DNA of 47,939 nt from a virus. Numbering within the stretch: position 1 is the stretch's first letter; each line of letters begins with the position of its first letter. Below are positions 1-47,939 of the stretch, one piece after another. Both the position numbers and the translations under genes were made by a program. The DNA is taken from IMG/VR virus record IMGVR_UViG_3300020185_002777, positions 1-47,939 of that record. One strand, 5' to 3'. Below the pieces are notes generated by a model. It saw only the letters and a program-made list of their open reading frames with translations, was not told the origin of the DNA and made no database searches.

Positions 1-449
1 ATTAATTTATTCTGTTGTTCAATTTCTTTCTTCATGCCGTCAACATCAACATACCATTCATAGTTAGGATAAGTTATATTAAACCCACCTGCTTCTAGCC
101 ACCACTTTAAACTCGCATCATTTGGTCGGTATACTAATTGTATATCAGCATATGGATAACGTTCAATGATCTCATCAAACATATAAGGCCACTCATGGCT
201 CATTAGTAGTAATGTTCCTGATGTATTTTCAAAAGGTGCTATTAGGTTACTATAGTCTAAACTAGTATCAAACTCCATACCTGTGCCAAAATAACTATCA
301 CAATGCCCACTGAACTCTCCGTGACGGTATATACGATGCGGAGCTCTGTCAGTACTGTTGTATATAGGATCTTGTTTAATACGTTGTGCAATTCCGCTCC
401 AACGAGAGCCAGGAACACCTGTAAAAAATACTAAATCTGTGTTGGTCAT
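1..449 (-). CDS. P-loop/sulfotransferase-like protein, C-terminus cut by window edge
   Basis: The first 149 residues of a minus-strand gene are visible; the 3' end lies outside the window. The protein opens with a hydrophobic beta strand followed by a glycine-rich loop, VFFTGVPGSRWSG (residues 7-19), placed as in the P-loop/PAPS-binding loop of sulfotransferase-like proteins. I infer a nucleotide- or PAPS-binding fold but cannot see the rest of the domain. The ATG at 449 is preceded by AAAGAAC. A perfect TATAAATA late-promoter core lies about 80 nt upstream, so expression may be late. The protein could equally be a phage-specific hypothetical protein whose loop only resembles a P-loop. Confidence 0.6.
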   Translation of the reverse strand, partial: MTNTDLVFFTGVPGSRWSGIAQRIKQDPIYNSTDRAPHRIYRHGEFSGHCDSYFGTGMEFDTSLDYSNLIAPFENTSGTLLLMSHEWPYMFDEIIERYPYADIQLVYRPNDASLKWWLEAGGFNITYPNYEWYVDVDGMKKEIEQQNKL

Positions 450-516
450 ATTAGTTCTTTCTGGACGTCCAAATTATAATAGCACGTTTTCCGTCTAGTC
501 CGTGATTAAAGTAGTT

Positions 517-531
517 ATCACTAGTAGTGAT
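517..531. repeat. perfect 15-bp palindrome beside a late promoter
   Basis: ATCACTAGTAGTGAT has two perfect 7-base arms around one central base. It abuts the TATAAATA core at 531-538 on its downstream (minus-strand) side, where the transcription start would fall. It could be an operator or a small hairpin at the 5' end of the transcript; the sequence alone does not decide. Confidence 0.45.
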
Positions 532-538
532 ATTTATA
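531..538 (-). promoter_or_regulatory. T4-type late promoter core TATAAATA
   Basis: The minus strand reads TATAAATA, the exact consensus of T4 late promoters recognised by gp55-type sigma factors. It lies between the stop of the B12 radical SAM gene and the partial gene at 1-449. The leader to that gene's ATG would be about 75 nt, longer than at the other late promoters here. No -35 box is expected for this class. Confidence 0.55.
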
Positions 539-604
539 TCCATCAGCAGCAAAGCAAATACCCTTATGTGATATCCGTTTATTCATTGGTTGTCTTTCTA
601 TACT

Positions 605-2692
605 TTAAGTTTCATCTTCTGACAGTTTCCCATCAAAGTCTGTAATATTACATCTTAGTTGATGTTCAACCCAATCAAAACTCATGTCTTCTCTGACACA
701 TTCAATTGTGTTGACTTGTTTTATATCCTCTGCGCCCCTTAAACTTGCGTGTTTAAATTTTTGCGATATTTTAAATGTTAATTCTCCATCAGAGTCGACT
801 CGCATATTAACTGTCGCCCAGTATGGATTAGCAGTATACGGGCCGTACATATTATTGTCCGAATCTTGATCATGTGTTATTTTAATTTCATATGGTCCAT
901 AGACTTGATATAATGCCCAAGCATACGGCAAGTGTTCATTGGCAAGACTGGCACTTAATTGCTCCTGTGAACTGTCGCCCGAAAAATAGTCAAAACGCTG
1001 TCCAAATTGTTGTGGAATATAATCAACAGCTTTGGCGTCTGTTAGTGTTTTGAATTCGAATAGATTATTAATTCCTTCCTGATGTTGGGCATTAATAATA
1101 ATACCATCGCTATGTGTTTTACACAGTAGCAACCAGATGTTAACAAATTTCAATCTTATAAATCTATGTAAAATTGTGTTTACATACCCGTGAGTAAACC
1201 ATTGACTCAAAAATGTATTATCGTAAACTTCCTCTTTCCAGGCAATTTTATATTTGTCCCAGTTAACATGTATATCACTAAACGGACTCATATTACAAGT
1301 CGCTCCTGGACTAATTGCGTATACCCAATTTCTAATATTATACATAACATGTAAACTGTGTAATACTTCGCTAGGTCCTTCAGTTGGGAAGCCAATAACC
1401 CAATTGATATGATTAAACAATCCAGCTTCTTTGCCATCTCTAAGATTGTTTTCAATCTCCCAAACCTTTATCAACTTCTTCATGTCTACTAATACTTTTT
1501 CACTACCGCTTTCAACTCCAAAACTTAATCCCAAGCATCCACTCTTTTTAATCATTTTGAAAAGATCAGCATCCATACGTCCGTCACACCTAGCATAACT
1601 GTTCCACGTAATATCCAATCCGTCTTCTACAATTTCGTGTATTAGATTTTTAAATTCAGTATAAGCGCCATTGGCTAAACTATCCACAAACCAAAAATGT
1701 CTTGTTCCGTATCTATTAATTTGATGTTTCATTTCTTCAATAACACGATTACTTTTTCTGTAACGATATTTCCAAAAATGTGTTTCAGCACAAAACGTAC
1801 ACTTTGCGACACAGCCGCGACTGGTTTCAATACTTACGCCATTTGAGTAATCATATAAGTTTAAATCATAATCACTGTAATCAGGAAATGGCAACTCGTT
1901 TAAGTCTAGCTTTCCTCGAAATCCACCAAATGTTACCATATTATCAGATGGGGACAATAAATGTCTATTTTCTAATAGAGTAAGTAGTTCCTGTTCGCCC
2001 TCTCCTTCAATACGATAGTCAATTAAATTTTTATCGAATCCCAGTATATCAAATGTATTGTGTTCAAAATCAGTATTAAATGCTTGTGGTCCGCCAACTA
2101 CTACTGTGACACTTGGTTCGAGTCTTTTTAGTCGTTCTATCATATACATACTGGCCATAATGTTACTAGTGTATAACGTAAACCCAGCAATTGAATTATT
2201 ATCAGCGATTATTTTATCTACTGCTTCATCTAGCAATGACTGTAGTGCAGGTAATGTTTTTTCTTCCCACGCTGGGCTAGACCATACCCAATAATGTTGT
2301 CCATGCCACCAATTATCGATACCAGGCTGTTCATAAAAATTAGTATCTAATAAATGTTGATGACATTGTATATTAACATCGTGTACATCGACTTTATAAC
2401 CGTATTTGCGTAATAATCCAGTTAATCTTGCTAAGTTATAAGGAGGAAATAATACTCCCCAAGCTGGTGCCACAACAAAGCTAATACCATCACTATCGTT
2501 ATGGTTTAATATTTGGTGCGTTTCACTATAATAATTATACCCACGTGGATGTGTATAGGTATGCTCATTTAATTTTGGTTGTAATTTTCCAAGATGACTA
2601 TCCGCATGATTGAGCTTTTCTTCAATCATACGCTTAATTACTTGGTCTCTATCCTCGTTAAAGAACGGATTTTCTGATGGTTCATCACTCAT
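605..2692 (-). CDS. B12-binding-type radical SAM enzyme, copy 1
   Basis: This is a 695-aa radical SAM protein. Residues about 68-240 look like the Rossmann-type B12-binding domain of this superfamily, with VVVGGPQAF at 197-205 and EGEGEQELL at 229-237. The radical SAM core follows with Cys294, Cys298 and Cys301 (CxxxCxxC in SRGCVAKCTFCAET), the ligands of the SAM-binding 4Fe-4S cluster. A His is present in VDVHDVN (101-107), near where a lower cobalamin ligand can occur, but the full DxHxxG motif is absent. The C-terminal ~200 residues are unrecognised. Enzymes of this class do methylation, methylthiolation or ring chemistry; the substrate here is unknown. The start has AGGAAT upstream. It is a clear paralogue of the protein at 3826-5910 and last in the cluster. 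Confidence 0.9.
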   Translation of the reverse strand: MSDEPSENPFFNEDRDQVIKRMIEEKLNHADSHLGKLQPKLNEHTYTHPRGYNYYSETHQILNHNDSDGISFVVAPAWGVLFPPYNLARLTGLLRKYGYKVDVHDVNIQCHQHLLDTNFYEQPGIDNWWHGQHYWVWSSPAWEEKTLPALQSLLDEAVDKIIADNNSIAGFTLYTSNIMASMYMIERLKRLEPSVTVVVGGPQAFNTDFEHNTFDILGFDKNLIDYRIEGEGEQELLTLLENRHLLSPSDNMVTFGGFRGKLDLNELPFPDYSDYDLNLYDYSNGVSIETSRGCVAKCTFCAETHFWKYRYRKSNRVIEEMKHQINRYGTRHFWFVDSLANGAYTEFKNLIHEIVEDGLDITWNSYARCDGRMDADLFKMIKKSGCLGLSFGVESGSEKVLVDMKKLIKVWEIENNLRDGKEAGLFNHINWVIGFPTEGPSEVLHSLHVMYNIRNWVYAISPGATCNMSPFSDIHVNWDKYKIAWKEEVYDNTFLSQWFTHGYVNTILHRFIRLKFVNIWLLLCKTHSDGIIINAQHQEGINNLFEFKTLTDAKAVDYIPQQFGQRFDYFSGDSSQEQLSASLANEHLPYAWALYQVYGPYEIKITHDQDSDNNMYGPYTANPYWATVNMRVDSDGELTFKISQKFKHASLRGAEDIKQVNTIECVREDMSFDWVEHQLRCNITDFDGKLSEDET

Positions 2693-2701
2693 AAATTATT
2701 C

Positions 2702-3826
2702 CTAATTAACCAAGTCTACTGCAGAAATAGTTAAACTATTTTTGTTAGATAGGTCGTCAGATATATTGCTATAACAATGTTCACGTAACCAATCTTGATC
2801 TATGCTTCCAATGGCTATTGGTGATATAATATGTTCATCACTTGGAAAATTGTAACTATCTACCCAGGGCTTAATATAATTTTTAGTTAAAAGACTTTGA
2901 TATGGTCGTACTTCAAATCCACCTTTAGTAGTATTGAAACTGTTACATACATCCCATTCACGTGGATCGTCGTTATTGTACCATGCGGTTTCATAATCTT
3001 TCCCCAATATGTTTTTTAAATCATATACATTGTATGCATCATCACTTGAGTACATAGTTAAATCCTGTGAACGCATATCTGAAAAATTAAAATCAATACG
3101 CAGTGTGTCAGTACATCCATCTTGACCTTTTGAATTCCAATCCAGTGCTGGTAAAAACATACTAGTAGATGATTGCATTTCTAAAAATTGTTTCATAACA
3201 GTCCATGTATTTTTACTGAGAATGCCATGGTCTTCGATTCGATGTACATAGGCATTAATAGTGTGCAAATCATCTTCAATAGTCATATATTTAGAAAACA
3301 AATCATGATTATCAAAAACATTTGCTAATGTCGGATCTAAATATTTAATATAATACCAAGCATCTGTCTGGTTTAGGTTTGCCATTTTATATTTTATTTC
3401 ACGCTTCTGATCATCGCTTAAATTTAGTGTATCAGTTGTTTTTGTTAAGTGTAATGTAGTAAAACATCGATGTATACGATTACAATCTTCATTTTTACTA
3501 TTCATATTAATATACCCGCCCTGCCAATTAAATCCAGAACTTTTAATCGCATCAATAGAGGTATTTACTTTGTTAACAAAGTCTTGTCGAATATCAATAG
3601 TGTCAGTCCAACGTTTTTCTACATCAATATTAAACATGTTCCAGTATTGTTTTTCATTTGGAGTGTCATATATAAAATATCGTTGTCCGACTGGCTTATC
3701 TCTTCTAACACCCAGCAGTTTTTGGTTACGCTTGAATACAAATTTCCAAAACTCTACAAAATCATTATCTCTTAATTGTATTTCTCCGTCAACACCATTT
3801 GAAAGACTGAATAGTACTTTACTCAT
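2702..3826 (-). CDS. unknown protein between the two B12 radical SAM genes
   Basis: This 374-aa protein has no motif I recognise. It is rich in Trp, Tyr, Asp and Asn, has no signal peptide or membrane segment, and carries scattered Cys and His (EDCNRIHRCF near residue 113) without a clear metal-site pattern. Its ATG overlaps the stop of the upstream B12 radical SAM gene by one base (TAATG), and its own stop is 9 bases before the downstream paralogue. Translation of the three genes is therefore probably coupled. The position suggests a partner, substrate carrier or second enzyme for the radical SAM pair, which is inference only. Confidence 0.85.
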   Translation of the reverse strand: MSKVLFSLSNGVDGEIQLRDNDFVEFWKFVFKRNQKLLGVRRDKPVGQRYFIYDTPNEKQYWNMFNIDVEKRWTDTIDIRQDFVNKVNTSIDAIKSSGFNWQGGYINMNSKNEDCNRIHRCFTTLHLTKTTDTLNLSDDQKREIKYKMANLNQTDAWYYIKYLDPTLANVFDNHDLFSKYMTIEDDLHTINAYVHRIEDHGILSKNTWTVMKQFLEMQSSTSMFLPALDWNSKGQDGCTDTLRIDFNFSDMRSQDLTMYSSDDAYNVYDLKNILGKDYETAWYNNDDPREWDVCNSFNTTKGGFEVRPYQSLLTKNYIKPWVDSYNFPSDEHIISPIAIGSIDQDWLREHCYSNISDDLSNKNSLTISAVDLVN

Positions 3827-5910
3827 TATAACTGCTCCAGACTGATATTTACACTATCAAATTGGTCAATGTTTCCAGTAAATGTATACGTGTTACTAGG
3901 GAAAGACATGTCTTCTCTTTTTACTTCGATATTAGCAATATCATTATCGTCAGTAAGTGTTCTATGTTCAAAATAATGCGTAATAGTTATAGTCGATTCA
4001 CCATTGTCTGATACAGTTGCTTTACAATTTCCATAATATGGTGCTGTTACAAATGTCCCAAATTCTTCAAAATCATAATCTGGGTTAATGTCTACTTCGA
4101 ATTCAAAACCACCCATAGTCTTCCACATCAACCAAATATACGGAAGGTACTCATTTGCTAAGTCAGCACTAAATTTTTCCTGTACACTGTCTCCAGTCCA
4201 ATAGTCGAAGTTATGTTTCTCTTGTTCTATCCGTTCAACAAATTTTCCAGGAGTATTCCATTTAATGTTATAACTATTTTCTAAACTGGGTCTATACTGT
4301 GTATTAATAACTGTTCCATCAGCTTGTGTTATACTCATGTTTAGCCATATATTTGTTAGCTTTAATCTAATGTAACGGTGTACCATAGTATTTTCATAAT
4401 TGTCTGTATACCATTTACCCAAGAAGTTCATATCACCTGGACCTTCTTTCCATGTAATTTTATATTTTCGCCATTGTAATTGCATATCACTAAATGGTGC
4501 GTCACCACATGTATATCCTGGACTAATTGCGTACATATCTTTTCTAACATTGTATAACAATTCTAAACTATGTAAAAACTCTTCCTTGCCTTCAGTTGGA
4601 AATCCAACTATCCAGTTACAATGATTTGTCATTCCAGCAATACGTCCATCTCGAAGGTTGTTTTCAATTTCCCATATTTTTACTTTTTTCTGCATATCAT
4701 CAAGAACTTTTTGGCTGCCGCTTTCAACACCAAAACTAAGAACAGTACATCCACTTTGGTGTATTTTTTTAAACAAATCTAAATCCATACGACCATCATT
4801 TCTGGCGTAGCTGTTCCAACGAATATCTAAACCTTCGTCAATTATTGCATGTACTAGATTTTTAAATTCAGTAAATGCTCCATTAGCTAAACTATCTACA
4901 AACCAGAATCGTCTGATCCCATACTTACTGATCTGGTATTTCATTTCTTCAATAACACGATTTGCTTTTTGATATCTAAATTTCCAAAAATGGGTTTCAG
5001 CACAAAAGCTACACTTAGCTACACATCCACGTGAAGTTTCAATACTTGCGCCGTCCGGGTGTTCATATAAACTTAGATCAAAATCATCGTAGTCTGGAAA
5101 TGGTAAACTGTCTAAATCAAGTCTACTTTTGAATCCACCCATAACATAAGGTTCATCACGTACTGGAAAATCACGTAAATTTTCTAATAGCGTAAGTAGT
5201 TCCTGTTCGCCTTCTCCTTGAATAACAAAGTCAATCTGAGATATATCAAAATTAAATTCATCACGCATTTTAGTTAAAAACCAACTATTGAATGCTTCAG
5301 GTCCGCCAACAGCAATACGAGCGTCTGGCCTTCGTTTAGCTACTTGATTAATCATATACATTGAGGCCATAATACTACTTTGGTATACACTAAATCCAAT
5401 TACATCAACATTAGAATTTACTATCTTATCCACATGATTATCTAATACACTGACAATTGTAGGATGTACATCAGTAGTGTATTGTGGGTCATCCCATGAG
5501 AAAAAATAGATACTGTTCCACCAGTCTTTACTGCCCTGGGCTTTAACATGATGGTAACATTCGATATTTGTATCAAATACGTCTACTCCGTACCCATAAT
5601 GTCTCAACAAGCCAGTTAATCGTGCTGTACTATAAGGTGGAAACATTACTCCCCAACTGGGAGGAGTTACAAGTGCGACCCGTATACCTACACTTTTACG
5701 TGGATTTAGTTCACTCCAGTATGCGTATGTTTTGCGATGTTCTGGGTGCTGTATATAATATTGTTCGTTGAAATACTCTACAAATTTAGGATCTTGGACA
5801 TCCATTGTATCTTTGCCCAAATGACTATTATCATGTCGGATCATAGTTTTAATGACTTGATCTCTGTCACCACTATCAAACGGATTTATGTTGTTGTCGT
5901 CGGTAGCCAT
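3826..5910 (-). CDS. B12-binding-type radical SAM enzyme, copy 2
   Basis: This 694-aa paralogue of the 605-2692 product aligns along its whole length. The B12-binding-type domain is at about residues 77-242 (AVGGPEAF at 200-207, QGEGEQELL at 231-239). The radical SAM cysteines are Cys296, Cys300 and Cys303 (SRGCVAKCSFCAET), and the same unrecognised C-terminal domain follows. Where copy 1 has VDVHDVN, this copy has VDVFDTN and so lacks that His; if cobalamin binds, it would be without this ligand. Its start overlaps the end of the upstream radical SAM gene by 25 nt, with GAGAGG upstream. The two copies may act on related substrates or at successive steps. Confidence 0.9.
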   Translation of the reverse strand: MATDDNNINPFDSGDRDQVIKTMIRHDNSHLGKDTMDVQDPKFVEYFNEQYYIQHPEHRKTYAYWSELNPRKSVGIRVALVTPPSWGVMFPPYSTARLTGLLRHYGYGVDVFDTNIECYHHVKAQGSKDWWNSIYFFSWDDPQYTTDVHPTIVSVLDNHVDKIVNSNVDVIGFSVYQSSIMASMYMINQVAKRRPDARIAVGGPEAFNSWFLTKMRDEFNFDISQIDFVIQGEGEQELLTLLENLRDFPVRDEPYVMGGFKSRLDLDSLPFPDYDDFDLSLYEHPDGASIETSRGCVAKCSFCAETHFWKFRYQKANRVIEEMKYQISKYGIRRFWFVDSLANGAFTEFKNLVHAIIDEGLDIRWNSYARNDGRMDLDLFKKIHQSGCTVLSFGVESGSQKVLDDMQKKVKIWEIENNLRDGRIAGMTNHCNWIVGFPTEGKEEFLHSLELLYNVRKDMYAISPGYTCGDAPFSDMQLQWRKYKITWKEGPGDMNFLGKWYTDNYENTMVHRYIRLKLTNIWLNMSITQADGTVINTQYRPSLENSYNIKWNTPGKFVERIEQEKHNFDYWTGDSVQEKFSADLANEYLPYIWLMWKTMGGFEFEVDINPDYDFEEFGTFVTAPYYGNCKATVSDNGESTITITHYFEHRTLTDDNDIANIEVKREDMSFPSNTYTFTGNIDQFDSVNISLEQL

Positions 5911-7151
5911 TCAGAACAAAGCCTCTCTAATTCAGGGTGAACTAATCCAATATCTTGATTTCTAATTTGATCATACATTTGTGTTCGTTTAGCTAAACGT
6001 ATTCTATTTTTAGCAATGTCTTCTGAATCAAAATCTAATCTCAACTTTGATATAATATGGTCTAGTCTAGATACATTATGTAAATGAGTAGGAACATATT
6101 TGTGCATTGCTTCTTCTAATTCATTTGCGATGTTTAATCGCATATCCTTAGGTAATAGATCAAACCTCTGATCTTCAGGAAAGTTAACAACATTAAAGAT
6201 TAAGTTATGTTGTGCGCCGTTTTCGTGCCAATATTTGATTATGTTTACTAAATCAAAAATATTATAAATTTGTGCGGTAGCTAGTAAGTTGAGAGTGATG
6301 TTATCTTGTTGTGCATATTGGTTATATGCCACATCTAATTCATTCCAATCTGCCCCATATCTGATATAATCATTAGTATAACCAATTCCACACATTGAAA
6401 ATTGTATAAACACACTATCAAATTTACTCAACATTCTTATTACTTTGCCTTTAGTGCGACTACCATTGGTTGTAATATCAAGCGCAATGTGTGTATTGCC
6501 TGAGTCTATACACCACTTCAGTAATTTAATTACACCAGGCATAAACAGTGGCTCGCCGCCGGCAAGTTTTAATACATCCATATGTTTAACGGATTCTTTA
6601 ACACTTTCAAAAGCAATAGGGTCATCAAGCCATTCACCAACATCAATTGGTTTATCCCATGATACTTCTTGTGTTTCTGGGTGTTCTCTGTTTTCTTGGT
6701 CGATAGTTGTACTAACTGCTCCCCAACACATCCTACAGCCAAAGTTACACATTCTTCCAGGACGTAGATCACCCCAAGTTGGAAACTGTACATCAATATC
6801 TAATTCAAAATCATTACCCAATGTACGCAAGTAACGTTCATTTTGACTTACTCTGTCACTGCCGCCGCCACCATCTCTATCTTGCCCATAGCATATATGA
6901 CAGCGACTTTCCTTAATGCCTTTAAGCATATTCGTTCTAATACGTTTATATTCTTCGCCTCTAAAAATATCCAACAGGCTTTTACCACTGACATCATTTT
7001 CAATAGGGTCTCCCCAGTCAGCAATACAACATAGATTAGCAGCACCTGTAGTCGTCACATAGCTGTGATTGAACGGCATAATACAGAATGCAGGGTTATT
7101 TTTTACCTGCTTTTGCAAGTTTAACTCTAGATCTTCGGGCGTTTTTTTCAT
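5886..7151 (-). CDS. radical SAM protein with N-terminal twitch/SPASM-like module
   Basis: This 421-aa protein has a cysteine-rich N-terminal module (Cys23, Cys41, Cys42, Cys84, Cys87) before the radical SAM core at Cys135, Cys139 and Cys142 (GRMCNFGCRMCWG), with AGGEPL serving as the GGE SAM-contact motif. An auxiliary iron-sulfur module in front of the core is the architecture of the 'twitch domain-containing radical SAM' proteins known from T4-like marine phages. Such modules usually help bind a peptide or other substrate; none is identifiable here. The start has AAGGAAAC upstream. It overlaps its upstream neighbour by 56 nt and shares its Cys arrangement, so the two are likely duplicated. 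Confidence 0.9.
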   Translation of the reverse strand: MKKTPEDLELNLQKQVKNNPAFCIMPFNHSYVTTTGAANLCCIADWGDPIENDVSGKSLLDIFRGEEYKRIRTNMLKGIKESRCHICYGQDRDGGGGSDRVSQNERYLRTLGNDFELDIDVQFPTWGDLRPGRMCNFGCRMCWGAVSTTIDQENREHPETQEVSWDKPIDVGEWLDDPIAFESVKESVKHMDVLKLAGGEPLFMPGVIKLLKWCIDSGNTHIALDITTNGSRTKGKVIRMLSKFDSVFIQFSMCGIGYTNDYIRYGADWNELDVAYNQYAQQDNITLNLLATAQIYNIFDLVNIIKYWHENGAQHNLIFNVVNFPEDQRFDLLPKDMRLNIANELEEAMHKYVPTHLHNVSRLDHIISKLRLDFDSEDIAKNRIRLAKRTQMYDQIRNQDIGLVHPELERLCSEWLPTTTT

Positions 7152-8751
7152 TTGTTTCCTTTAGCAATTCTACAATTTCTGGCATAGTTTTTCGCCAGTC
7201 TTCTTTTCGTTGTTTATCATACTTATCGGCTTCTATAAACCACTTTTTCCATATTTCAGGATTATGTTCTTTCGCAAACATATGATCTAATACTGCCTGC
7301 AATCTCTGACATATAGTATGTGTAGCGGCTATTTCATTAGGTTTGCCATATTTTTGATTTAAAACATCTATAAACTGTTTATATCGATGTTGTACAAAAA
7401 TCTTAGCATCTTCTGGCAGGTTTTGAATATTGAGATGTTCTGGCCCATACAAGTTATGGATAACTATTCGCTTATCAATTTTCTTCCAATCTTGTTCCAG
7501 CATCCACCATATCATATCTAATACGTGAAGTACATTCATAGTACTTAATGTCAGTGTAAAGGCGGCTGAAAGGTTGTTAAAATTTTCTTCCTTTTCGATA
7601 CGGTTTAAATTTTTCTCAACTGTTTTCCATCTACCTGGATTTCGTATGTATTCAAAGTGTTCATATATTCCATCAATACTCATGCCTAACCCAACACTTT
7701 TAAAGTGTTTCCATTGTTGGAACACTGAACCTGGTATACCTGCCATGTTTGTATTATAATCCAAATGTATATTCTTAGCTAACCCTAGGTCAATACATAT
7801 TTGTAATAATTTACGATGTTTGATATTAATAGTTGGCTCGCCACCAGTAAAGTAAAATCTATCAATGTTGGGAAGTTCTGTTATAATCTTAGACCACATT
7901 GTATTTTCTTCTGTTTCGTGCCAATCAAATACGCCCGGTACAGTGAATGTTCCGTCTTCTTTCTTTATAATTTCTACATTACCATGACCCCTGACATCGA
8001 ACTTATGATCATCGTGTGTATTATACCAATCCTCATACCATAAATTACTATCAGTAGGGCCACAGCTACGACATTTAAGATTGCATTTGTTACCAAATCT
8101 TAAATCATAATATGTAATAGGAAAGTCTTCATCTTTAATACTACCATCTTCTTGTGTTAATTCTAATGCCTGACTGTATATTTTAGGATATTTAAGTTTA
8201 CTCCAGTCTCGCTTTGATCCGATTCCATTGTTTTCTTCGTTAGTGCATAGTTTACAAATTTCTGGATCTATACCCTGCAACATTTGTTTGCGTATATCTT
8301 TCCATCCAGGAGCATTTCGCATAGTACTAAGATCAGCATCAGTTGTAATAACATTACCAGAATCATCAAATAAACTTCCATATGGATATTCTGCGTGATC
8401 ATCAATCATTTGACAACACATACGGAGACTACCATCAGCATTTGTGCTTACATGATTCCACGGCAGTGAACAAAAAACACTATACTCAGGAGTATTTTTT
8501 GATAGCCAGGTGGTGTACTTCTTTTGGAGTTGGTCTGGTGTCATCTTTAGATTTTTAACAAGCCATTTGTTAGTTATTTCATCATTGTATTTGAGATTTA
8601 CTACCCAAAGTGCAAACAGCACCTCCGGATCTAAATCGTGTTCTGCAACAATGCGCCGAACCTCAACTGGGCAATCTGCATCTTGAACCATTGAAATTCG
8701 TTCTTCATGTGACCTAAATACGTCTAGGTCAAATCTATTATTTGAGTCCAT
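7096..8751 (-). CDS. radical SAM protein with N-terminal twitch/SPASM-like module, long form
   Basis: This 551-aa protein has an extra ~85-residue N-terminal helical region. It is followed by the same cysteine module as the 5886-7151 product (Cys94, Cys112, Cys113, Cys166, Cys169; the 17-residue gap between the first two matches exactly). The radical SAM core has Cys223, Cys227 and Cys230 (GNKCNLKCRSCG) and TGGEPT further on. The C-terminal ~100 residues are basic and helical. It sits in the same coupled string of genes, overlapping its upstream neighbour by 14 nt. It is probably an iron-sulfur oxidoreductase or modification enzyme of unknown substrate. Confidence 0.9.
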   Translation of the reverse strand: MDSNNRFDLDVFRSHEERISMVQDADCPVEVRRIVAEHDLDPEVLFALWVVNLKYNDEITNKWLVKNLKMTPDQLQKKYTTWLSKNTPEYSVFCSLPWNHVSTNADGSLRMCCQMIDDHAEYPYGSLFDDSGNVITTDADLSTMRNAPGWKDIRKQMLQGIDPEICKLCTNEENNGIGSKRDWSKLKYPKIYSQALELTQEDGSIKDEDFPITYYDLRFGNKCNLKCRSCGPTDSNLWYEDWYNTHDDHKFDVRGHGNVEIIKKEDGTFTVPGVFDWHETEENTMWSKIITELPNIDRFYFTGGEPTINIKHRKLLQICIDLGLAKNIHLDYNTNMAGIPGSVFQQWKHFKSVGLGMSIDGIYEHFEYIRNPGRWKTVEKNLNRIEKEENFNNLSAAFTLTLSTMNVLHVLDMIWWMLEQDWKKIDKRIVIHNLYGPEHLNIQNLPEDAKIFVQHRYKQFIDVLNQKYGKPNEIAATHTICQRLQAVLDHMFAKEHNPEIWKKWFIEADKYDKQRKEDWRKTMPEIVELLKETNEKNARRSRVKLAKAGKK

Positions 8752-9355
8752 TATTTTTATCTATCCATTTCATATGTTCAACATCGAACTTCTGTTTATT
8801 TATATTACTGAATTGTGCTATACTGCACAACTGTGAGGAGATAGTTGACAAAAAATTCTGACATCCAATATCAATAACATTAAAGTTGGTAAAGCGTTGC
8901 TTATACTCGTGTAGCATATTATATGTTTCTTCTAATGCTGATGCATGATTTTTAATAAAAGTTTTCTTGTCAGTTGTTATATTAACAGTGTGTAATTTTT
9001 TCCATGTTATCTCTGCCCAATATTGGTAATGACTAGGTAAGCCTAATGCAATAACTGTCATGTCATTATACCAGTAATCAGCTAAAATGTCAACATCTAC
9101 TAAGTGATCTTTGTATATATTAATAGCCTTGTCTGTTTCACCAGTATATCCACTGTCTATGCCATCAGGAAATTTTTCAGGATTAGCATTATAAACGTCT
9201 ACATACGTCCGACGACATGCAAGGTTCCAGTGATTTGGTCCTACTTCTGTTGGTGTTAATGTATTTATATCATCAACTGTGCGACTAATTAGGCCGGTCA
9301 GAAATTCCCCACCAGTACCAGCCGAGTATAACACAAGTATATCATCTTTGTTCAT
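8738..9355 (-). CDS. possible P-loop protein within the radical SAM operon
   Basis: This 205-aa soluble protein opens with ILVLYSAGTGGEFLTGLI, a beta strand followed by a glycine-rich loop and helix. The arrangement resembles nucleotide-binding or sulfotransferase-like proteins, and the gene at 1-449 begins the same way. No second catalytic motif is evident, so the assignment is weak. The start overlaps the upstream stop by four bases (ATGA) and has TAGGAATC upstream, indicating translational coupling with the radical SAM gene before it. Confidence 0.8.
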   Translation of the reverse strand: MNKDDILVLYSAGTGGEFLTGLISRTVDDINTLTPTEVGPNHWNLACRRTYVDVYNANPEKFPDGIDSGYTGETDKAINIYKDHLVDVDILADYWYNDMTVIALGLPSHYQYWAEITWKKLHTVNITTDKKTFIKNHASALEETYNMLHEYKQRFTNFNVIDIGCQNFLSTISSQLCSIAQFSNINKQKFDVEHMKWIDKNNGLK

Positions 9356-10785
9356 GATTGATTCCTAAAGAATTCTATTTCGTTATCGCTATATTTAGTT
9401 AGCTCTGAGGCGTTAGAAATATCTCTGATAGGCACTAAACTTATTTCTCCTTTAGGTCTGCCATTTGCACCAAGTGTATGCCACTGTGGTATTTCAAGTA
9501 ACCTATCACGTAACAACTGCGCCCTGTCTAAAAATCCACTGGGTACCATTAGTTTTATTTCCAACCAATGATCATCGTCTTTTTGATCATGTTGATCCAT
9601 AATTATTTTACAATTTTCAATAAATCTATCTTCGTTACCTCTATATAAATCCATACTAGCAAAGTGGGCACTCATGTTAACACTGTTAATATATTGACTA
9701 GCTTCACGCCAGAACTTGGTACTACGAGAACCGTTAGTTGTTACAAGTATCCAATGTCCTTTGCTTTTTAAATACTTTAATATTTCCATAAATTTTGGAT
9801 GCATAGTAGGCTCGCCGCCACCGAAGTTCCATCTGATAGGCTGACCGTTACTCCAATTATCAGAAAGCATATCAATTGTGTTAATAACTTTTTCAAAGTC
9901 ATGAAACTGTTCTGTATTACTATGCACTGCAGGCCAGCAATAGTCACAACTATAGTTACAACGACGACCTAGATCCCATAATATTTGGTAGGGTATTGAA
10001 AAGTTCATTTCCATTGCGACACCTTCTTGTATTGGTGCGGTTGTATAATTTTGCGCTCTTACAGTACCAGCGTGACCGTTTGCTGTTACGTCTAACATCT
10101 TGAGATGTTCATCTGTTTTAGCTTTACTTAATATCACATCTGCGCCACACCCACAACTGTTAAACGGACAAGTTACATATTCTTCAGGTATGTCTATACC
10201 TTCAGTAACATTTCCTAATAGCCCCCAAGTGGATGATATATCCTCTAGTGTACTGGTCCATTTCCAATTGTCTGGATCCTTACTCCATTCTTTGTACCAA
10301 AAATTATTACTATCGCCAATTTTCTTTACAAAAAATTCATCCTCAAGTCGTGCAATCTCTGCCATTAATTTAATTTGCTGTTCACTATTTTCCCAATTAG
10401 TTTTGGGCATTGGCCATCCAGCTTCAGTATTTTTATTAAGCCAATCTTTACGCTCTTCGCTGCCATCGGCGCCAATTATACTTTCTCTGTACTTTTTCCA
10501 TAGTTCAGTTACGTCCTCAGGAAATGCCTTGTCTGTAAATTCAGTTACTCTTTGCGTATGTATTTTACTATATTGATTTGCGCTTGCGCAGTTGCCGTTC
10601 CATATATTGCCGTCATAATCAATATACAATCCTCTTATACCAGCACTACACTTCCAGCCTTTCCATTTGTTTTGTTCTCTAGCAATAGTTTCGTCCACAC
10701 TCATGCGAATAAACTTGCCTGTACTATCATACATGCGAAGTTGCTTGTTATCTAGAGGAATGACTGGATTATTTATTATTGCCAT
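9352..10785 (-). CDS. radical SAM protein with SPASM-like module placed before the core
   Basis: This 477-aa protein has its radical SAM core in the C-terminal half: Cys276, Cys280 and Cys283 (GRRCNYSCDYCW) with GGGEPT at 322-327. Before it lies a cysteine module with Cys46, Cys66, Cys206, Cys211 and Cys213. The segments around these (WKGWKCSAGI..DYDGN..GNC and CPFNSCGCGADVILSK) match those at the C-terminal end of the 12461-13462 radical SAM protein, with the same Cys spacings. The auxiliary domain therefore appears permuted to the front and carries a ~115-residue insertion. This is the first gene after the promoter at 10812-10840, with AAGGAAAC upstream of its ATG. The substrate is unknown. 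Confidence 0.9.
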   Translation of the reverse strand: MAIINNPVIPLDNKQLRMYDSTGKFIRMSVDETIAREQNKWKGWKCSAGIRGLYIDYDGNIWNGNCASANQYSKIHTQRVTEFTDKAFPEDVTELWKKYRESIIGADGSEERKDWLNKNTEAGWPMPKTNWENSEQQIKLMAEIARLEDEFFVKKIGDSNNFWYKEWSKDPDNWKWTSTLEDISSTWGLLGNVTEGIDIPEEYVTCPFNSCGCGADVILSKAKTDEHLKMLDVTANGHAGTVRAQNYTTAPIQEGVAMEMNFSIPYQILWDLGRRCNYSCDYCWPAVHSNTEQFHDFEKVINTIDMLSDNWSNGQPIRWNFGGGEPTMHPKFMEILKYLKSKGHWILVTTNGSRSTKFWREASQYINSVNMSAHFASMDLYRGNEDRFIENCKIIMDQHDQKDDDHWLEIKLMVPSGFLDRAQLLRDRLLEIPQWHTLGANGRPKGEISLVPIRDISNASELTKYSDNEIEFFRNQS

Positions 10786-10811
10786 TATTGTTGGTTTCCT
10801 TATTTGATTCT

Positions 10812-10840
10812 ATTGTACTCTATATTTGGGTAGATGTCAA
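10812..10840 (-). promoter_or_regulatory. sigma70-type promoter for the radical SAM operon
   Basis: On the minus strand TTGACA (10840-10835) is followed after exactly 17 bases by TACAAT (10817-10812). It lies in the 77-nt gap upstream of the 9352-10785 gene. A host-type promoter points to expression before the gp55-dependent late genes on the same strand. Confidence 0.75.
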
Positions 10841-10862
10841 TTAATAAAATAATTATTAGGTG

Positions 10863-11810
10863 CTACCTGTTTGACATATGATCAATAATTTGGCTTGCCA
10901 AAACATTGTGTGCATGGTCATCTAGATGTCCAAGTCTGCCTTTGGGCCAGATATATTTGTCATTATAATATTTGTATGAATACCATTGCTTAAACGGAAC
11001 AGGTCTTTCATCAATAACCCATTTAACTCTTGTGGGGTCGTTACGATAAAATTCAAACAAGCGTGATTTTTCCATCTGCTGTCCATATGTTAAGAAAAAG
11101 TCAGTATGTTCTTTTTCAGTAAACTTGTCAGAAAAATCGTGATAAGAGTCTTTTGGTTGGTTGTATTTTAACTGCATTTCCTTATAACCTGCTAATTTTT
11201 CAATGATAGAATCGTTTTCAATATCATAATGAAAATTTACTGCATGAGCACCACGAATTTTGATAATTTCGTTAGCGCATCTATATACTTCCAAAAAATC
11301 TAATATCTTAATTTCTTCTTGAGCATAGTATTCATTATGTGCATTGGCCACTGCCATTATGCTTGGGTTTTTTGAATTTGATTTTTTTAAAAAATAATGC
11401 TGTTTGTTAATATCTTGTCGATGCTTTTCTGTCAAGTCACTAAATTTATCAGCTAATACTTTTAGTGTACTGGAATATTGGGATTCCATTACTGTAATGG
11501 TATGAATTGATGAATAGTGAAAGTTTGAATACGGGTCTGTATTTCTAGGTAATACCCACAACTTGCGGTCCAAGTAAGTCCAAGATAACAGGCATATGTC
11601 TCCAGGCTCTACAAATTCAATTACATCTTGTAATATTTGTCGATTACTGTTACCACATCTTGCTGCAATCTTAAACTCTTTTTGATATAGTTTAGCTACA
11701 TGGTTTCCAAAATTTAATTCCATATTGGTTGGATGATGTATAATTCCACTGCCTGCTATCTCAGCGCCAAAGGCGTGACTGCATCCAAAATTTACAACTC
11801 TATTATACAT
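10863..11810 (-). CDS. SGNH/GDSL-type hydrolase-like protein
   Basis: This 315-aa protein begins with FGCSHAFG (residues 8-15), a variant of block I (GDSxxxG) of SGNH hydrolases that keeps the nucleophile Ser11 and Gly15. GNSN (53-56) fits the oxyanion Gly/Asn blocks. Near the C-terminus LDDHAHN (296-302) offers the Asp/His pair of block V. Known members of the fold remove acyl or acetyl groups from sugars, lipids or peptidoglycan. Beside methyltransferase, radical SAM and glycosyltransferase genes, an esterase or acetyltransferase acting on a glycan is plausible. It lies one base after the methyltransferase gene and has a weak ribosome binding site. Confidence 0.75.
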   Translation of the reverse strand: MYNRVVNFGCSHAFGAEIAGSGIIHHPTNMELNFGNHVAKLYQKEFKIAARCGNSNRQILQDVIEFVEPGDICLLSWTYLDRKLWVLPRNTDPYSNFHYSSIHTITVMESQYSSTLKVLADKFSDLTEKHRQDINKQHYFLKKSNSKNPSIMAVANAHNEYYAQEEIKILDFLEVYRCANEIIKIRGAHAVNFHYDIENDSIIEKLAGYKEMQLKYNQPKDSYHDFSDKFTEKEHTDFFLTYGQQMEKSRLFEFYRNDPTRVKWVIDERPVPFKQWYSYKYYNDKYIWPKGRLGHLDDHAHNVLASQIIDHMSNR

Positions 11811-11811
11811 A

Positions 11812-12429
11812 CTAATTTCTTTCGATTATTACCCTAACCACACCAAAAAACGGATCACGTTGTACTGTATTCTGATACACTGTGTCTACATCTTGGTCAA
11901 TTTTTCTGTTATTTATCTCCGCTAGGTACCAGTATAATTGGTCATCTTTAAGACGGTTGTATATTTCCTGTCGTGTGTCTTCTTTCTGTCCATGCCAAAA
12001 ATATTCCACATTGCCATATTGTTGCCAAGTTTCAATATTTTTCCACTCGTCAATAGGCTGATTTTCATTAAAACTAATCCACATTTTGTTGCACTTGGAT
12101 AATGCACGTTCTAGATTTTCATGTATGTTTCCAAAATGTAAACTGTTTACTGCGACCCCATAATTAAATTTCGCTAGGTTAGCAAACTCTTCATCATCCA
12201 CATATGCAAATGTGTCCGCTTCCAGTGTTCGGTCTACGCCATGTATATTGGGATAAAATAGCTTTAGGTTGTTTTCACCACAGCCGATATCTAGAATAGT
12301 ATCATCACAACTTTCAATAAAGTTATACAAACTTGTATTCATAAAGTATGGCATGTAATCTCCACGCCGACTAGTAAATTGTAGTTGTCTAATATAAAAC
12401 TGCCAAGTTTCATTATAATGTTTGATCAT
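11812..12429 (-). CDS. class I SAM-dependent methyltransferase
   Basis: The product is 205 aa from ATG 12429. Motif I is ILDIGCGENN (residues 45-54), the glycine-rich SAM-binding loop of Rossmann-fold methyltransferases. GVDRT (64-68) would be the acidic strand-2 position. The rest is short for the family, so it is probably a minimal catalytic domain. An upstream GTG at 12453 keeps the frame open, but it has no ribosome binding site, whereas AGAAGAAA precedes the ATG. It sits between the radical SAM gene at 12461-13462 and the SGNH-like gene. The target is unknown. Confidence 0.8.
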   Translation of the reverse strand: MIKHYNETWQFYIRQLQFTSRRGDYMPYFMNTSLYNFIESCDDTILDIGCGENNLKLFYPNIHGVDRTLEADTFAYVDDEEFANLAKFNYGVAVNSLHFGNIHENLERALSKCNKMWISFNENQPIDEWKNIETWQQYGNVEYFWHGQKEDTRQEIYNRLKDDQLYWYLAEINNRKIDQDVDTVYQNTVQRDPFFGVVRVIIERN

Positions 12430-12460
12430 TGTTTTTCTTCTTTTACATGACACTGATGAA

Positions 12461-13462
12461 TTAGTCTTCTACCACTTCATATCTATTTTTAGGCAATATT
12501 TTTTTACTCATAATATCAAAGTTACAATGGCACATACTTTTTGTACACATTACAGGCTTAGTTGGCCATTTGATATTCTTTGGTAACTTCATATTACCAA
12601 GAGTTCCGCCCACTCTACACCAGCCAATCATTACACTGCCATCAAAGTCTACTACAATCTGTTCTATACCACTCCAACACAACCAACCTTTCCAGTTATT
12701 TGTCTTATCATTAATAAAACGATGTGCACTACTATTTTCACTTAAATTATTAACATCATCATGCATTTGCATACTGCCACGATATATAGGCCAAGACTTA
12801 GTGTGTTCTATATTACTTGCTAGATCATGCCATTGTCTATCAATGTATTCTATTTGTGCATCAGTATAAGTATAAAGTGTTTCGCCAAAATCTATAATTA
12901 ACGGTTGCAAAGCAAGGCTAATATTAGGAGTACTAATAACAGTTTCTGCAAGGTCTTGGCAGACTGGCCATATTTCCGGATCATAATGCATCATTATGTT
13001 TACGTGTGTACGACATTGTTCACTCATAATCTTAACTACGTTAAGAAAATGCTCTGCATCACCCTCTTCTGGGTGAAAGCTTAAACAAACATGATCGAAT
13101 TTCTCTTTGTTTTTTTCCCACCACCGTAAGGTACGACTTCCATTACTGATAAATCCAATGTCGTGTCCAATGGATTTAATATATTCAGCGCACTTAATAA
13201 AATCTTTCCACAAGGTTACTTCTCCTCCAGTAAATTCGAAATATACTTTACGAGATGAATAATGTTCTACTGTAGCATCAATAAATTCCTGAATAATTTC
13301 AAAATCATTCCATCCAAAACTACCATCATTTAGTATACTAGGACAATATGAACAAGTGAAGTTACACATATTGCCCAAATTCCAATTTACAACTACCCAT
13401 TCTTTGCACTCAGCATGGTGATGGTCTAGTCTATTATAAAAGTCCTGTGGTCCTAAGGGCAT
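12461..13462 (-). CDS. radical SAM protein with C-terminal SPASM-like module
   Basis: This 333-aa protein has the radical SAM core at the N-terminus: Cys33, Cys37 and Cys40 (GNMCNFTCSYCP) and TGGEVT at 78-83. The C-terminal module has Cys262, Cys282, Cys306, Cys311 and Cys313, the usual place for a SPASM-type auxiliary iron-sulfur domain. SPASM enzymes often modify peptides, but also sugars and other small molecules. The start follows the stop of a 59-aa gene directly (TAAATG), with AAGGTG as ribosome binding site, so the two are co-translated. The cysteine pattern of the auxiliary module recurs, in permuted order, in the protein at 9352-10785. Confidence 0.9.
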   Translation of the reverse strand: MPLGPQDFYNRLDHHHAECKEWVVVNWNLGNMCNFTCSYCPSILNDGSFGWNDFEIIQEFIDATVEHYSSRKVYFEFTGGEVTLWKDFIKCAEYIKSIGHDIGFISNGSRTLRWWEKNKEKFDHVCLSFHPEEGDAEHFLNVVKIMSEQCRTHVNIMMHYDPEIWPVCQDLAETVISTPNISLALQPLIIDFGETLYTYTDAQIEYIDRQWHDLASNIEHTKSWPIYRGSMQMHDDVNNLSENSSAHRFINDKTNNWKGWLCWSGIEQIVVDFDGSVMIGWCRVGGTLGNMKLPKNIKWPTKPVMCTKSMCHCNFDIMSKKILPKNRYEVVED

Positions 13463-13642
13463 TTATACACCTTTATCCATTTTATTATTCATTTGTTCTT
13501 CCAAACGTTTTACCGATTGTAATATTTCCCATAGTTTCCAATCCATAGTCTTTGCTAATTCTAGAATTTCAGCATTAAATTCTTTGTTACTTTCTTGAAC
13601 CTCATCTACAGGTGCATCCAAAAGTCTTATTTTTTTAACCAT
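13463..13642 (-). CDS. 59-aa helical protein directly upstream of a radical SAM gene
   Basis: The small ORF starts at ATG 13642 with a strong AGGAGG six bases upstream; its TAA abuts the ATG of the radical SAM/SPASM-like gene. The product starts MVKKIRLLDAPVDEVQ and continues as a charged, probably helical segment with two Trp (KTMDWKLWEILQ, residues 32-43). It has no Cys and no membrane segment. It may be a small structural partner. A peptide substrate of the neighbouring enzyme is a weaker alternative suggested only by position. Coding is well supported by the ribosome binding site and spacing. Confidence 0.7.
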   Translation of the reverse strand: MVKKIRLLDAPVDEVQESNKEFNAEILELAKTMDWKLWEILQSVKRLEEQMNNKMDKGV

Positions 13643-13664
13643 AATTACCTCCTAAGTTATATTT

Positions 13665-14621
13665 TTATCTATCCCAACCGGTTGATTTTTCTGTTGCTAA
13701 TGGATTTGGAACTCTTTTAGGATTAGTATAAACTAATTTAAAAAAGTTTGACATTTCTACAGTTGGATCACATATTTCCATTCCCAACATATCTACTAAT
13801 TTATCACCCACTTCTAATGACGCATCATACAGTAAGTCATTGTCAACTTCAGAATTATCAGACAAAAATTGTGGATATACCGTATCATAAAAATAAGACT
13901 TGAACCAATCATAATCACTAATACTTTCAGTGATAAAGGTTTCATCAAAGTTAACATTGTAACAGCCCAATCTCGCTCCATATATTGCCCATAAACCATT
14001 TTCTATGTCTGCGCCGACATTGCACCAGGTAAGTAACCTATGATAGTTCTTTGGCCAAACTTTAGTTTTAAATTTAGAAGGTTCGATAATTTTACCTTCA
14101 TCTAATGACATCTTAACACCTTCACGGAATCCACTACGAAATGCTTGAAATGGGGATCCACTATTGAATATCATTGAATAAGTATTATTCATTTGTTTAT
14201 AGTCTAAATCCCAACAAAAGTCAAGTTTTTTAGTTTCATTGTCTGCATTCTCATGAGTCTTCATATCTAACACAAGTTGTACAGGCCAACATTTAATACC
14301 ACCATTACCATATACTAATCCATTAGTTAAATTCTTTGCTCCCCAAGATATTACACTTTTACTTAAATCAACATTAGTAGGAAAATCTAATACAAGATCA
14401 AAGAACTTTTTGTCAACAATGTTATCACCATCAATAGTTATAAACCTGTCTGAGTTACTAGCACGGGCGCATGCCTTGTGAGCATTATCAAATCCCTTGA
14501 CCCCATCAATTCGTTTTGCTTGTGGATATTTTTCTAATAAATCTGCGTAATGCTCTTCTTTGTTTGGTTCATCATAACTAAGATAAAATATATCCAAGTC
14601 TTTTATAATAATGGTAGTCAT
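13665..14621 (-). CDS. GT-A-like glycosyltransferase-type protein
   Basis: This 318-aa protein carries FITIDGDNIVD (residues 60-70), whose DGD resembles the DxD metal/nucleotide-sugar motif of GT-A glycosyltransferases. It follows an N-terminal beta-alpha region opening IFYLSYDEPN. This N-terminal pattern occurs in proteins of other T4-like marine phages. It probably transfers a sugar to a glycan, a protein or modified DNA; the acceptor is unknown. Its ATG overlaps the upstream stop by four bases. Confidence 0.7.
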   Translation of the reverse strand: MTTIIIKDLDIFYLSYDEPNKEEHYADLLEKYPQAKRIDGVKGFDNAHKACARASNSDRFITIDGDNIVDKKFFDLVLDFPTNVDLSKSVISWGAKNLTNGLVYGNGGIKCWPVQLVLDMKTHENADNETKKLDFCWDLDYKQMNNTYSMIFNSGSPFQAFRSGFREGVKMSLDEGKIIEPSKFKTKVWPKNYHRLLTWCNVGADIENGLWAIYGARLGCYNVNFDETFITESISDYDWFKSYFYDTVYPQFLSDNSEVDNDLLYDASLEVGDKLVDMLGMEICDPTVEMSNFFKLVYTNPKRVPNPLATEKSTGWDR

Positions 14622-15190
14622 GTCACTCTTTTATCCTCTATTGAATAAGTTTCTAATATTTCTTCAGTTATATACATACTTATATCATTATATTTATGTA
14701 TGTAGTTAATTGTATATTTTTCACCAGAAATTAACTTTTCATAATTTAAATTCAGAATATCAATTATAAAATCTGGTTCATCAAGTAGCGTAATGTAGAA
14801 ATTTTGATTTAACTTAGCAAGCAATGTCGTTTCTACTAACATGTTTTTAGTTAGTTGAAATGAAATTCCACTATCTATAATATCAATCACGATTGTTGGG
14901 TTATCGCGTAGTTCTAATTTTTGTATATTATTTTTTATAGATATACCGCGTTTTTTATCTTTTTTAACAATATAGTAACTTAGAGTATCTTTTTTGTAAA
15001 TGACATGAAAATCATCAATTTTCTGTGTGCCATCTAATAACATACTAATATCAGAAATTTTGAAGTGTGCATATGTAGTATTGCTATCTTTTAGTATAGC
15101 GTTTTCGAATGATTTAATTTCACCATTGTCACCAAAATAAACTATTTTGTAATCATCCGAATCCGTTAAAGTTTTTATACACTCAAACAT
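14618..15190 (-). CDS. unknown protein in the glycosyltransferase operon
   Basis: This 190-aa acidic, beta-rich soluble protein has no motif I recognise, no Cys cluster and no membrane segment. The ATG has GAGGATG upstream. It overlaps the glycosyltransferase-like gene on each side (16 nt and 4 nt), so it is translated with them and may assist them. Confidence 0.8.
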   Translation of the reverse strand: MFECIKTLTDSDDYKIVYFGDNGEIKSFENAILKDSNTTYAHFKISDISMLLDGTQKIDDFHVIYKKDTLSYYIVKKDKKRGISIKNNIQKLELRDNPTIVIDIIDSGISFQLTKNMLVETTLLAKLNQNFYITLLDEPDFIIDILNLNYEKLISGEKYTINYIHKYNDISMYITEEILETYSIEDKRVT

Positions 15191-16032
15191 AATACATCCT
15201 CATATTTTTCAATAATCGTATCTGTAAGCCAATCCTTTTCAGTATAATGGAATGGTAATAATATTTCTTGGTTATTAACAAAAATTTTTAAATCATCTGT
15301 TACATAACTTGGTAGTGTTTTATTCCAAGTAGATGATATACTTTTATTTGGTATATCCTGTATATGGCTTTTCATATGTATAAATTGAGGAACAACAGTG
15401 TTAGTGGCAATAGAACTATTTAATGGGAACAACTTTGCAGCAAGAGAGAATGCAACATCAGCACTTATCCAATCTTGTCCTTCATCTTTCAAAAATACAG
15501 AATAATAATAATCCCAATTTTCCATAATATCTTGTACTAATCTAAAATATTGAAATGATTTTTTAGATTTATTAAAGTAGGTGAAATTACTATATATGTC
15601 AGGTAGTTCACAATTTGTAAACTTTTTACGATAGTAATCACTTGTTACTGGTTTATCTCTAAATGTTCTAGCATTAGAACACAAACATACATCATAATCA
15701 TCTAGAATGTCCCACCAATGGTCAACTGATGCCGTAAATAACTGATCCGAATCAAGTATAATAGTTTGATCGAATGGCGACATATGAACGTACTTCCATT
15801 TATTTTCTATTTTCCATTTCGAAGATACAGCATTATCGGTCCAGGGTATATCAATGATGTAGTCGAATATATCCGCATGCTTTTGTTCTAATTTATCGCT
15901 GGTCCTACCATCAACACATAGGCAAACCGAATTTTCTTGCTGTGTAATTTTTATACTAAGTGCCAATGCATATGCCAATCGCAGATGGTCAACGTCTGAA
16001 TTTTGAGCAATTATAATATAACCTCTACTCAT
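15175..16032 (-). CDS. glycosyltransferase-like protein (GT-A fold, DSD motif)
   Basis: This 285-aa protein starts with a beta strand and helix (GYIIIAQNSDVDHLRLAYAL) and has SPFDQTIILDSDQLF (residues 85-99), where Asp94-Ser-Asp96 is in the DxD position. It resembles nucleotide-sugar transferases of the glycogenin/GT8 type in overall layout. It is a diverged paralogue of the next gene (16029-16889), which carries SPYDETLVIDCDYF at the same place. The ATG has CGGAG upstream and overlaps the upstream stop (ATGA). Acceptor and sugar are unknown. Confidence 0.7.
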   Translation of the reverse strand: MSRGYIIIAQNSDVDHLRLAYALALSIKITQQENSVCLCVDGRTSDKLEQKHADIFDYIIDIPWTDNAVSSKWKIENKWKYVHMSPFDQTIILDSDQLFTASVDHWWDILDDYDVCLCSNARTFRDKPVTSDYYRKKFTNCELPDIYSNFTYFNKSKKSFQYFRLVQDIMENWDYYYSVFLKDEGQDWISADVAFSLAAKLFPLNSSIATNTVVPQFIHMKSHIQDIPNKSISSTWNKTLPSYVTDDLKIFVNNQEILLPFHYTEKDWLTDTIIEKYEDVLCLSV

Positions 16033-16889
16033 AGACTAACTCCGTATTCAAAGAATTTATCTATATTTTTTACAATACTACTCTTGTTCATAATATGCAA
16101 ATCAGTATTTTGAAGCCTAACCATACTAGTATATTTTTTATTCATCGTAGTCAGCATTAAAATATTAGTAGGACTATCAATTCTAAATATTCTGTCAGTG
16201 TCAAAACTATTCATTAGGCAATGTATGGGCAATCTTGGAACGATATCGTCATTCCCATTTGTGATAATATGAAGTGCAATCGAAAACGTATGGTCATTGC
16301 GATACAGTTTTGTATTACACAAATATCTAATATAATACCATTGCCAATTATTTTTTATAATATCTACCATACTGAATAGCATAGAAGTGAATTCACTCTT
16401 TTTAAAATAAAGTAATGTTGCCCAATACATATCAATACTAGTGTTGGATATTTTAGTTACATTAGATAGTTTATTATTACAAATATCAGAGTAGTTTTTA
16501 GTAATCATAAAATCATTTTTACTGCCCCACACACGGTCCAATTCATTTGTCATGACAAAATAATCACAATCAATTACTAGAGTTTCATCATATGGTGATA
16601 AGTCATATACATTGCCTCGGTTAGTATTGATGAATTTGGCGGCGCGTTTGTCCCTATGTGTATCATAGTAGGTACGCATAGTAGAATCAGCGGGAACTGG
16701 TATGGTTATAACTCTATCAAAATATGCATTGACCAATTCTTCATTGCCTGACAATGATTCAACATCGGTAACTAAGCATATTTCATCAAATCCAGACAAG
16801 TTTCTTCTGACATAGCCTGCACTCGCGCATGCTATCTTAATGTAATCAATATACTCATTATTATGAGAAAATATTATTATACCATTCAT
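16029..16889 (-). CDS. glycosyltransferase-like protein (GT-A fold, DCD motif)
   Basis: This 286-aa protein has the layout of its neighbour: an N-terminal beta-alpha unit (GIIIFSHNNEYIDYIKIA) and SPYDETLVIDCDYFV at residues 98-112, with Asp107-Cys-Asp109 as the likely metal/nucleotide-sugar motif. Its ATG shares one base with the stop of the preceding 114-aa gene (TAATG). The pair looks like an old tandem duplication. A role in building a host-surface or virion glycan is inference. Confidence 0.68.
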   Translation of the reverse strand: MNGIIIFSHNNEYIDYIKIACASAGYVRRNLSGFDEICLVTDVESLSGNEELVNAYFDRVITIPVPADSTMRTYYDTHRDKRAAKFINTNRGNVYDLSPYDETLVIDCDYFVMTNELDRVWGSKNDFMITKNYSDICNNKLSNVTKISNTSIDMYWATLLYFKKSEFTSMLFSMVDIIKNNWQWYYIRYLCNTKLYRNDHTFSIALHIITNGNDDIVPRLPIHCLMNSFDTDRIFRIDSPTNILMLTTMNKKYTSMVRLQNTDLHIMNKSSIVKNIDKFFEYGVSL

Positions 16890-17233
16890 TATATTTCTAA
16901 TGCTATTTCAATTTTGGAAGAACTACGTAATTGCTCATATTGAATATAAAAATCATTTACAACTTCAAAGTATTTGTTAGATATAGTTTCTAATAATTTA
17001 GGAATGTCATTTATCTTAATCGGTAAATTATTTCTATCAAGAATAACAATTGTTGTCTTATTTTGTTGTACAGCATAATTCAAGAACCCAATAAGTTCTT
17101 GAGTTATATCAAATGATCCGCCATTTTCATGATGTATTAGTGCGCTTGATGCTTTATCTTGCATAACCTTTTTATTAAGACTGAAGGTGCGCATTGTATT
17201 TCTGTAAGATAGTATATCTTTTAAATCTTCCAT
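16889..17233 (-). CDS. unknown 114-aa protein, first gene of the glycosyltransferase operon
   Basis: This is a soluble, helix-rich 114-aa protein. The central part TIVILDRNNLPIKINDIP (residues 60-77) predicts a beta strand followed by a conserved-looking turn. I recall similar short proteins in T4-like marine phages but no function. It is the first gene after the promoter at 17266-17294 and is coupled to the glycosyltransferase-like gene after it. Confidence 0.8.
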   Translation of the reverse strand: MEDLKDILSYRNTMRTFSLNKKVMQDKASSALIHHENGGSFDITQELIGFLNYAVQQNKTTIVILDRNNLPIKINDIPKLLETISNKYFEVVNDFYIQYEQLRSSSKIEIALEI

Positions 17234-17265
17234 TGCCGTAATTCCATTATATTGATATTATTATT

Positions 17266-17294
17266 ATAATATCATAATAAGTTTAAAATGTCAA
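17266..17294 (-). promoter_or_regulatory. sigma70-type promoter for the glycosyltransferase operon
   Basis: On the minus strand TTGACA (17294-17289) is followed after 17 bases by TATTAT (17271-17266), in the 77-nt gap between the last virion gene and the 114-aa gene. It would let the accessory block be transcribed early even though it lies downstream of late genes on the same strand. Confidence 0.7.
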
Positions 17295-17310
17295 GATAAA
17301 TTTAAAATAA

Positions 17311-18363
17311 TTAACTATTGATCTCTGAAATGTCTGATACTACACTATAGATTGGCATTTCTGTTATAACGCCCAAGCCACTGTGGTGAGCATCATCTGC
17401 ACGTTGCTGTGCTAATCCAATAGATAAATCGCCAATAACATAAGATCCGTTGGTAGTACCTATAGGATCTGATCCTGTTACCCCAACACCACAATAATAA
17501 TTAGAGTATTCGTCGTATCCAGTGCCCAGAGATGTATCACAATTAGTTAATGTAACATCAATTTCTATACTATCATCACCTGAAAGTTTTGCATATACCG
17601 TTAATGAATTTCCAAAGAAACTTGGATTTTCTAATTCTGAATAAATTCGTGTATAAATCTGTTGCCATTCAGAAGTTAATCCTGTAAATCCAATACCGGG
17701 CGTTCCAATCTGATTAGATGAAACTGTTTCAGAATGTTTAATAATTATAACACCGATCGAATTAAACAGTTCATTCCAAGCAATACTAGGAATATATAAT
17801 GGTGCACTATCAATTGCCAATTCTGTAGAAATTCTAATATCACCGCCTGAATTGAAATGCCATCTTATTGCATCACTGCCAGCAAATGTAGTTTTAAATA
17901 TTATATTCTTACCAATATTGATGGTTTTCCATAATTCATCTTGATCCACTGATTCTATAATATCCACATACGTCTGCTGTACACTTGTTACATTATTTTG
18001 TAGTGACATTTTACCAATATTAAAATTTAGTTTATTTTCCCTAATGCTTGTTATGTCTGTGCGAATAGCATCGATGTGATAAATTATTTCATCTAGTGTA
18101 TTAAAATCACCGTCAAATAAATTACTAGGGACAGTAAGAGTTGTTCCTTGATGTGATGCAGCAAAAGTCATCGCATAAAAAAGTTCCATCCAGTTTTTTT
18201 TCATTATCCGCTGGCCGTTATTTACATGATTAATAAAAAGTTGATTTTGACCATAGCCAGCATCGCCAGCACCAATACCAATAATTTCATTAATGTCATT
18301 TGCTAATAAATTGAAATCATCAGATGTGAATTGGCTACTTATAGGATAACTTTGCGGGGACAT
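17311..18363 (-). CDS. virion structural protein, probable tail-fibre or whisker-type component
   Basis: This 350-aa protein has a helical N-terminal part (residues 1-130, including HNQLFINHVNNGQ-type turns and MKKNWMELFYAM) and a beta-rich, Gly/Ser/Thr-rich C-terminal half typical of fibre or adhesin material. It is the last gene of the virion operon, ten bases after the 224-aa gene, with a strong AAGGAG. By position it matches the short structural genes that follow gp6 and the giant protein in marine T4-like phages. The exact role is unknown. Confidence 0.65.
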   Translation of the reverse strand: MSPQSYPISSQFTSDDFNLLANDINEIIGIGAGDAGYGQNQLFINHVNNGQRIMKKNWMELFYAMTFAASHQGTTLTVPSNLFDGDFNTLDEIIYHIDAIRTDITSIRENKLNFNIGKMSLQNNVTSVQQTYVDIIESVDQDELWKTINIGKNIIFKTTFAGSDAIRWHFNSGGDIRISTELAIDSAPLYIPSIAWNELFNSIGVIIIKHSETVSSNQIGTPGIGFTGLTSEWQQIYTRIYSELENPSFFGNSLTVYAKLSGDDSIEIDVTLTNCDTSLGTGYDEYSNYYCGVGVTGSDPIGTTNGSYVIGDLSIGLAQQRADDAHHSGLGVITEMPIYSVVSDISEINS

Positions 18364-18373
18364 TCACCACTCC

Positions 18374-19048
18374 TTAATTTACTTGAATTGTTATGGTATA
18401 GTCGATAATAATTGTTCTATTTGCAGATAATAAAACAGGATGAAATGTAACATGAGTCAACATTATTGTTTTTGATTCTTCCATCTCACCATTACTAGTC
18501 ACCCCAGCCATAAGACCTATTTCATCAATTGTAAAAGCATTCACACTTAGCATATCTGGTGAACTATCGCTTTCAGGTAAACTCAAACTGGGATCAACTG
18601 TCTTAACAGCGTTTTCATATGCAGTATGATCTACTTCAACCGAACATATAATCTTAGCAGTATTTGCAGGGACTGATTCATTGCTGTCCATCTCTTCACC
18701 AGCATAGTAAACTGTATTAACAGTCTCTTGTTCATATGTTTTTGAATATAGCGTCGAATTACTTGCAGTTATAGGAAGTTGATCATAATTTCCAAAAACT
18801 CTAGGTGCACGATATTCTAATGTAGTAGTAGAGTTACTACCACCATTACCAAATGCCATCCAATTTACAATAGGAGGGGCACCAGCAGAGTTAACACTAG
18901 TGGGTTTGCCTGCTAGTGCACTAGCAAGAACATAAGCCATATTACCTGGATGAATGGCGTTCTTTTTTTCTAAGAGTACCTTTCCAGTATCTTTATCATA
19001 TATTTTAACTTTGCCAACTATCTGGGATGTCACATCATCATTAAACAT
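18374..19048 (-). CDS. virion structural protein, tail-fibre-attachment type
   Basis: This 224-aa beta-rich protein starts with a short domain (GKVKIYDKDTGKVLLEKKNA) followed by IHPGNMAYVLASALAG and WMAFGNGG. It later has NAFTIDEIGLM, a variant of the FDEIGL motif common in phage baseplate and fibre proteins. The C-terminus (TIIIDYTITIQVN) is the usual beta ending of such proteins. A late-promoter core lies 36 bases upstream and AGAAGAGAG precedes the ATG. It probably belongs to the baseplate periphery or fibre. Confidence 0.7.
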   Translation of the reverse strand: MFNDDVTSQIVGKVKIYDKDTGKVLLEKKNAIHPGNMAYVLASALAGKPTSVNSAGAPPIVNWMAFGNGGSNSTTTLEYRAPRVFGNYDQLPITASNSTLYSKTYEQETVNTVYYAGEEMDSNESVPANTAKIICSVEVDHTAYENAVKTVDPSLSLPESDSSPDMLSVNAFTIDEIGLMAGVTSNGEMEESKTIMLTHVTFHPVLLSANRTIIIDYTITIQVN

Positions 19049-19083
19049 TTCGGTCTCTCTTCTTTATTATATCAGAACTTAAA

Positions 19084-19092
19084 GTATTTATC
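19084..19092 (-). promoter_or_regulatory. late promoter core GATAAATAC
   Basis: The minus strand reads GATAAATAC, the same core seen before gp25 and gp48. It lies 36 bases before the ATG of the 224-aa structural gene, in the short gap after the giant protein. It would give the last two structural genes their own late start. Confidence 0.55.
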
Positions 19093-19110
19093 ATTTTGGT
19101 TATATCAGTA

Positions 19111-22100
19111 TTATATTTTGTGTTTATCTGCTTGTTCTGCCATAAACTGTATTGTTTCAATAGTTGATACTATATGTACCGTATCACCAACCTGAATATC
19201 TAAACATGTACCGTTAAATAATCCACGTTCATTGATTTGTAATACACTTCCATCTTTTTTATTATAATGCATAAACTCTAGTTTTTTATCGGTATTTTCA
19301 ACTATGATTAGATATACAGTATTTGCACTTGCATATCTAAACTTTGTTTCATCTGCAATCTCAATATTTCTATAACCGTGTTCATTTGTTACTGCAACAA
19401 CTGTATCAGTGTCAACACTATGCATAAAGTGACCGCGTCCAAGTCTATCATACACTATAAATGAACGCTTGTCAACTACCGCAGAACCGATACCACCGAC
19501 AACACTTGAATCGTATTCATCTACTCTTACAATTGCAGACTCTAGCACTCTACTATCTACTAATCCAGTATCAATACCGCCTTTGTCAGCAGTAACTTCG
19601 TATGGATGACGTAATAATGCGCCTTGCTCGTATCTGCCATCTGCTATATTTGGATGTTCATCATCTGGTGCAATACCACCATCATATGTATTATAATCGT
19701 ATCTACTATAATCTCCACCCAAATCAATTTTTAAATTCATATGTTGCAAAGAGTCTATGTCAGCAGTAACAGTTTCACTCAAAGGATAAATTCTATCAGT
19801 GTTTCTAAGTTTAACATGATATGGTTTTGCTTCCATAACATATTCAATAGTATCAGTAAATGTATCATGCTGATATATTGCATATTGTCTTAATGGTTTG
19901 TTCATTAATATTAAGTCAATATAACTTGTCTTGAACAACCACTCAGGATGTTCTTTTTCGGTATACATGTATGATAACATATCAAAAAATAGGTCTTTGA
20001 TAACTTTATTTTCTGAGTATGAAAACAGCATATTAATAAATTCATGTACCTGCACATCTATAACATTTTTATAATATGCTGCAATCTCACCAGAATTTCC
20101 GGTCTGACCGGGTATCACAATATTATTAAAATCTAAATTTAGCGCGCCATTAATCTTATTAACCATAGTAATTTCTTCAGGTGAACCATAACCAAAGTAA
20201 AATTCTTCATACTCAGGGTTTAATACTCCAAAAGAACGTATACCAGAATTAAACATACTAATCATATCAATATCTCTGGTATTACTTAGATATTCAAATT
20301 GAGTTATTTCTTTGAAATCTGGATGTTTATACCAATCAATTGAATTGAAAATGTAGTGGTTTAATTTAATGTAATCCCCATAGAAGGGATATTCACTTTC
20401 TAGTAACACAGTGTTCAACCGTGTGTTGACAATAGATGCAAAATTATTTCTGGCATTTGTCAAATTTTTATACCAAGAATTAGAGATTGTGCCCATATGA
20501 TAAACTCTAATAACATCACCTACTATAATATTAAAAGTGTTGTTAATTCTTAATTCGGTACCGTTTAAACTAAAGTTTGTAAGTTCTAAGAACTCATTAT
20601 TAACTGAAATTGCAAGATCATTTGGAACCAAGTCAAGTAAGAAATCAATTACTAGTAATGCACCATCATTGTCTAAATCAGGATAATCAATTACGATTTG
20701 TTTTAAATTTTCAATCTTAGAATCTGCAATACTATTTTTGAAATCGTTTAAATATTCAGACATTATAGGCTTTGTAGATTCACGTGATAGAAGTTCCCAG
20801 TCATTATGACTATCTTGATTGTTAGATGCCATGCTATATTCAGTTGTCACTGTTATTACATCATTTGATGTACGTGAGTTATAATTTAAAATTATAGTAT
20901 TATTATCAATTGGTATAAATTTGTTTTCAATTTGTCCAGTCTCAATAATCATTTTGATTTCATCAGTACTATATTCTTTTTCATATCTGGGTAATGTACC
21001 AATTGAAGTCCAATAATAAAATGTTGTTACTTCTTTATTCTTAACTGGGTCCCATTCTTTTTCTTGATTAAACCAAGTAATACCTACAGGAAGTCTATCA
21101 TTCTTAACCCATTGCTTGACATCTACTACAGAACCATCAACAACTTTACCCCAGTTACGCATTGCATAATCAACTGAGATATTACCATTTGCATCACCAT
21201 AATCATTGTATCTATAAAAACGTGTACTAGTGGTATCCCACCAAATTTCACCTAAATGTTCTTTTAACCATAGATCGTTACTTAGATATTCATCATACTT
21301 GGCAGGGTCATTCCAATCTACATAATCAATATCTTTCATTACTTTGCCTGGCAATTTTAAGTTTAATGGATCATACAGTGTATAGATTTTATGGTCATCA
21401 CCGTCAGATACAATAACTCTTTTGACATTGTTAACATCTACTTCATTTGCTTTTCTATTAACAATCTCTAGATTACCAATTGCTGTTCTATTCAGAACTG
21501 CCCAACCATTGATTCCAGGATATTCGTCTACCCATATTTTACTTTGAGAATTCAATCCCAAATCATTGTAGAATTCATTAAACGTTGCGCCGTTATATCC
21601 TGGAGTAAATCTAACTGATTTCCATCTCATAACTTTAAAGTTTGCGTTACTTGTAACACTAGTGTATTCTGTATAAAAACCTATCTTGTCTAACAAAGAT
21701 TGGTTCGTTCCTGCGAAAGTTAACAGCAATGCTGGACTTGTAATAATAAAGCGTCCATCCGATGATATACTTGCTGTTAACGTAGATGATTGTTGATTAA
21801 TTATGTCTCTAAATGTAAGCAATGATGAATTTGCTAAACCAGCAGTCAAATACTCGCCTTCAGATATTCCCAAATCATCAAGTGGGTTGCCATTTACATT
21901 ATTAATAGTTACCTTAAATTCATCGCCTGATATTAGTAATTTATCGATAAACACTCTACTAGCAGTTAGATTGGTTTCAAGTGATAGTATAGCATTTATG
22001 TCATCAACGATATTATCTAACATATTAGAAGTTATCGTATTAGAGTTAAATCCAAGGCGAACCATTGATCCATTATCTAACGGATCAGAAACTACTAGAG

Positions 22101-25100
22101 TAGAATTTGTAGAAATTATTTTTAGTTTACCAGTTTCAACTGTTGCACTAACACCTGGTATACCCAAGTCATTTATTTGTTGTGCGATACTTGACGCAGT
22201 TGGATCTAATTCTGATTGATATGTAGTAGCAGGGAAACCAAACAAACTAAATCCACTACCGCTAAGAGTCATCGTAGGCAATTCCGTAGTTATAACTAAT
22301 TTATTAGCAATAATACTAGCATCGACACCATTCTGTGAATTTATCTGTTCTGCTAAATTGCCCAATTTAGTTTCTGTATATGGTGATACAGTAATTAAAC
22401 CCAACTCTACTGCTGCCTGTCCTTGGATTGAAACTGAAGGGGAAGATGAAGTTAAAACTAATACGCTTTCAACATCTTGTGCACTAACATCTACCGGCGA
22501 TGCATTGATAGTATCTACTATATCAGTTAATGTTATTGTAGAACCACTATAAGTGAATGCTATAGTTTGACCATTAATTTGAATAGATTTAGTTTCATCA
22601 AACGTAGGTGACTCTACAGTGCCAACTATTTCAATATCCTGTATTGTATAACTTGATTCTACATCAGTGCCTACTTGAACAGTCAATCCAGAATCTGAGT
22701 TTATATTATCAGATGTTGTGAGGGTTGAAGTTGCTTCAATAACACCATTGTCTATTGCTTCTATAACAAGTGTAACATCATTAATAGTAATACCATCACC
22801 AACGTTTGAAGTAACATTATTATCTGTAAGTATACTATTTCCAGAAAATGTTATTAATGTATTTGTATTTTTTATAATATTATTTTGGTCGTAAACAACA
22901 ATAGATATCTGCTCACCAATTGTTACAATTGGATCGGATGTTGCGCTTGCTCCACCAATTGTTATACCAGTATTACCACTAGTAGCATCCTCTATATATG
23001 TATAACTATTACCGTCAATGACTAAGACTTCGCCTTCAATAATCTGTGCATTTGAATTTAGACTAATTGCTTCAACCCCAGCATTATCGCTTGTAGGGAC
23101 AAATATACTATTCTGAGAAGATGTATCAATTTCAACAGTAACCGGTTCAAAATCAGTGTCAAATACCAGATACTTATAAACAGTTATACCATCTAATAAT
23201 TCAGTACCATCTTCTACAAGGTTATAATATCCGTTTAATACTGGATCAATTTCTTCATTGATTATTCGTAAATAAACAGATTCAACTGTATCAATCTCTG
23301 ACGTAACAACAATGTATAATTGAGAATCTTGGGTTTCACCAACATAAGATATTTCAGATATTTCACTAAGTTTCCTTACATCCCAATCTCTAAGATTATC
23401 GAATTGTATCCAAGCCAAGTCACCTTCATAGTAATTCTCACTTACTGTTGTTTCTAAGATTGTTGCATTTCTTACAATATAATTTACATCTTTACTATCT
23501 ACATATCCGGTAGTTTTTATAGGTGTAGTTCTTTTAGTTGTTTTGTAATCAAATAAACTTTGGTTATCATATGTAATAGAGTACGGATCACTATATACCA
23601 ATTTTGTATTAATACTTTTGCTAGCCGATACATTTCTGTTTAAGTTTCCATACTTTCCTAATTTGAATGCCCATACATCATTTGAACTTACCTCACTAAA
23701 ATTAGAATTATTATTAACAATATTATTTAAACTACTAGGTGTGCCCTTATTAGTAATAAAACCTTTATAAAATTCTAATTGAGATTCACGTTCCATTAAA
23801 TGATTTGATAGATAAGCACGTGGTGTAAATCCTATATGGCTTGCCTTAATTAGGTTAACGTTTGATAAACTTTGATCTATGATAGTGTCTCTATGGAACT
23901 TAGTATCAGCAACCATTGTCTCAAAGTTTGGTATTAATGTGTTTTGATATATAATATAACCATCTGCACTTAGTGTACCATCCCAGTCACTAGTTCTATT
24001 ACAATCAATAATCATGCGTAAGTTTCTATTATGCGCAATTGGATTATATATAACATCTCCATAATTGTCAACTCTGTCAACAACATAAGCGTGTTCAATA
24101 TCAATGATATCAATTTTCATTCCATAAACTGGGATAGTTGATTCCCACATTATTGCATCACCATCAGAATAGAATGTTATCGCTGTATTGGGTATTTGTC
24201 TGCCATCACTATCAAGCACTCTATAGAAATTCTTATTTGTTTCACGCTGTACGCTTGCAACACCGTATGGCGCAGAGAAACGGCCAGATAGTAAAATTGG
24301 AGTTAAGGTAATAAATTCACCAACATCATGTTTTTCTGCACTCCAATCAAGAAATTTAATTAATAAGTTTTCAAAGTCTACATTTTCGCCCAATTCATTG
24401 GTATCTGTAAAACTCCATCCTACTGCATTTAAATAATCTTGGTAACCAATCAATAGTTGTGCAATTTCATCAAGTGAATATAAAACATCACCATAATTAT
24501 GTGTACGAATTTGGTCTGGTAAGGTTTTATCATAACCTTTCGCAGTCACTTGATTAACTCTAGGCCACGATACTAAACGCTTCCAGTAATCATTGAGGTC
24601 ATCATTGAACGCAGCAGAACCCGTATGATCTGCAAGAGATATATATGGCACACCGTCATAAACTGTGTAAGAATCTAGTGTATAAAATGAACCTGCTTGC
24701 CAATCATTTATAACTGCCTCATCACCCAATGTACTCCATGATTTGAATGGTGAAGTTGTATCCCAATTCATAGTATAAAATTGAGGGTTGAATTCATCAA
24801 ATCCATTAATTCTATACCCATAATTTTTAACTTGTGGTTGCGCTACCAATGTCCATCCATTATAATCAAAATTAATCACAGCATCAGTTTCTTTATCTGT
24901 TGGCTGAGTTATCTTTCTTTTATAATATCTGTTATCAGATGTATTGTATACAATATCACCCTGACGATAAGATGCGATATCTGCTAAACTATAGTTTGGA
25001 TATGATGCGTCAAGTGAAACTTTTTCTATTACAATAGCACTAAAACTTTCGCTACGATTTGGTTCGCCACTGTGTATGAATAAATCATAATTATCTTTTG

Positions 25101-28100
25101 GTATTTCTGTATACCTAGAATTAGATAATGTTGAATTCTCACTACTTAATTTAAAGTTATTAACAAAGCCACCTAATTTAGATCCCAACTTAAATTCATA
25201 TCCATCTTGTTCGTTTTTGATAGTATCAGTGTCAATGCCTTCTACTTTGTGGTATATTTTAATAATATCGTTTAATTCGCTTGAATATAAATCAATAATC
25301 TCAAATGGCTTAGTAATCATTGATAATAAAAATTCAATGAACGGATATTCACTACTACGTCTCCATGCTTGCTCAATAGGCGAACCATCACCAAATTCCC
25401 AATCTTGATCCATTAATGCTGAATCTGTGGGTGTTAATTGAGAATTAAAAAATAAATCATTAATATTTTTTAAATTACCAAGACTGTCCACTGGGATTGG
25501 CCATGTAGTAGAATATGTTGTTTTTAAATTATTCCAAAACTCTATGTCAGTATAACGAACTGGATTAGTTTCAAAACCTTCAGGAATGACACTGTATCCA
25601 ACTGTTACCCAGGGTTCTAGCAGTGGTGTTTCAGTGCCATACGCATATTGGAATATGCCTCTCCAATAGCCAGGAGCAGCATCATTACTTGCACGATAAT
25701 TCCATGTCTTGTAGTCTTCGATATCAAAATCAGTATTATAAAGATTGTCGATATTGTTTCTCAACATCCACTTCTTAAAGAATGGATACATTGTAAACTT
25801 TTTCTCATTCAATGAATATTCAGTTGTACTATCTCTATACATACCATATTTTATATTACGCAGAGAGGTATTTGTAGTATTTTTTTCTATACGATTATAC
25901 ACCAATTTTTCAAATAATAATATAATTCCATCAGTTCTGTCACCCCAACATAACATTTTAGAGCCATCATGTCCTACTAACATTGTTTGCGGTGTATCAA
26001 ATTCTTGGTCAATAATATACCCAGGCTTATAAACATTAGAAATACCAAGTTTTGTGGCACTCGGCGGAATAAATGTTTCTTGTAATAACTTAAAATATCT
26101 AACTTCAATAACATCACCATCTAAAATTACAGTATCATCAAATGAAATCTCAATACCATTGATTATATTAACATCTGTTGCAAGTACCCCGTTAACATAA
26201 ACTGATACATTTTCATTGTCTACTATTTCTGTAGCCACACTATTAGGTATAAATTGTGTTGCTGAGCCAGGAATAACTGGATCAACATTTGCAGTTATAT
26301 AGTGAGTTGGAAAACTACCAAAATTTATCATGCGACTACCAGTGAATACACTGATATTTTCTCTCTTAATAAGTGCAATCTGTGCAATTGCTTCTTCAAG
26401 AATAAAATCATCAGTCTTGGATTCACTTGCTGCATCAGATAGAATATCTTGCACGGTTGTTATTAATTTATTTTTATAATTATTATATGATACCGAAAGA
26501 TATTCAACCGCTGCGAATGGGTTATAATCGTCACGTGTTATTGAAAAATAAGCATTCTTAATATCAATAGAGTTACGAACCATAATAGAACCATACTTAT
26601 TATTACGCATTTTATCTGTATTATCGCCAATATTACGGTAATTATTCACACCGTTTGAATTTCCAGTTAGGCCTATTGTCGTTGATAACTGTCGAGCCAT
26701 ATGTTCATATATTGTAGAAAATGTAAAGTTTGTATTATTGTGAAATAAGTTATCCGGATTATACTCAAGTGATGGATCAATGCGTTGCCAAGCACCATCG
26801 CCATCAACAAAAACATTATTTTTTGTAGTAAAGTCAACATAGACATAACCTGTAACAGGCTCATTAAACGTAATAGTATTAGAACTATAGGCATAGTTGC
26901 CTATTTGTTTGATACCATCTACATATACATCTATTGTTTCAGAAGATTTAGGTTCTTGTAGTAACTCTAGTTGCGAGTGTGTTGCGGTTCCATATTCATG
27001 GCGTAAATTTCTATAATCAAATTCAGATTTGATATAAAGTTTATGATATACGTCACCGGATTTAAAACTAACATTGTCAGGTATATCTATATTAAATGTA
27101 AACTCACTAGCATAATCACCAGATGTTAATAATGCACGAATTGATAAGAACCTATCAATTACGCTATCTTCATCTTCTACATAATGGAATATATTATAAT
27201 CATTTAGATAGTTTAATTCCTCATCATATATTTTAAACGTTGGCACAGACCATGCGTCTGCACTGCTACTAGTATCACTTAGTTCTAAACTCTTATCAAA
27301 TTCAATAATTGGTCGTTTTGCTTGCTCAACATAAGACTTACTGTCATCAGTGATATACATCCGAATGTCATCATAGTGGAACCAAGAATTTCTATCACTC
27401 CACCAATTAGTTTTAGTTGCCCTATCAGTATTTTTATCAATTGTTATGTAATGTGTATCGTTACTATTTCCTAAATTGAATACAAATTCTTCACCATCAT
27501 ATAGTTCCCAGTCAGGTGTACTATCTTGTGAATTGCTTTTGTATTCTATTAAACTTAGTAATCCAACTGATGTATCTGAAAATCTCAGTGCATAAGGGTT
27601 AACATCAATATTCCATCTATCGTAGATAGTATCTTTAAGAACAAAAGTTTCATTTCCACTTTTCAGTAATGTTATTCTTAATTCATTTGTATTTACATAT
27701 GTGTCGCCCAAGTTGGGAGACAACGGTCTTTGATCTGACGCAATAAATGATGTGGCACCAGGATCTTCTGAACCTATACGGGACCATCCTTCAATGCTGT
27801 CCTTTTTCCAATAAACTAAACTTGACTGTTTTATTACAACAGCATAGTCGCCATAATCACCAAATGAAGAACTGGGCAAATACTCATCTAATAGATATTC
27901 AGAATTACTTTTAAGTACGTATGGTTTTTGTTTTATCCAACCAGTTAAACCAGTGACATATTCTTTAAATTCATATAATGCATACTCACTTGTAAATCCA
28001 TTATCTACCCAATAATATAATTCCCAATTAATAAACTTATCAATATCAACCGGTAAGTTAATAGTGTATGTATCTGATTTAAATAATCTTCTGTGGTCAT

Positions 28101-28404
28101 TTGTAAGAGCACCTTTATTATACAATGAGTTTAATAAATCGTCATAAAATATATTGTCTCCTATACCAGTATTTGAAAATACTGGTTCAAAACCATAATT
28201 GTCTCGTTGGAAGAGATGTTCAGGAAATGATACATATGAATCTGTTTCACTATATACGCCTTTTTCTTTTCTACCAATAAAAGCCTTTGTTTTTTCTATA
28301 CTGCCCTTAGAAAATGCTCTTTCTAATGTAGAGTCAAAAATTGTTTCCAATTCTTTATTCTGTAGGTGTGCTGGTAAGAGATTATAAATTTTATTATTTG
28401 CCAT
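19111..28404 (-). CDS. giant virion structural protein following gp6 (baseplate/tail-associated)
   Basis: This 3097-aa protein lies directly after gp6, where T4 has gp7 and where T4-like marine phages carry giant structural proteins. It opens with NLLPAHLQNKELETIFDSTL (residues 8-27). Most of it is repetitive beta-sandwich-like sequence rich in Asp, Asn, Tyr and Trp. Around residues 1230-1275 a CBM5/12-like segment occurs (YDGVPYISLADHTG). At residues 1940-2243 five tandem ~61-aa modules resemble flagellin/hook IN motifs. No signal peptide or membrane segment is evident. It is three times the length of T4 gp7, so if it is the wedge homologue it is greatly extended. It may also provide adhesins at the baseplate rim. 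Confidence 0.85.
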   Translation of the reverse strand: MANNKIYNLLPAHLQNKELETIFDSTLERAFSKGSIEKTKAFIGRKEKGVYSETDSYVSFPEHLFQRDNYGFEPVFSNTGIGDNIFYDDLLNSLYNKGALTNDHRRLFKSDTYTINLPVDIDKFINWELYYWVDNGFTSEYALYEFKEYVTGLTGWIKQKPYVLKSNSEYLLDEYLPSSSFGDYGDYAVVIKQSSLVYWKKDSIEGWSRIGSEDPGATSFIASDQRPLSPNLGDTYVNTNELRITLLKSGNETFVLKDTIYDRWNIDVNPYALRFSDTSVGLLSLIEYKSNSQDSTPDWELYDGEEFVFNLGNSNDTHYITIDKNTDRATKTNWWSDRNSWFHYDDIRMYITDDSKSYVEQAKRPIIEFDKSLELSDTSSSADAWSVPTFKIYDEELNYLNDYNIFHYVEDEDSVIDRFLSIRALLTSGDYASEFTFNIDIPDNVSFKSGDVYHKLYIKSEFDYRNLRHEYGTATHSQLELLQEPKSSETIDVYVDGIKQIGNYAYSSNTITFNEPVTGYVYVDFTTKNNVFVDGDGAWQRIDPSLEYNPDNLFHNNTNFTFSTIYEHMARQLSTTIGLTGNSNGVNNYRNIGDNTDKMRNNKYGSIMVRNSIDIKNAYFSITRDDYNPFAAVEYLSVSYNNYKNKLITTVQDILSDAASESKTDDFILEEAIAQIALIKRENISVFTGSRMINFGSFPTHYITANVDPVIPGSATQFIPNSVATEIVDNENVSVYVNGVLATDVNIINGIEISFDDTVILDGDVIEVRYFKLLQETFIPPSATKLGISNVYKPGYIIDQEFDTPQTMLVGHDGSKMLCWGDRTDGIILLFEKLVYNRIEKNTTNTSLRNIKYGMYRDSTTEYSLNEKKFTMYPFFKKWMLRNNIDNLYNTDFDIEDYKTWNYRASNDAAPGYWRGIFQYAYGTETPLLEPWVTVGYSVIPEGFETNPVRYTDIEFWNNLKTTYSTTWPIPVDSLGNLKNINDLFFNSQLTPTDSALMDQDWEFGDGSPIEQAWRRSSEYPFIEFLLSMITKPFEIIDLYSSELNDIIKIYHKVEGIDTDTIKNEQDGYEFKLGSKLGGFVNNFKLSSENSTLSNSRYTEIPKDNYDLFIHSGEPNRSESFSAIVIEKVSLDASYPNYSLADIASYRQGDIVYNTSDNRYYKRKITQPTDKETDAVINFDYNGWTLVAQPQVKNYGYRINGFDEFNPQFYTMNWDTTSPFKSWSTLGDEAVINDWQAGSFYTLDSYTVYDGVPYISLADHTGSAAFNDDLNDYWKRLVSWPRVNQVTAKGYDKTLPDQIRTHNYGDVLYSLDEIAQLLIGYQDYLNAVGWSFTDTNELGENVDFENLLIKFLDWSAEKHDVGEFITLTPILLSGRFSAPYGVASVQRETNKNFYRVLDSDGRQIPNTAITFYSDGDAIMWESTIPVYGMKIDIIDIEHAYVVDRVDNYGDVIYNPIAHNRNLRMIIDCNRTSDWDGTLSADGYIIYQNTLIPNFETMVADTKFHRDTIIDQSLSNVNLIKASHIGFTPRAYLSNHLMERESQLEFYKGFITNKGTPSSLNNIVNNNSNFSEVSSNDVWAFKLGKYGNLNRNVSASKSINTKLVYSDPYSITYDNQSLFDYKTTKRTTPIKTTGYVDSKDVNYIVRNATILETTVSENYYEGDLAWIQFDNLRDWDVRKLSEISEISYVGETQDSQLYIVVTSEIDTVESVYLRIINEEIDPVLNGYYNLVEDGTELLDGITVYKYLVFDTDFEPVTVEIDTSSQNSIFVPTSDNAGVEAISLNSNAQIIEGEVLVIDGNSYTYIEDATSGNTGITIGGASATSDPIVTIGEQISIVVYDQNNIIKNTNTLITFSGNSILTDNNVTSNVGDGITINDVTLVIEAIDNGVIEATSTLTTSDNINSDSGLTVQVGTDVESSYTIQDIEIVGTVESPTFDETKSIQINGQTIAFTYSGSTITLTDIVDTINASPVDVSAQDVESVLVLTSSSPSVSIQGQAAVELGLITVSPYTETKLGNLAEQINSQNGVDASIIANKLVITTELPTMTLSGSGFSLFGFPATTYQSELDPTASSIAQQINDLGIPGVSATVETGKLKIISTNSTLVVSDPLDNGSMVRLGFNSNTITSNMLDNIVDDINAILSLETNLTASRVFIDKLLISGDEFKVTINNVNGNPLDDLGISEGEYLTAGLANSSLLTFRDIINQQSSTLTASISSDGRFIITSPALLLTFAGTNQSLLDKIGFYTEYTSVTSNANFKVMRWKSVRFTPGYNGATFNEFYNDLGLNSQSKIWVDEYPGINGWAVLNRTAIGNLEIVNRKANEVDVNNVKRVIVSDGDDHKIYTLYDPLNLKLPGKVMKDIDYVDWNDPAKYDEYLSNDLWLKEHLGEIWWDTTSTRFYRYNDYGDANGNISVDYAMRNWGKVVDGSVVDVKQWVKNDRLPVGITWFNQEKEWDPVKNKEVTTFYYWTSIGTLPRYEKEYSTDEIKMIIETGQIENKFIPIDNNTIILNYNSRTSNDVITVTTEYSMASNNQDSHNDWELLSRESTKPIMSEYLNDFKNSIADSKIENLKQIVIDYPDLDNDGALLVIDFLLDLVPNDLAISVNNEFLELTNFSLNGTELRINNTFNIIVGDVIRVYHMGTISNSWYKNLTNARNNFASIVNTRLNTVLLESEYPFYGDYIKLNHYIFNSIDWYKHPDFKEITQFEYLSNTRDIDMISMFNSGIRSFGVLNPEYEEFYFGYGSPEEITMVNKINGALNLDFNNIVIPGQTGNSGEIAAYYKNVIDVQVHEFINMLFSYSENKVIKDLFFDMLSYMYTEKEHPEWLFKTSYIDLILMNKPLRQYAIYQHDTFTDTIEYVMEAKPYHVKLRNTDRIYPLSETVTADIDSLQHMNLKIDLGGDYSRYDYNTYDGGIAPDDEHPNIADGRYEQGALLRHPYEVTADKGGIDTGLVDSRVLESAIVRVDEYDSSVVGGIGSAVVDKRSFIVYDRLGRGHFMHSVDTDTVVAVTNEHGYRNIEIADETKFRYASANTVYLIIVENTDKKLEFMHYNKKDGSVLQINERGLFNGTCLDIQVGDTVHIVSTIETIQFMAEQADKHKI
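21676..22587 (-). repeat. five tandem IN-like protein modules inside the giant structural protein
   Basis: The encoded residues 1940-2243 split into five units of about 61 aa. Each has an [I/V]xxxIN helix turn, a VxA strand, a (K/G)LxI(T/S)S strand, and a closing LG(L/I/F). Examples of the IN part are IVDTINAS, LAEQINSQ, IAQQINDL, IVDDINAI and FRDIINQQ. The pattern resembles the flagellin-hook IN motif. Sequence identity between units is low, so this is a structural repeat rather than a recent DNA repeat. Confidence 0.6.
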
Positions 28405-28407
28405 TTT

Positions 28408-31400
28408 TTATTCGCCCAATAATTCTGATGCTACTATACTGGATATAATTTTAACATCCGCTGATGTTGTTATACTCAAGAAAATTTCTGTAGGTTCACT
28501 ACTAATACTTAGCAAGTTTGTAAACTCACTTGTTTGATATTTGGGTGTAATCACAACTGAAGAAATATGATTCGGTAATGATGTATGTATATAAGATGCT
28601 AATTCGGAAAAGTAGAATGTCTCTCCAAAATCCCAATTATCTATATCAAAGAATGTATTAACAGCATTTGCAACTGAAGTTTTTATTTCACTATCGCTAT
28701 ATGATGTACCTTCTTTTTTAACAACTTTGAACACTGCTTGGTTTTCTGATGCAGCGAATGAACCAAATAGATATTTAAACTTAACAGGTATATAACTAAT
28801 ATGATCTGATATACTTGCTTTGGGATTAATACTTTCCATAATCTTAGTTAGTTCATAGTTATTTGGCGCCAATGGTACTATATCAGAGAAACCACCATCT
28901 ATCCATGCGTTTACTCTTCTGACATAATCAGTGCTTAATACATACATATCGATGATATTACTTGTACTTGGATCAATTCTCTTATCAATATCAGCATAGT
29001 GATCCCATCTGAATGTCATGAATTTATCTTCGACATAACTTCTGCCTATAACAACTCTATATTGATTGCCAGCATAAATTATTTTATCCTGTGCAGGCGC
29101 GTTTACAAGTGTATATCGGCTAGTGGGCAATGGTTCCCATCCTGAACCGGAACGTCTTTGCCATTCACCTTCATTAATATCAAGATCGTCACTTTCTATA
29201 TAGTATCTAATTATTGCTGTTTCTGGTATTCTATCAGACTGTGCTTGGTTTGTAGCTACAATTCTATCACTGACACATTCATATACAATATTATCAACAT
29301 CTGTATATTGTTCTAAAACAATATGAGAGAATTCTACTTCAGATACATCGCCTAACTCATCATTATCTACATTATCTAAATTAGTAAATACTTGTAGCAT
29401 ACCGTGTGGGTTACGATCAATATTCATGCTTGTTAATTTAACTTTTGTATAATCAACGTAACCTTCAGGTGTGATATATGAATCATATACATATGATTCT
29501 ACATCTGTATATGCTTGTAGTCTATCAGCATCTATCGGTAATAGACTGCGCTCCACTCTTACTAAGAAATCTGAGAATACTGCAGTTCCCCCAATGCTTC
29601 TAACATTAATACTGTTACCAATACCAGGATCAACTGTCCAGAAAATAATTTTGTATGAACCATTATTTTCTATTGTTTCATAATCGATTTTATTAATTAC
29701 ATTATTATTAATATCTGTCAATACTAAATTATTAATACTAATATTTTCTGCAGGGAAGTTTATTTCACCAAACGCAAATTGTTTCCAATATACGTCATTG
29801 TCAGGATTATCAGGGTCATCTCCTGTCAAGTTATGATTTCTTATTGACCATCCATCTGCACTCATATCAGTAAATACAAATTCATAATTCGAGCCATCAA
29901 ATGATCTACCAAATTCAGTTTGTACGCCAGTATCACCTGATACTGCTGTATCTATAGTTTTACCAGTAGGCAATTCGGATGAGTCAACCCACGCAAAATT
30001 ATTAGGATATGCAAGATCGAAATATGCATTAGTTAAGTTACCTTTAAACCCTTCTTGTTCAAATTTAATATCTGTATAAGAAGTCGTGTATACAAAACCT
30101 TCTGCTAAATTTCCACTATCTTCGATTGTTACTTCTGTGCTTGAATACACATATTTGTCACTATCATCTACTAAGTTATTATCATCATAATCATCAAGAC
30201 TTAATAATTCACTTAGACCATCTTTATCATAACTAACGGTATATTCTGGGTTATCCCCGATAACAGTGTCAGATGACGGTGCAACAGGAGCAATTGGATA
30301 TTCTACACCCAGTGGCGATATAAGTTTGTGCTGGGTACTTGTTACAGTATATGCTGATGTATTGTTAACAAAGTTATGTGTAATTACTGCGCCAGTTTCA
30401 GAAAAATCTGCATCAAATGTTACAGTATTATCACCGGGTTCTACCAAATTACTAACTTGTGCAGTGCCTATGTTAATTAATTCTTCACGTCCACTAGATG
30501 AATCACTAGCAACTGTAGTATAATATTTTAAAAATAGTTTATCACGTTCTGCTAAACTAGTTTCATTATCTACAACTAATTTATCATTGTTGTAAAAGAA
30601 TTTTACTTGTTTTTTGCTATCGAATACTATTTTCTTACCTGTAAATTTAGCAACATATTCTGCTTCATTTTCTCTAACACCTGGAACATATGTAAATGTT
30701 ATATAAACATCTTTTCCTTCGACTAATGGAACATCATTTACTTCATCATGTAATTTCCATTCCCAAACAGATGTATTACTTTTGGGAACATATTTTATAA
30801 TAAAACTCTGAACTGATAAGTCTTCTATTTTATTAATTTTAATATCTTTTATTTCATCTGCTTCAAATCGTGTTCTATACGCACGTACTATTTTTTCAAT
30901 ACTTCCAGTAGTTTCAGGTAGAATATTTTCAATAAAATATGAATCCACCGCTGATCCTACAACGCTACTTTCAATGTTTCTAATTTTTGTCCAAGATAAT
31001 TCTTTTTCATTCGCGCCCTGAGTTAAAATATGATCACCTGGATACAAAAATACTGAGCCTAATGAAGTTGATGTTACGGTATCAATTATACTAGTATTCG
31101 TACTACGAACAGTAAAATTCAAATATGGCGCTAGAATCGTAGATGCTGGATTATACATATTTTCAAAATAATATAAATTCATCAGGCTTGGATGTTTTAA
31201 TACTTCAGTAATTTTATTTCTAATGAAATTATCAATCTGTCCATTCTGGCGATTAAAACTTAGATTCATTGTTATAATATCATCTTCTAAGAATACACTA
31301 CCATCAGTACCAGTTGCACTTAAATTACTATGATTACCAGTAACGTCATCCATTTCAAAGAAACGAGACTTACCAGAAAATGTAGTATTAATTGCTTTTG

Positions 31401-32751
31401 ATTTTGATATAACATTTGCGCCAAGAGTTAGAGGATAGATATTATAATCCTGTGCGTTTACCATTCTATCCTGTGAATAATATGCTCTTGGTGCAATACG
31501 TCTAACACTTTCGAATGTTTCAGCAGCATAGTTTTCACTGAAGTCACTTGTTGTTGTCATTGTTATTGTTAAATCATATGGACGATCATCACCGCCAATA
31601 TATGGTATAGTAATTGCAACTTCTGCTATATCATTTGCGTTTACAGTGAAATTTTCATTTGCGGTTTGTCTATACCAAATACGATAATTACCGTATGCAG
31701 CATTACCAAAAATACCATCAGGGAAATTAATTGCGATACTATTATCAATATTAGTAGTGACACTCGCTAGATCGCCGCTGCCTGTTCTTAAAGAATTATA
31801 TATAGCAGTTTCTCTACTATCATTATCAACTGTTGTTACGGAAGATGTATAATTTCTATTACTATCTGTGCGCTGAATCCAAACATCTGTATTTGATATA
31901 TCGATAACATCAATATTTTGAGTTCTATTAGACAGTTTTAAATCATATGTATAATCACTAAAGTTCATTTCTCCCGCTTTTGCATATACAAAAAATCCAG
32001 TTCTATCACTTGCAGGACCTAGGTTATCATTACGATTAATAACTGTGAAATTCTTAGAAACTTTAGGCTCTGCTTCGCCAATAATATCATCTACAATTTC
32101 TACTTTAGTAGTTTCAAATTTTCTACTACTACCAGCAATATCTGCGGAAAAAGGATAATTAAAACGTTTAGTTAAAGGGTTTTCGTTAATCTCATATATA
32201 TTATTTTCGATGCCTAGAAAATTTAGAGTTGCGGTTGGGTCTTGTACTTTAGAATTTTTAGAAAAAGATGAGTCTAATATTGTTATAAAGTTTTCATACC
32301 AATCAGCATTATTTGCATCATTCCAATTTACTGTGGTATTTGCTAAAGAGTTACCTTCATTATCTACCACATCTTGATTTGTCGTGACACTAGTAATTTT
32401 CATATAACCACGGGCGTTAATAGGACGTGTTTTAATATAGCCTAGATTCTTTGCCATACGAAGAATTGATTCGCGGCGTTCGGCAGTATCTAAGAAATTT
32501 TCTCTGGTATTCATATCTAGTCTGAATGAAAGAGAATGACCTAGATATGCAACCAAATCTAAGATTGCAATAAATTCAGAACTTGCAATAAAATCATTAA
32601 ATTTATCTGGGTATGTTTGTTGTACATACGCAAGTAATGCTTCACGTATTGTGTCAAAATCATATGCTTTCAAACTAATATTAGTATATGCTGTATAAAC
32701 TGCACTCCAACTTTCACTAGCGAATAAGTTATCAACTCTTTCTTGGCTCAT
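28408..32751 (-). CDS. 6: baseplate wedge subunit gp6
   Basis: This is a 1447-aa protein. The N-terminal ~130 residues have the gp6/baseplate J-like signature: helix-rich ESWSAVYTAYTNISLKAYDF, ASSEFIAILDLVAYLGHSLS and RRESILRMAKNLGY. The C-terminal ~150 residues (NPKASISDHISYIPVKFKYL, NWDFGETFYFSELASYIHTS) match the gp6 core that dimerises between wedges. The middle is a long beta-rich insertion, making it more than twice the length of T4 gp6 (660 aa), as in other marine T4-like phages. It starts one base after gp25 with GAAAGAGAAT upstream. Confidence 0.9.
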   Translation of the reverse strand: MSQERVDNLFASESWSAVYTAYTNISLKAYDFDTIREALLAYVQQTYPDKFNDFIASSEFIAILDLVAYLGHSLSFRLDMNTRENFLDTAERRESILRMAKNLGYIKTRPINARGYMKITSVTTNQDVVDNEGNSLANTTVNWNDANNADWYENFITILDSSFSKNSKVQDPTATLNFLGIENNIYEINENPLTKRFNYPFSADIAGSSRKFETTKVEIVDDIIGEAEPKVSKNFTVINRNDNLGPASDRTGFFVYAKAGEMNFSDYTYDLKLSNRTQNIDVIDISNTDVWIQRTDSNRNYTSSVTTVDNDSRETAIYNSLRTGSGDLASVTTNIDNSIAINFPDGIFGNAAYGNYRIWYRQTANENFTVNANDIAEVAITIPYIGGDDRPYDLTITMTTTSDFSENYAAETFESVRRIAPRAYYSQDRMVNAQDYNIYPLTLGANVISKSKAINTTFSGKSRFFEMDDVTGNHSNLSATGTDGSVFLEDDIITMNLSFNRQNGQIDNFIRNKITEVLKHPSLMNLYYFENMYNPASTILAPYLNFTVRSTNTSIIDTVTSTSLGSVFLYPGDHILTQGANEKELSWTKIRNIESSVVGSAVDSYFIENILPETTGSIEKIVRAYRTRFEADEIKDIKINKIEDLSVQSFIIKYVPKSNTSVWEWKLHDEVNDVPLVEGKDVYITFTYVPGVRENEAEYVAKFTGKKIVFDSKKQVKFFYNNDKLVVDNETSLAERDKLFLKYYTTVASDSSSGREELINIGTAQVSNLVEPGDNTVTFDADFSETGAVITHNFVNNTSAYTVTSTQHKLISPLGVEYPIAPVAPSSDTVIGDNPEYTVSYDKDGLSELLSLDDYDDNNLVDDSDKYVYSSTEVTIEDSGNLAEGFVYTTSYTDIKFEQEGFKGNLTNAYFDLAYPNNFAWVDSSELPTGKTIDTAVSGDTGVQTEFGRSFDGSNYEFVFTDMSADGWSIRNHNLTGDDPDNPDNDVYWKQFAFGEINFPAENISINNLVLTDINNNVINKIDYETIENNGSYKIIFWTVDPGIGNSINVRSIGGTAVFSDFLVRVERSLLPIDADRLQAYTDVESYVYDSYITPEGYVDYTKVKLTSMNIDRNPHGMLQVFTNLDNVDNDELGDVSEVEFSHIVLEQYTDVDNIVYECVSDRIVATNQAQSDRIPETAIIRYYIESDDLDINEGEWQRRSGSGWEPLPTSRYTLVNAPAQDKIIYAGNQYRVVIGRSYVEDKFMTFRWDHYADIDKRIDPSTSNIIDMYVLSTDYVRRVNAWIDGGFSDIVPLAPNNYELTKIMESINPKASISDHISYIPVKFKYLFGSFAASENQAVFKVVKKEGTSYSDSEIKTSVANAVNTFFDIDNWDFGETFYFSELASYIHTSLPNHISSVVITPKYQTSEFTNLLSISSEPTEIFLSITTSADVKIISSIVASELLGE

Positions 32752-32752
32752 G

Positions 32753-33112
32753 TTATTCTCTTTCTAAATTTACTGTTAGTTCAACTTGTTCACCAGTTGG
32801 AATAATAGAAACTGATAATTTTATGTTTAAACTGTGGTCATCTTCTGATATGGTAAGGGTGTTAATCGTTACCCTGGGATCTTCATCAATAATAGAATTT
32901 ATGTCAATATCAATTATATCTTTAATTTCTGGTGTTAATGGTTCAAAAATTAAGTCATGAATAATACTACCGTATGTTGGCATCATAACACGTTCACCTT
33001 TACGTGTCATTAAATGATTCATCAAATCCTCAATAACCAAGTCTTTACCATAAAGATTATGATTTATTGCTTTTTTATTTTTAGTACTAAATCCTGCAAA
33101 ATTAACTGCCAT
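32753..33112 (-). CDS. 25: baseplate wedge subunit gp25
   Basis: This 119-aa gp25/VgrG-sheath-type baseplate protein has the family core: KDLVIEDLMNHLMTRKGERV followed by YGSIIHDLIFEPL (lysozyme-like wedge protein, EPR-type region as xxRKGER). A longer frame begins at TTG 33124, but the ATG at 33112 has GAGAG six bases upstream and gives the usual length, so I use it. A late-promoter core lies 33 bases before the ATG. It is the first gene of the gp25-gp6-giant protein unit. Confidence 0.9.
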   Translation of the reverse strand: MAVNFAGFSTKNKKAINHNLYGKDLVIEDLMNHLMTRKGERVMMPTYGSIIHDLIFEPLTPEIKDIIDIDINSIIDEDPRVTINTLTISEDDHSLNIKLSVSIIPTGEQVELTVNLERE

Positions 33113-33144
33113 CTGTTCTCTCAATTTTAAATATTTTGTTAAGA

Positions 33145-33153
33145 GTATTTATC
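33145..33153 (-). promoter_or_regulatory. late promoter core GATAAATAC upstream of gp25
   Basis: The minus strand reads GATAAATAC 33 bases before the gp25 ATG. It differs from the T4 late consensus TATAAATA by one base and is identical to the cores before gp48 and the 224-aa structural gene. Confidence 0.65.
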
Positions 33154-33180
33154 ATCGTATAAACTACGTATATTTGAAAA
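33145..33180. repeat. divergent-promoter element, copy A
   Basis: Within this 36-bp stretch the central 19 bases, TATAAACTACGTATATTTG, are identical to the copy at 42751-42787. The left 10 bases (late-promoter core) are also identical. The element contains the palindrome TACGTA and sits between the late gp25 promoter and the sigma70-type promoter of the ClpP unit. Confidence 0.7.
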
Positions 33181-33186
33181 AAGTAC

Positions 33187-33215
33187 TTGACAAGCACTAA
33201 TTTTTAATATAATAT
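33187..33215 (+). promoter_or_regulatory. sigma70-type promoter for the coiled-coil/ClpP unit
   Basis: TTGACA at 33187-33192 is followed by TATAAT at 33208-33213 (15-base spacing) or TAATAT at 33210-33215 (17-base spacing). The ATG of the 69-aa gene follows with AGGAG. The exact -10 is uncertain. Confidence 0.6.
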
Positions 33216-33238
33216 TAGTATTATTAGGAGTATTATCA

Positions 33239-33448
33239 ATGAAGGACAAAGATAAAATAATACAACTGAAACCTTTTCAAAAAAGTAATAAACCCAGGAT
33301 ATTACCAATGCAAAAAATAACTACAGAAGAAATGTTTCGGTTAGAAATAAATGAACTTCAGAAAAATTTGTATGCTGCATATGACCGAATTACAGAACTA
33401 AAAGAAGAAATACGAAAACTTGAATCTACAAAAACAAATAAGGAATAA
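33239..33448 (+). CDS. 69-aa basic coiled-coil protein upstream of ClpP
   Basis: This small protein has a basic N-terminal tail (residues 1-25, rich in Lys) and a long charged helix from about residue 28 to 66 with coiled-coil-like heptads (MFRLEINELQKNLYAAYDRI). There is no recognised domain. It is transcribed with clpP three bases downstream and has AGGAG eight bases before its ATG. A role as a delivery or adaptor factor for the protease is possible by position only; a DNA- or RNA-associated role is equally open. Confidence 0.8.
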   Translation: MKDKDKIIQLKPFQKSNKPRILPMQKITTEEMFRLEINELQKNLYAAYDRITELKEEIRKLESTKTNKE

Positions 33449-33451
33449 TTA

Positions 33452-34048
33452 ATGCCAAATCTAGTACCAATGGTTGTAGACCAATCTGCTAATGGTGAAC
33501 GAAGTTATGATATCTTTTCACGACTTCTTAAAGAACGTGTACTGTTCTTAACAGGAGAAGTCAATGATTATCAAGCAGACTTACTATGTGCACAATTTCT
33601 ATTTTTAGAAAGTGAAAATCCAGAAAAAGATATTCATTTTTATATTAACTCGCCGGGTGGCGCAGTAACCGCTGGTATGGCAATTTACGATACGATGCAA
33701 TTCATTAAACCAGATGTTAGTACAACAGTAATGGGACAAGCGTGTTCAATGGGTTCATTACTTGCTACGGCTGGCGCAGCAGGTAAAAGATATATTCTAC
33801 CCAATGCACGACATATGATTCATCAACCAAGTGGGGGCGCAGGCGGTCAGGCAACTGATATGGAAATTCAAGTTAAAGAAATTCTAAAGATGAAACAATC
33901 ACTAACACAGATTTATGTAAAGCATAACTCAGCGGGCAAAACTCTGGAAGAAATGCTTGCTGCTATGGAACGTGATAATTTTATGGATCCCCACGAAGCA
34001 CTAGCATATGGTTTAGTAGACAAAGTTATCGACCAACGACCTGATTAA
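33452..34048 (+). CDS. clpP: ATP-dependent Clp protease proteolytic subunit (ClpP)
   Basis: This is a complete 198-aa ClpP. The catalytic triad is intact: Ser99 (GQACSMGS), His124 (MIHQPSGG) and Asp175 (ERDNF), matching Ser111, His136 and Asp185 of the E. coli precursor. YINSPGG at residues 64-70 forms the substrate-binding strand. The sequence begins with LVPMVVDQ, where the mature E. coli enzyme begins, so there is no propeptide to remove. The family forms a 14-subunit chamber fed by ClpX or ClpA; no unfoldase gene is visible here, so it would have to use the host's. AAGGAAT precedes the ATG. Its stop overlaps the opposing structural gene's stop by three bases. Confidence 0.97.
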
Positions 34049-34683
34049 CTAAAGCCGGGAACATAACTCCACATCTTAGCAGTCTCAATTCTTAAAGCGG
34101 CAAGTCGTTCATCGACTTTGCCGTTTTTTCTTTTAATGTTACTCTGTATTTCATCTGTTATATCAAACCATTTTTCATTATTAATTAAATTAATAATATT
34201 ATGATTGGGTATTTTGTCTACACCTTCATAATAAAAATAATGAAGTAACGCATCAAATTGTGGTTGACCTAACGGTTGTGTAATAAATTGTTCTAATACA
34301 TTTCCAATAGCACGTAATTGTTTTTCTAAAATTATCTGCGCTGATTGTTTTGTTATTTTTTGGCTTTCAATTGAAACTCTTTTGGAAGAAGATGTAATAT
34401 AACCATATCTAAATTCTACATCAGGTATCTGATAATTATAACCTATAATACCATTTTTTATTTCTAGTGTAGGAATAACATCATTAATAATAGCATTCTT
34501 ACTTAAATTAGAAAATATAAGTTTATTCACTGCAAATGATGTAACACGTGTATACGATAGTATATACGTGGGATTACCGACAGTATCGTATCCAGTTCCC
34601 AGATATGTACCGTATGGAGTTATAGTATGTAATGGTAATTGAATATAATTTAAAAGCGATCCTTTTCTCTTATCGTAAATCAT
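34045..34683 (-). CDS. GH24 lysozyme-like virion protein
   Basis: The product is 212 aa from ATG 34683, which lies one base after the gp5-type stop and has GGAGAG seven bases upstream; a longer frame from 34719 is less likely. The C-terminal half follows the T4-lysozyme/GH24 layout: Glu74 in [12 protein letters not shown], the helix [17 protein letters not shown], then [19 protein letters not shown] and a final [14 protein letters not shown]. The candidate catalytic Glu is present, but other active-site residues cannot be confirmed, so it may be structural. Position in the hub operon suggests a virion-associated protein acting at the cell wall. Its coding sequence contains a terminator for the opposite strand. 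Confidence 0.75.
34098..34129 (+). terminator. rho-independent terminator for the ClpP transcript
   Basis: CGGCAAGTCG, a five-base loop, and CGACTTTGCCG form a GC-rich stem with one bulge, followed by TTTTTT. It lies 50 bases after the clpP stop and wholly inside the coding sequence of the opposing GH24-like gene. The other strand has no U-run after the stem, so it acts on plus-strand transcripts only. Confidence 0.75.
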
Positions 34684-34684
34684 T

Positions 34685-36712
34685 TTATGCTCTCCAATTA
34701 CTTTCATCTCTTGCAGCAACTAACCAACTAGAAGCAGACCCAACCGAATGTGTTGATCCCCATACACCCTGATCAGCTTTGTCTGTTGCTATATCAACAT
34801 GTACCCCAACATCATTCATATAACCTGGGCCAACACCAACTGCATTTGCACCTGAATCAAAACACGCTTTAACAAATTTCTTTATTATTGGTATATCATC
34901 ACTTGATCGTGAACTTAACTTACCTGCTCCACTATACAACCAAACATCAGCGGCAAAACCATTATCATGTCTTGTACTGCCTGTACGCCTTGCACCAGGT
35001 CCTTTTGGATCCTGTCCACCCGAGAATATAACTACATCAACACTTGCAGAACTTGCTGCTTGTTCTAGTATACTAAACAAATCATTTCTAATAACTTTGT
35101 TGCGTGTTCTTCCACTAAAGTCTCCAACATATGTAACGTTTCCACTTCCATTACCAACTTGATCCTGTATTGCTTCATCATTTACTTTTTGTTCATCGGG
35201 ATCTACAGTACTATCATTTGTAGCAACACTATTTGGATCTGCAGCAGTCGCAGGTATATTACCGCCATTTACAGTATCACTTTCATCCGAACTTGAACTT
35301 GTATTAGCAGGTGCAGGTTTTTTTCTTATCATTGGTTCGTGTGATACCATAGTAGATAAAATGCTTTCTTCTATTTTAGTAGATTCTAAATTTTGAATAT
35401 CATTATGAGATACTGTATTAATTCCTGGTGACATTGCTGCTTGCGGTCCATTTAAATGTAATATACCACCAGTGGAAACATACATATTACTACCAACTTT
35501 AGTATGATTACTACCTGCACTATCATAGAACTGAGAACCTTCACTTTTTAAATGTATCTGGTCTCCGCTATTTACTTGGATATCATCACCAGATTTAATG
35601 TTTATTTTTTCAGCAGCCTCTATATTAATATTTTGGTCTGCACGTAAGTTAAAATCTTTTTCTGTTCTCATACTCATAGAACCCTGCGCATATATCATTA
35701 CTTCGCCACCGGAACCAATTTCTATCCAACCTGAACCTGTACTATTAATCAAATAGATTAAATCATTTGTACCATCCAATATAACGCTTGCGCCTGATCC
35801 TGTTTGTAGGCGTATTTGATTTGGATGCACGAAACCATCATCATCTACACTGCCATCATCCATCGTAAGAACTGTTGATCCTGGCGTTTTTAAACCATAT
35901 ACTGTATTTGGTGTAGGTTTTTTATAACTTGCATTACGTAATGGCGAGGCAGTTGTTTGTCCTCGTACTCCATCAGCATATATGCCCTGTGTCGCAGTAT
36001 TAATATTTCTAGGATGATTTGCTGGTATCTGGTCTCTGCCACGCGGATCATTTCTGTTGTTAGATGCGTTACGTTGATTTCTACCACTAGTTACTTCGTC
36101 TGCTGGATCTTCGCCATCTTCAACAACTTTTATTAATCCGTCCTTACCATTTAATTTTGGAGTTAATCCACTATCCTTAACATCAGTAGCAACTTCCAAA
36201 GATTCCGGTGTAACACTAATTGATGATGTATCGGCACCTTGAGAATCTGATAGTTCGGTTTTATTAATTTTTGCGCTAGGCTGATCCTTAAATACTCCTT
36301 CGCCTTGACCTGAACCATCTACTTTGGGAGGACCAGATGCACCACCAGATGCAATATCTGGTACTTCCTGTGCAACAGCAAACCAATACCCTTCACTCAA
36401 TTCTCCATTGTCAGCAAAGAACACAAGTATAGTCACATAATCAGATGGTGGGACAGCGTGCAACCCATAACTTCCCATAGTATTTGAACCCGCAAACGGA
36501 GACGCATACTGAAAATATAAAGGATTTTCTGGATTTCCGCCCAATTTAGGAACATATGCAGCTAATCTACCTCTACCCTCAGGATCTATACCAGGAACAG
36601 TAATAGCATGATATATACCACTCTGTATATTTTTTAGTACAGGGTTAAGATTTGATTGTTTATCTTTTCGTAATGTGCCTGCTAAATTATTTAAATTTTC
36701 ATCTTGTAACAT
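34685..36712 (-). CDS. 5: baseplate hub gp5-type protein with M15-type peptidase domain
   Basis: This 675-aa protein begins with an OB-fold-type region (residues about 30-115: YHAITVPGIDPEGRGRLAAY, VTILVFFADNG) as in gp5/VgrG hubs. Residues about 330-420 are short beta repeats (MRTEKDFNLRADQNINIEA, INIKSGDDIQVNSG) fitting the gp5 needle helix. The last ~165 residues look like an M15-type zinc peptidase: SGGQDPKGPGARR, Arg581-His582 to Asp589 (HDNGFAAD) and His638/Asp640 (GVHVDI) supply the HxxxxxxD and HxD motifs. T4 gp5 carries a lysozyme domain instead. The domain would cleave peptidoglycan cross-bridges during injection. GAAGAG precedes the ATG. Confidence 0.88.
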   Translation of the reverse strand: MLQDENLNNLAGTLRKDKQSNLNPVLKNIQSGIYHAITVPGIDPEGRGRLAAYVPKLGGNPENPLYFQYASPFAGSNTMGSYGLHAVPPSDYVTILVFFADNGELSEGYWFAVAQEVPDIASGGASGPPKVDGSGQGEGVFKDQPSAKINKTELSDSQGADTSSISVTPESLEVATDVKDSGLTPKLNGKDGLIKVVEDGEDPADEVTSGRNQRNASNNRNDPRGRDQIPANHPRNINTATQGIYADGVRGQTTASPLRNASYKKPTPNTVYGLKTPGSTVLTMDDGSVDDDGFVHPNQIRLQTGSGASVILDGTNDLIYLINSTGSGWIEIGSGGEVMIYAQGSMSMRTEKDFNLRADQNINIEAAEKINIKSGDDIQVNSGDQIHLKSEGSQFYDSAGSNHTKVGSNMYVSTGGILHLNGPQAAMSPGINTVSHNDIQNLESTKIEESILSTMVSHEPMIRKKPAPANTSSSSDESDTVNGGNIPATAADPNSVATNDSTVDPDEQKVNDEAIQDQVGNGSGNVTYVGDFSGRTRNKVIRNDLFSILEQAASSASVDVVIFSGGQDPKGPGARRTGSTRHDNGFAADVWLYSGAGKLSSRSSDDIPIIKKFVKACFDSGANAVGVGPGYMNDVGVHVDIATDKADQGVWGSTHSVGSASSWLVAARDESNWRA

Positions 36713-36714
36713 TT

Positions 36715-39700
36715 TTACTCTTCGCCTTCTACTAATACAAAATCGTTTACAGAGAAATTAACTTTAATTTTTTTACTTTCTTCTGCTGTCCCATTATGGA
36801 CATCTACAGTTGTTACAAGTGGAAGTTCGTTAACAATTTGATTTCTAATTTCATTAAATTTTGTGAGGGTCCACTGTTCGAGGCGCGGATCGTCTAACGA
36901 CATTGTTTCACCTGCTACCGCTGTGGTAGTATCTATTCCATACTGTTGTGCAAGTTCTGGATTTTCAAAACTACTCCAATACTCGCCCGGAACTGTAGTA
37001 CCGGTCCGCGGATCAAATACATAAATAGTAACTCTTTCGCCTTTTTTAAAATCTACCCATTTTTTTTCTGCCAATTCATATTGTGCTAAATGTGCATCTG
37101 TTATTGTGAACTCATCATTTTCACTTAAATAATCCATTGGCAATGAAAATCCATCTGATGGTTTAATAGGTAGTACAGACATATCTTTAATAATATTTAC
37201 ATTGCCGTTATCATCGACTGTAACTCTGTCTGCAATAGGGGTTGAGTGTGCATTATCTAAATTTGAAATGTTCTCTAATACTGTATTATCAATTTGTGTT
37301 TTTTCTTCTGCTTCTTCTTCATTCCAACTCCATTCACTATCGCCGCCTGCTAATCTGTCGTTGTATATTCTAATTGATTTATCTAATTCATTATTGATCT
37401 TAATTAATTTTGATTCATTACGAATGGGATCCAATTGTGCTGCTTCATCAATAGCATCATAAGCATCACTCAAGTTTTCGTAATGACGTTTTTCATCAGC
37501 AGATAAATCATTATAACTTCCACCTGCTGCTGCTATCATTTGTGTTTGTGCATCTTCAATTCTTGCTTGCATGATTGCTTCTCTGGGTGTTTTTAAAGGA
37601 GTTGCTGCTATCGTTTCAATAGTTGGTGCATCATATGGAAGTGTTTTAACAGTATAAGGATTATCAATAGAATTCAATAATTCTGCTTGGTCTTCTGGTA
37701 GACTATCTATATATTTTCTAACTTTTATTCCATTACGAGTAGCCGCAGCATCTCTATAGCCTTCTACCACGTCAACCGGTAAATCCAGTGCCGCTAATTG
37801 GTCTGGGTTATAATCTACCGCTGGTGAATTAGGGTCCTTATATTCTTCAGTAGAATGTAATGGCAATGAACCGTCTAACATCATGTTTGAATTTTCTAAA
37901 ACTATTTTGGTGGGCGTTTCCGTATTAATACGAGTGTCAACAGTTTGTGTAACATGTCCAGAAATGTCTTGCACCATTTCAGTAACACTGTTCTCATTCT
38001 GAATAGTAATATTTTCTATTTCACTCATAATTTCTGTAACTTTATCTTGGTCAACCGTTGTAGGTGTTATTATTGTTTCTCCATCATATATTTTAGTGTT
38101 TAGTAGTGCAATAAGTTCAGGTGATGGTGGGGTTCCATCATTTGCTGATCCTTGAAAAAGCCCACTAGCTTCTTCTGGTGTACCAAATGTTTCACGTAGT
38201 TTTGATTTTATATCTGCAATTACCTTTGTTGCTTCAGTTGACCCATTATTACTTAGAAGTTCGGCTTCATTAAGTAATGTCGTTAACCTAGATGCTTGTT
38301 CTGCCGTTGGAAATGGAGAAGCCTCGGCCATAATACCTGCAAGACTAGATAAACTTCCTGAAAGTTTTTTAAAAGCACCATTAGCAACATTACTTGTCTG
38401 ATTGGAAAATCCAGTAAATTCTGATGGTATACTTGCTACTACATCACTGCCTCGTCCGTCACCGACGCGATTATTTACATCAGCAAATTCACCACCGGGA
38501 CCAAAACCAAATCCATCACCGTCTATTGTTCCTTTACGAACTGTGGTTGATTTAAAGTTTGAAGGTATAGGCTGTCTGATGCATTGTAAACTTTGTGTAA
38601 ATTGTCCTTGACTGAATGTACTTTTTATTTTTCTAACCATATATAAGAATATATCTAAACTATCAATTTTTATATTATCAAATTCATCTACGCCATCCGC
38701 TTTATTAACAACTAACATCATGTAATTTGTGCCATTCACATTTGCATTATGTCCTCTAACATCGTCAATGCTGTTATTTTTACCAAACATTTTTTCTTTT
38801 GTTTTCTCTGTTACATAATATTCTACCCAGAATGGATCGCCTTTAATTGTCATTTCAAGGCGTTGCATACTTAGATCAGCATTAAGAGATTCATTAAATT
38901 TACTTCGTGCTAACGATATGTTACTCCGGTCAGTTGAACTAAAAGATGAAATAGTTGTTCCATTACGCATGTTAGATAGTATATCACGTTCAAATGTAAT
39001 ACTATTAAGTGCGATTGCGTCCATCATTGATGCATATTCTGTGTCAGACAATTTATTTGAGTCTGCGAAAAAATCAGCACCCAATTCTTCTGCAAGAGAT
39101 ATTTCATTTATTGGTTTTAATAAATTAGAGCGAATATTTCTGTTAAATTTTGCTTGTTCTTTTAGCAATGCATTAATATCAATACCTACTTGTGCTCTAA
39201 AAATATTTTCATATTCCTCTATTTGTTTATTATTGTTACTAATACTTGATTTAGTCTCTTCAATATCACGGTCACCTTTTTCAATGCGCGCACCCAAAAA
39301 TCCAACATCTCTTCGTATATTATCTGCCTGTATTGCCCGCTGAACTGTGTTAAATAAATCTGGGTCCAATCTTTGTAACTCAGCCATATCTGCATATGAA
39401 TCAATATTCTGATATCTATTACCTACTGCCATGGCATCATCAGCACTAGTGGTGTTTTTATTTTCAGCAGCAATCATTCCCTGACGGGTTCGGTCAAATA
39501 GTTCATCTTGTTTACGTAGCAAGTCTGATCTTTTTTGGTCTTGGTCTGTGCTCTGGCGTATTAGTTTATTATCAAGTTTATCTGTAAGCCCAGTTACTTC
39601 ACGATATCTTGCGAACTGTTCTTTAGTAAGATACTTAGATAAATCAGTATCCCCCTTTAAGAATCTATTCCATGAATACTCATCACCCGGTGAACGGTAA

Positions 39701-41721
39701 CTTTTAATAAGTTGCTTGTCCAATGATACTGTTAAATCCAGGATTTGGTCATTAAGACCTGTATATTCGTAGTTGTATAATTTTCTACATCTACCTTTAT
39801 CAAATATTTCAGATAGTAATTTTCGTGTTTCAGAAATTTTTATAGTCTGATCTTCAAGATCCTGAATTATTATTTCACGATGCATAGTTATATAATATGT
39901 GATATCGTAAGCAGATTTATTTGTAATAAGATTGAATTCTTTTTGGACAACTTTGGGTATAATTCTAACTGCATATGAGAAACCTGGATTTTTAATTAAA
40001 AGCTCATCTTTAACTTTTGACGATTGTATACAAATATCATATAAGAGATGTGCAATACTAACTCCAGCGGTTGATTGTCCAATTTGCTGTGCAATATTTA
40101 AACCATTGGCACTACGGCGTTCAATTTCAGTACTGGCGGAACTTTTATTTGCAAGTTCATTATTCATTTTAGATTCTGCAAATCTCTCTTTAAAATCTTC
40201 ACTAAATTCAATATTATAACTGTTAAAATATCCAGTTTGATCTTCACGATAACCAGTACCCAAGTGTGCAGTTTTATTTAACTCAGTAACAAAAGAATTT
40301 AATGTTCCATTTAATGTAGGCTTGATATCAAAGGTCAAGTCATGTTTTGTCGTATTAATAACATGTGTTGATGCAATATAATTTACCGCTGTACCAGTTA
40401 AACTGGTTGTAGTTCCAGTAGCATTTGTTGTAGTACTAATCTCACTGTAACTAGTAATTAAAAATGGAATAACTTTTGCAATTGGCAACACCGTTGAATT
40501 TTTTGGATTATCGTTGTCATATCCTTTATATGAAATTTTAATAAAATATACCGCAGTGCCAATGTCTGAATATCCCATAAGATTAGCAAATGTATGTAAT
40601 GTATCATTAAGATTGGTATTTCCGATTTGAGTGATATCAAAGGAAAGATGTGAATCTACTCCCACCATTTTAGCAACATTCCCATCACCTGTACCTAAAT
40701 TCTCTAAAGTTAAATTATCAATATTGAATTCAGTAGATGTTGCAGTTTGTGCAATAGTTACTTTATCAATATCGTTTGTAGGCCATCCGCCTGATATAGT
40801 TGTTTCAAAAGAATCACGATTAAATTCATGAAACGCAGTTGCATCATCTTTTGGAACAATAAACAGTTCTATATGATATGAATAATTTTCATAATTATCA
40901 AGTTCATTATACCAAAATATTTCGTGTTCTTCGGCAGCGTTAACCACTTCCTTTAATGTAGAGAAATCATTTGCGCTAAAAAAGCCATTCTCTTTTTTTA
41001 ATTGTTGTAATTCACTTCTTTTTGTGTCTGTGTTAACTTTATTAGGAAATTTCCGATCATGAGGTGTAACCCCGTTACCACCGCCCACAATAGCATTGGT
41101 CAGTGGATCAATAGTGGGAACTGTAAGTCTAGTAGGGAGGGGTGAAGCACTGCTTAAAAATCCTCGATTTTCTGATGTATCTAATGATAATATATCTGAT
41201 AATCTGGGTGAATCTGGCGTTCCTCTTGGTTTGGGAACTCCATCGAACCTATCGTCTTCTTCATGATTTGCAACAGTTGCAACTGTTACTGGTGCACCAC
41301 TTGATGTGTTTGCTAAGTTAATACCTTTAGTGATAGAATTTTTAAAATAGTTAGAGGATTCCGTGCCTCCCTCTTTTTGTATCATTGCGCTTACAAGTTT
41401 TTTAGTAGTCTCAGGATCTTTCTTTAATTCAAGAGTTAGGTCTGGATCTACTCCCATACTTTTAGAAACAAAATCAATATACCCGCCAGTATCATTTGGT
41501 CCGTATGGTGCCCATCGTGATATTATTTCTCTTATACTAGATAAATTATATCTTTCTTGGTAGGTATGCAAGGTTTTGACCATTGCACGAACTCCCATTT
41601 CAGGAGTAGCAAACGTCACAAATTCAGTGTCGTTGCCTGTTACCGAACCGTCCCAATTACTTCCACCAAGCCTGATATTACCGGGATTATTGTTTCTTTG
41701 ATTTCTGGGTATAGTAGACAT
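36715..41721 (-). CDS. large hub/tail protein with N-terminal muramidase-like domain
   Basis: This is a 1668-aa protein. Residues 1-120 resemble the phage structural lysozyme domain that starts RNNNPGNIR: FVTFATPEMGVRAMVKTLHT, a YQERYNLSSIREIISRWAPY segment, and YIDFVSKSMGVD. Some members of that family cleave the glycan strand. The remaining ~1500 residues are a virion protein with helical stretches (about 760-900), a beta region near 1000 (DPFWVEYYVTEKTKEKMFG) and a low-complexity acidic C-terminal third. It lies between gp53 and gp5 in the hub operon and is probably part of the hub or tail tube tip. The catalytic Glu cannot be assigned with confidence. Confidence 0.8.
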   Translation of the reverse strand: MSTIPRNQRNNNPGNIRLGGSNWDGSVTGNDTEFVTFATPEMGVRAMVKTLHTYQERYNLSSIREIISRWAPYGPNDTGGYIDFVSKSMGVDPDLTLELKKDPETTKKLVSAMIQKEGGTESSNYFKNSITKGINLANTSSGAPVTVATVANHEEDDRFDGVPKPRGTPDSPRLSDILSLDTSENRGFLSSASPLPTRLTVPTIDPLTNAIVGGGNGVTPHDRKFPNKVNTDTKRSELQQLKKENGFFSANDFSTLKEVVNAAEEHEIFWYNELDNYENYSYHIELFIVPKDDATAFHEFNRDSFETTISGGWPTNDIDKVTIAQTATSTEFNIDNLTLENLGTGDGNVAKMVGVDSHLSFDITQIGNTNLNDTLHTFANLMGYSDIGTAVYFIKISYKGYDNDNPKNSTVLPIAKVIPFLITSYSEISTTTNATGTTTSLTGTAVNYIASTHVINTTKHDLTFDIKPTLNGTLNSFVTELNKTAHLGTGYREDQTGYFNSYNIEFSEDFKERFAESKMNNELANKSSASTEIERRSANGLNIAQQIGQSTAGVSIAHLLYDICIQSSKVKDELLIKNPGFSYAVRIIPKVVQKEFNLITNKSAYDITYYITMHREIIIQDLEDQTIKISETRKLLSEIFDKGRCRKLYNYEYTGLNDQILDLTVSLDKQLIKSYRSPGDEYSWNRFLKGDTDLSKYLTKEQFARYREVTGLTDKLDNKLIRQSTDQDQKRSDLLRKQDELFDRTRQGMIAAENKNTTSADDAMAVGNRYQNIDSYADMAELQRLDPDLFNTVQRAIQADNIRRDVGFLGARIEKGDRDIEETKSSISNNNKQIEEYENIFRAQVGIDINALLKEQAKFNRNIRSNLLKPINEISLAEELGADFFADSNKLSDTEYASMMDAIALNSITFERDILSNMRNGTTISSFSSTDRSNISLARSKFNESLNADLSMQRLEMTIKGDPFWVEYYVTEKTKEKMFGKNNSIDDVRGHNANVNGTNYMMLVVNKADGVDEFDNIKIDSLDIFLYMVRKIKSTFSQGQFTQSLQCIRQPIPSNFKSTTVRKGTIDGDGFGFGPGGEFADVNNRVGDGRGSDVVASIPSEFTGFSNQTSNVANGAFKKLSGSLSSLAGIMAEASPFPTAEQASRLTTLLNEAELLSNNGSTEATKVIADIKSKLRETFGTPEEASGLFQGSANDGTPPSPELIALLNTKIYDGETIITPTTVDQDKVTEIMSEIENITIQNENSVTEMVQDISGHVTQTVDTRINTETPTKIVLENSNMMLDGSLPLHSTEEYKDPNSPAVDYNPDQLAALDLPVDVVEGYRDAAATRNGIKVRKYIDSLPEDQAELLNSIDNPYTVKTLPYDAPTIETIAATPLKTPREAIMQARIEDAQTQMIAAAGGSYNDLSADEKRHYENLSDAYDAIDEAAQLDPIRNESKLIKINNELDKSIRIYNDRLAGGDSEWSWNEEEAEEKTQIDNTVLENISNLDNAHSTPIADRVTVDDNGNVNIIKDMSVLPIKPSDGFSLPMDYLSENDEFTITDAHLAQYELAEKKWVDFKKGERVTIYVFDPRTGTTVPGEYWSSFENPELAQQYGIDTTTAVAGETMSLDDPRLEQWTLTKFNEIRNQIVNELPLVTTVDVHNGTAEESKKIKVNFSVNDFVLVEGEE

Positions 41722-41723
41722 TT

Positions 41724-42014
41724 TTAGCCCATTCTATCTATATTAGTTTTTTTAGGAATACGTATAACTTTACCAGGAGTAAAATCATTGATTGGGTCTT
41801 GTATGATATCTGGATTACGTAGTGCAAATATCCACCAGTATTTAGATGTACCATATGACTCATAACTTAGAAGGTCAGGTCTGTTATCTAATCTTTGTGG
41901 GATTGTATACTCAATGTCCATGGGATCTTTAATTATATATCTGGGTTTTTGTATATCTAAAATCTTATTAAATAGTATTGGAGTATTTCTCCATGGTGAT
42001 CTGTTATCATACAT
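41724..42014 (-). CDS. 53: baseplate wedge subunit gp53
   Basis: This 96-aa protein contains the LysM-like gp53 core: DIEYTIPQRLDNRPDLLSYE, SYGTSKYWWIFALRNPDI and a closing PGKVIRIP. It corresponds to the central part of T4 gp53, which links neighbouring wedges. Its start overlaps the end of the gp48-type gene by eight bases and has AAAGG upstream. The order gp48, gp53, hub fits marine T4-like phages. Confidence 0.85.
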   Translation of the reverse strand: MYDNRSPWRNTPILFNKILDIQKPRYIIKDPMDIEYTIPQRLDNRPDLLSYESYGTSKYWWIFALRNPDIIQDPINDFTPGKVIRIPKKTNIDRMG

Positions 42015-42726
42015 AACCTTTACCTCTCAAATTTCCTCTTAGATATTCATCTACTGTAAAGTTTTCTCTTATACTTTTAGGAGAATATGTAGCCAATAAT
42101 GAAAATACAAATGCGCCATTTACTGGCATTCTAATTGTTTCGTTTGATGTATTAGTGTTTGCTGAACGTAGTTTTCCTACAGCAGTCATAACACCATCTT
42201 CTACAGGTCTATGTTCTATTTTTTTTAACACATCATAAATTTCGCCTCTGGGATCCCCACCTACTGTTGGATCTCCAGTCTTTTTATTTTTTATTTCGAT
42301 ATAAGATACATCAGCATCCAAGTTGTATGTAAAATCAGTTAATACAACAGGAACATTTTGAAATATACCGTGTGCATTAAATCTAAGAACCGGCGGTGGT
42401 AATCCTCTATCATTATCCAATTTACCAAATCTCATTTTCATTGAACCTCTAAAAAAGTCTAATGCCTGCAAGATATAATATGCCTGCTCTTCATTCTCAA
42501 TTAGTATAGGAGCAGTAACGGAAAAAGATGCATTATTTGCAGATTCAAAAAATGATTGTTGAAAGTTAGAATGTGTTGTAGCCGCTTGTGAATAATTTGC
42601 ATTTATAATATTAGTAACGGTGGGCGTATACGGAAAGTTAAACTTTCGTATTCCACTCTCTCTCAATCGACCACTGGGATCAATGATATTTACAGGTTGC
42701 TGGTCCTTGTATGGGTTATACGCCAT
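42007..42726 (-). CDS. 48: baseplate tail-tube cap protein, gp48 type
   Basis: This 239-aa protein has NFPYTPTVTNIINANYSQ, FSVTAPILIENEEQAYYILQ and ALDFFRGSMKMRFGK, typical of the gp48/gp54 tube-cap family that seeds tail-tube growth on the baseplate. I prefer gp48 over gp54 by position at the head of the operon; both share the fold. AGGAG precedes the ATG, and a GATAAATAC late core lies 25 bases upstream. It starts the late operon that continues through gp5. Confidence 0.8.
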   Translation of the reverse strand: MAYNPYKDQQPVNIIDPSGRLRESGIRKFNFPYTPTVTNIINANYSQAATTHSNFQQSFFESANNASFSVTAPILIENEEQAYYILQALDFFRGSMKMRFGKLDNDRGLPPPVLRFNAHGIFQNVPVVLTDFTYNLDADVSYIEIKNKKTGDPTVGGDPRGEIYDVLKKIEHRPVEDGVMTAVGKLRSANTNTSNETIRMPVNGAFVFSLLATYSPKSIRENFTVDEYLRGNLRGKGYV

Positions 42727-42750
42727 AACTGCTTCTCCTAGATTACATCA

Positions 42751-42759
42751 GTATTTATC
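42751..42759 (-). promoter_or_regulatory. late promoter core GATAAATAC upstream of gp48
   Basis: The minus strand reads GATAAATAC 25 bases before the gp48-type ATG, identical to the core before gp25 and placed as expected for a gp55-dependent late promoter. Confidence 0.65.
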
Positions 42760-42787
42760 ACGGTATAAACTACGTATATTTGGAAAA
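42751..42787. repeat. divergent-promoter element, copy B
   Basis: This copy shares TATAAACTACGTATATTTG and the flanking GTATTTATCA exactly with copy A at 33145-33180; only two bases between the blocks differ. It lies between the late promoter of gp48 and the sigma70 promoter of gp55. Confidence 0.7.
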
Positions 42788-42798
42788 CATTAAATAGG

Positions 42799-42827
42799 TT
42801 GACAACTACATAAAAACAATGTATAAT
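42799..42827 (+). promoter_or_regulatory. consensus sigma70 promoter for gp55-gp47-gp46
   Basis: TTGACA at 42799-42804 and TATAAT at 42822-42827 with a 17-base spacer form a perfect sigma70 consensus, followed by TAGGAG and the gp55 ATG. A strong host-recognised promoter suits early or middle expression. Confidence 0.9.
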
Positions 42828-42855
42828 AATAATAAATTATTAGGAGAATACAAAA

Positions 42856-43746
42856 ATGGCCAGACGGCAGAATTATTTAAACAATAGAGATATGCTAAAG
42901 CAAATTCATATTTCTAAATCTAATTTTTCATGGTTTGAAGATTATGACCTATACAATCAATTTGATGTAATTATTGACAATATTACTGGCGAACTTGATC
43001 TAAAAACAGAACTAAATTCATTAATGGATGTTGCTAGACAGACGAAAGCAGACCGTATTCAAAAGTCTGCATGGGATTTGAACACTGACAAAAAGAAAAA
43101 ACAAGTTGATTTTGCGGTAGACAAAAATTCATTCAACGAAGAAGAATTAGTATTCCGTGTTATGACATTTGAACATATTCCGGATGAACCAGGTAGAAAA
43201 CTAAATCCCAAGACTGTGGCAGATCATAAAGTTAAATTAAACTTTCCACCATACAAGCATTATATTCTCCGAAATGGCGAAGTTGCCGAAGTGGGCATAT
43301 CACATTTCAATAAAAATAAAGAATTTGACTTGACATCAGGTAAGATTACTGCTACATTGGCAAATATGTATATCAAACTAGTAGAACGCTATTCACAGCG
43401 TGGTAATTGGCGTGGATATACATATATTGACGAAATGAGAGGACAAGCATTACTACAGTTGACACAGATTGGTCTGCAGTTTAATGAAGCAAAATCAGAT
43501 AATCCATTTGCTTACTACACTGCAGCAGTTAATAATTCATTTACACGTGTTCTTAATATTGAGAAAAAAAATCAAGGCATTAGAGATGATCTATTAGAGA
43601 AATCAGGGCAGGCTCCTAGTTGGACAAGACAACTTGAACATGAAATGAAGTCACAAGAGCGGTGGAAGAAAATTATTAGAACTAATATCACAGACGACCA
43701 AATACCAACAGAAACTATTAAAGAGATTTATGCAGACGATGAATGA
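42856..43746 (+). CDS. 55: late-transcription sigma factor, gp55 type
   Basis: This 296-aa protein carries in its C-terminal half the gp55/sigma region-2-like core: GYTYIDEMRGQALLQLTQIG, FNEAKSDNPFAYYTAAVNNS and FTRVLNIEKKNQGIRDDLLE. It opens with NYLNNRDMLKQI, like the NYVNNKELLQAI opening of T4 gp55. Between them lies an insertion of roughly 100 residues absent from T4 gp55 (185 aa). The role would be to direct host RNA polymerase to TATAAATA-type late promoters, several of which are seen here. It heads the operon with gp47 and gp46, from a consensus promoter. Confidence 0.85.
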   Translation: MARRQNYLNNRDMLKQIHISKSNFSWFEDYDLYNQFDVIIDNITGELDLKTELNSLMDVARQTKADRIQKSAWDLNTDKKKKQVDFAVDKNSFNEEELVFRVMTFEHIPDEPGRKLNPKTVADHKVKLNFPPYKHYILRNGEVAEVGISHFNKNKEFDLTSGKITATLANMYIKLVERYSQRGNWRGYTYIDEMRGQALLQLTQIGLQFNEAKSDNPFAYYTAAVNNSFTRVLNIEKKNQGIRDDLLEKSGQAPSWTRQLEHEMKSQERWKKIIRTNITDDQIPTETIKEIYADDE

Positions 43747-44752
43747 TAATTTATTCAAAAAATTAGCATACTTTACAGATATACATTTTGGAATGCGAAA
43801 CAACGCACAACAACACAATAAAGATTGTAGTGACTTTGTTGATTGGTTTATTGAGCAGGCAAAAGAGCGCGGATGCGAAACGTGTATATTCGGCGGGGAT
43901 TGGCATCATAATCGTGCCAGTTTAAATATATCAACAATGAAATATTCTATTGAGAGTTTACGTAAACTCAATGATGCATTTGAAAATGTTTATTTTATTA
44001 AAGGTAATCATGATTTATTTTATCGTGAAAGCCGTGAAGTTAGTAGCGTAGAGTTTGCTAAGGAATTTGAAAATATCACAGTTGTTGATGATACAACCAT
44101 TAATGGTGATGTTGCACTAGTAAGTTGGCTAGTAGGTGATGAATGGAAGAAAGTTCCCAAAATCAAATCCAAGTATATGTTTGGTCACTTTGAACTGCCT
44201 ACATTCAAACTAAATGCTATGGTAGAAATGCCAGACCATGGTGGTCTGAAGCGAGAAATGTTCTCACACCAAGATTATGTATTCACAGGTCACTTTCATC
44301 AAAGACAAGTTAAAGGTAATATTATCTATACCGGTAATGCTTTCCCACATAACTTCTCTGATGCGTGGGATGATGACCGCGGGTGGATGTTTTTGGAATG
44401 GGGAGGTAAGCCTGAGTTCTATGCTTGGGAAGATGCACCGAAATACAAAACAATAAAACTTTCAAAGTTATTAGATGATCCAGATAAGTATCTGTTGCCT
44501 AAGTCTACAGTTAAAGTATCGCTTGATATTGATATATCATACGAGGAAGCAAATTTTATCAAAGACACCTTTATTGAAACATATTCATTGCGTGACATAA
44601 CACTTGTCCCAGTGAAGTCAACTGAACATGAAGAAGATACCTCAGCAGAGATACATTTTGAAACTATTGATCAGATTGTATTGTCACAATTAACATCATT
44701 AGATGGAACTTTTGATAAGAATGTATTAATAGAGATTTATAATGGACTATAA
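43730..44752 (+). CDS. 47: recombination endonuclease subunit gp47 (SbcD/Mre11-like)
   Basis: This 340-aa protein has the calcineurin-like metallophosphoesterase motifs: DIH at 17-19, GGDWHH at 55-60, GNHD at 92-95 and GHFH at 187-190. They form the two-metal site of Mre11-type nucleases. With gp46 it makes the complex that resects DNA ends for recombination-dependent replication and supplies nucleotides from host DNA. It overlaps the gp55 end by 17 bases from ATG 43730; a second ATG at 43739 is possible, and AGAG is better spaced for the first. Confidence 0.95.
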   Translation: MQTMNDNLFKKLAYFTDIHFGMRNNAQQHNKDCSDFVDWFIEQAKERGCETCIFGGDWHHNRASLNISTMKYSIESLRKLNDAFENVYFIKGNHDLFYRESREVSSVEFAKEFENITVVDDTTINGDVALVSWLVGDEWKKVPKIKSKYMFGHFELPTFKLNAMVEMPDHGGLKREMFSHQDYVFTGHFHQRQVKGNIIYTGNAFPHNFSDAWDDDRGWMFLEWGGKPEFYAWEDAPKYKTIKLSKLLDDPDKYLLPKSTVKVSLDIDISYEEANFIKDTFIETYSLRDITLVPVKSTEHEEDTSAEIHFETIDQIVLSQLTSLDGTFDKNVLIEIYNGL

Positions 44753-45344
44753 GAGAGTTTTAATAACAGGAAATAAAGAATATGGGCTTTGTAAAGAAAT
44801 ATGTAATATTTTTGATACTGTGGATAACATTGATTATTTTACTGCTTCTAGGGTAAATGATTGGGATCTTACTTCAGCCACAACGCAAAATAAACTAGCA
44901 GACTTTTTTATCTCAGAAAATTGTAATGTCTTTATAAACAATTCTGCTATGTGGAAATTCCAACAAACTCTTTTGGCTGAGACAATGTATAATCGTATCA
45001 AGGATGAACAATTGGCTGCCCATTTCATACATATAGGAAGTACAGCAGACACAGGTGTTAAAGGAAGAACTTGGAGATACCCAACAGAAAAGAAAGCATT
45101 AAAAAACTATAACCGAGATTTATCTTACATGGCAATTGGTGGTTCAAATATAAGAACTACATTATTATCTCCTGGAAGTCTGACTACACCAAATGTTATA
45201 AAAAAACATCCAGATAGAAAACTATTAGATGTAGAATATATTGCAGAAACTATTTTATGGTTGCTTTCTCAACCAGAATATGTTAATATAAATGAAATTA
45301 GTTTAGACCCAATTCAATCAGGACAATTCGCAAGAGAGAGGTAG
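44742..45344 (+). CDS. short-chain dehydrogenase/reductase-like protein between gp47 and gp46
   Basis: This 200-aa protein has an SDR-type layout: VLITGNKEYGL at residues 6-16 (variant of TGxxxGxG), INNSA at 65-69 (variant of NNAG), Ser100 with Tyr113 and Lys117 (YPTEK, the YxxxK pair) and SPGSLTTP after. The catalytic residues are present, but the nucleotide loop lacks the last Gly, so NAD(P) binding is probable rather than certain. The substrate is unknown. It overlaps gp47 by 11 bases and lies seven bases before gp46, so it is translated with the nuclease pair. Confidence 0.8.
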   Translation: MDYKRVLITGNKEYGLCKEICNIFDTVDNIDYFTASRVNDWDLTSATTQNKLADFFISENCNVFINNSAMWKFQQTLLAETMYNRIKDEQLAAHFIHIGSTADTGVKGRTWRYPTEKKALKNYNRDLSYMAIGGSNIRTTLLSPGSLTTPNVIKKHPDRKLLDVEYIAETILWLLSQPEYVNINEISLDPIQSGQFARER

Positions 45345-45351
45345 ATTACTT

Positions 45352-47130
45352 TTGCTAAAGATTAAAAATATTACAATCCGAAACTTTATGAGTGTAGGGA
45401 ATGTTACGCAAGCAATTGATTTAGAACGAGATTCGTTATCTCTAGTTCTAGGAAACAATTTAGACTTAGGCGGAGATGGTTCACGCAACGGTACAGGTAA
45501 GACAACTCTTATCAATGCGTTATCATATGGACTATATGGTAACGCATTAACAAACATCAAAAAGAATAACTTAATCAATAAGACTAACGGCAAAGGCATG
45601 TTAGTCACAGTTGATTTTGAATATAACGGAAGCGAATATCGCATTGAACGTGGTCGCTCACCTAATGTATTCAGATTAAAGCGTGATAATGTTGAAATTA
45701 ATGAAACTGAAGACGAAGCACAAGGAGAAATGCGCCAAACACAAGTAGAAGTTGATTCTATTATTGGTATTTCTCATTCTATGTTTAAGCATATTGTAGC
45801 TCTTAATACATATACGGAACCATTCCTCAGTATGAGAGCAGGAGATCAACGTGATATCATTGAAGAACTACTAGGTATCACAGAACTTTCACGCAAGGCA
45901 GAATCCTTACGCGATGATGTTAAATCTACCAAAGAACAAATTAAAGATGAAGAGTATCGTCTAAAATCAATTGAAGATGCAAATGGACGTATTTTAAAAT
46001 CTATCAAAGATATTGAACGCAGACAACGTGTATGGTTACAGAAACATGAGACAGACATCAAAGACCTTGAAACAGGTTTAGATGCATTGTCACATATAGA
46101 TATCGATAAAGAGATTCAGAATCATGCGTTGATTGCAGAATTCAATGAAAAGAAAACACGCCTAGATGATGCATTACGTTGGATGAATAATATTAATGCA
46201 GACGATGCAAAACAAGAAAAAGTTATTTCTAAACTTAAAAATGAAATTAAATTGCTAAAGGAGCACACATGCTATGCTTGTGGACAAGAAATGCATGATG
46301 ATAAACAAGAAAGCATTCTTGCAGCAAAGGAAGAACAGAAACAAGAATCTACTCTACAACTTCTTGAAAATAATGAGAAACTAAAGGAATACGAAAGTAT
46401 TGTTGCAGAAATCGGTGAAATTGGTAATAAGCCATCAGTATTTTATGAAACACTAAATGATGCATATGAACATCAAAACTCAGTTAGAATGTTAGAAGAG
46501 CAGATTGAACAAAAGAAACTTTTAGACGATCCGTATACAGACCAAATTAATGAAATGAGAGATAGTGCACTTGAAGAATTAGACTATACTAATATGAACA
46601 CACTTATATCATATCGTGAACATCAAGAATTCCTAATGAAACTATTAACAAACAAAGATAGTTTCATTAGAAAAAAGATTATTGACCAGAATTTAAGTTT
46701 TCTAAATACAAGACTACAAACGTATTTGGACAAGTTGGGACTTCCTCATGAAGTACGATTCCAAAGCGATTTATCTGTAGAGATTACTGAATTAGGTAGA
46801 GACTTAGATTTTGATAATTTATCAAGAGGAGAACGTAATAGACTTATTCTAGGTTTATCATGGGCATTCCGTGATATATTCGAATCACTGTACAGCACGA
46901 TCAATGTATTATTCATTGATGAACTTATTGACAGTGGAATGGACACCAATGGTGTTGAAGCATCACTCGCCGTACTAAAGAAAATGGTAAGAGATAGTGG
47001 ACGTTCACTATTTCTAGTATCCCATAGAGATGAACTTGTGGGTAGAGTTAGTGATGTATTGAATGTAGTTAAAGAAAACGGGTTCACTACATTTGCACAA
47101 GAAACAGAAACACTAGAACCCAGTGTTTAA
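45352..47130 (+). CDS. 46: recombination endonuclease subunit gp46 (SbcC/Rad50-like)
   Basis: This 592-aa SMC-like ATPase has Walker A GSRNGTGKTT at residues 43-52, two coiled-coil arms around a zinc-hook CYAC near residues 307-310, the ABC signature LSRGERNR near 489 and Walker B NVLFIDE near 518. It partners gp47 in end resection. Translation most likely begins at TTG 45352: the N-terminal MLKIKNITIRNFMSVGN matches the conserved Rad50/gp46 opening, and AGAGAGG lies upstream; the next ATG (residue 13) would remove that strand. Confidence 0.95.
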   Translation: MLKIKNITIRNFMSVGNVTQAIDLERDSLSLVLGNNLDLGGDGSRNGTGKTTLINALSYGLYGNALTNIKKNNLINKTNGKGMLVTVDFEYNGSEYRIERGRSPNVFRLKRDNVEINETEDEAQGEMRQTQVEVDSIIGISHSMFKHIVALNTYTEPFLSMRAGDQRDIIEELLGITELSRKAESLRDDVKSTKEQIKDEEYRLKSIEDANGRILKSIKDIERRQRVWLQKHETDIKDLETGLDALSHIDIDKEIQNHALIAEFNEKKTRLDDALRWMNNINADDAKQEKVISKLKNEIKLLKEHTCYACGQEMHDDKQESILAAKEEQKQESTLQLLENNEKLKEYESIVAEIGEIGNKPSVFYETLNDAYEHQNSVRMLEEQIEQKKLLDDPYTDQINEMRDSALEELDYTNMNTLISYREHQEFLMKLLTNKDSFIRKKIIDQNLSFLNTRLQTYLDKLGLPHEVRFQSDLSVEITELGRDLDFDNLSRGERNRLILGLSWAFRDIFESLYSTINVLFIDELIDSGMDTNGVEASLAVLKKMVRDSGRSLFLVSHRDELVGRVSDVLNVVKENGFTTFAQETETLEPSV

Positions 47131-47157
47131 ATAGATATCGTCATATAGGAGAAAATA

Positions 47158-47334
47158 ATGACAAATCATGAACAAATTTTAGAACAAATTGAAGTATATA
47201 TTAAAGAACATGCATCGTTTGAAGAAAAGGGAGTAAAAGCAGCAGCCGCAAGGGCTCGTAAAGCACTAGGAGATATCGGTAAACTAACCAAGGCACGCCG
47301 CGCAGAAATTCAAGAAAAGAAAAATAATATGTAA
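47158..47334 (+). CDS. histone H1/Hc1-like small basic protein
   Basis: This 58-aa protein has a long, Lys/Ala/Arg-rich helix: EEKGVKAAAARARKALGDI (residues 22-40), then KLTKARRAEIQEKKNN. The pattern EKGxKAAAxRARKxLxxxxKLxxxxRxEIQEKK matches the Hc1/H1-like proteins of Chlamydia and many other bacteria, which compact DNA. The ATG at 47158 has AGGAGA upstream and lies 27 bases after gp46. It may cover phage or host DNA during infection; this is inference from the family. Confidence 0.75.
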   Translation: MTNHEQILEQIEVYIKEHASFEEKGVKAAAARARKALGDIGKLTKARRAEIQEKKNNM

Positions 47335-47341
47335 AAAAAAC

Positions 47342-47370
47342 TTGACATACTAATAATAGTATGCTAGTAT
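47342..47370 (+). promoter_or_regulatory. sigma70-type promoter of the small RNA
   Basis: TTGACA at 47342-47347 is followed after 17 bases by TAGTAT at 47365-47370. Transcription would start near 47377, and no ORF with a ribosome binding site follows before the terminator. Confidence 0.7.
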
Positions 47371-47376
47371 ATAACT

Positions 47377-47490
47377 ATAACATAAAAAGATAGATTGTTA
47401 CCCTCTCAACTCTCATTACAACTACTTTTTATGCTATTCCCTATATCATAGGGAAAGAAGACCCAGTACAGTAATGTGCTGGGTTTTTTA
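47377..47490 (+). ncRNA. candidate ~114-nt non-coding RNA
   Basis: Between a sigma70-type promoter and a rho-independent terminator lies a ~114-nt stretch with no start codon plus ribosome binding site. It begins with an unpaired pyrimidine-rich segment (ACCCTCTCAACTCTC, 47400-47414). Next comes a hairpin TTCCCTAT/ATAGGGAA with a three-base loop (47437-47455), then the terminator hairpin. The CU-rich part could pair with GAGAG-type ribosome binding sites such as those of gp25 and gp46. The end positions are estimated; the class is unknown to me. Confidence 0.6.
47461..47489 (+). terminator. rho-independent terminator
   Basis: ACCCAGTAC, six-base loop AGTAAT and GTGCTGGGT pair over nine bases (one G-U), followed by TTTTTT. 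It ends the small RNA and can also stop read-through from the gp55-gp46 operon. Confidence 0.85.
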
Positions 47491-47491
47491 A

Positions 47492-47520
47492 TTGACAAAC
47501 TCTAGATATTTTGTTATGAT
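47492..47520 (+). promoter_or_regulatory. sigma70-type promoter for the last two small genes
   Basis: TTGACA at 47492-47497 and TATGAT at 47515-47520 are 17 bases apart, directly after the terminator. The gene at 47553 follows with CAGGAG. Confidence 0.8.
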
Positions 47521-47552
47521 AAATATACTATAATAACAAACAGGAGATTTTT

Positions 47553-47741
47553 ATGAGTATCACACGGCAACCTACCGAGAAGTCAACAAAAGATCGCAAT
47601 GATGTAGAAATGGCAGTACAAGAGTTTTTGAAGAAGGGTGGAAAAATAGAATCTATTCCTGAAGGGTTAGGCACTGATGCAGCAGATATGAAGTATAAAT
47701 TTAGAAAGCCACCAAAAAGAAAAATTCCAAAAGAAGACTAA
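47553..47741 (+). CDS. unknown 62-aa basic protein
   Basis: This small protein has a charged N-terminal part, a short helix ending VEMAVQEFLKKGGKIESIPEG (counted around residues 18-38, similar to the EFLxxGGKI segment of several short bacterial proteins of unknown function) and a basic, proline-rich C-terminus (KFRKPPKRKIPK). No domain is assigned. The ATG has CAGGAG upstream, and its stop overlaps the next gene's ATG by one base. Confidence 0.8.
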   Translation: MSITRQPTEKSTKDRNDVEMAVQEFLKKGGKIESIPEGLGTDAADMKYKFRKPPKRKIPKED

Positions 47742-47939
47742 TGGAATTCATACTTAAATCAATAATTGGTGGTATTATTATCGCCAGTGTAGTCACTGTA
47801 GCTCAGCGTGGTAATCCTACGTTGGGCGCTTTGATTCTGGGTATACCTTTAACTAGCGTGGTTAGTATTCTCTTTATGTACTATTCTGGCGTTGATGTTG
47901 CAGTATTTTCACAATTAGCAAAAGAGACAATTATATTTG
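47741..47939 (+). CDS. small membrane protein, DUF3147-like, cut by window edge
   Basis: The first 66 residues are visible. Two hydrophobic segments (FILKSIIGGIIIASVVTVA and LGALILGIPLTSVVSILFMY) flank a short loop with NPTLG. The layout recalls DUF3147-type small inner-membrane proteins of unknown function. The start shares one base with the preceding stop (TAATG). The 3' end is outside the window. Confidence 0.7.
   Translation, partial: MEFILKSIIGGIIIASVVTVAQRGNPTLGALILGIPLTSVVSILFMYYSGVDVAVFSQLAKETIIF

Follow-up and report, generated by a model that had tools for sequence, protein, structure and literature searches.

The window analysed here, the 47,939-bp virus record IMGVR_UViG_3300020185_002777 (positions 1 to 47,939; apparently fragmentary), carries six radical SAM genes in an accessory block that lies directly after a phage tail module, appears to be a single operon, and recurs with conserved gene order in uncultured phage contigs. 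We think the chances are about even that this block encodes a pathway for tailoring a sugar or glycan. The first-pass annotation had placed six radical SAM genes between positions 605 and 13462, and all six ORFs were found there, all on the minus strand:

605..2692, minus strand: B12-binding-domain radical SAM protein A (695 aa, CVAKCTFC; PF04055 56.1 bits, PF02310 32.0 bits)
3826..5910, minus strand: B12-binding-domain radical SAM protein B (694 aa, CVAKCSFC; PF04055 60.7 bits, PF02310 34.5 bits)
5886..7151, minus strand: N-terminal-twitch radical SAM protein A (421 aa; NF033640 281.8 bits, cut-off 170)
7096..8751, minus strand: N-terminal-twitch radical SAM protein B (551 aa; NF033640 335.7 bits, cut-off 170)
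9352..10785, minus strand: radical SAM protein r7 (477 aa, N-terminal auxiliary Cys module; PF04055 48.5 bits)
12461..13462, minus strand: radical SAM protein r10 (333 aa, C-terminal auxiliary Cys module; PF04055 40.1 bits)

Among 31 window ORFs of at least 80 aa that do not overlap one another, precisely these six contain CxxxCxxC, compared to 0.04 ORFs predicted by shuffling residues. Five of the six genes score above the PF04055 cut-off. The gene at 5886 falls below it (21.9 bits) but contains CxxxCxxC and passes NF033640, so that all six belong to the radical SAM superfamily. We checked whether several of them might have other folds and found the folds to be radical SAM. Most of these genes overlap, as had been noted, by 1–56 nt, and the four auxiliary modules originally proposed can be recognised from cysteine patterns in the genes at 5886, 7096, 9352 and 12461.

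Interleaved with these enzymes, or next to them, are the following ORFs:

3..449, minus strand: partial 149-aa ORF with an FFTGVPGSRW motif, running off the contig (no Pfam match)
2702..3826, minus strand: g02, a 374-aa protein between the two B12-type enzymes (no Pfam match above cut-off, no PHROG match)
8738..9355, minus strand: g06, a 205-aa protein with an invariant GxGGE; L072:12330-14573 joins it to twitch enzyme B
10863..11810, minus strand: SGNH-hydrolase-like protein (motif-based; the family recurs near modules)
11812..12453, minus strand: methyltransferase-like protein with motif I DIGCGE (from sequence)
13463..13642, minus strand: 59-aa charged ORF abutting r10

The partial ORF at the contig end is a possible extra accessory gene. 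The methyltransferase and SGNH hydrolase named in the first-pass annotation stand as motif-level identifications, with no Pfam match for either; a weak relative of the methyltransferase-like protein (L024:15322-16023) matches Methyltransf_23 under its cut-off. The P-loop label is not supported for the 8738 protein, where GxGGE is invariant but the Walker A consensus is absent.

Both proposed B12-binding-type domains are seen, one above and the other just under the PF02310 cut-off of 32.1 bits, in paralogues that are ~49–51% identical. In Foldseek, the AlphaFold model built for the 3826 gene product (pLDDT 83.6) matches TsrM (1.8e-16) and OxsB (7e-16), as well as MgmA, AprD4, TokK and CysS. TsrM, OxsB, MgmA and AprD4 have the same overall fold as the window enzymes, a B12-type domain plus a radical-SAM barrel, but identity is 14–18% and the window enzyme has an extra C-terminal region of ~200 aa. 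As this fold fits a sugar dehydratase and a ring-contracting enzyme no less than methyltransferases, it does not tell which chemistry the enzyme performs. The model suggests cobalamin as cofactor of the B12-type enzymes; to our knowledge, AprD4, which has the same fold, does not require it. If cobalamin is used, infection would rely on the host for the vitamin. Two curated identities were rejected for these proteins, namely PhpK P-methyltransferase (123.7 and 119.6 bits, cut-off 600) and the RiPP C-methyltransferase TIGR03975 (110.5 and 115.8 bits, cut-off 281.85; no conserved small ORF). Among cultured phage records, the B12-type enzyme matches only the radical-SAM core in Streptomyces phage SF3. 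The g02 protein has five distinct relatives, mostly encoded immediately downstream of a B12-type enzyme. Separately, a 470-aa domain without Pfam match exists alone (L113:2352-3707) or as the N-terminal half of a B12-type protein (L017:11544-15047), and several relatives fuse this domain to the B12-type enzyme.

The twitch proteins both belong by score to the NCBIfam family N_Twi_rSAM (NF033640), and both carry an N-terminal auxiliary module of the form C-x17-CC...CxxC. Their only matches in cultured phage records are in Vibrio phages K566 and K567, at about 21–22% identity. The portion of the K566 record examined holds four genes annotated as radical SAM and no match to window r10 or the B12-type enzyme.

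For r10, no match was found among cultured phage records. Its auxiliary cysteines (Cys 262, 282, 306, 311 and 313) and those of r7 (Cys 46, 66, 206, 211 and 213) follow a common C-x19-C...C-x4-C-x-C pattern, C-terminal in r10 and N-terminal in r7, and the N-terminal stretch of r7 aligns with the C-terminus of r10 at 39% identity over 38 aa (E 9e-8). With the same cysteine pattern and this match at opposite termini, the two look like paralogues related by domain permutation.

Upstream of r10, the block continues through glycosyltransferase-like genes to the tail module:

13665..14621, minus strand: GT11, a divergent GT-A-type glycosyltransferase-like protein (AlphaFold pLDDT 88; Foldseek)
14618..15190, minus strand: g12, a 190-aa operon protein (by synteny)
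15175..16032, minus strand: g13, a GT8-like protein with a DxD-type DSDQ motif (glycogenin E 0.65, not significant)
16029..16889, minus strand: g14, a paralogous GT8-like protein with a DxD-type DCDY motif
16889..17233, minus strand: g15, 114 aa, first gene of the operon (by synteny and upstream promoter)
17266..17294, minus strand: putative operon promoter TTGACA-N17-TATTAT, upstream of g15
17311..18363, minus strand: g16, tail-module protein, homologue of PA5oct gp360 (HMM E 1.2e-41), which the PA5oct record gives as a virion protein by MS
18374..19048, minus strand: g17, counterpart by homology of PA5oct gp357 (in the PA5oct record, also a virion protein by MS)
19083..19092, minus strand: GATAAATACT, a candidate late promoter for the tail genes (also at 33144-33153 and 42750-42759)

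Three glycosyltransferase-like genes had been reported in this region. The one at 13665 is supported by a weak GT-A fold match, and those at 15175 and 16029 only by their motifs and the non-significant glycogenin match. Best Foldseek matches for GT11 are GT-A glycosyltransferases and sugar nucleotidyltransferases, all weak (E from 4e-4, TM about 0.3), and the top match is SunS, a peptide glycosyltransferase. Both Asp residues of the GT11 DxD-type motif are invariant, and one relative matches Glyco_tranf_2_3 under cut-off.

The window derives from a large contractile-tailed phage, with genes for a baseplate wedge, a late sigma factor and SbcC/SbcD-like proteins. Homologues of gp353-gp354-gp355-gp357-gp360 of Pseudomonas phage PA5oct are present in identical order; no counterpart of the fibre and structural genes gp358/gp359 was found in the window tail module. 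In PA5oct, gp360 is the last gene of the tail module, whereas in the window the accessory block starts directly after its counterpart, g16. The radical-SAM block extends a tail module of the PA5oct type at its end. Elsewhere in the window, 44742-45344 shows weak SDR/FabG-like similarity and adjoins the SbcC/SbcD-like genes; a relative of its product (L015:1475-2029, in contig G001) adjoins a radical-SAM gene.

Upstream of g15, a sigma-70 match of at least 10/12 was found in 12 of 20 non-identical loci, compared to 5% of shuffles, and no other block gene has such a match in front of it in more than one locus. Given this conserved promoter and the downstream genes, which mostly overlap or abut, the block appears to be one operon of ~17 kb, extending from about 17300 to below 605. 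A second sigma-70-like promoter in the window, TTGACA-N17-TACAAT (10812..10840, minus strand), lies in the 77-nt gap before r7 and is not conserved in relatives. The window has three exact copies of GATAAATACT, all of which closely precede virion or tail genes, but their number is no excess over chance when one mismatch is allowed. The form TATAAATA was rejected as a late promoter (3 matches, 12.7 expected). Two divergent intergenic regions, 33144-33215 and 42750-42827, share a long motif, GTATTTATCA..GTATAAACTACGTATATTTG, followed in both by near-consensus TTGACA/TATAAT promoters, and are likely paired late and early promoters. From such sequence motifs we infer the timing of the operon and its probable expression separate from the virion genes.

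To assess conservation, we scanned with the B12-type alignment and obtained 37 viral loci, leaving 32 B12-type genes after removal of near-identical sequences. An N-twitch radical-SAM gene lies within four ORFs of the B12-type gene in 27 of the 32 loci, with two or more in 23, and r7/r10 relatives lie within eight ORFs in 21. Hence these genes do not occur independently and at random. The order GT11, r10, (methyltransferase, SGNH), r7, (g06), Twi, Twi, B12, (g02) recurs in uncultured phage contigs, being kept in the window, L024, L027, L031, L033, L060, L064 and other loci, and GT11 and g13/g14 are syntenic with the radical-SAM genes in many contigs. In four relatives GT11 and r10 form one ORF, and in one g06 is fused to a twitch enzyme. 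Ahead of the GT11 domain, the fusions L080:1405-4230 and L082:8672-10936 carry N-terminal HVWYLD-type motif repeats. Distance correlations (Mantel rho), in which the twitch paralogue was picked by best score, are 0.90 for r7-B12, 0.68 for twitch A-B, 0.61 for r10-r7 and 0.53 for r10-GT11, compared to 0.18 (r10), −0.01 (twitch B) and 0.24 (B12) against the tail gene g17. For r10-twitch B, rho is only 0.09, so that twitch-B distances track neither r10 nor g17. These comparisons suggest a module that travels between phages partly in one piece. The original suggestion of a whole pathway gains support from the conservation of gene order and promoter, from the fusions and from the correlated divergence. 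Counts of radical-SAM matches in relative contigs reach 18 (G007 and G021), with 16 in the 46 kb of G001, 14 in G012 and 12 each in G009 and G014. Two scans of bacterial contigs (B12-type alignment and twitch B), both with narrow patterns, returned no homologues.

Other genes accompany the module. Of 18 relative contigs, 13 encode a NodU/CmcH-type carbamoyltransferase, in many cases about 4–12 kb from the module; none lies within the window. Carbamoyltransferases occur in 144 phage records and are widespread in marine phages in general, which makes their presence unspecific and weakens their value as a module marker. Near the module in G003 are genes for a UDP-sugar dehydrogenase, an APS kinase and a GT7-type transferase. 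Pelagibacter phage HTVC008M has a carbamoyltransferase/UDP-glucose dehydrogenase/glycosyltransferase cassette, but without annotated radical SAM genes. Fe-S genes were found in relatives (IscU in 4 of 19, A-type carriers in 7 of 19), in agreement with the Fe-S assembly gene noted by Nishimura and others (PMC5332604), and no flavodoxin partner was found in 19 contigs. Two further cargo genes were observed: a flavin-dependent tryptophan halogenase (L017:2170-3393; PF04820, 4.8e-93), encoded in a phage island of G003 at a distance of a few kb from the module, and a tripartite tricarboxylate transporter gene, TctA (270 bits), at L024:16153-17682 (G001) and also L008:7630-9066. The latter is unusual phage cargo on radical-SAM-module contigs and is adjoined by a gene for a signal-peptide-like protein.

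The weak structural matches of GT11, the g13/g14 motifs, the fusions, the carbamoyltransferases, the G003 genes and the HTVC008M cassette together point to a sugar or glycan product. In such a pathway, the products of an operon that follows the tail genes and has its own host-type promoter would make or edit the sugar or glycan. GT-A/GT8-like proteins would handle the sugar acceptor or attachment; r10, r7, the twitch pair and the B12-type enzymes would then carry out hydrogen-abstraction chemistry on it, such as dehydration, epimerisation or C-methylation, with cobalamin as the presumed B12-type cofactor; and the methyltransferase-like and SGNH-like proteins would trim or cap it. The target would most likely be an envelope glycan of the infected cell, with receptor masking or exclusion of rival phages as the outcome, and less likely a virion glycan. 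We infer the substrate, the order of steps and the purpose. The GT11-r10 fusions, synteny, GT11-r10 rho, the promoter conserved only before g15, the Fe-S genes of relatives and the tail-end position, which recalls the host recognition clusters of pelagimyophages, favour a sugar. So does the closeness in fold between the B12-type enzyme and AprD4, whose substrate is an aminoglycoside sugar. Against it are the weak GT11 match with SunS at the top, the untracked twitch-B distances and the unspecific carbamoyltransferases; moreover, peptides or phosphinates are frequent substrates of SPASM/twitch enzymes and of the enzymes behind the nearest NCBIfam models (PhpK and RiPP C-methyltransferases).

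Since carbamoyltransferases are frequent in marine phages and twitch/SPASM enzymes often modify peptides, the main rival is protein modification, that is, radical-SAM cross-linking, epimerisation or C-methylation plus glycosylation of a phage structural protein, likeliest the neighbouring tail fibre or baseplate proteins. Many contigs have the block directly after virion tail genes, SPASM/twitch and MgmA-like B12 enzymes commonly target proteins, and the top structural matches of GT11 include peptide and protein glycosyltransferases. Yet the sigma-70-type promoter of the operon differs from the motif that may serve the tail genes as late promoter, and the radical-SAM genes, correlated among themselves, show rho values of only −0.01 to 0.24 with g17; we regard this explanation as doubtful. 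A RiPP-like product, in which radical-SAM maturases act on a small phage-encoded precursor, seems improbable: RiPP C-methyltransferases are the second-best model for the B12-type enzymes, but no small ORF is conserved near the radical-SAM genes across loci (that at 13463-13642 is present only in the window and the near-identical L059) and overlapping genes leave scant room for one. Phage deazaguanine pathways include radical-SAM enzymes, and r7 has weak QueE-like PHROG similarity, which could indicate hypermodification of phage DNA bases or tRNA. However, MiaB/RimO and QueE identities score far under curated cut-offs, no DNA-modification partner gene was recognised in the operon, and the linkage is with glycosyltransferase-like and sugar genes, making this very unlikely. 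Least credible of all is counter-defence or exclusion through viperin-like nucleotide analogues, for the pVip-like cores of r7 and r10 (67.5 and 51.9 bits, PADLOC) are generic only, the prokaryotic viperin scores are 60.1 and 50.8 bits against a cut-off of 180, and both proteins have extra auxiliary Cys modules.

The first-pass remark that single radical SAM genes are known in T4-like marine phages understates the literature, where sets of 8–12 in aquatic phages are already mentioned in passing. A T4-like environmental genome, TARA_ERS488813_N000010, has 12 radical-SAM genes plus the Fe-S assembly gene, reported as a count without operon, order or fusion (PMC5332604). Aeromonas phage 332-Vera (Chimallinviridae) has eight inside a structural cluster, termed highly unusual (PMC12390700); both phages are compared here by description. 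Pelagimyophages, a different phage group, have host recognition clusters adjacent to tail fibres, with LPS-type glycosyltransferases and radical-SAM cassettes (PMC7029224), whereas the window set is a recurrent ordered module. Radical-SAM genes are also mentioned in viromes (PMC7150976). The open papers searched contain, as far as we saw, no account of the fusions or of the conserved operon and its promoter.

Radical-SAM enzymes perform powerful chemistry, come at a high cost and are sensitive to oxygen. Six such genes in an operon, recurrent across uncultured phages and with up to 18 per contig, imply an important infection product. We tentatively entertain the possibility of a mobile operon, widespread in uncultured large phages, that encodes a new radical-SAM pathway, in which glycosyltransferase-radical-SAM fusion enzymes and B12-type enzymes work in sequence, and makes a modified glycan unknown from cells, remodelling the host surface or virion. 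The natural fusions and recurrent order provide a concrete enzyme set that could reveal what phage tail-adjacent islands make.
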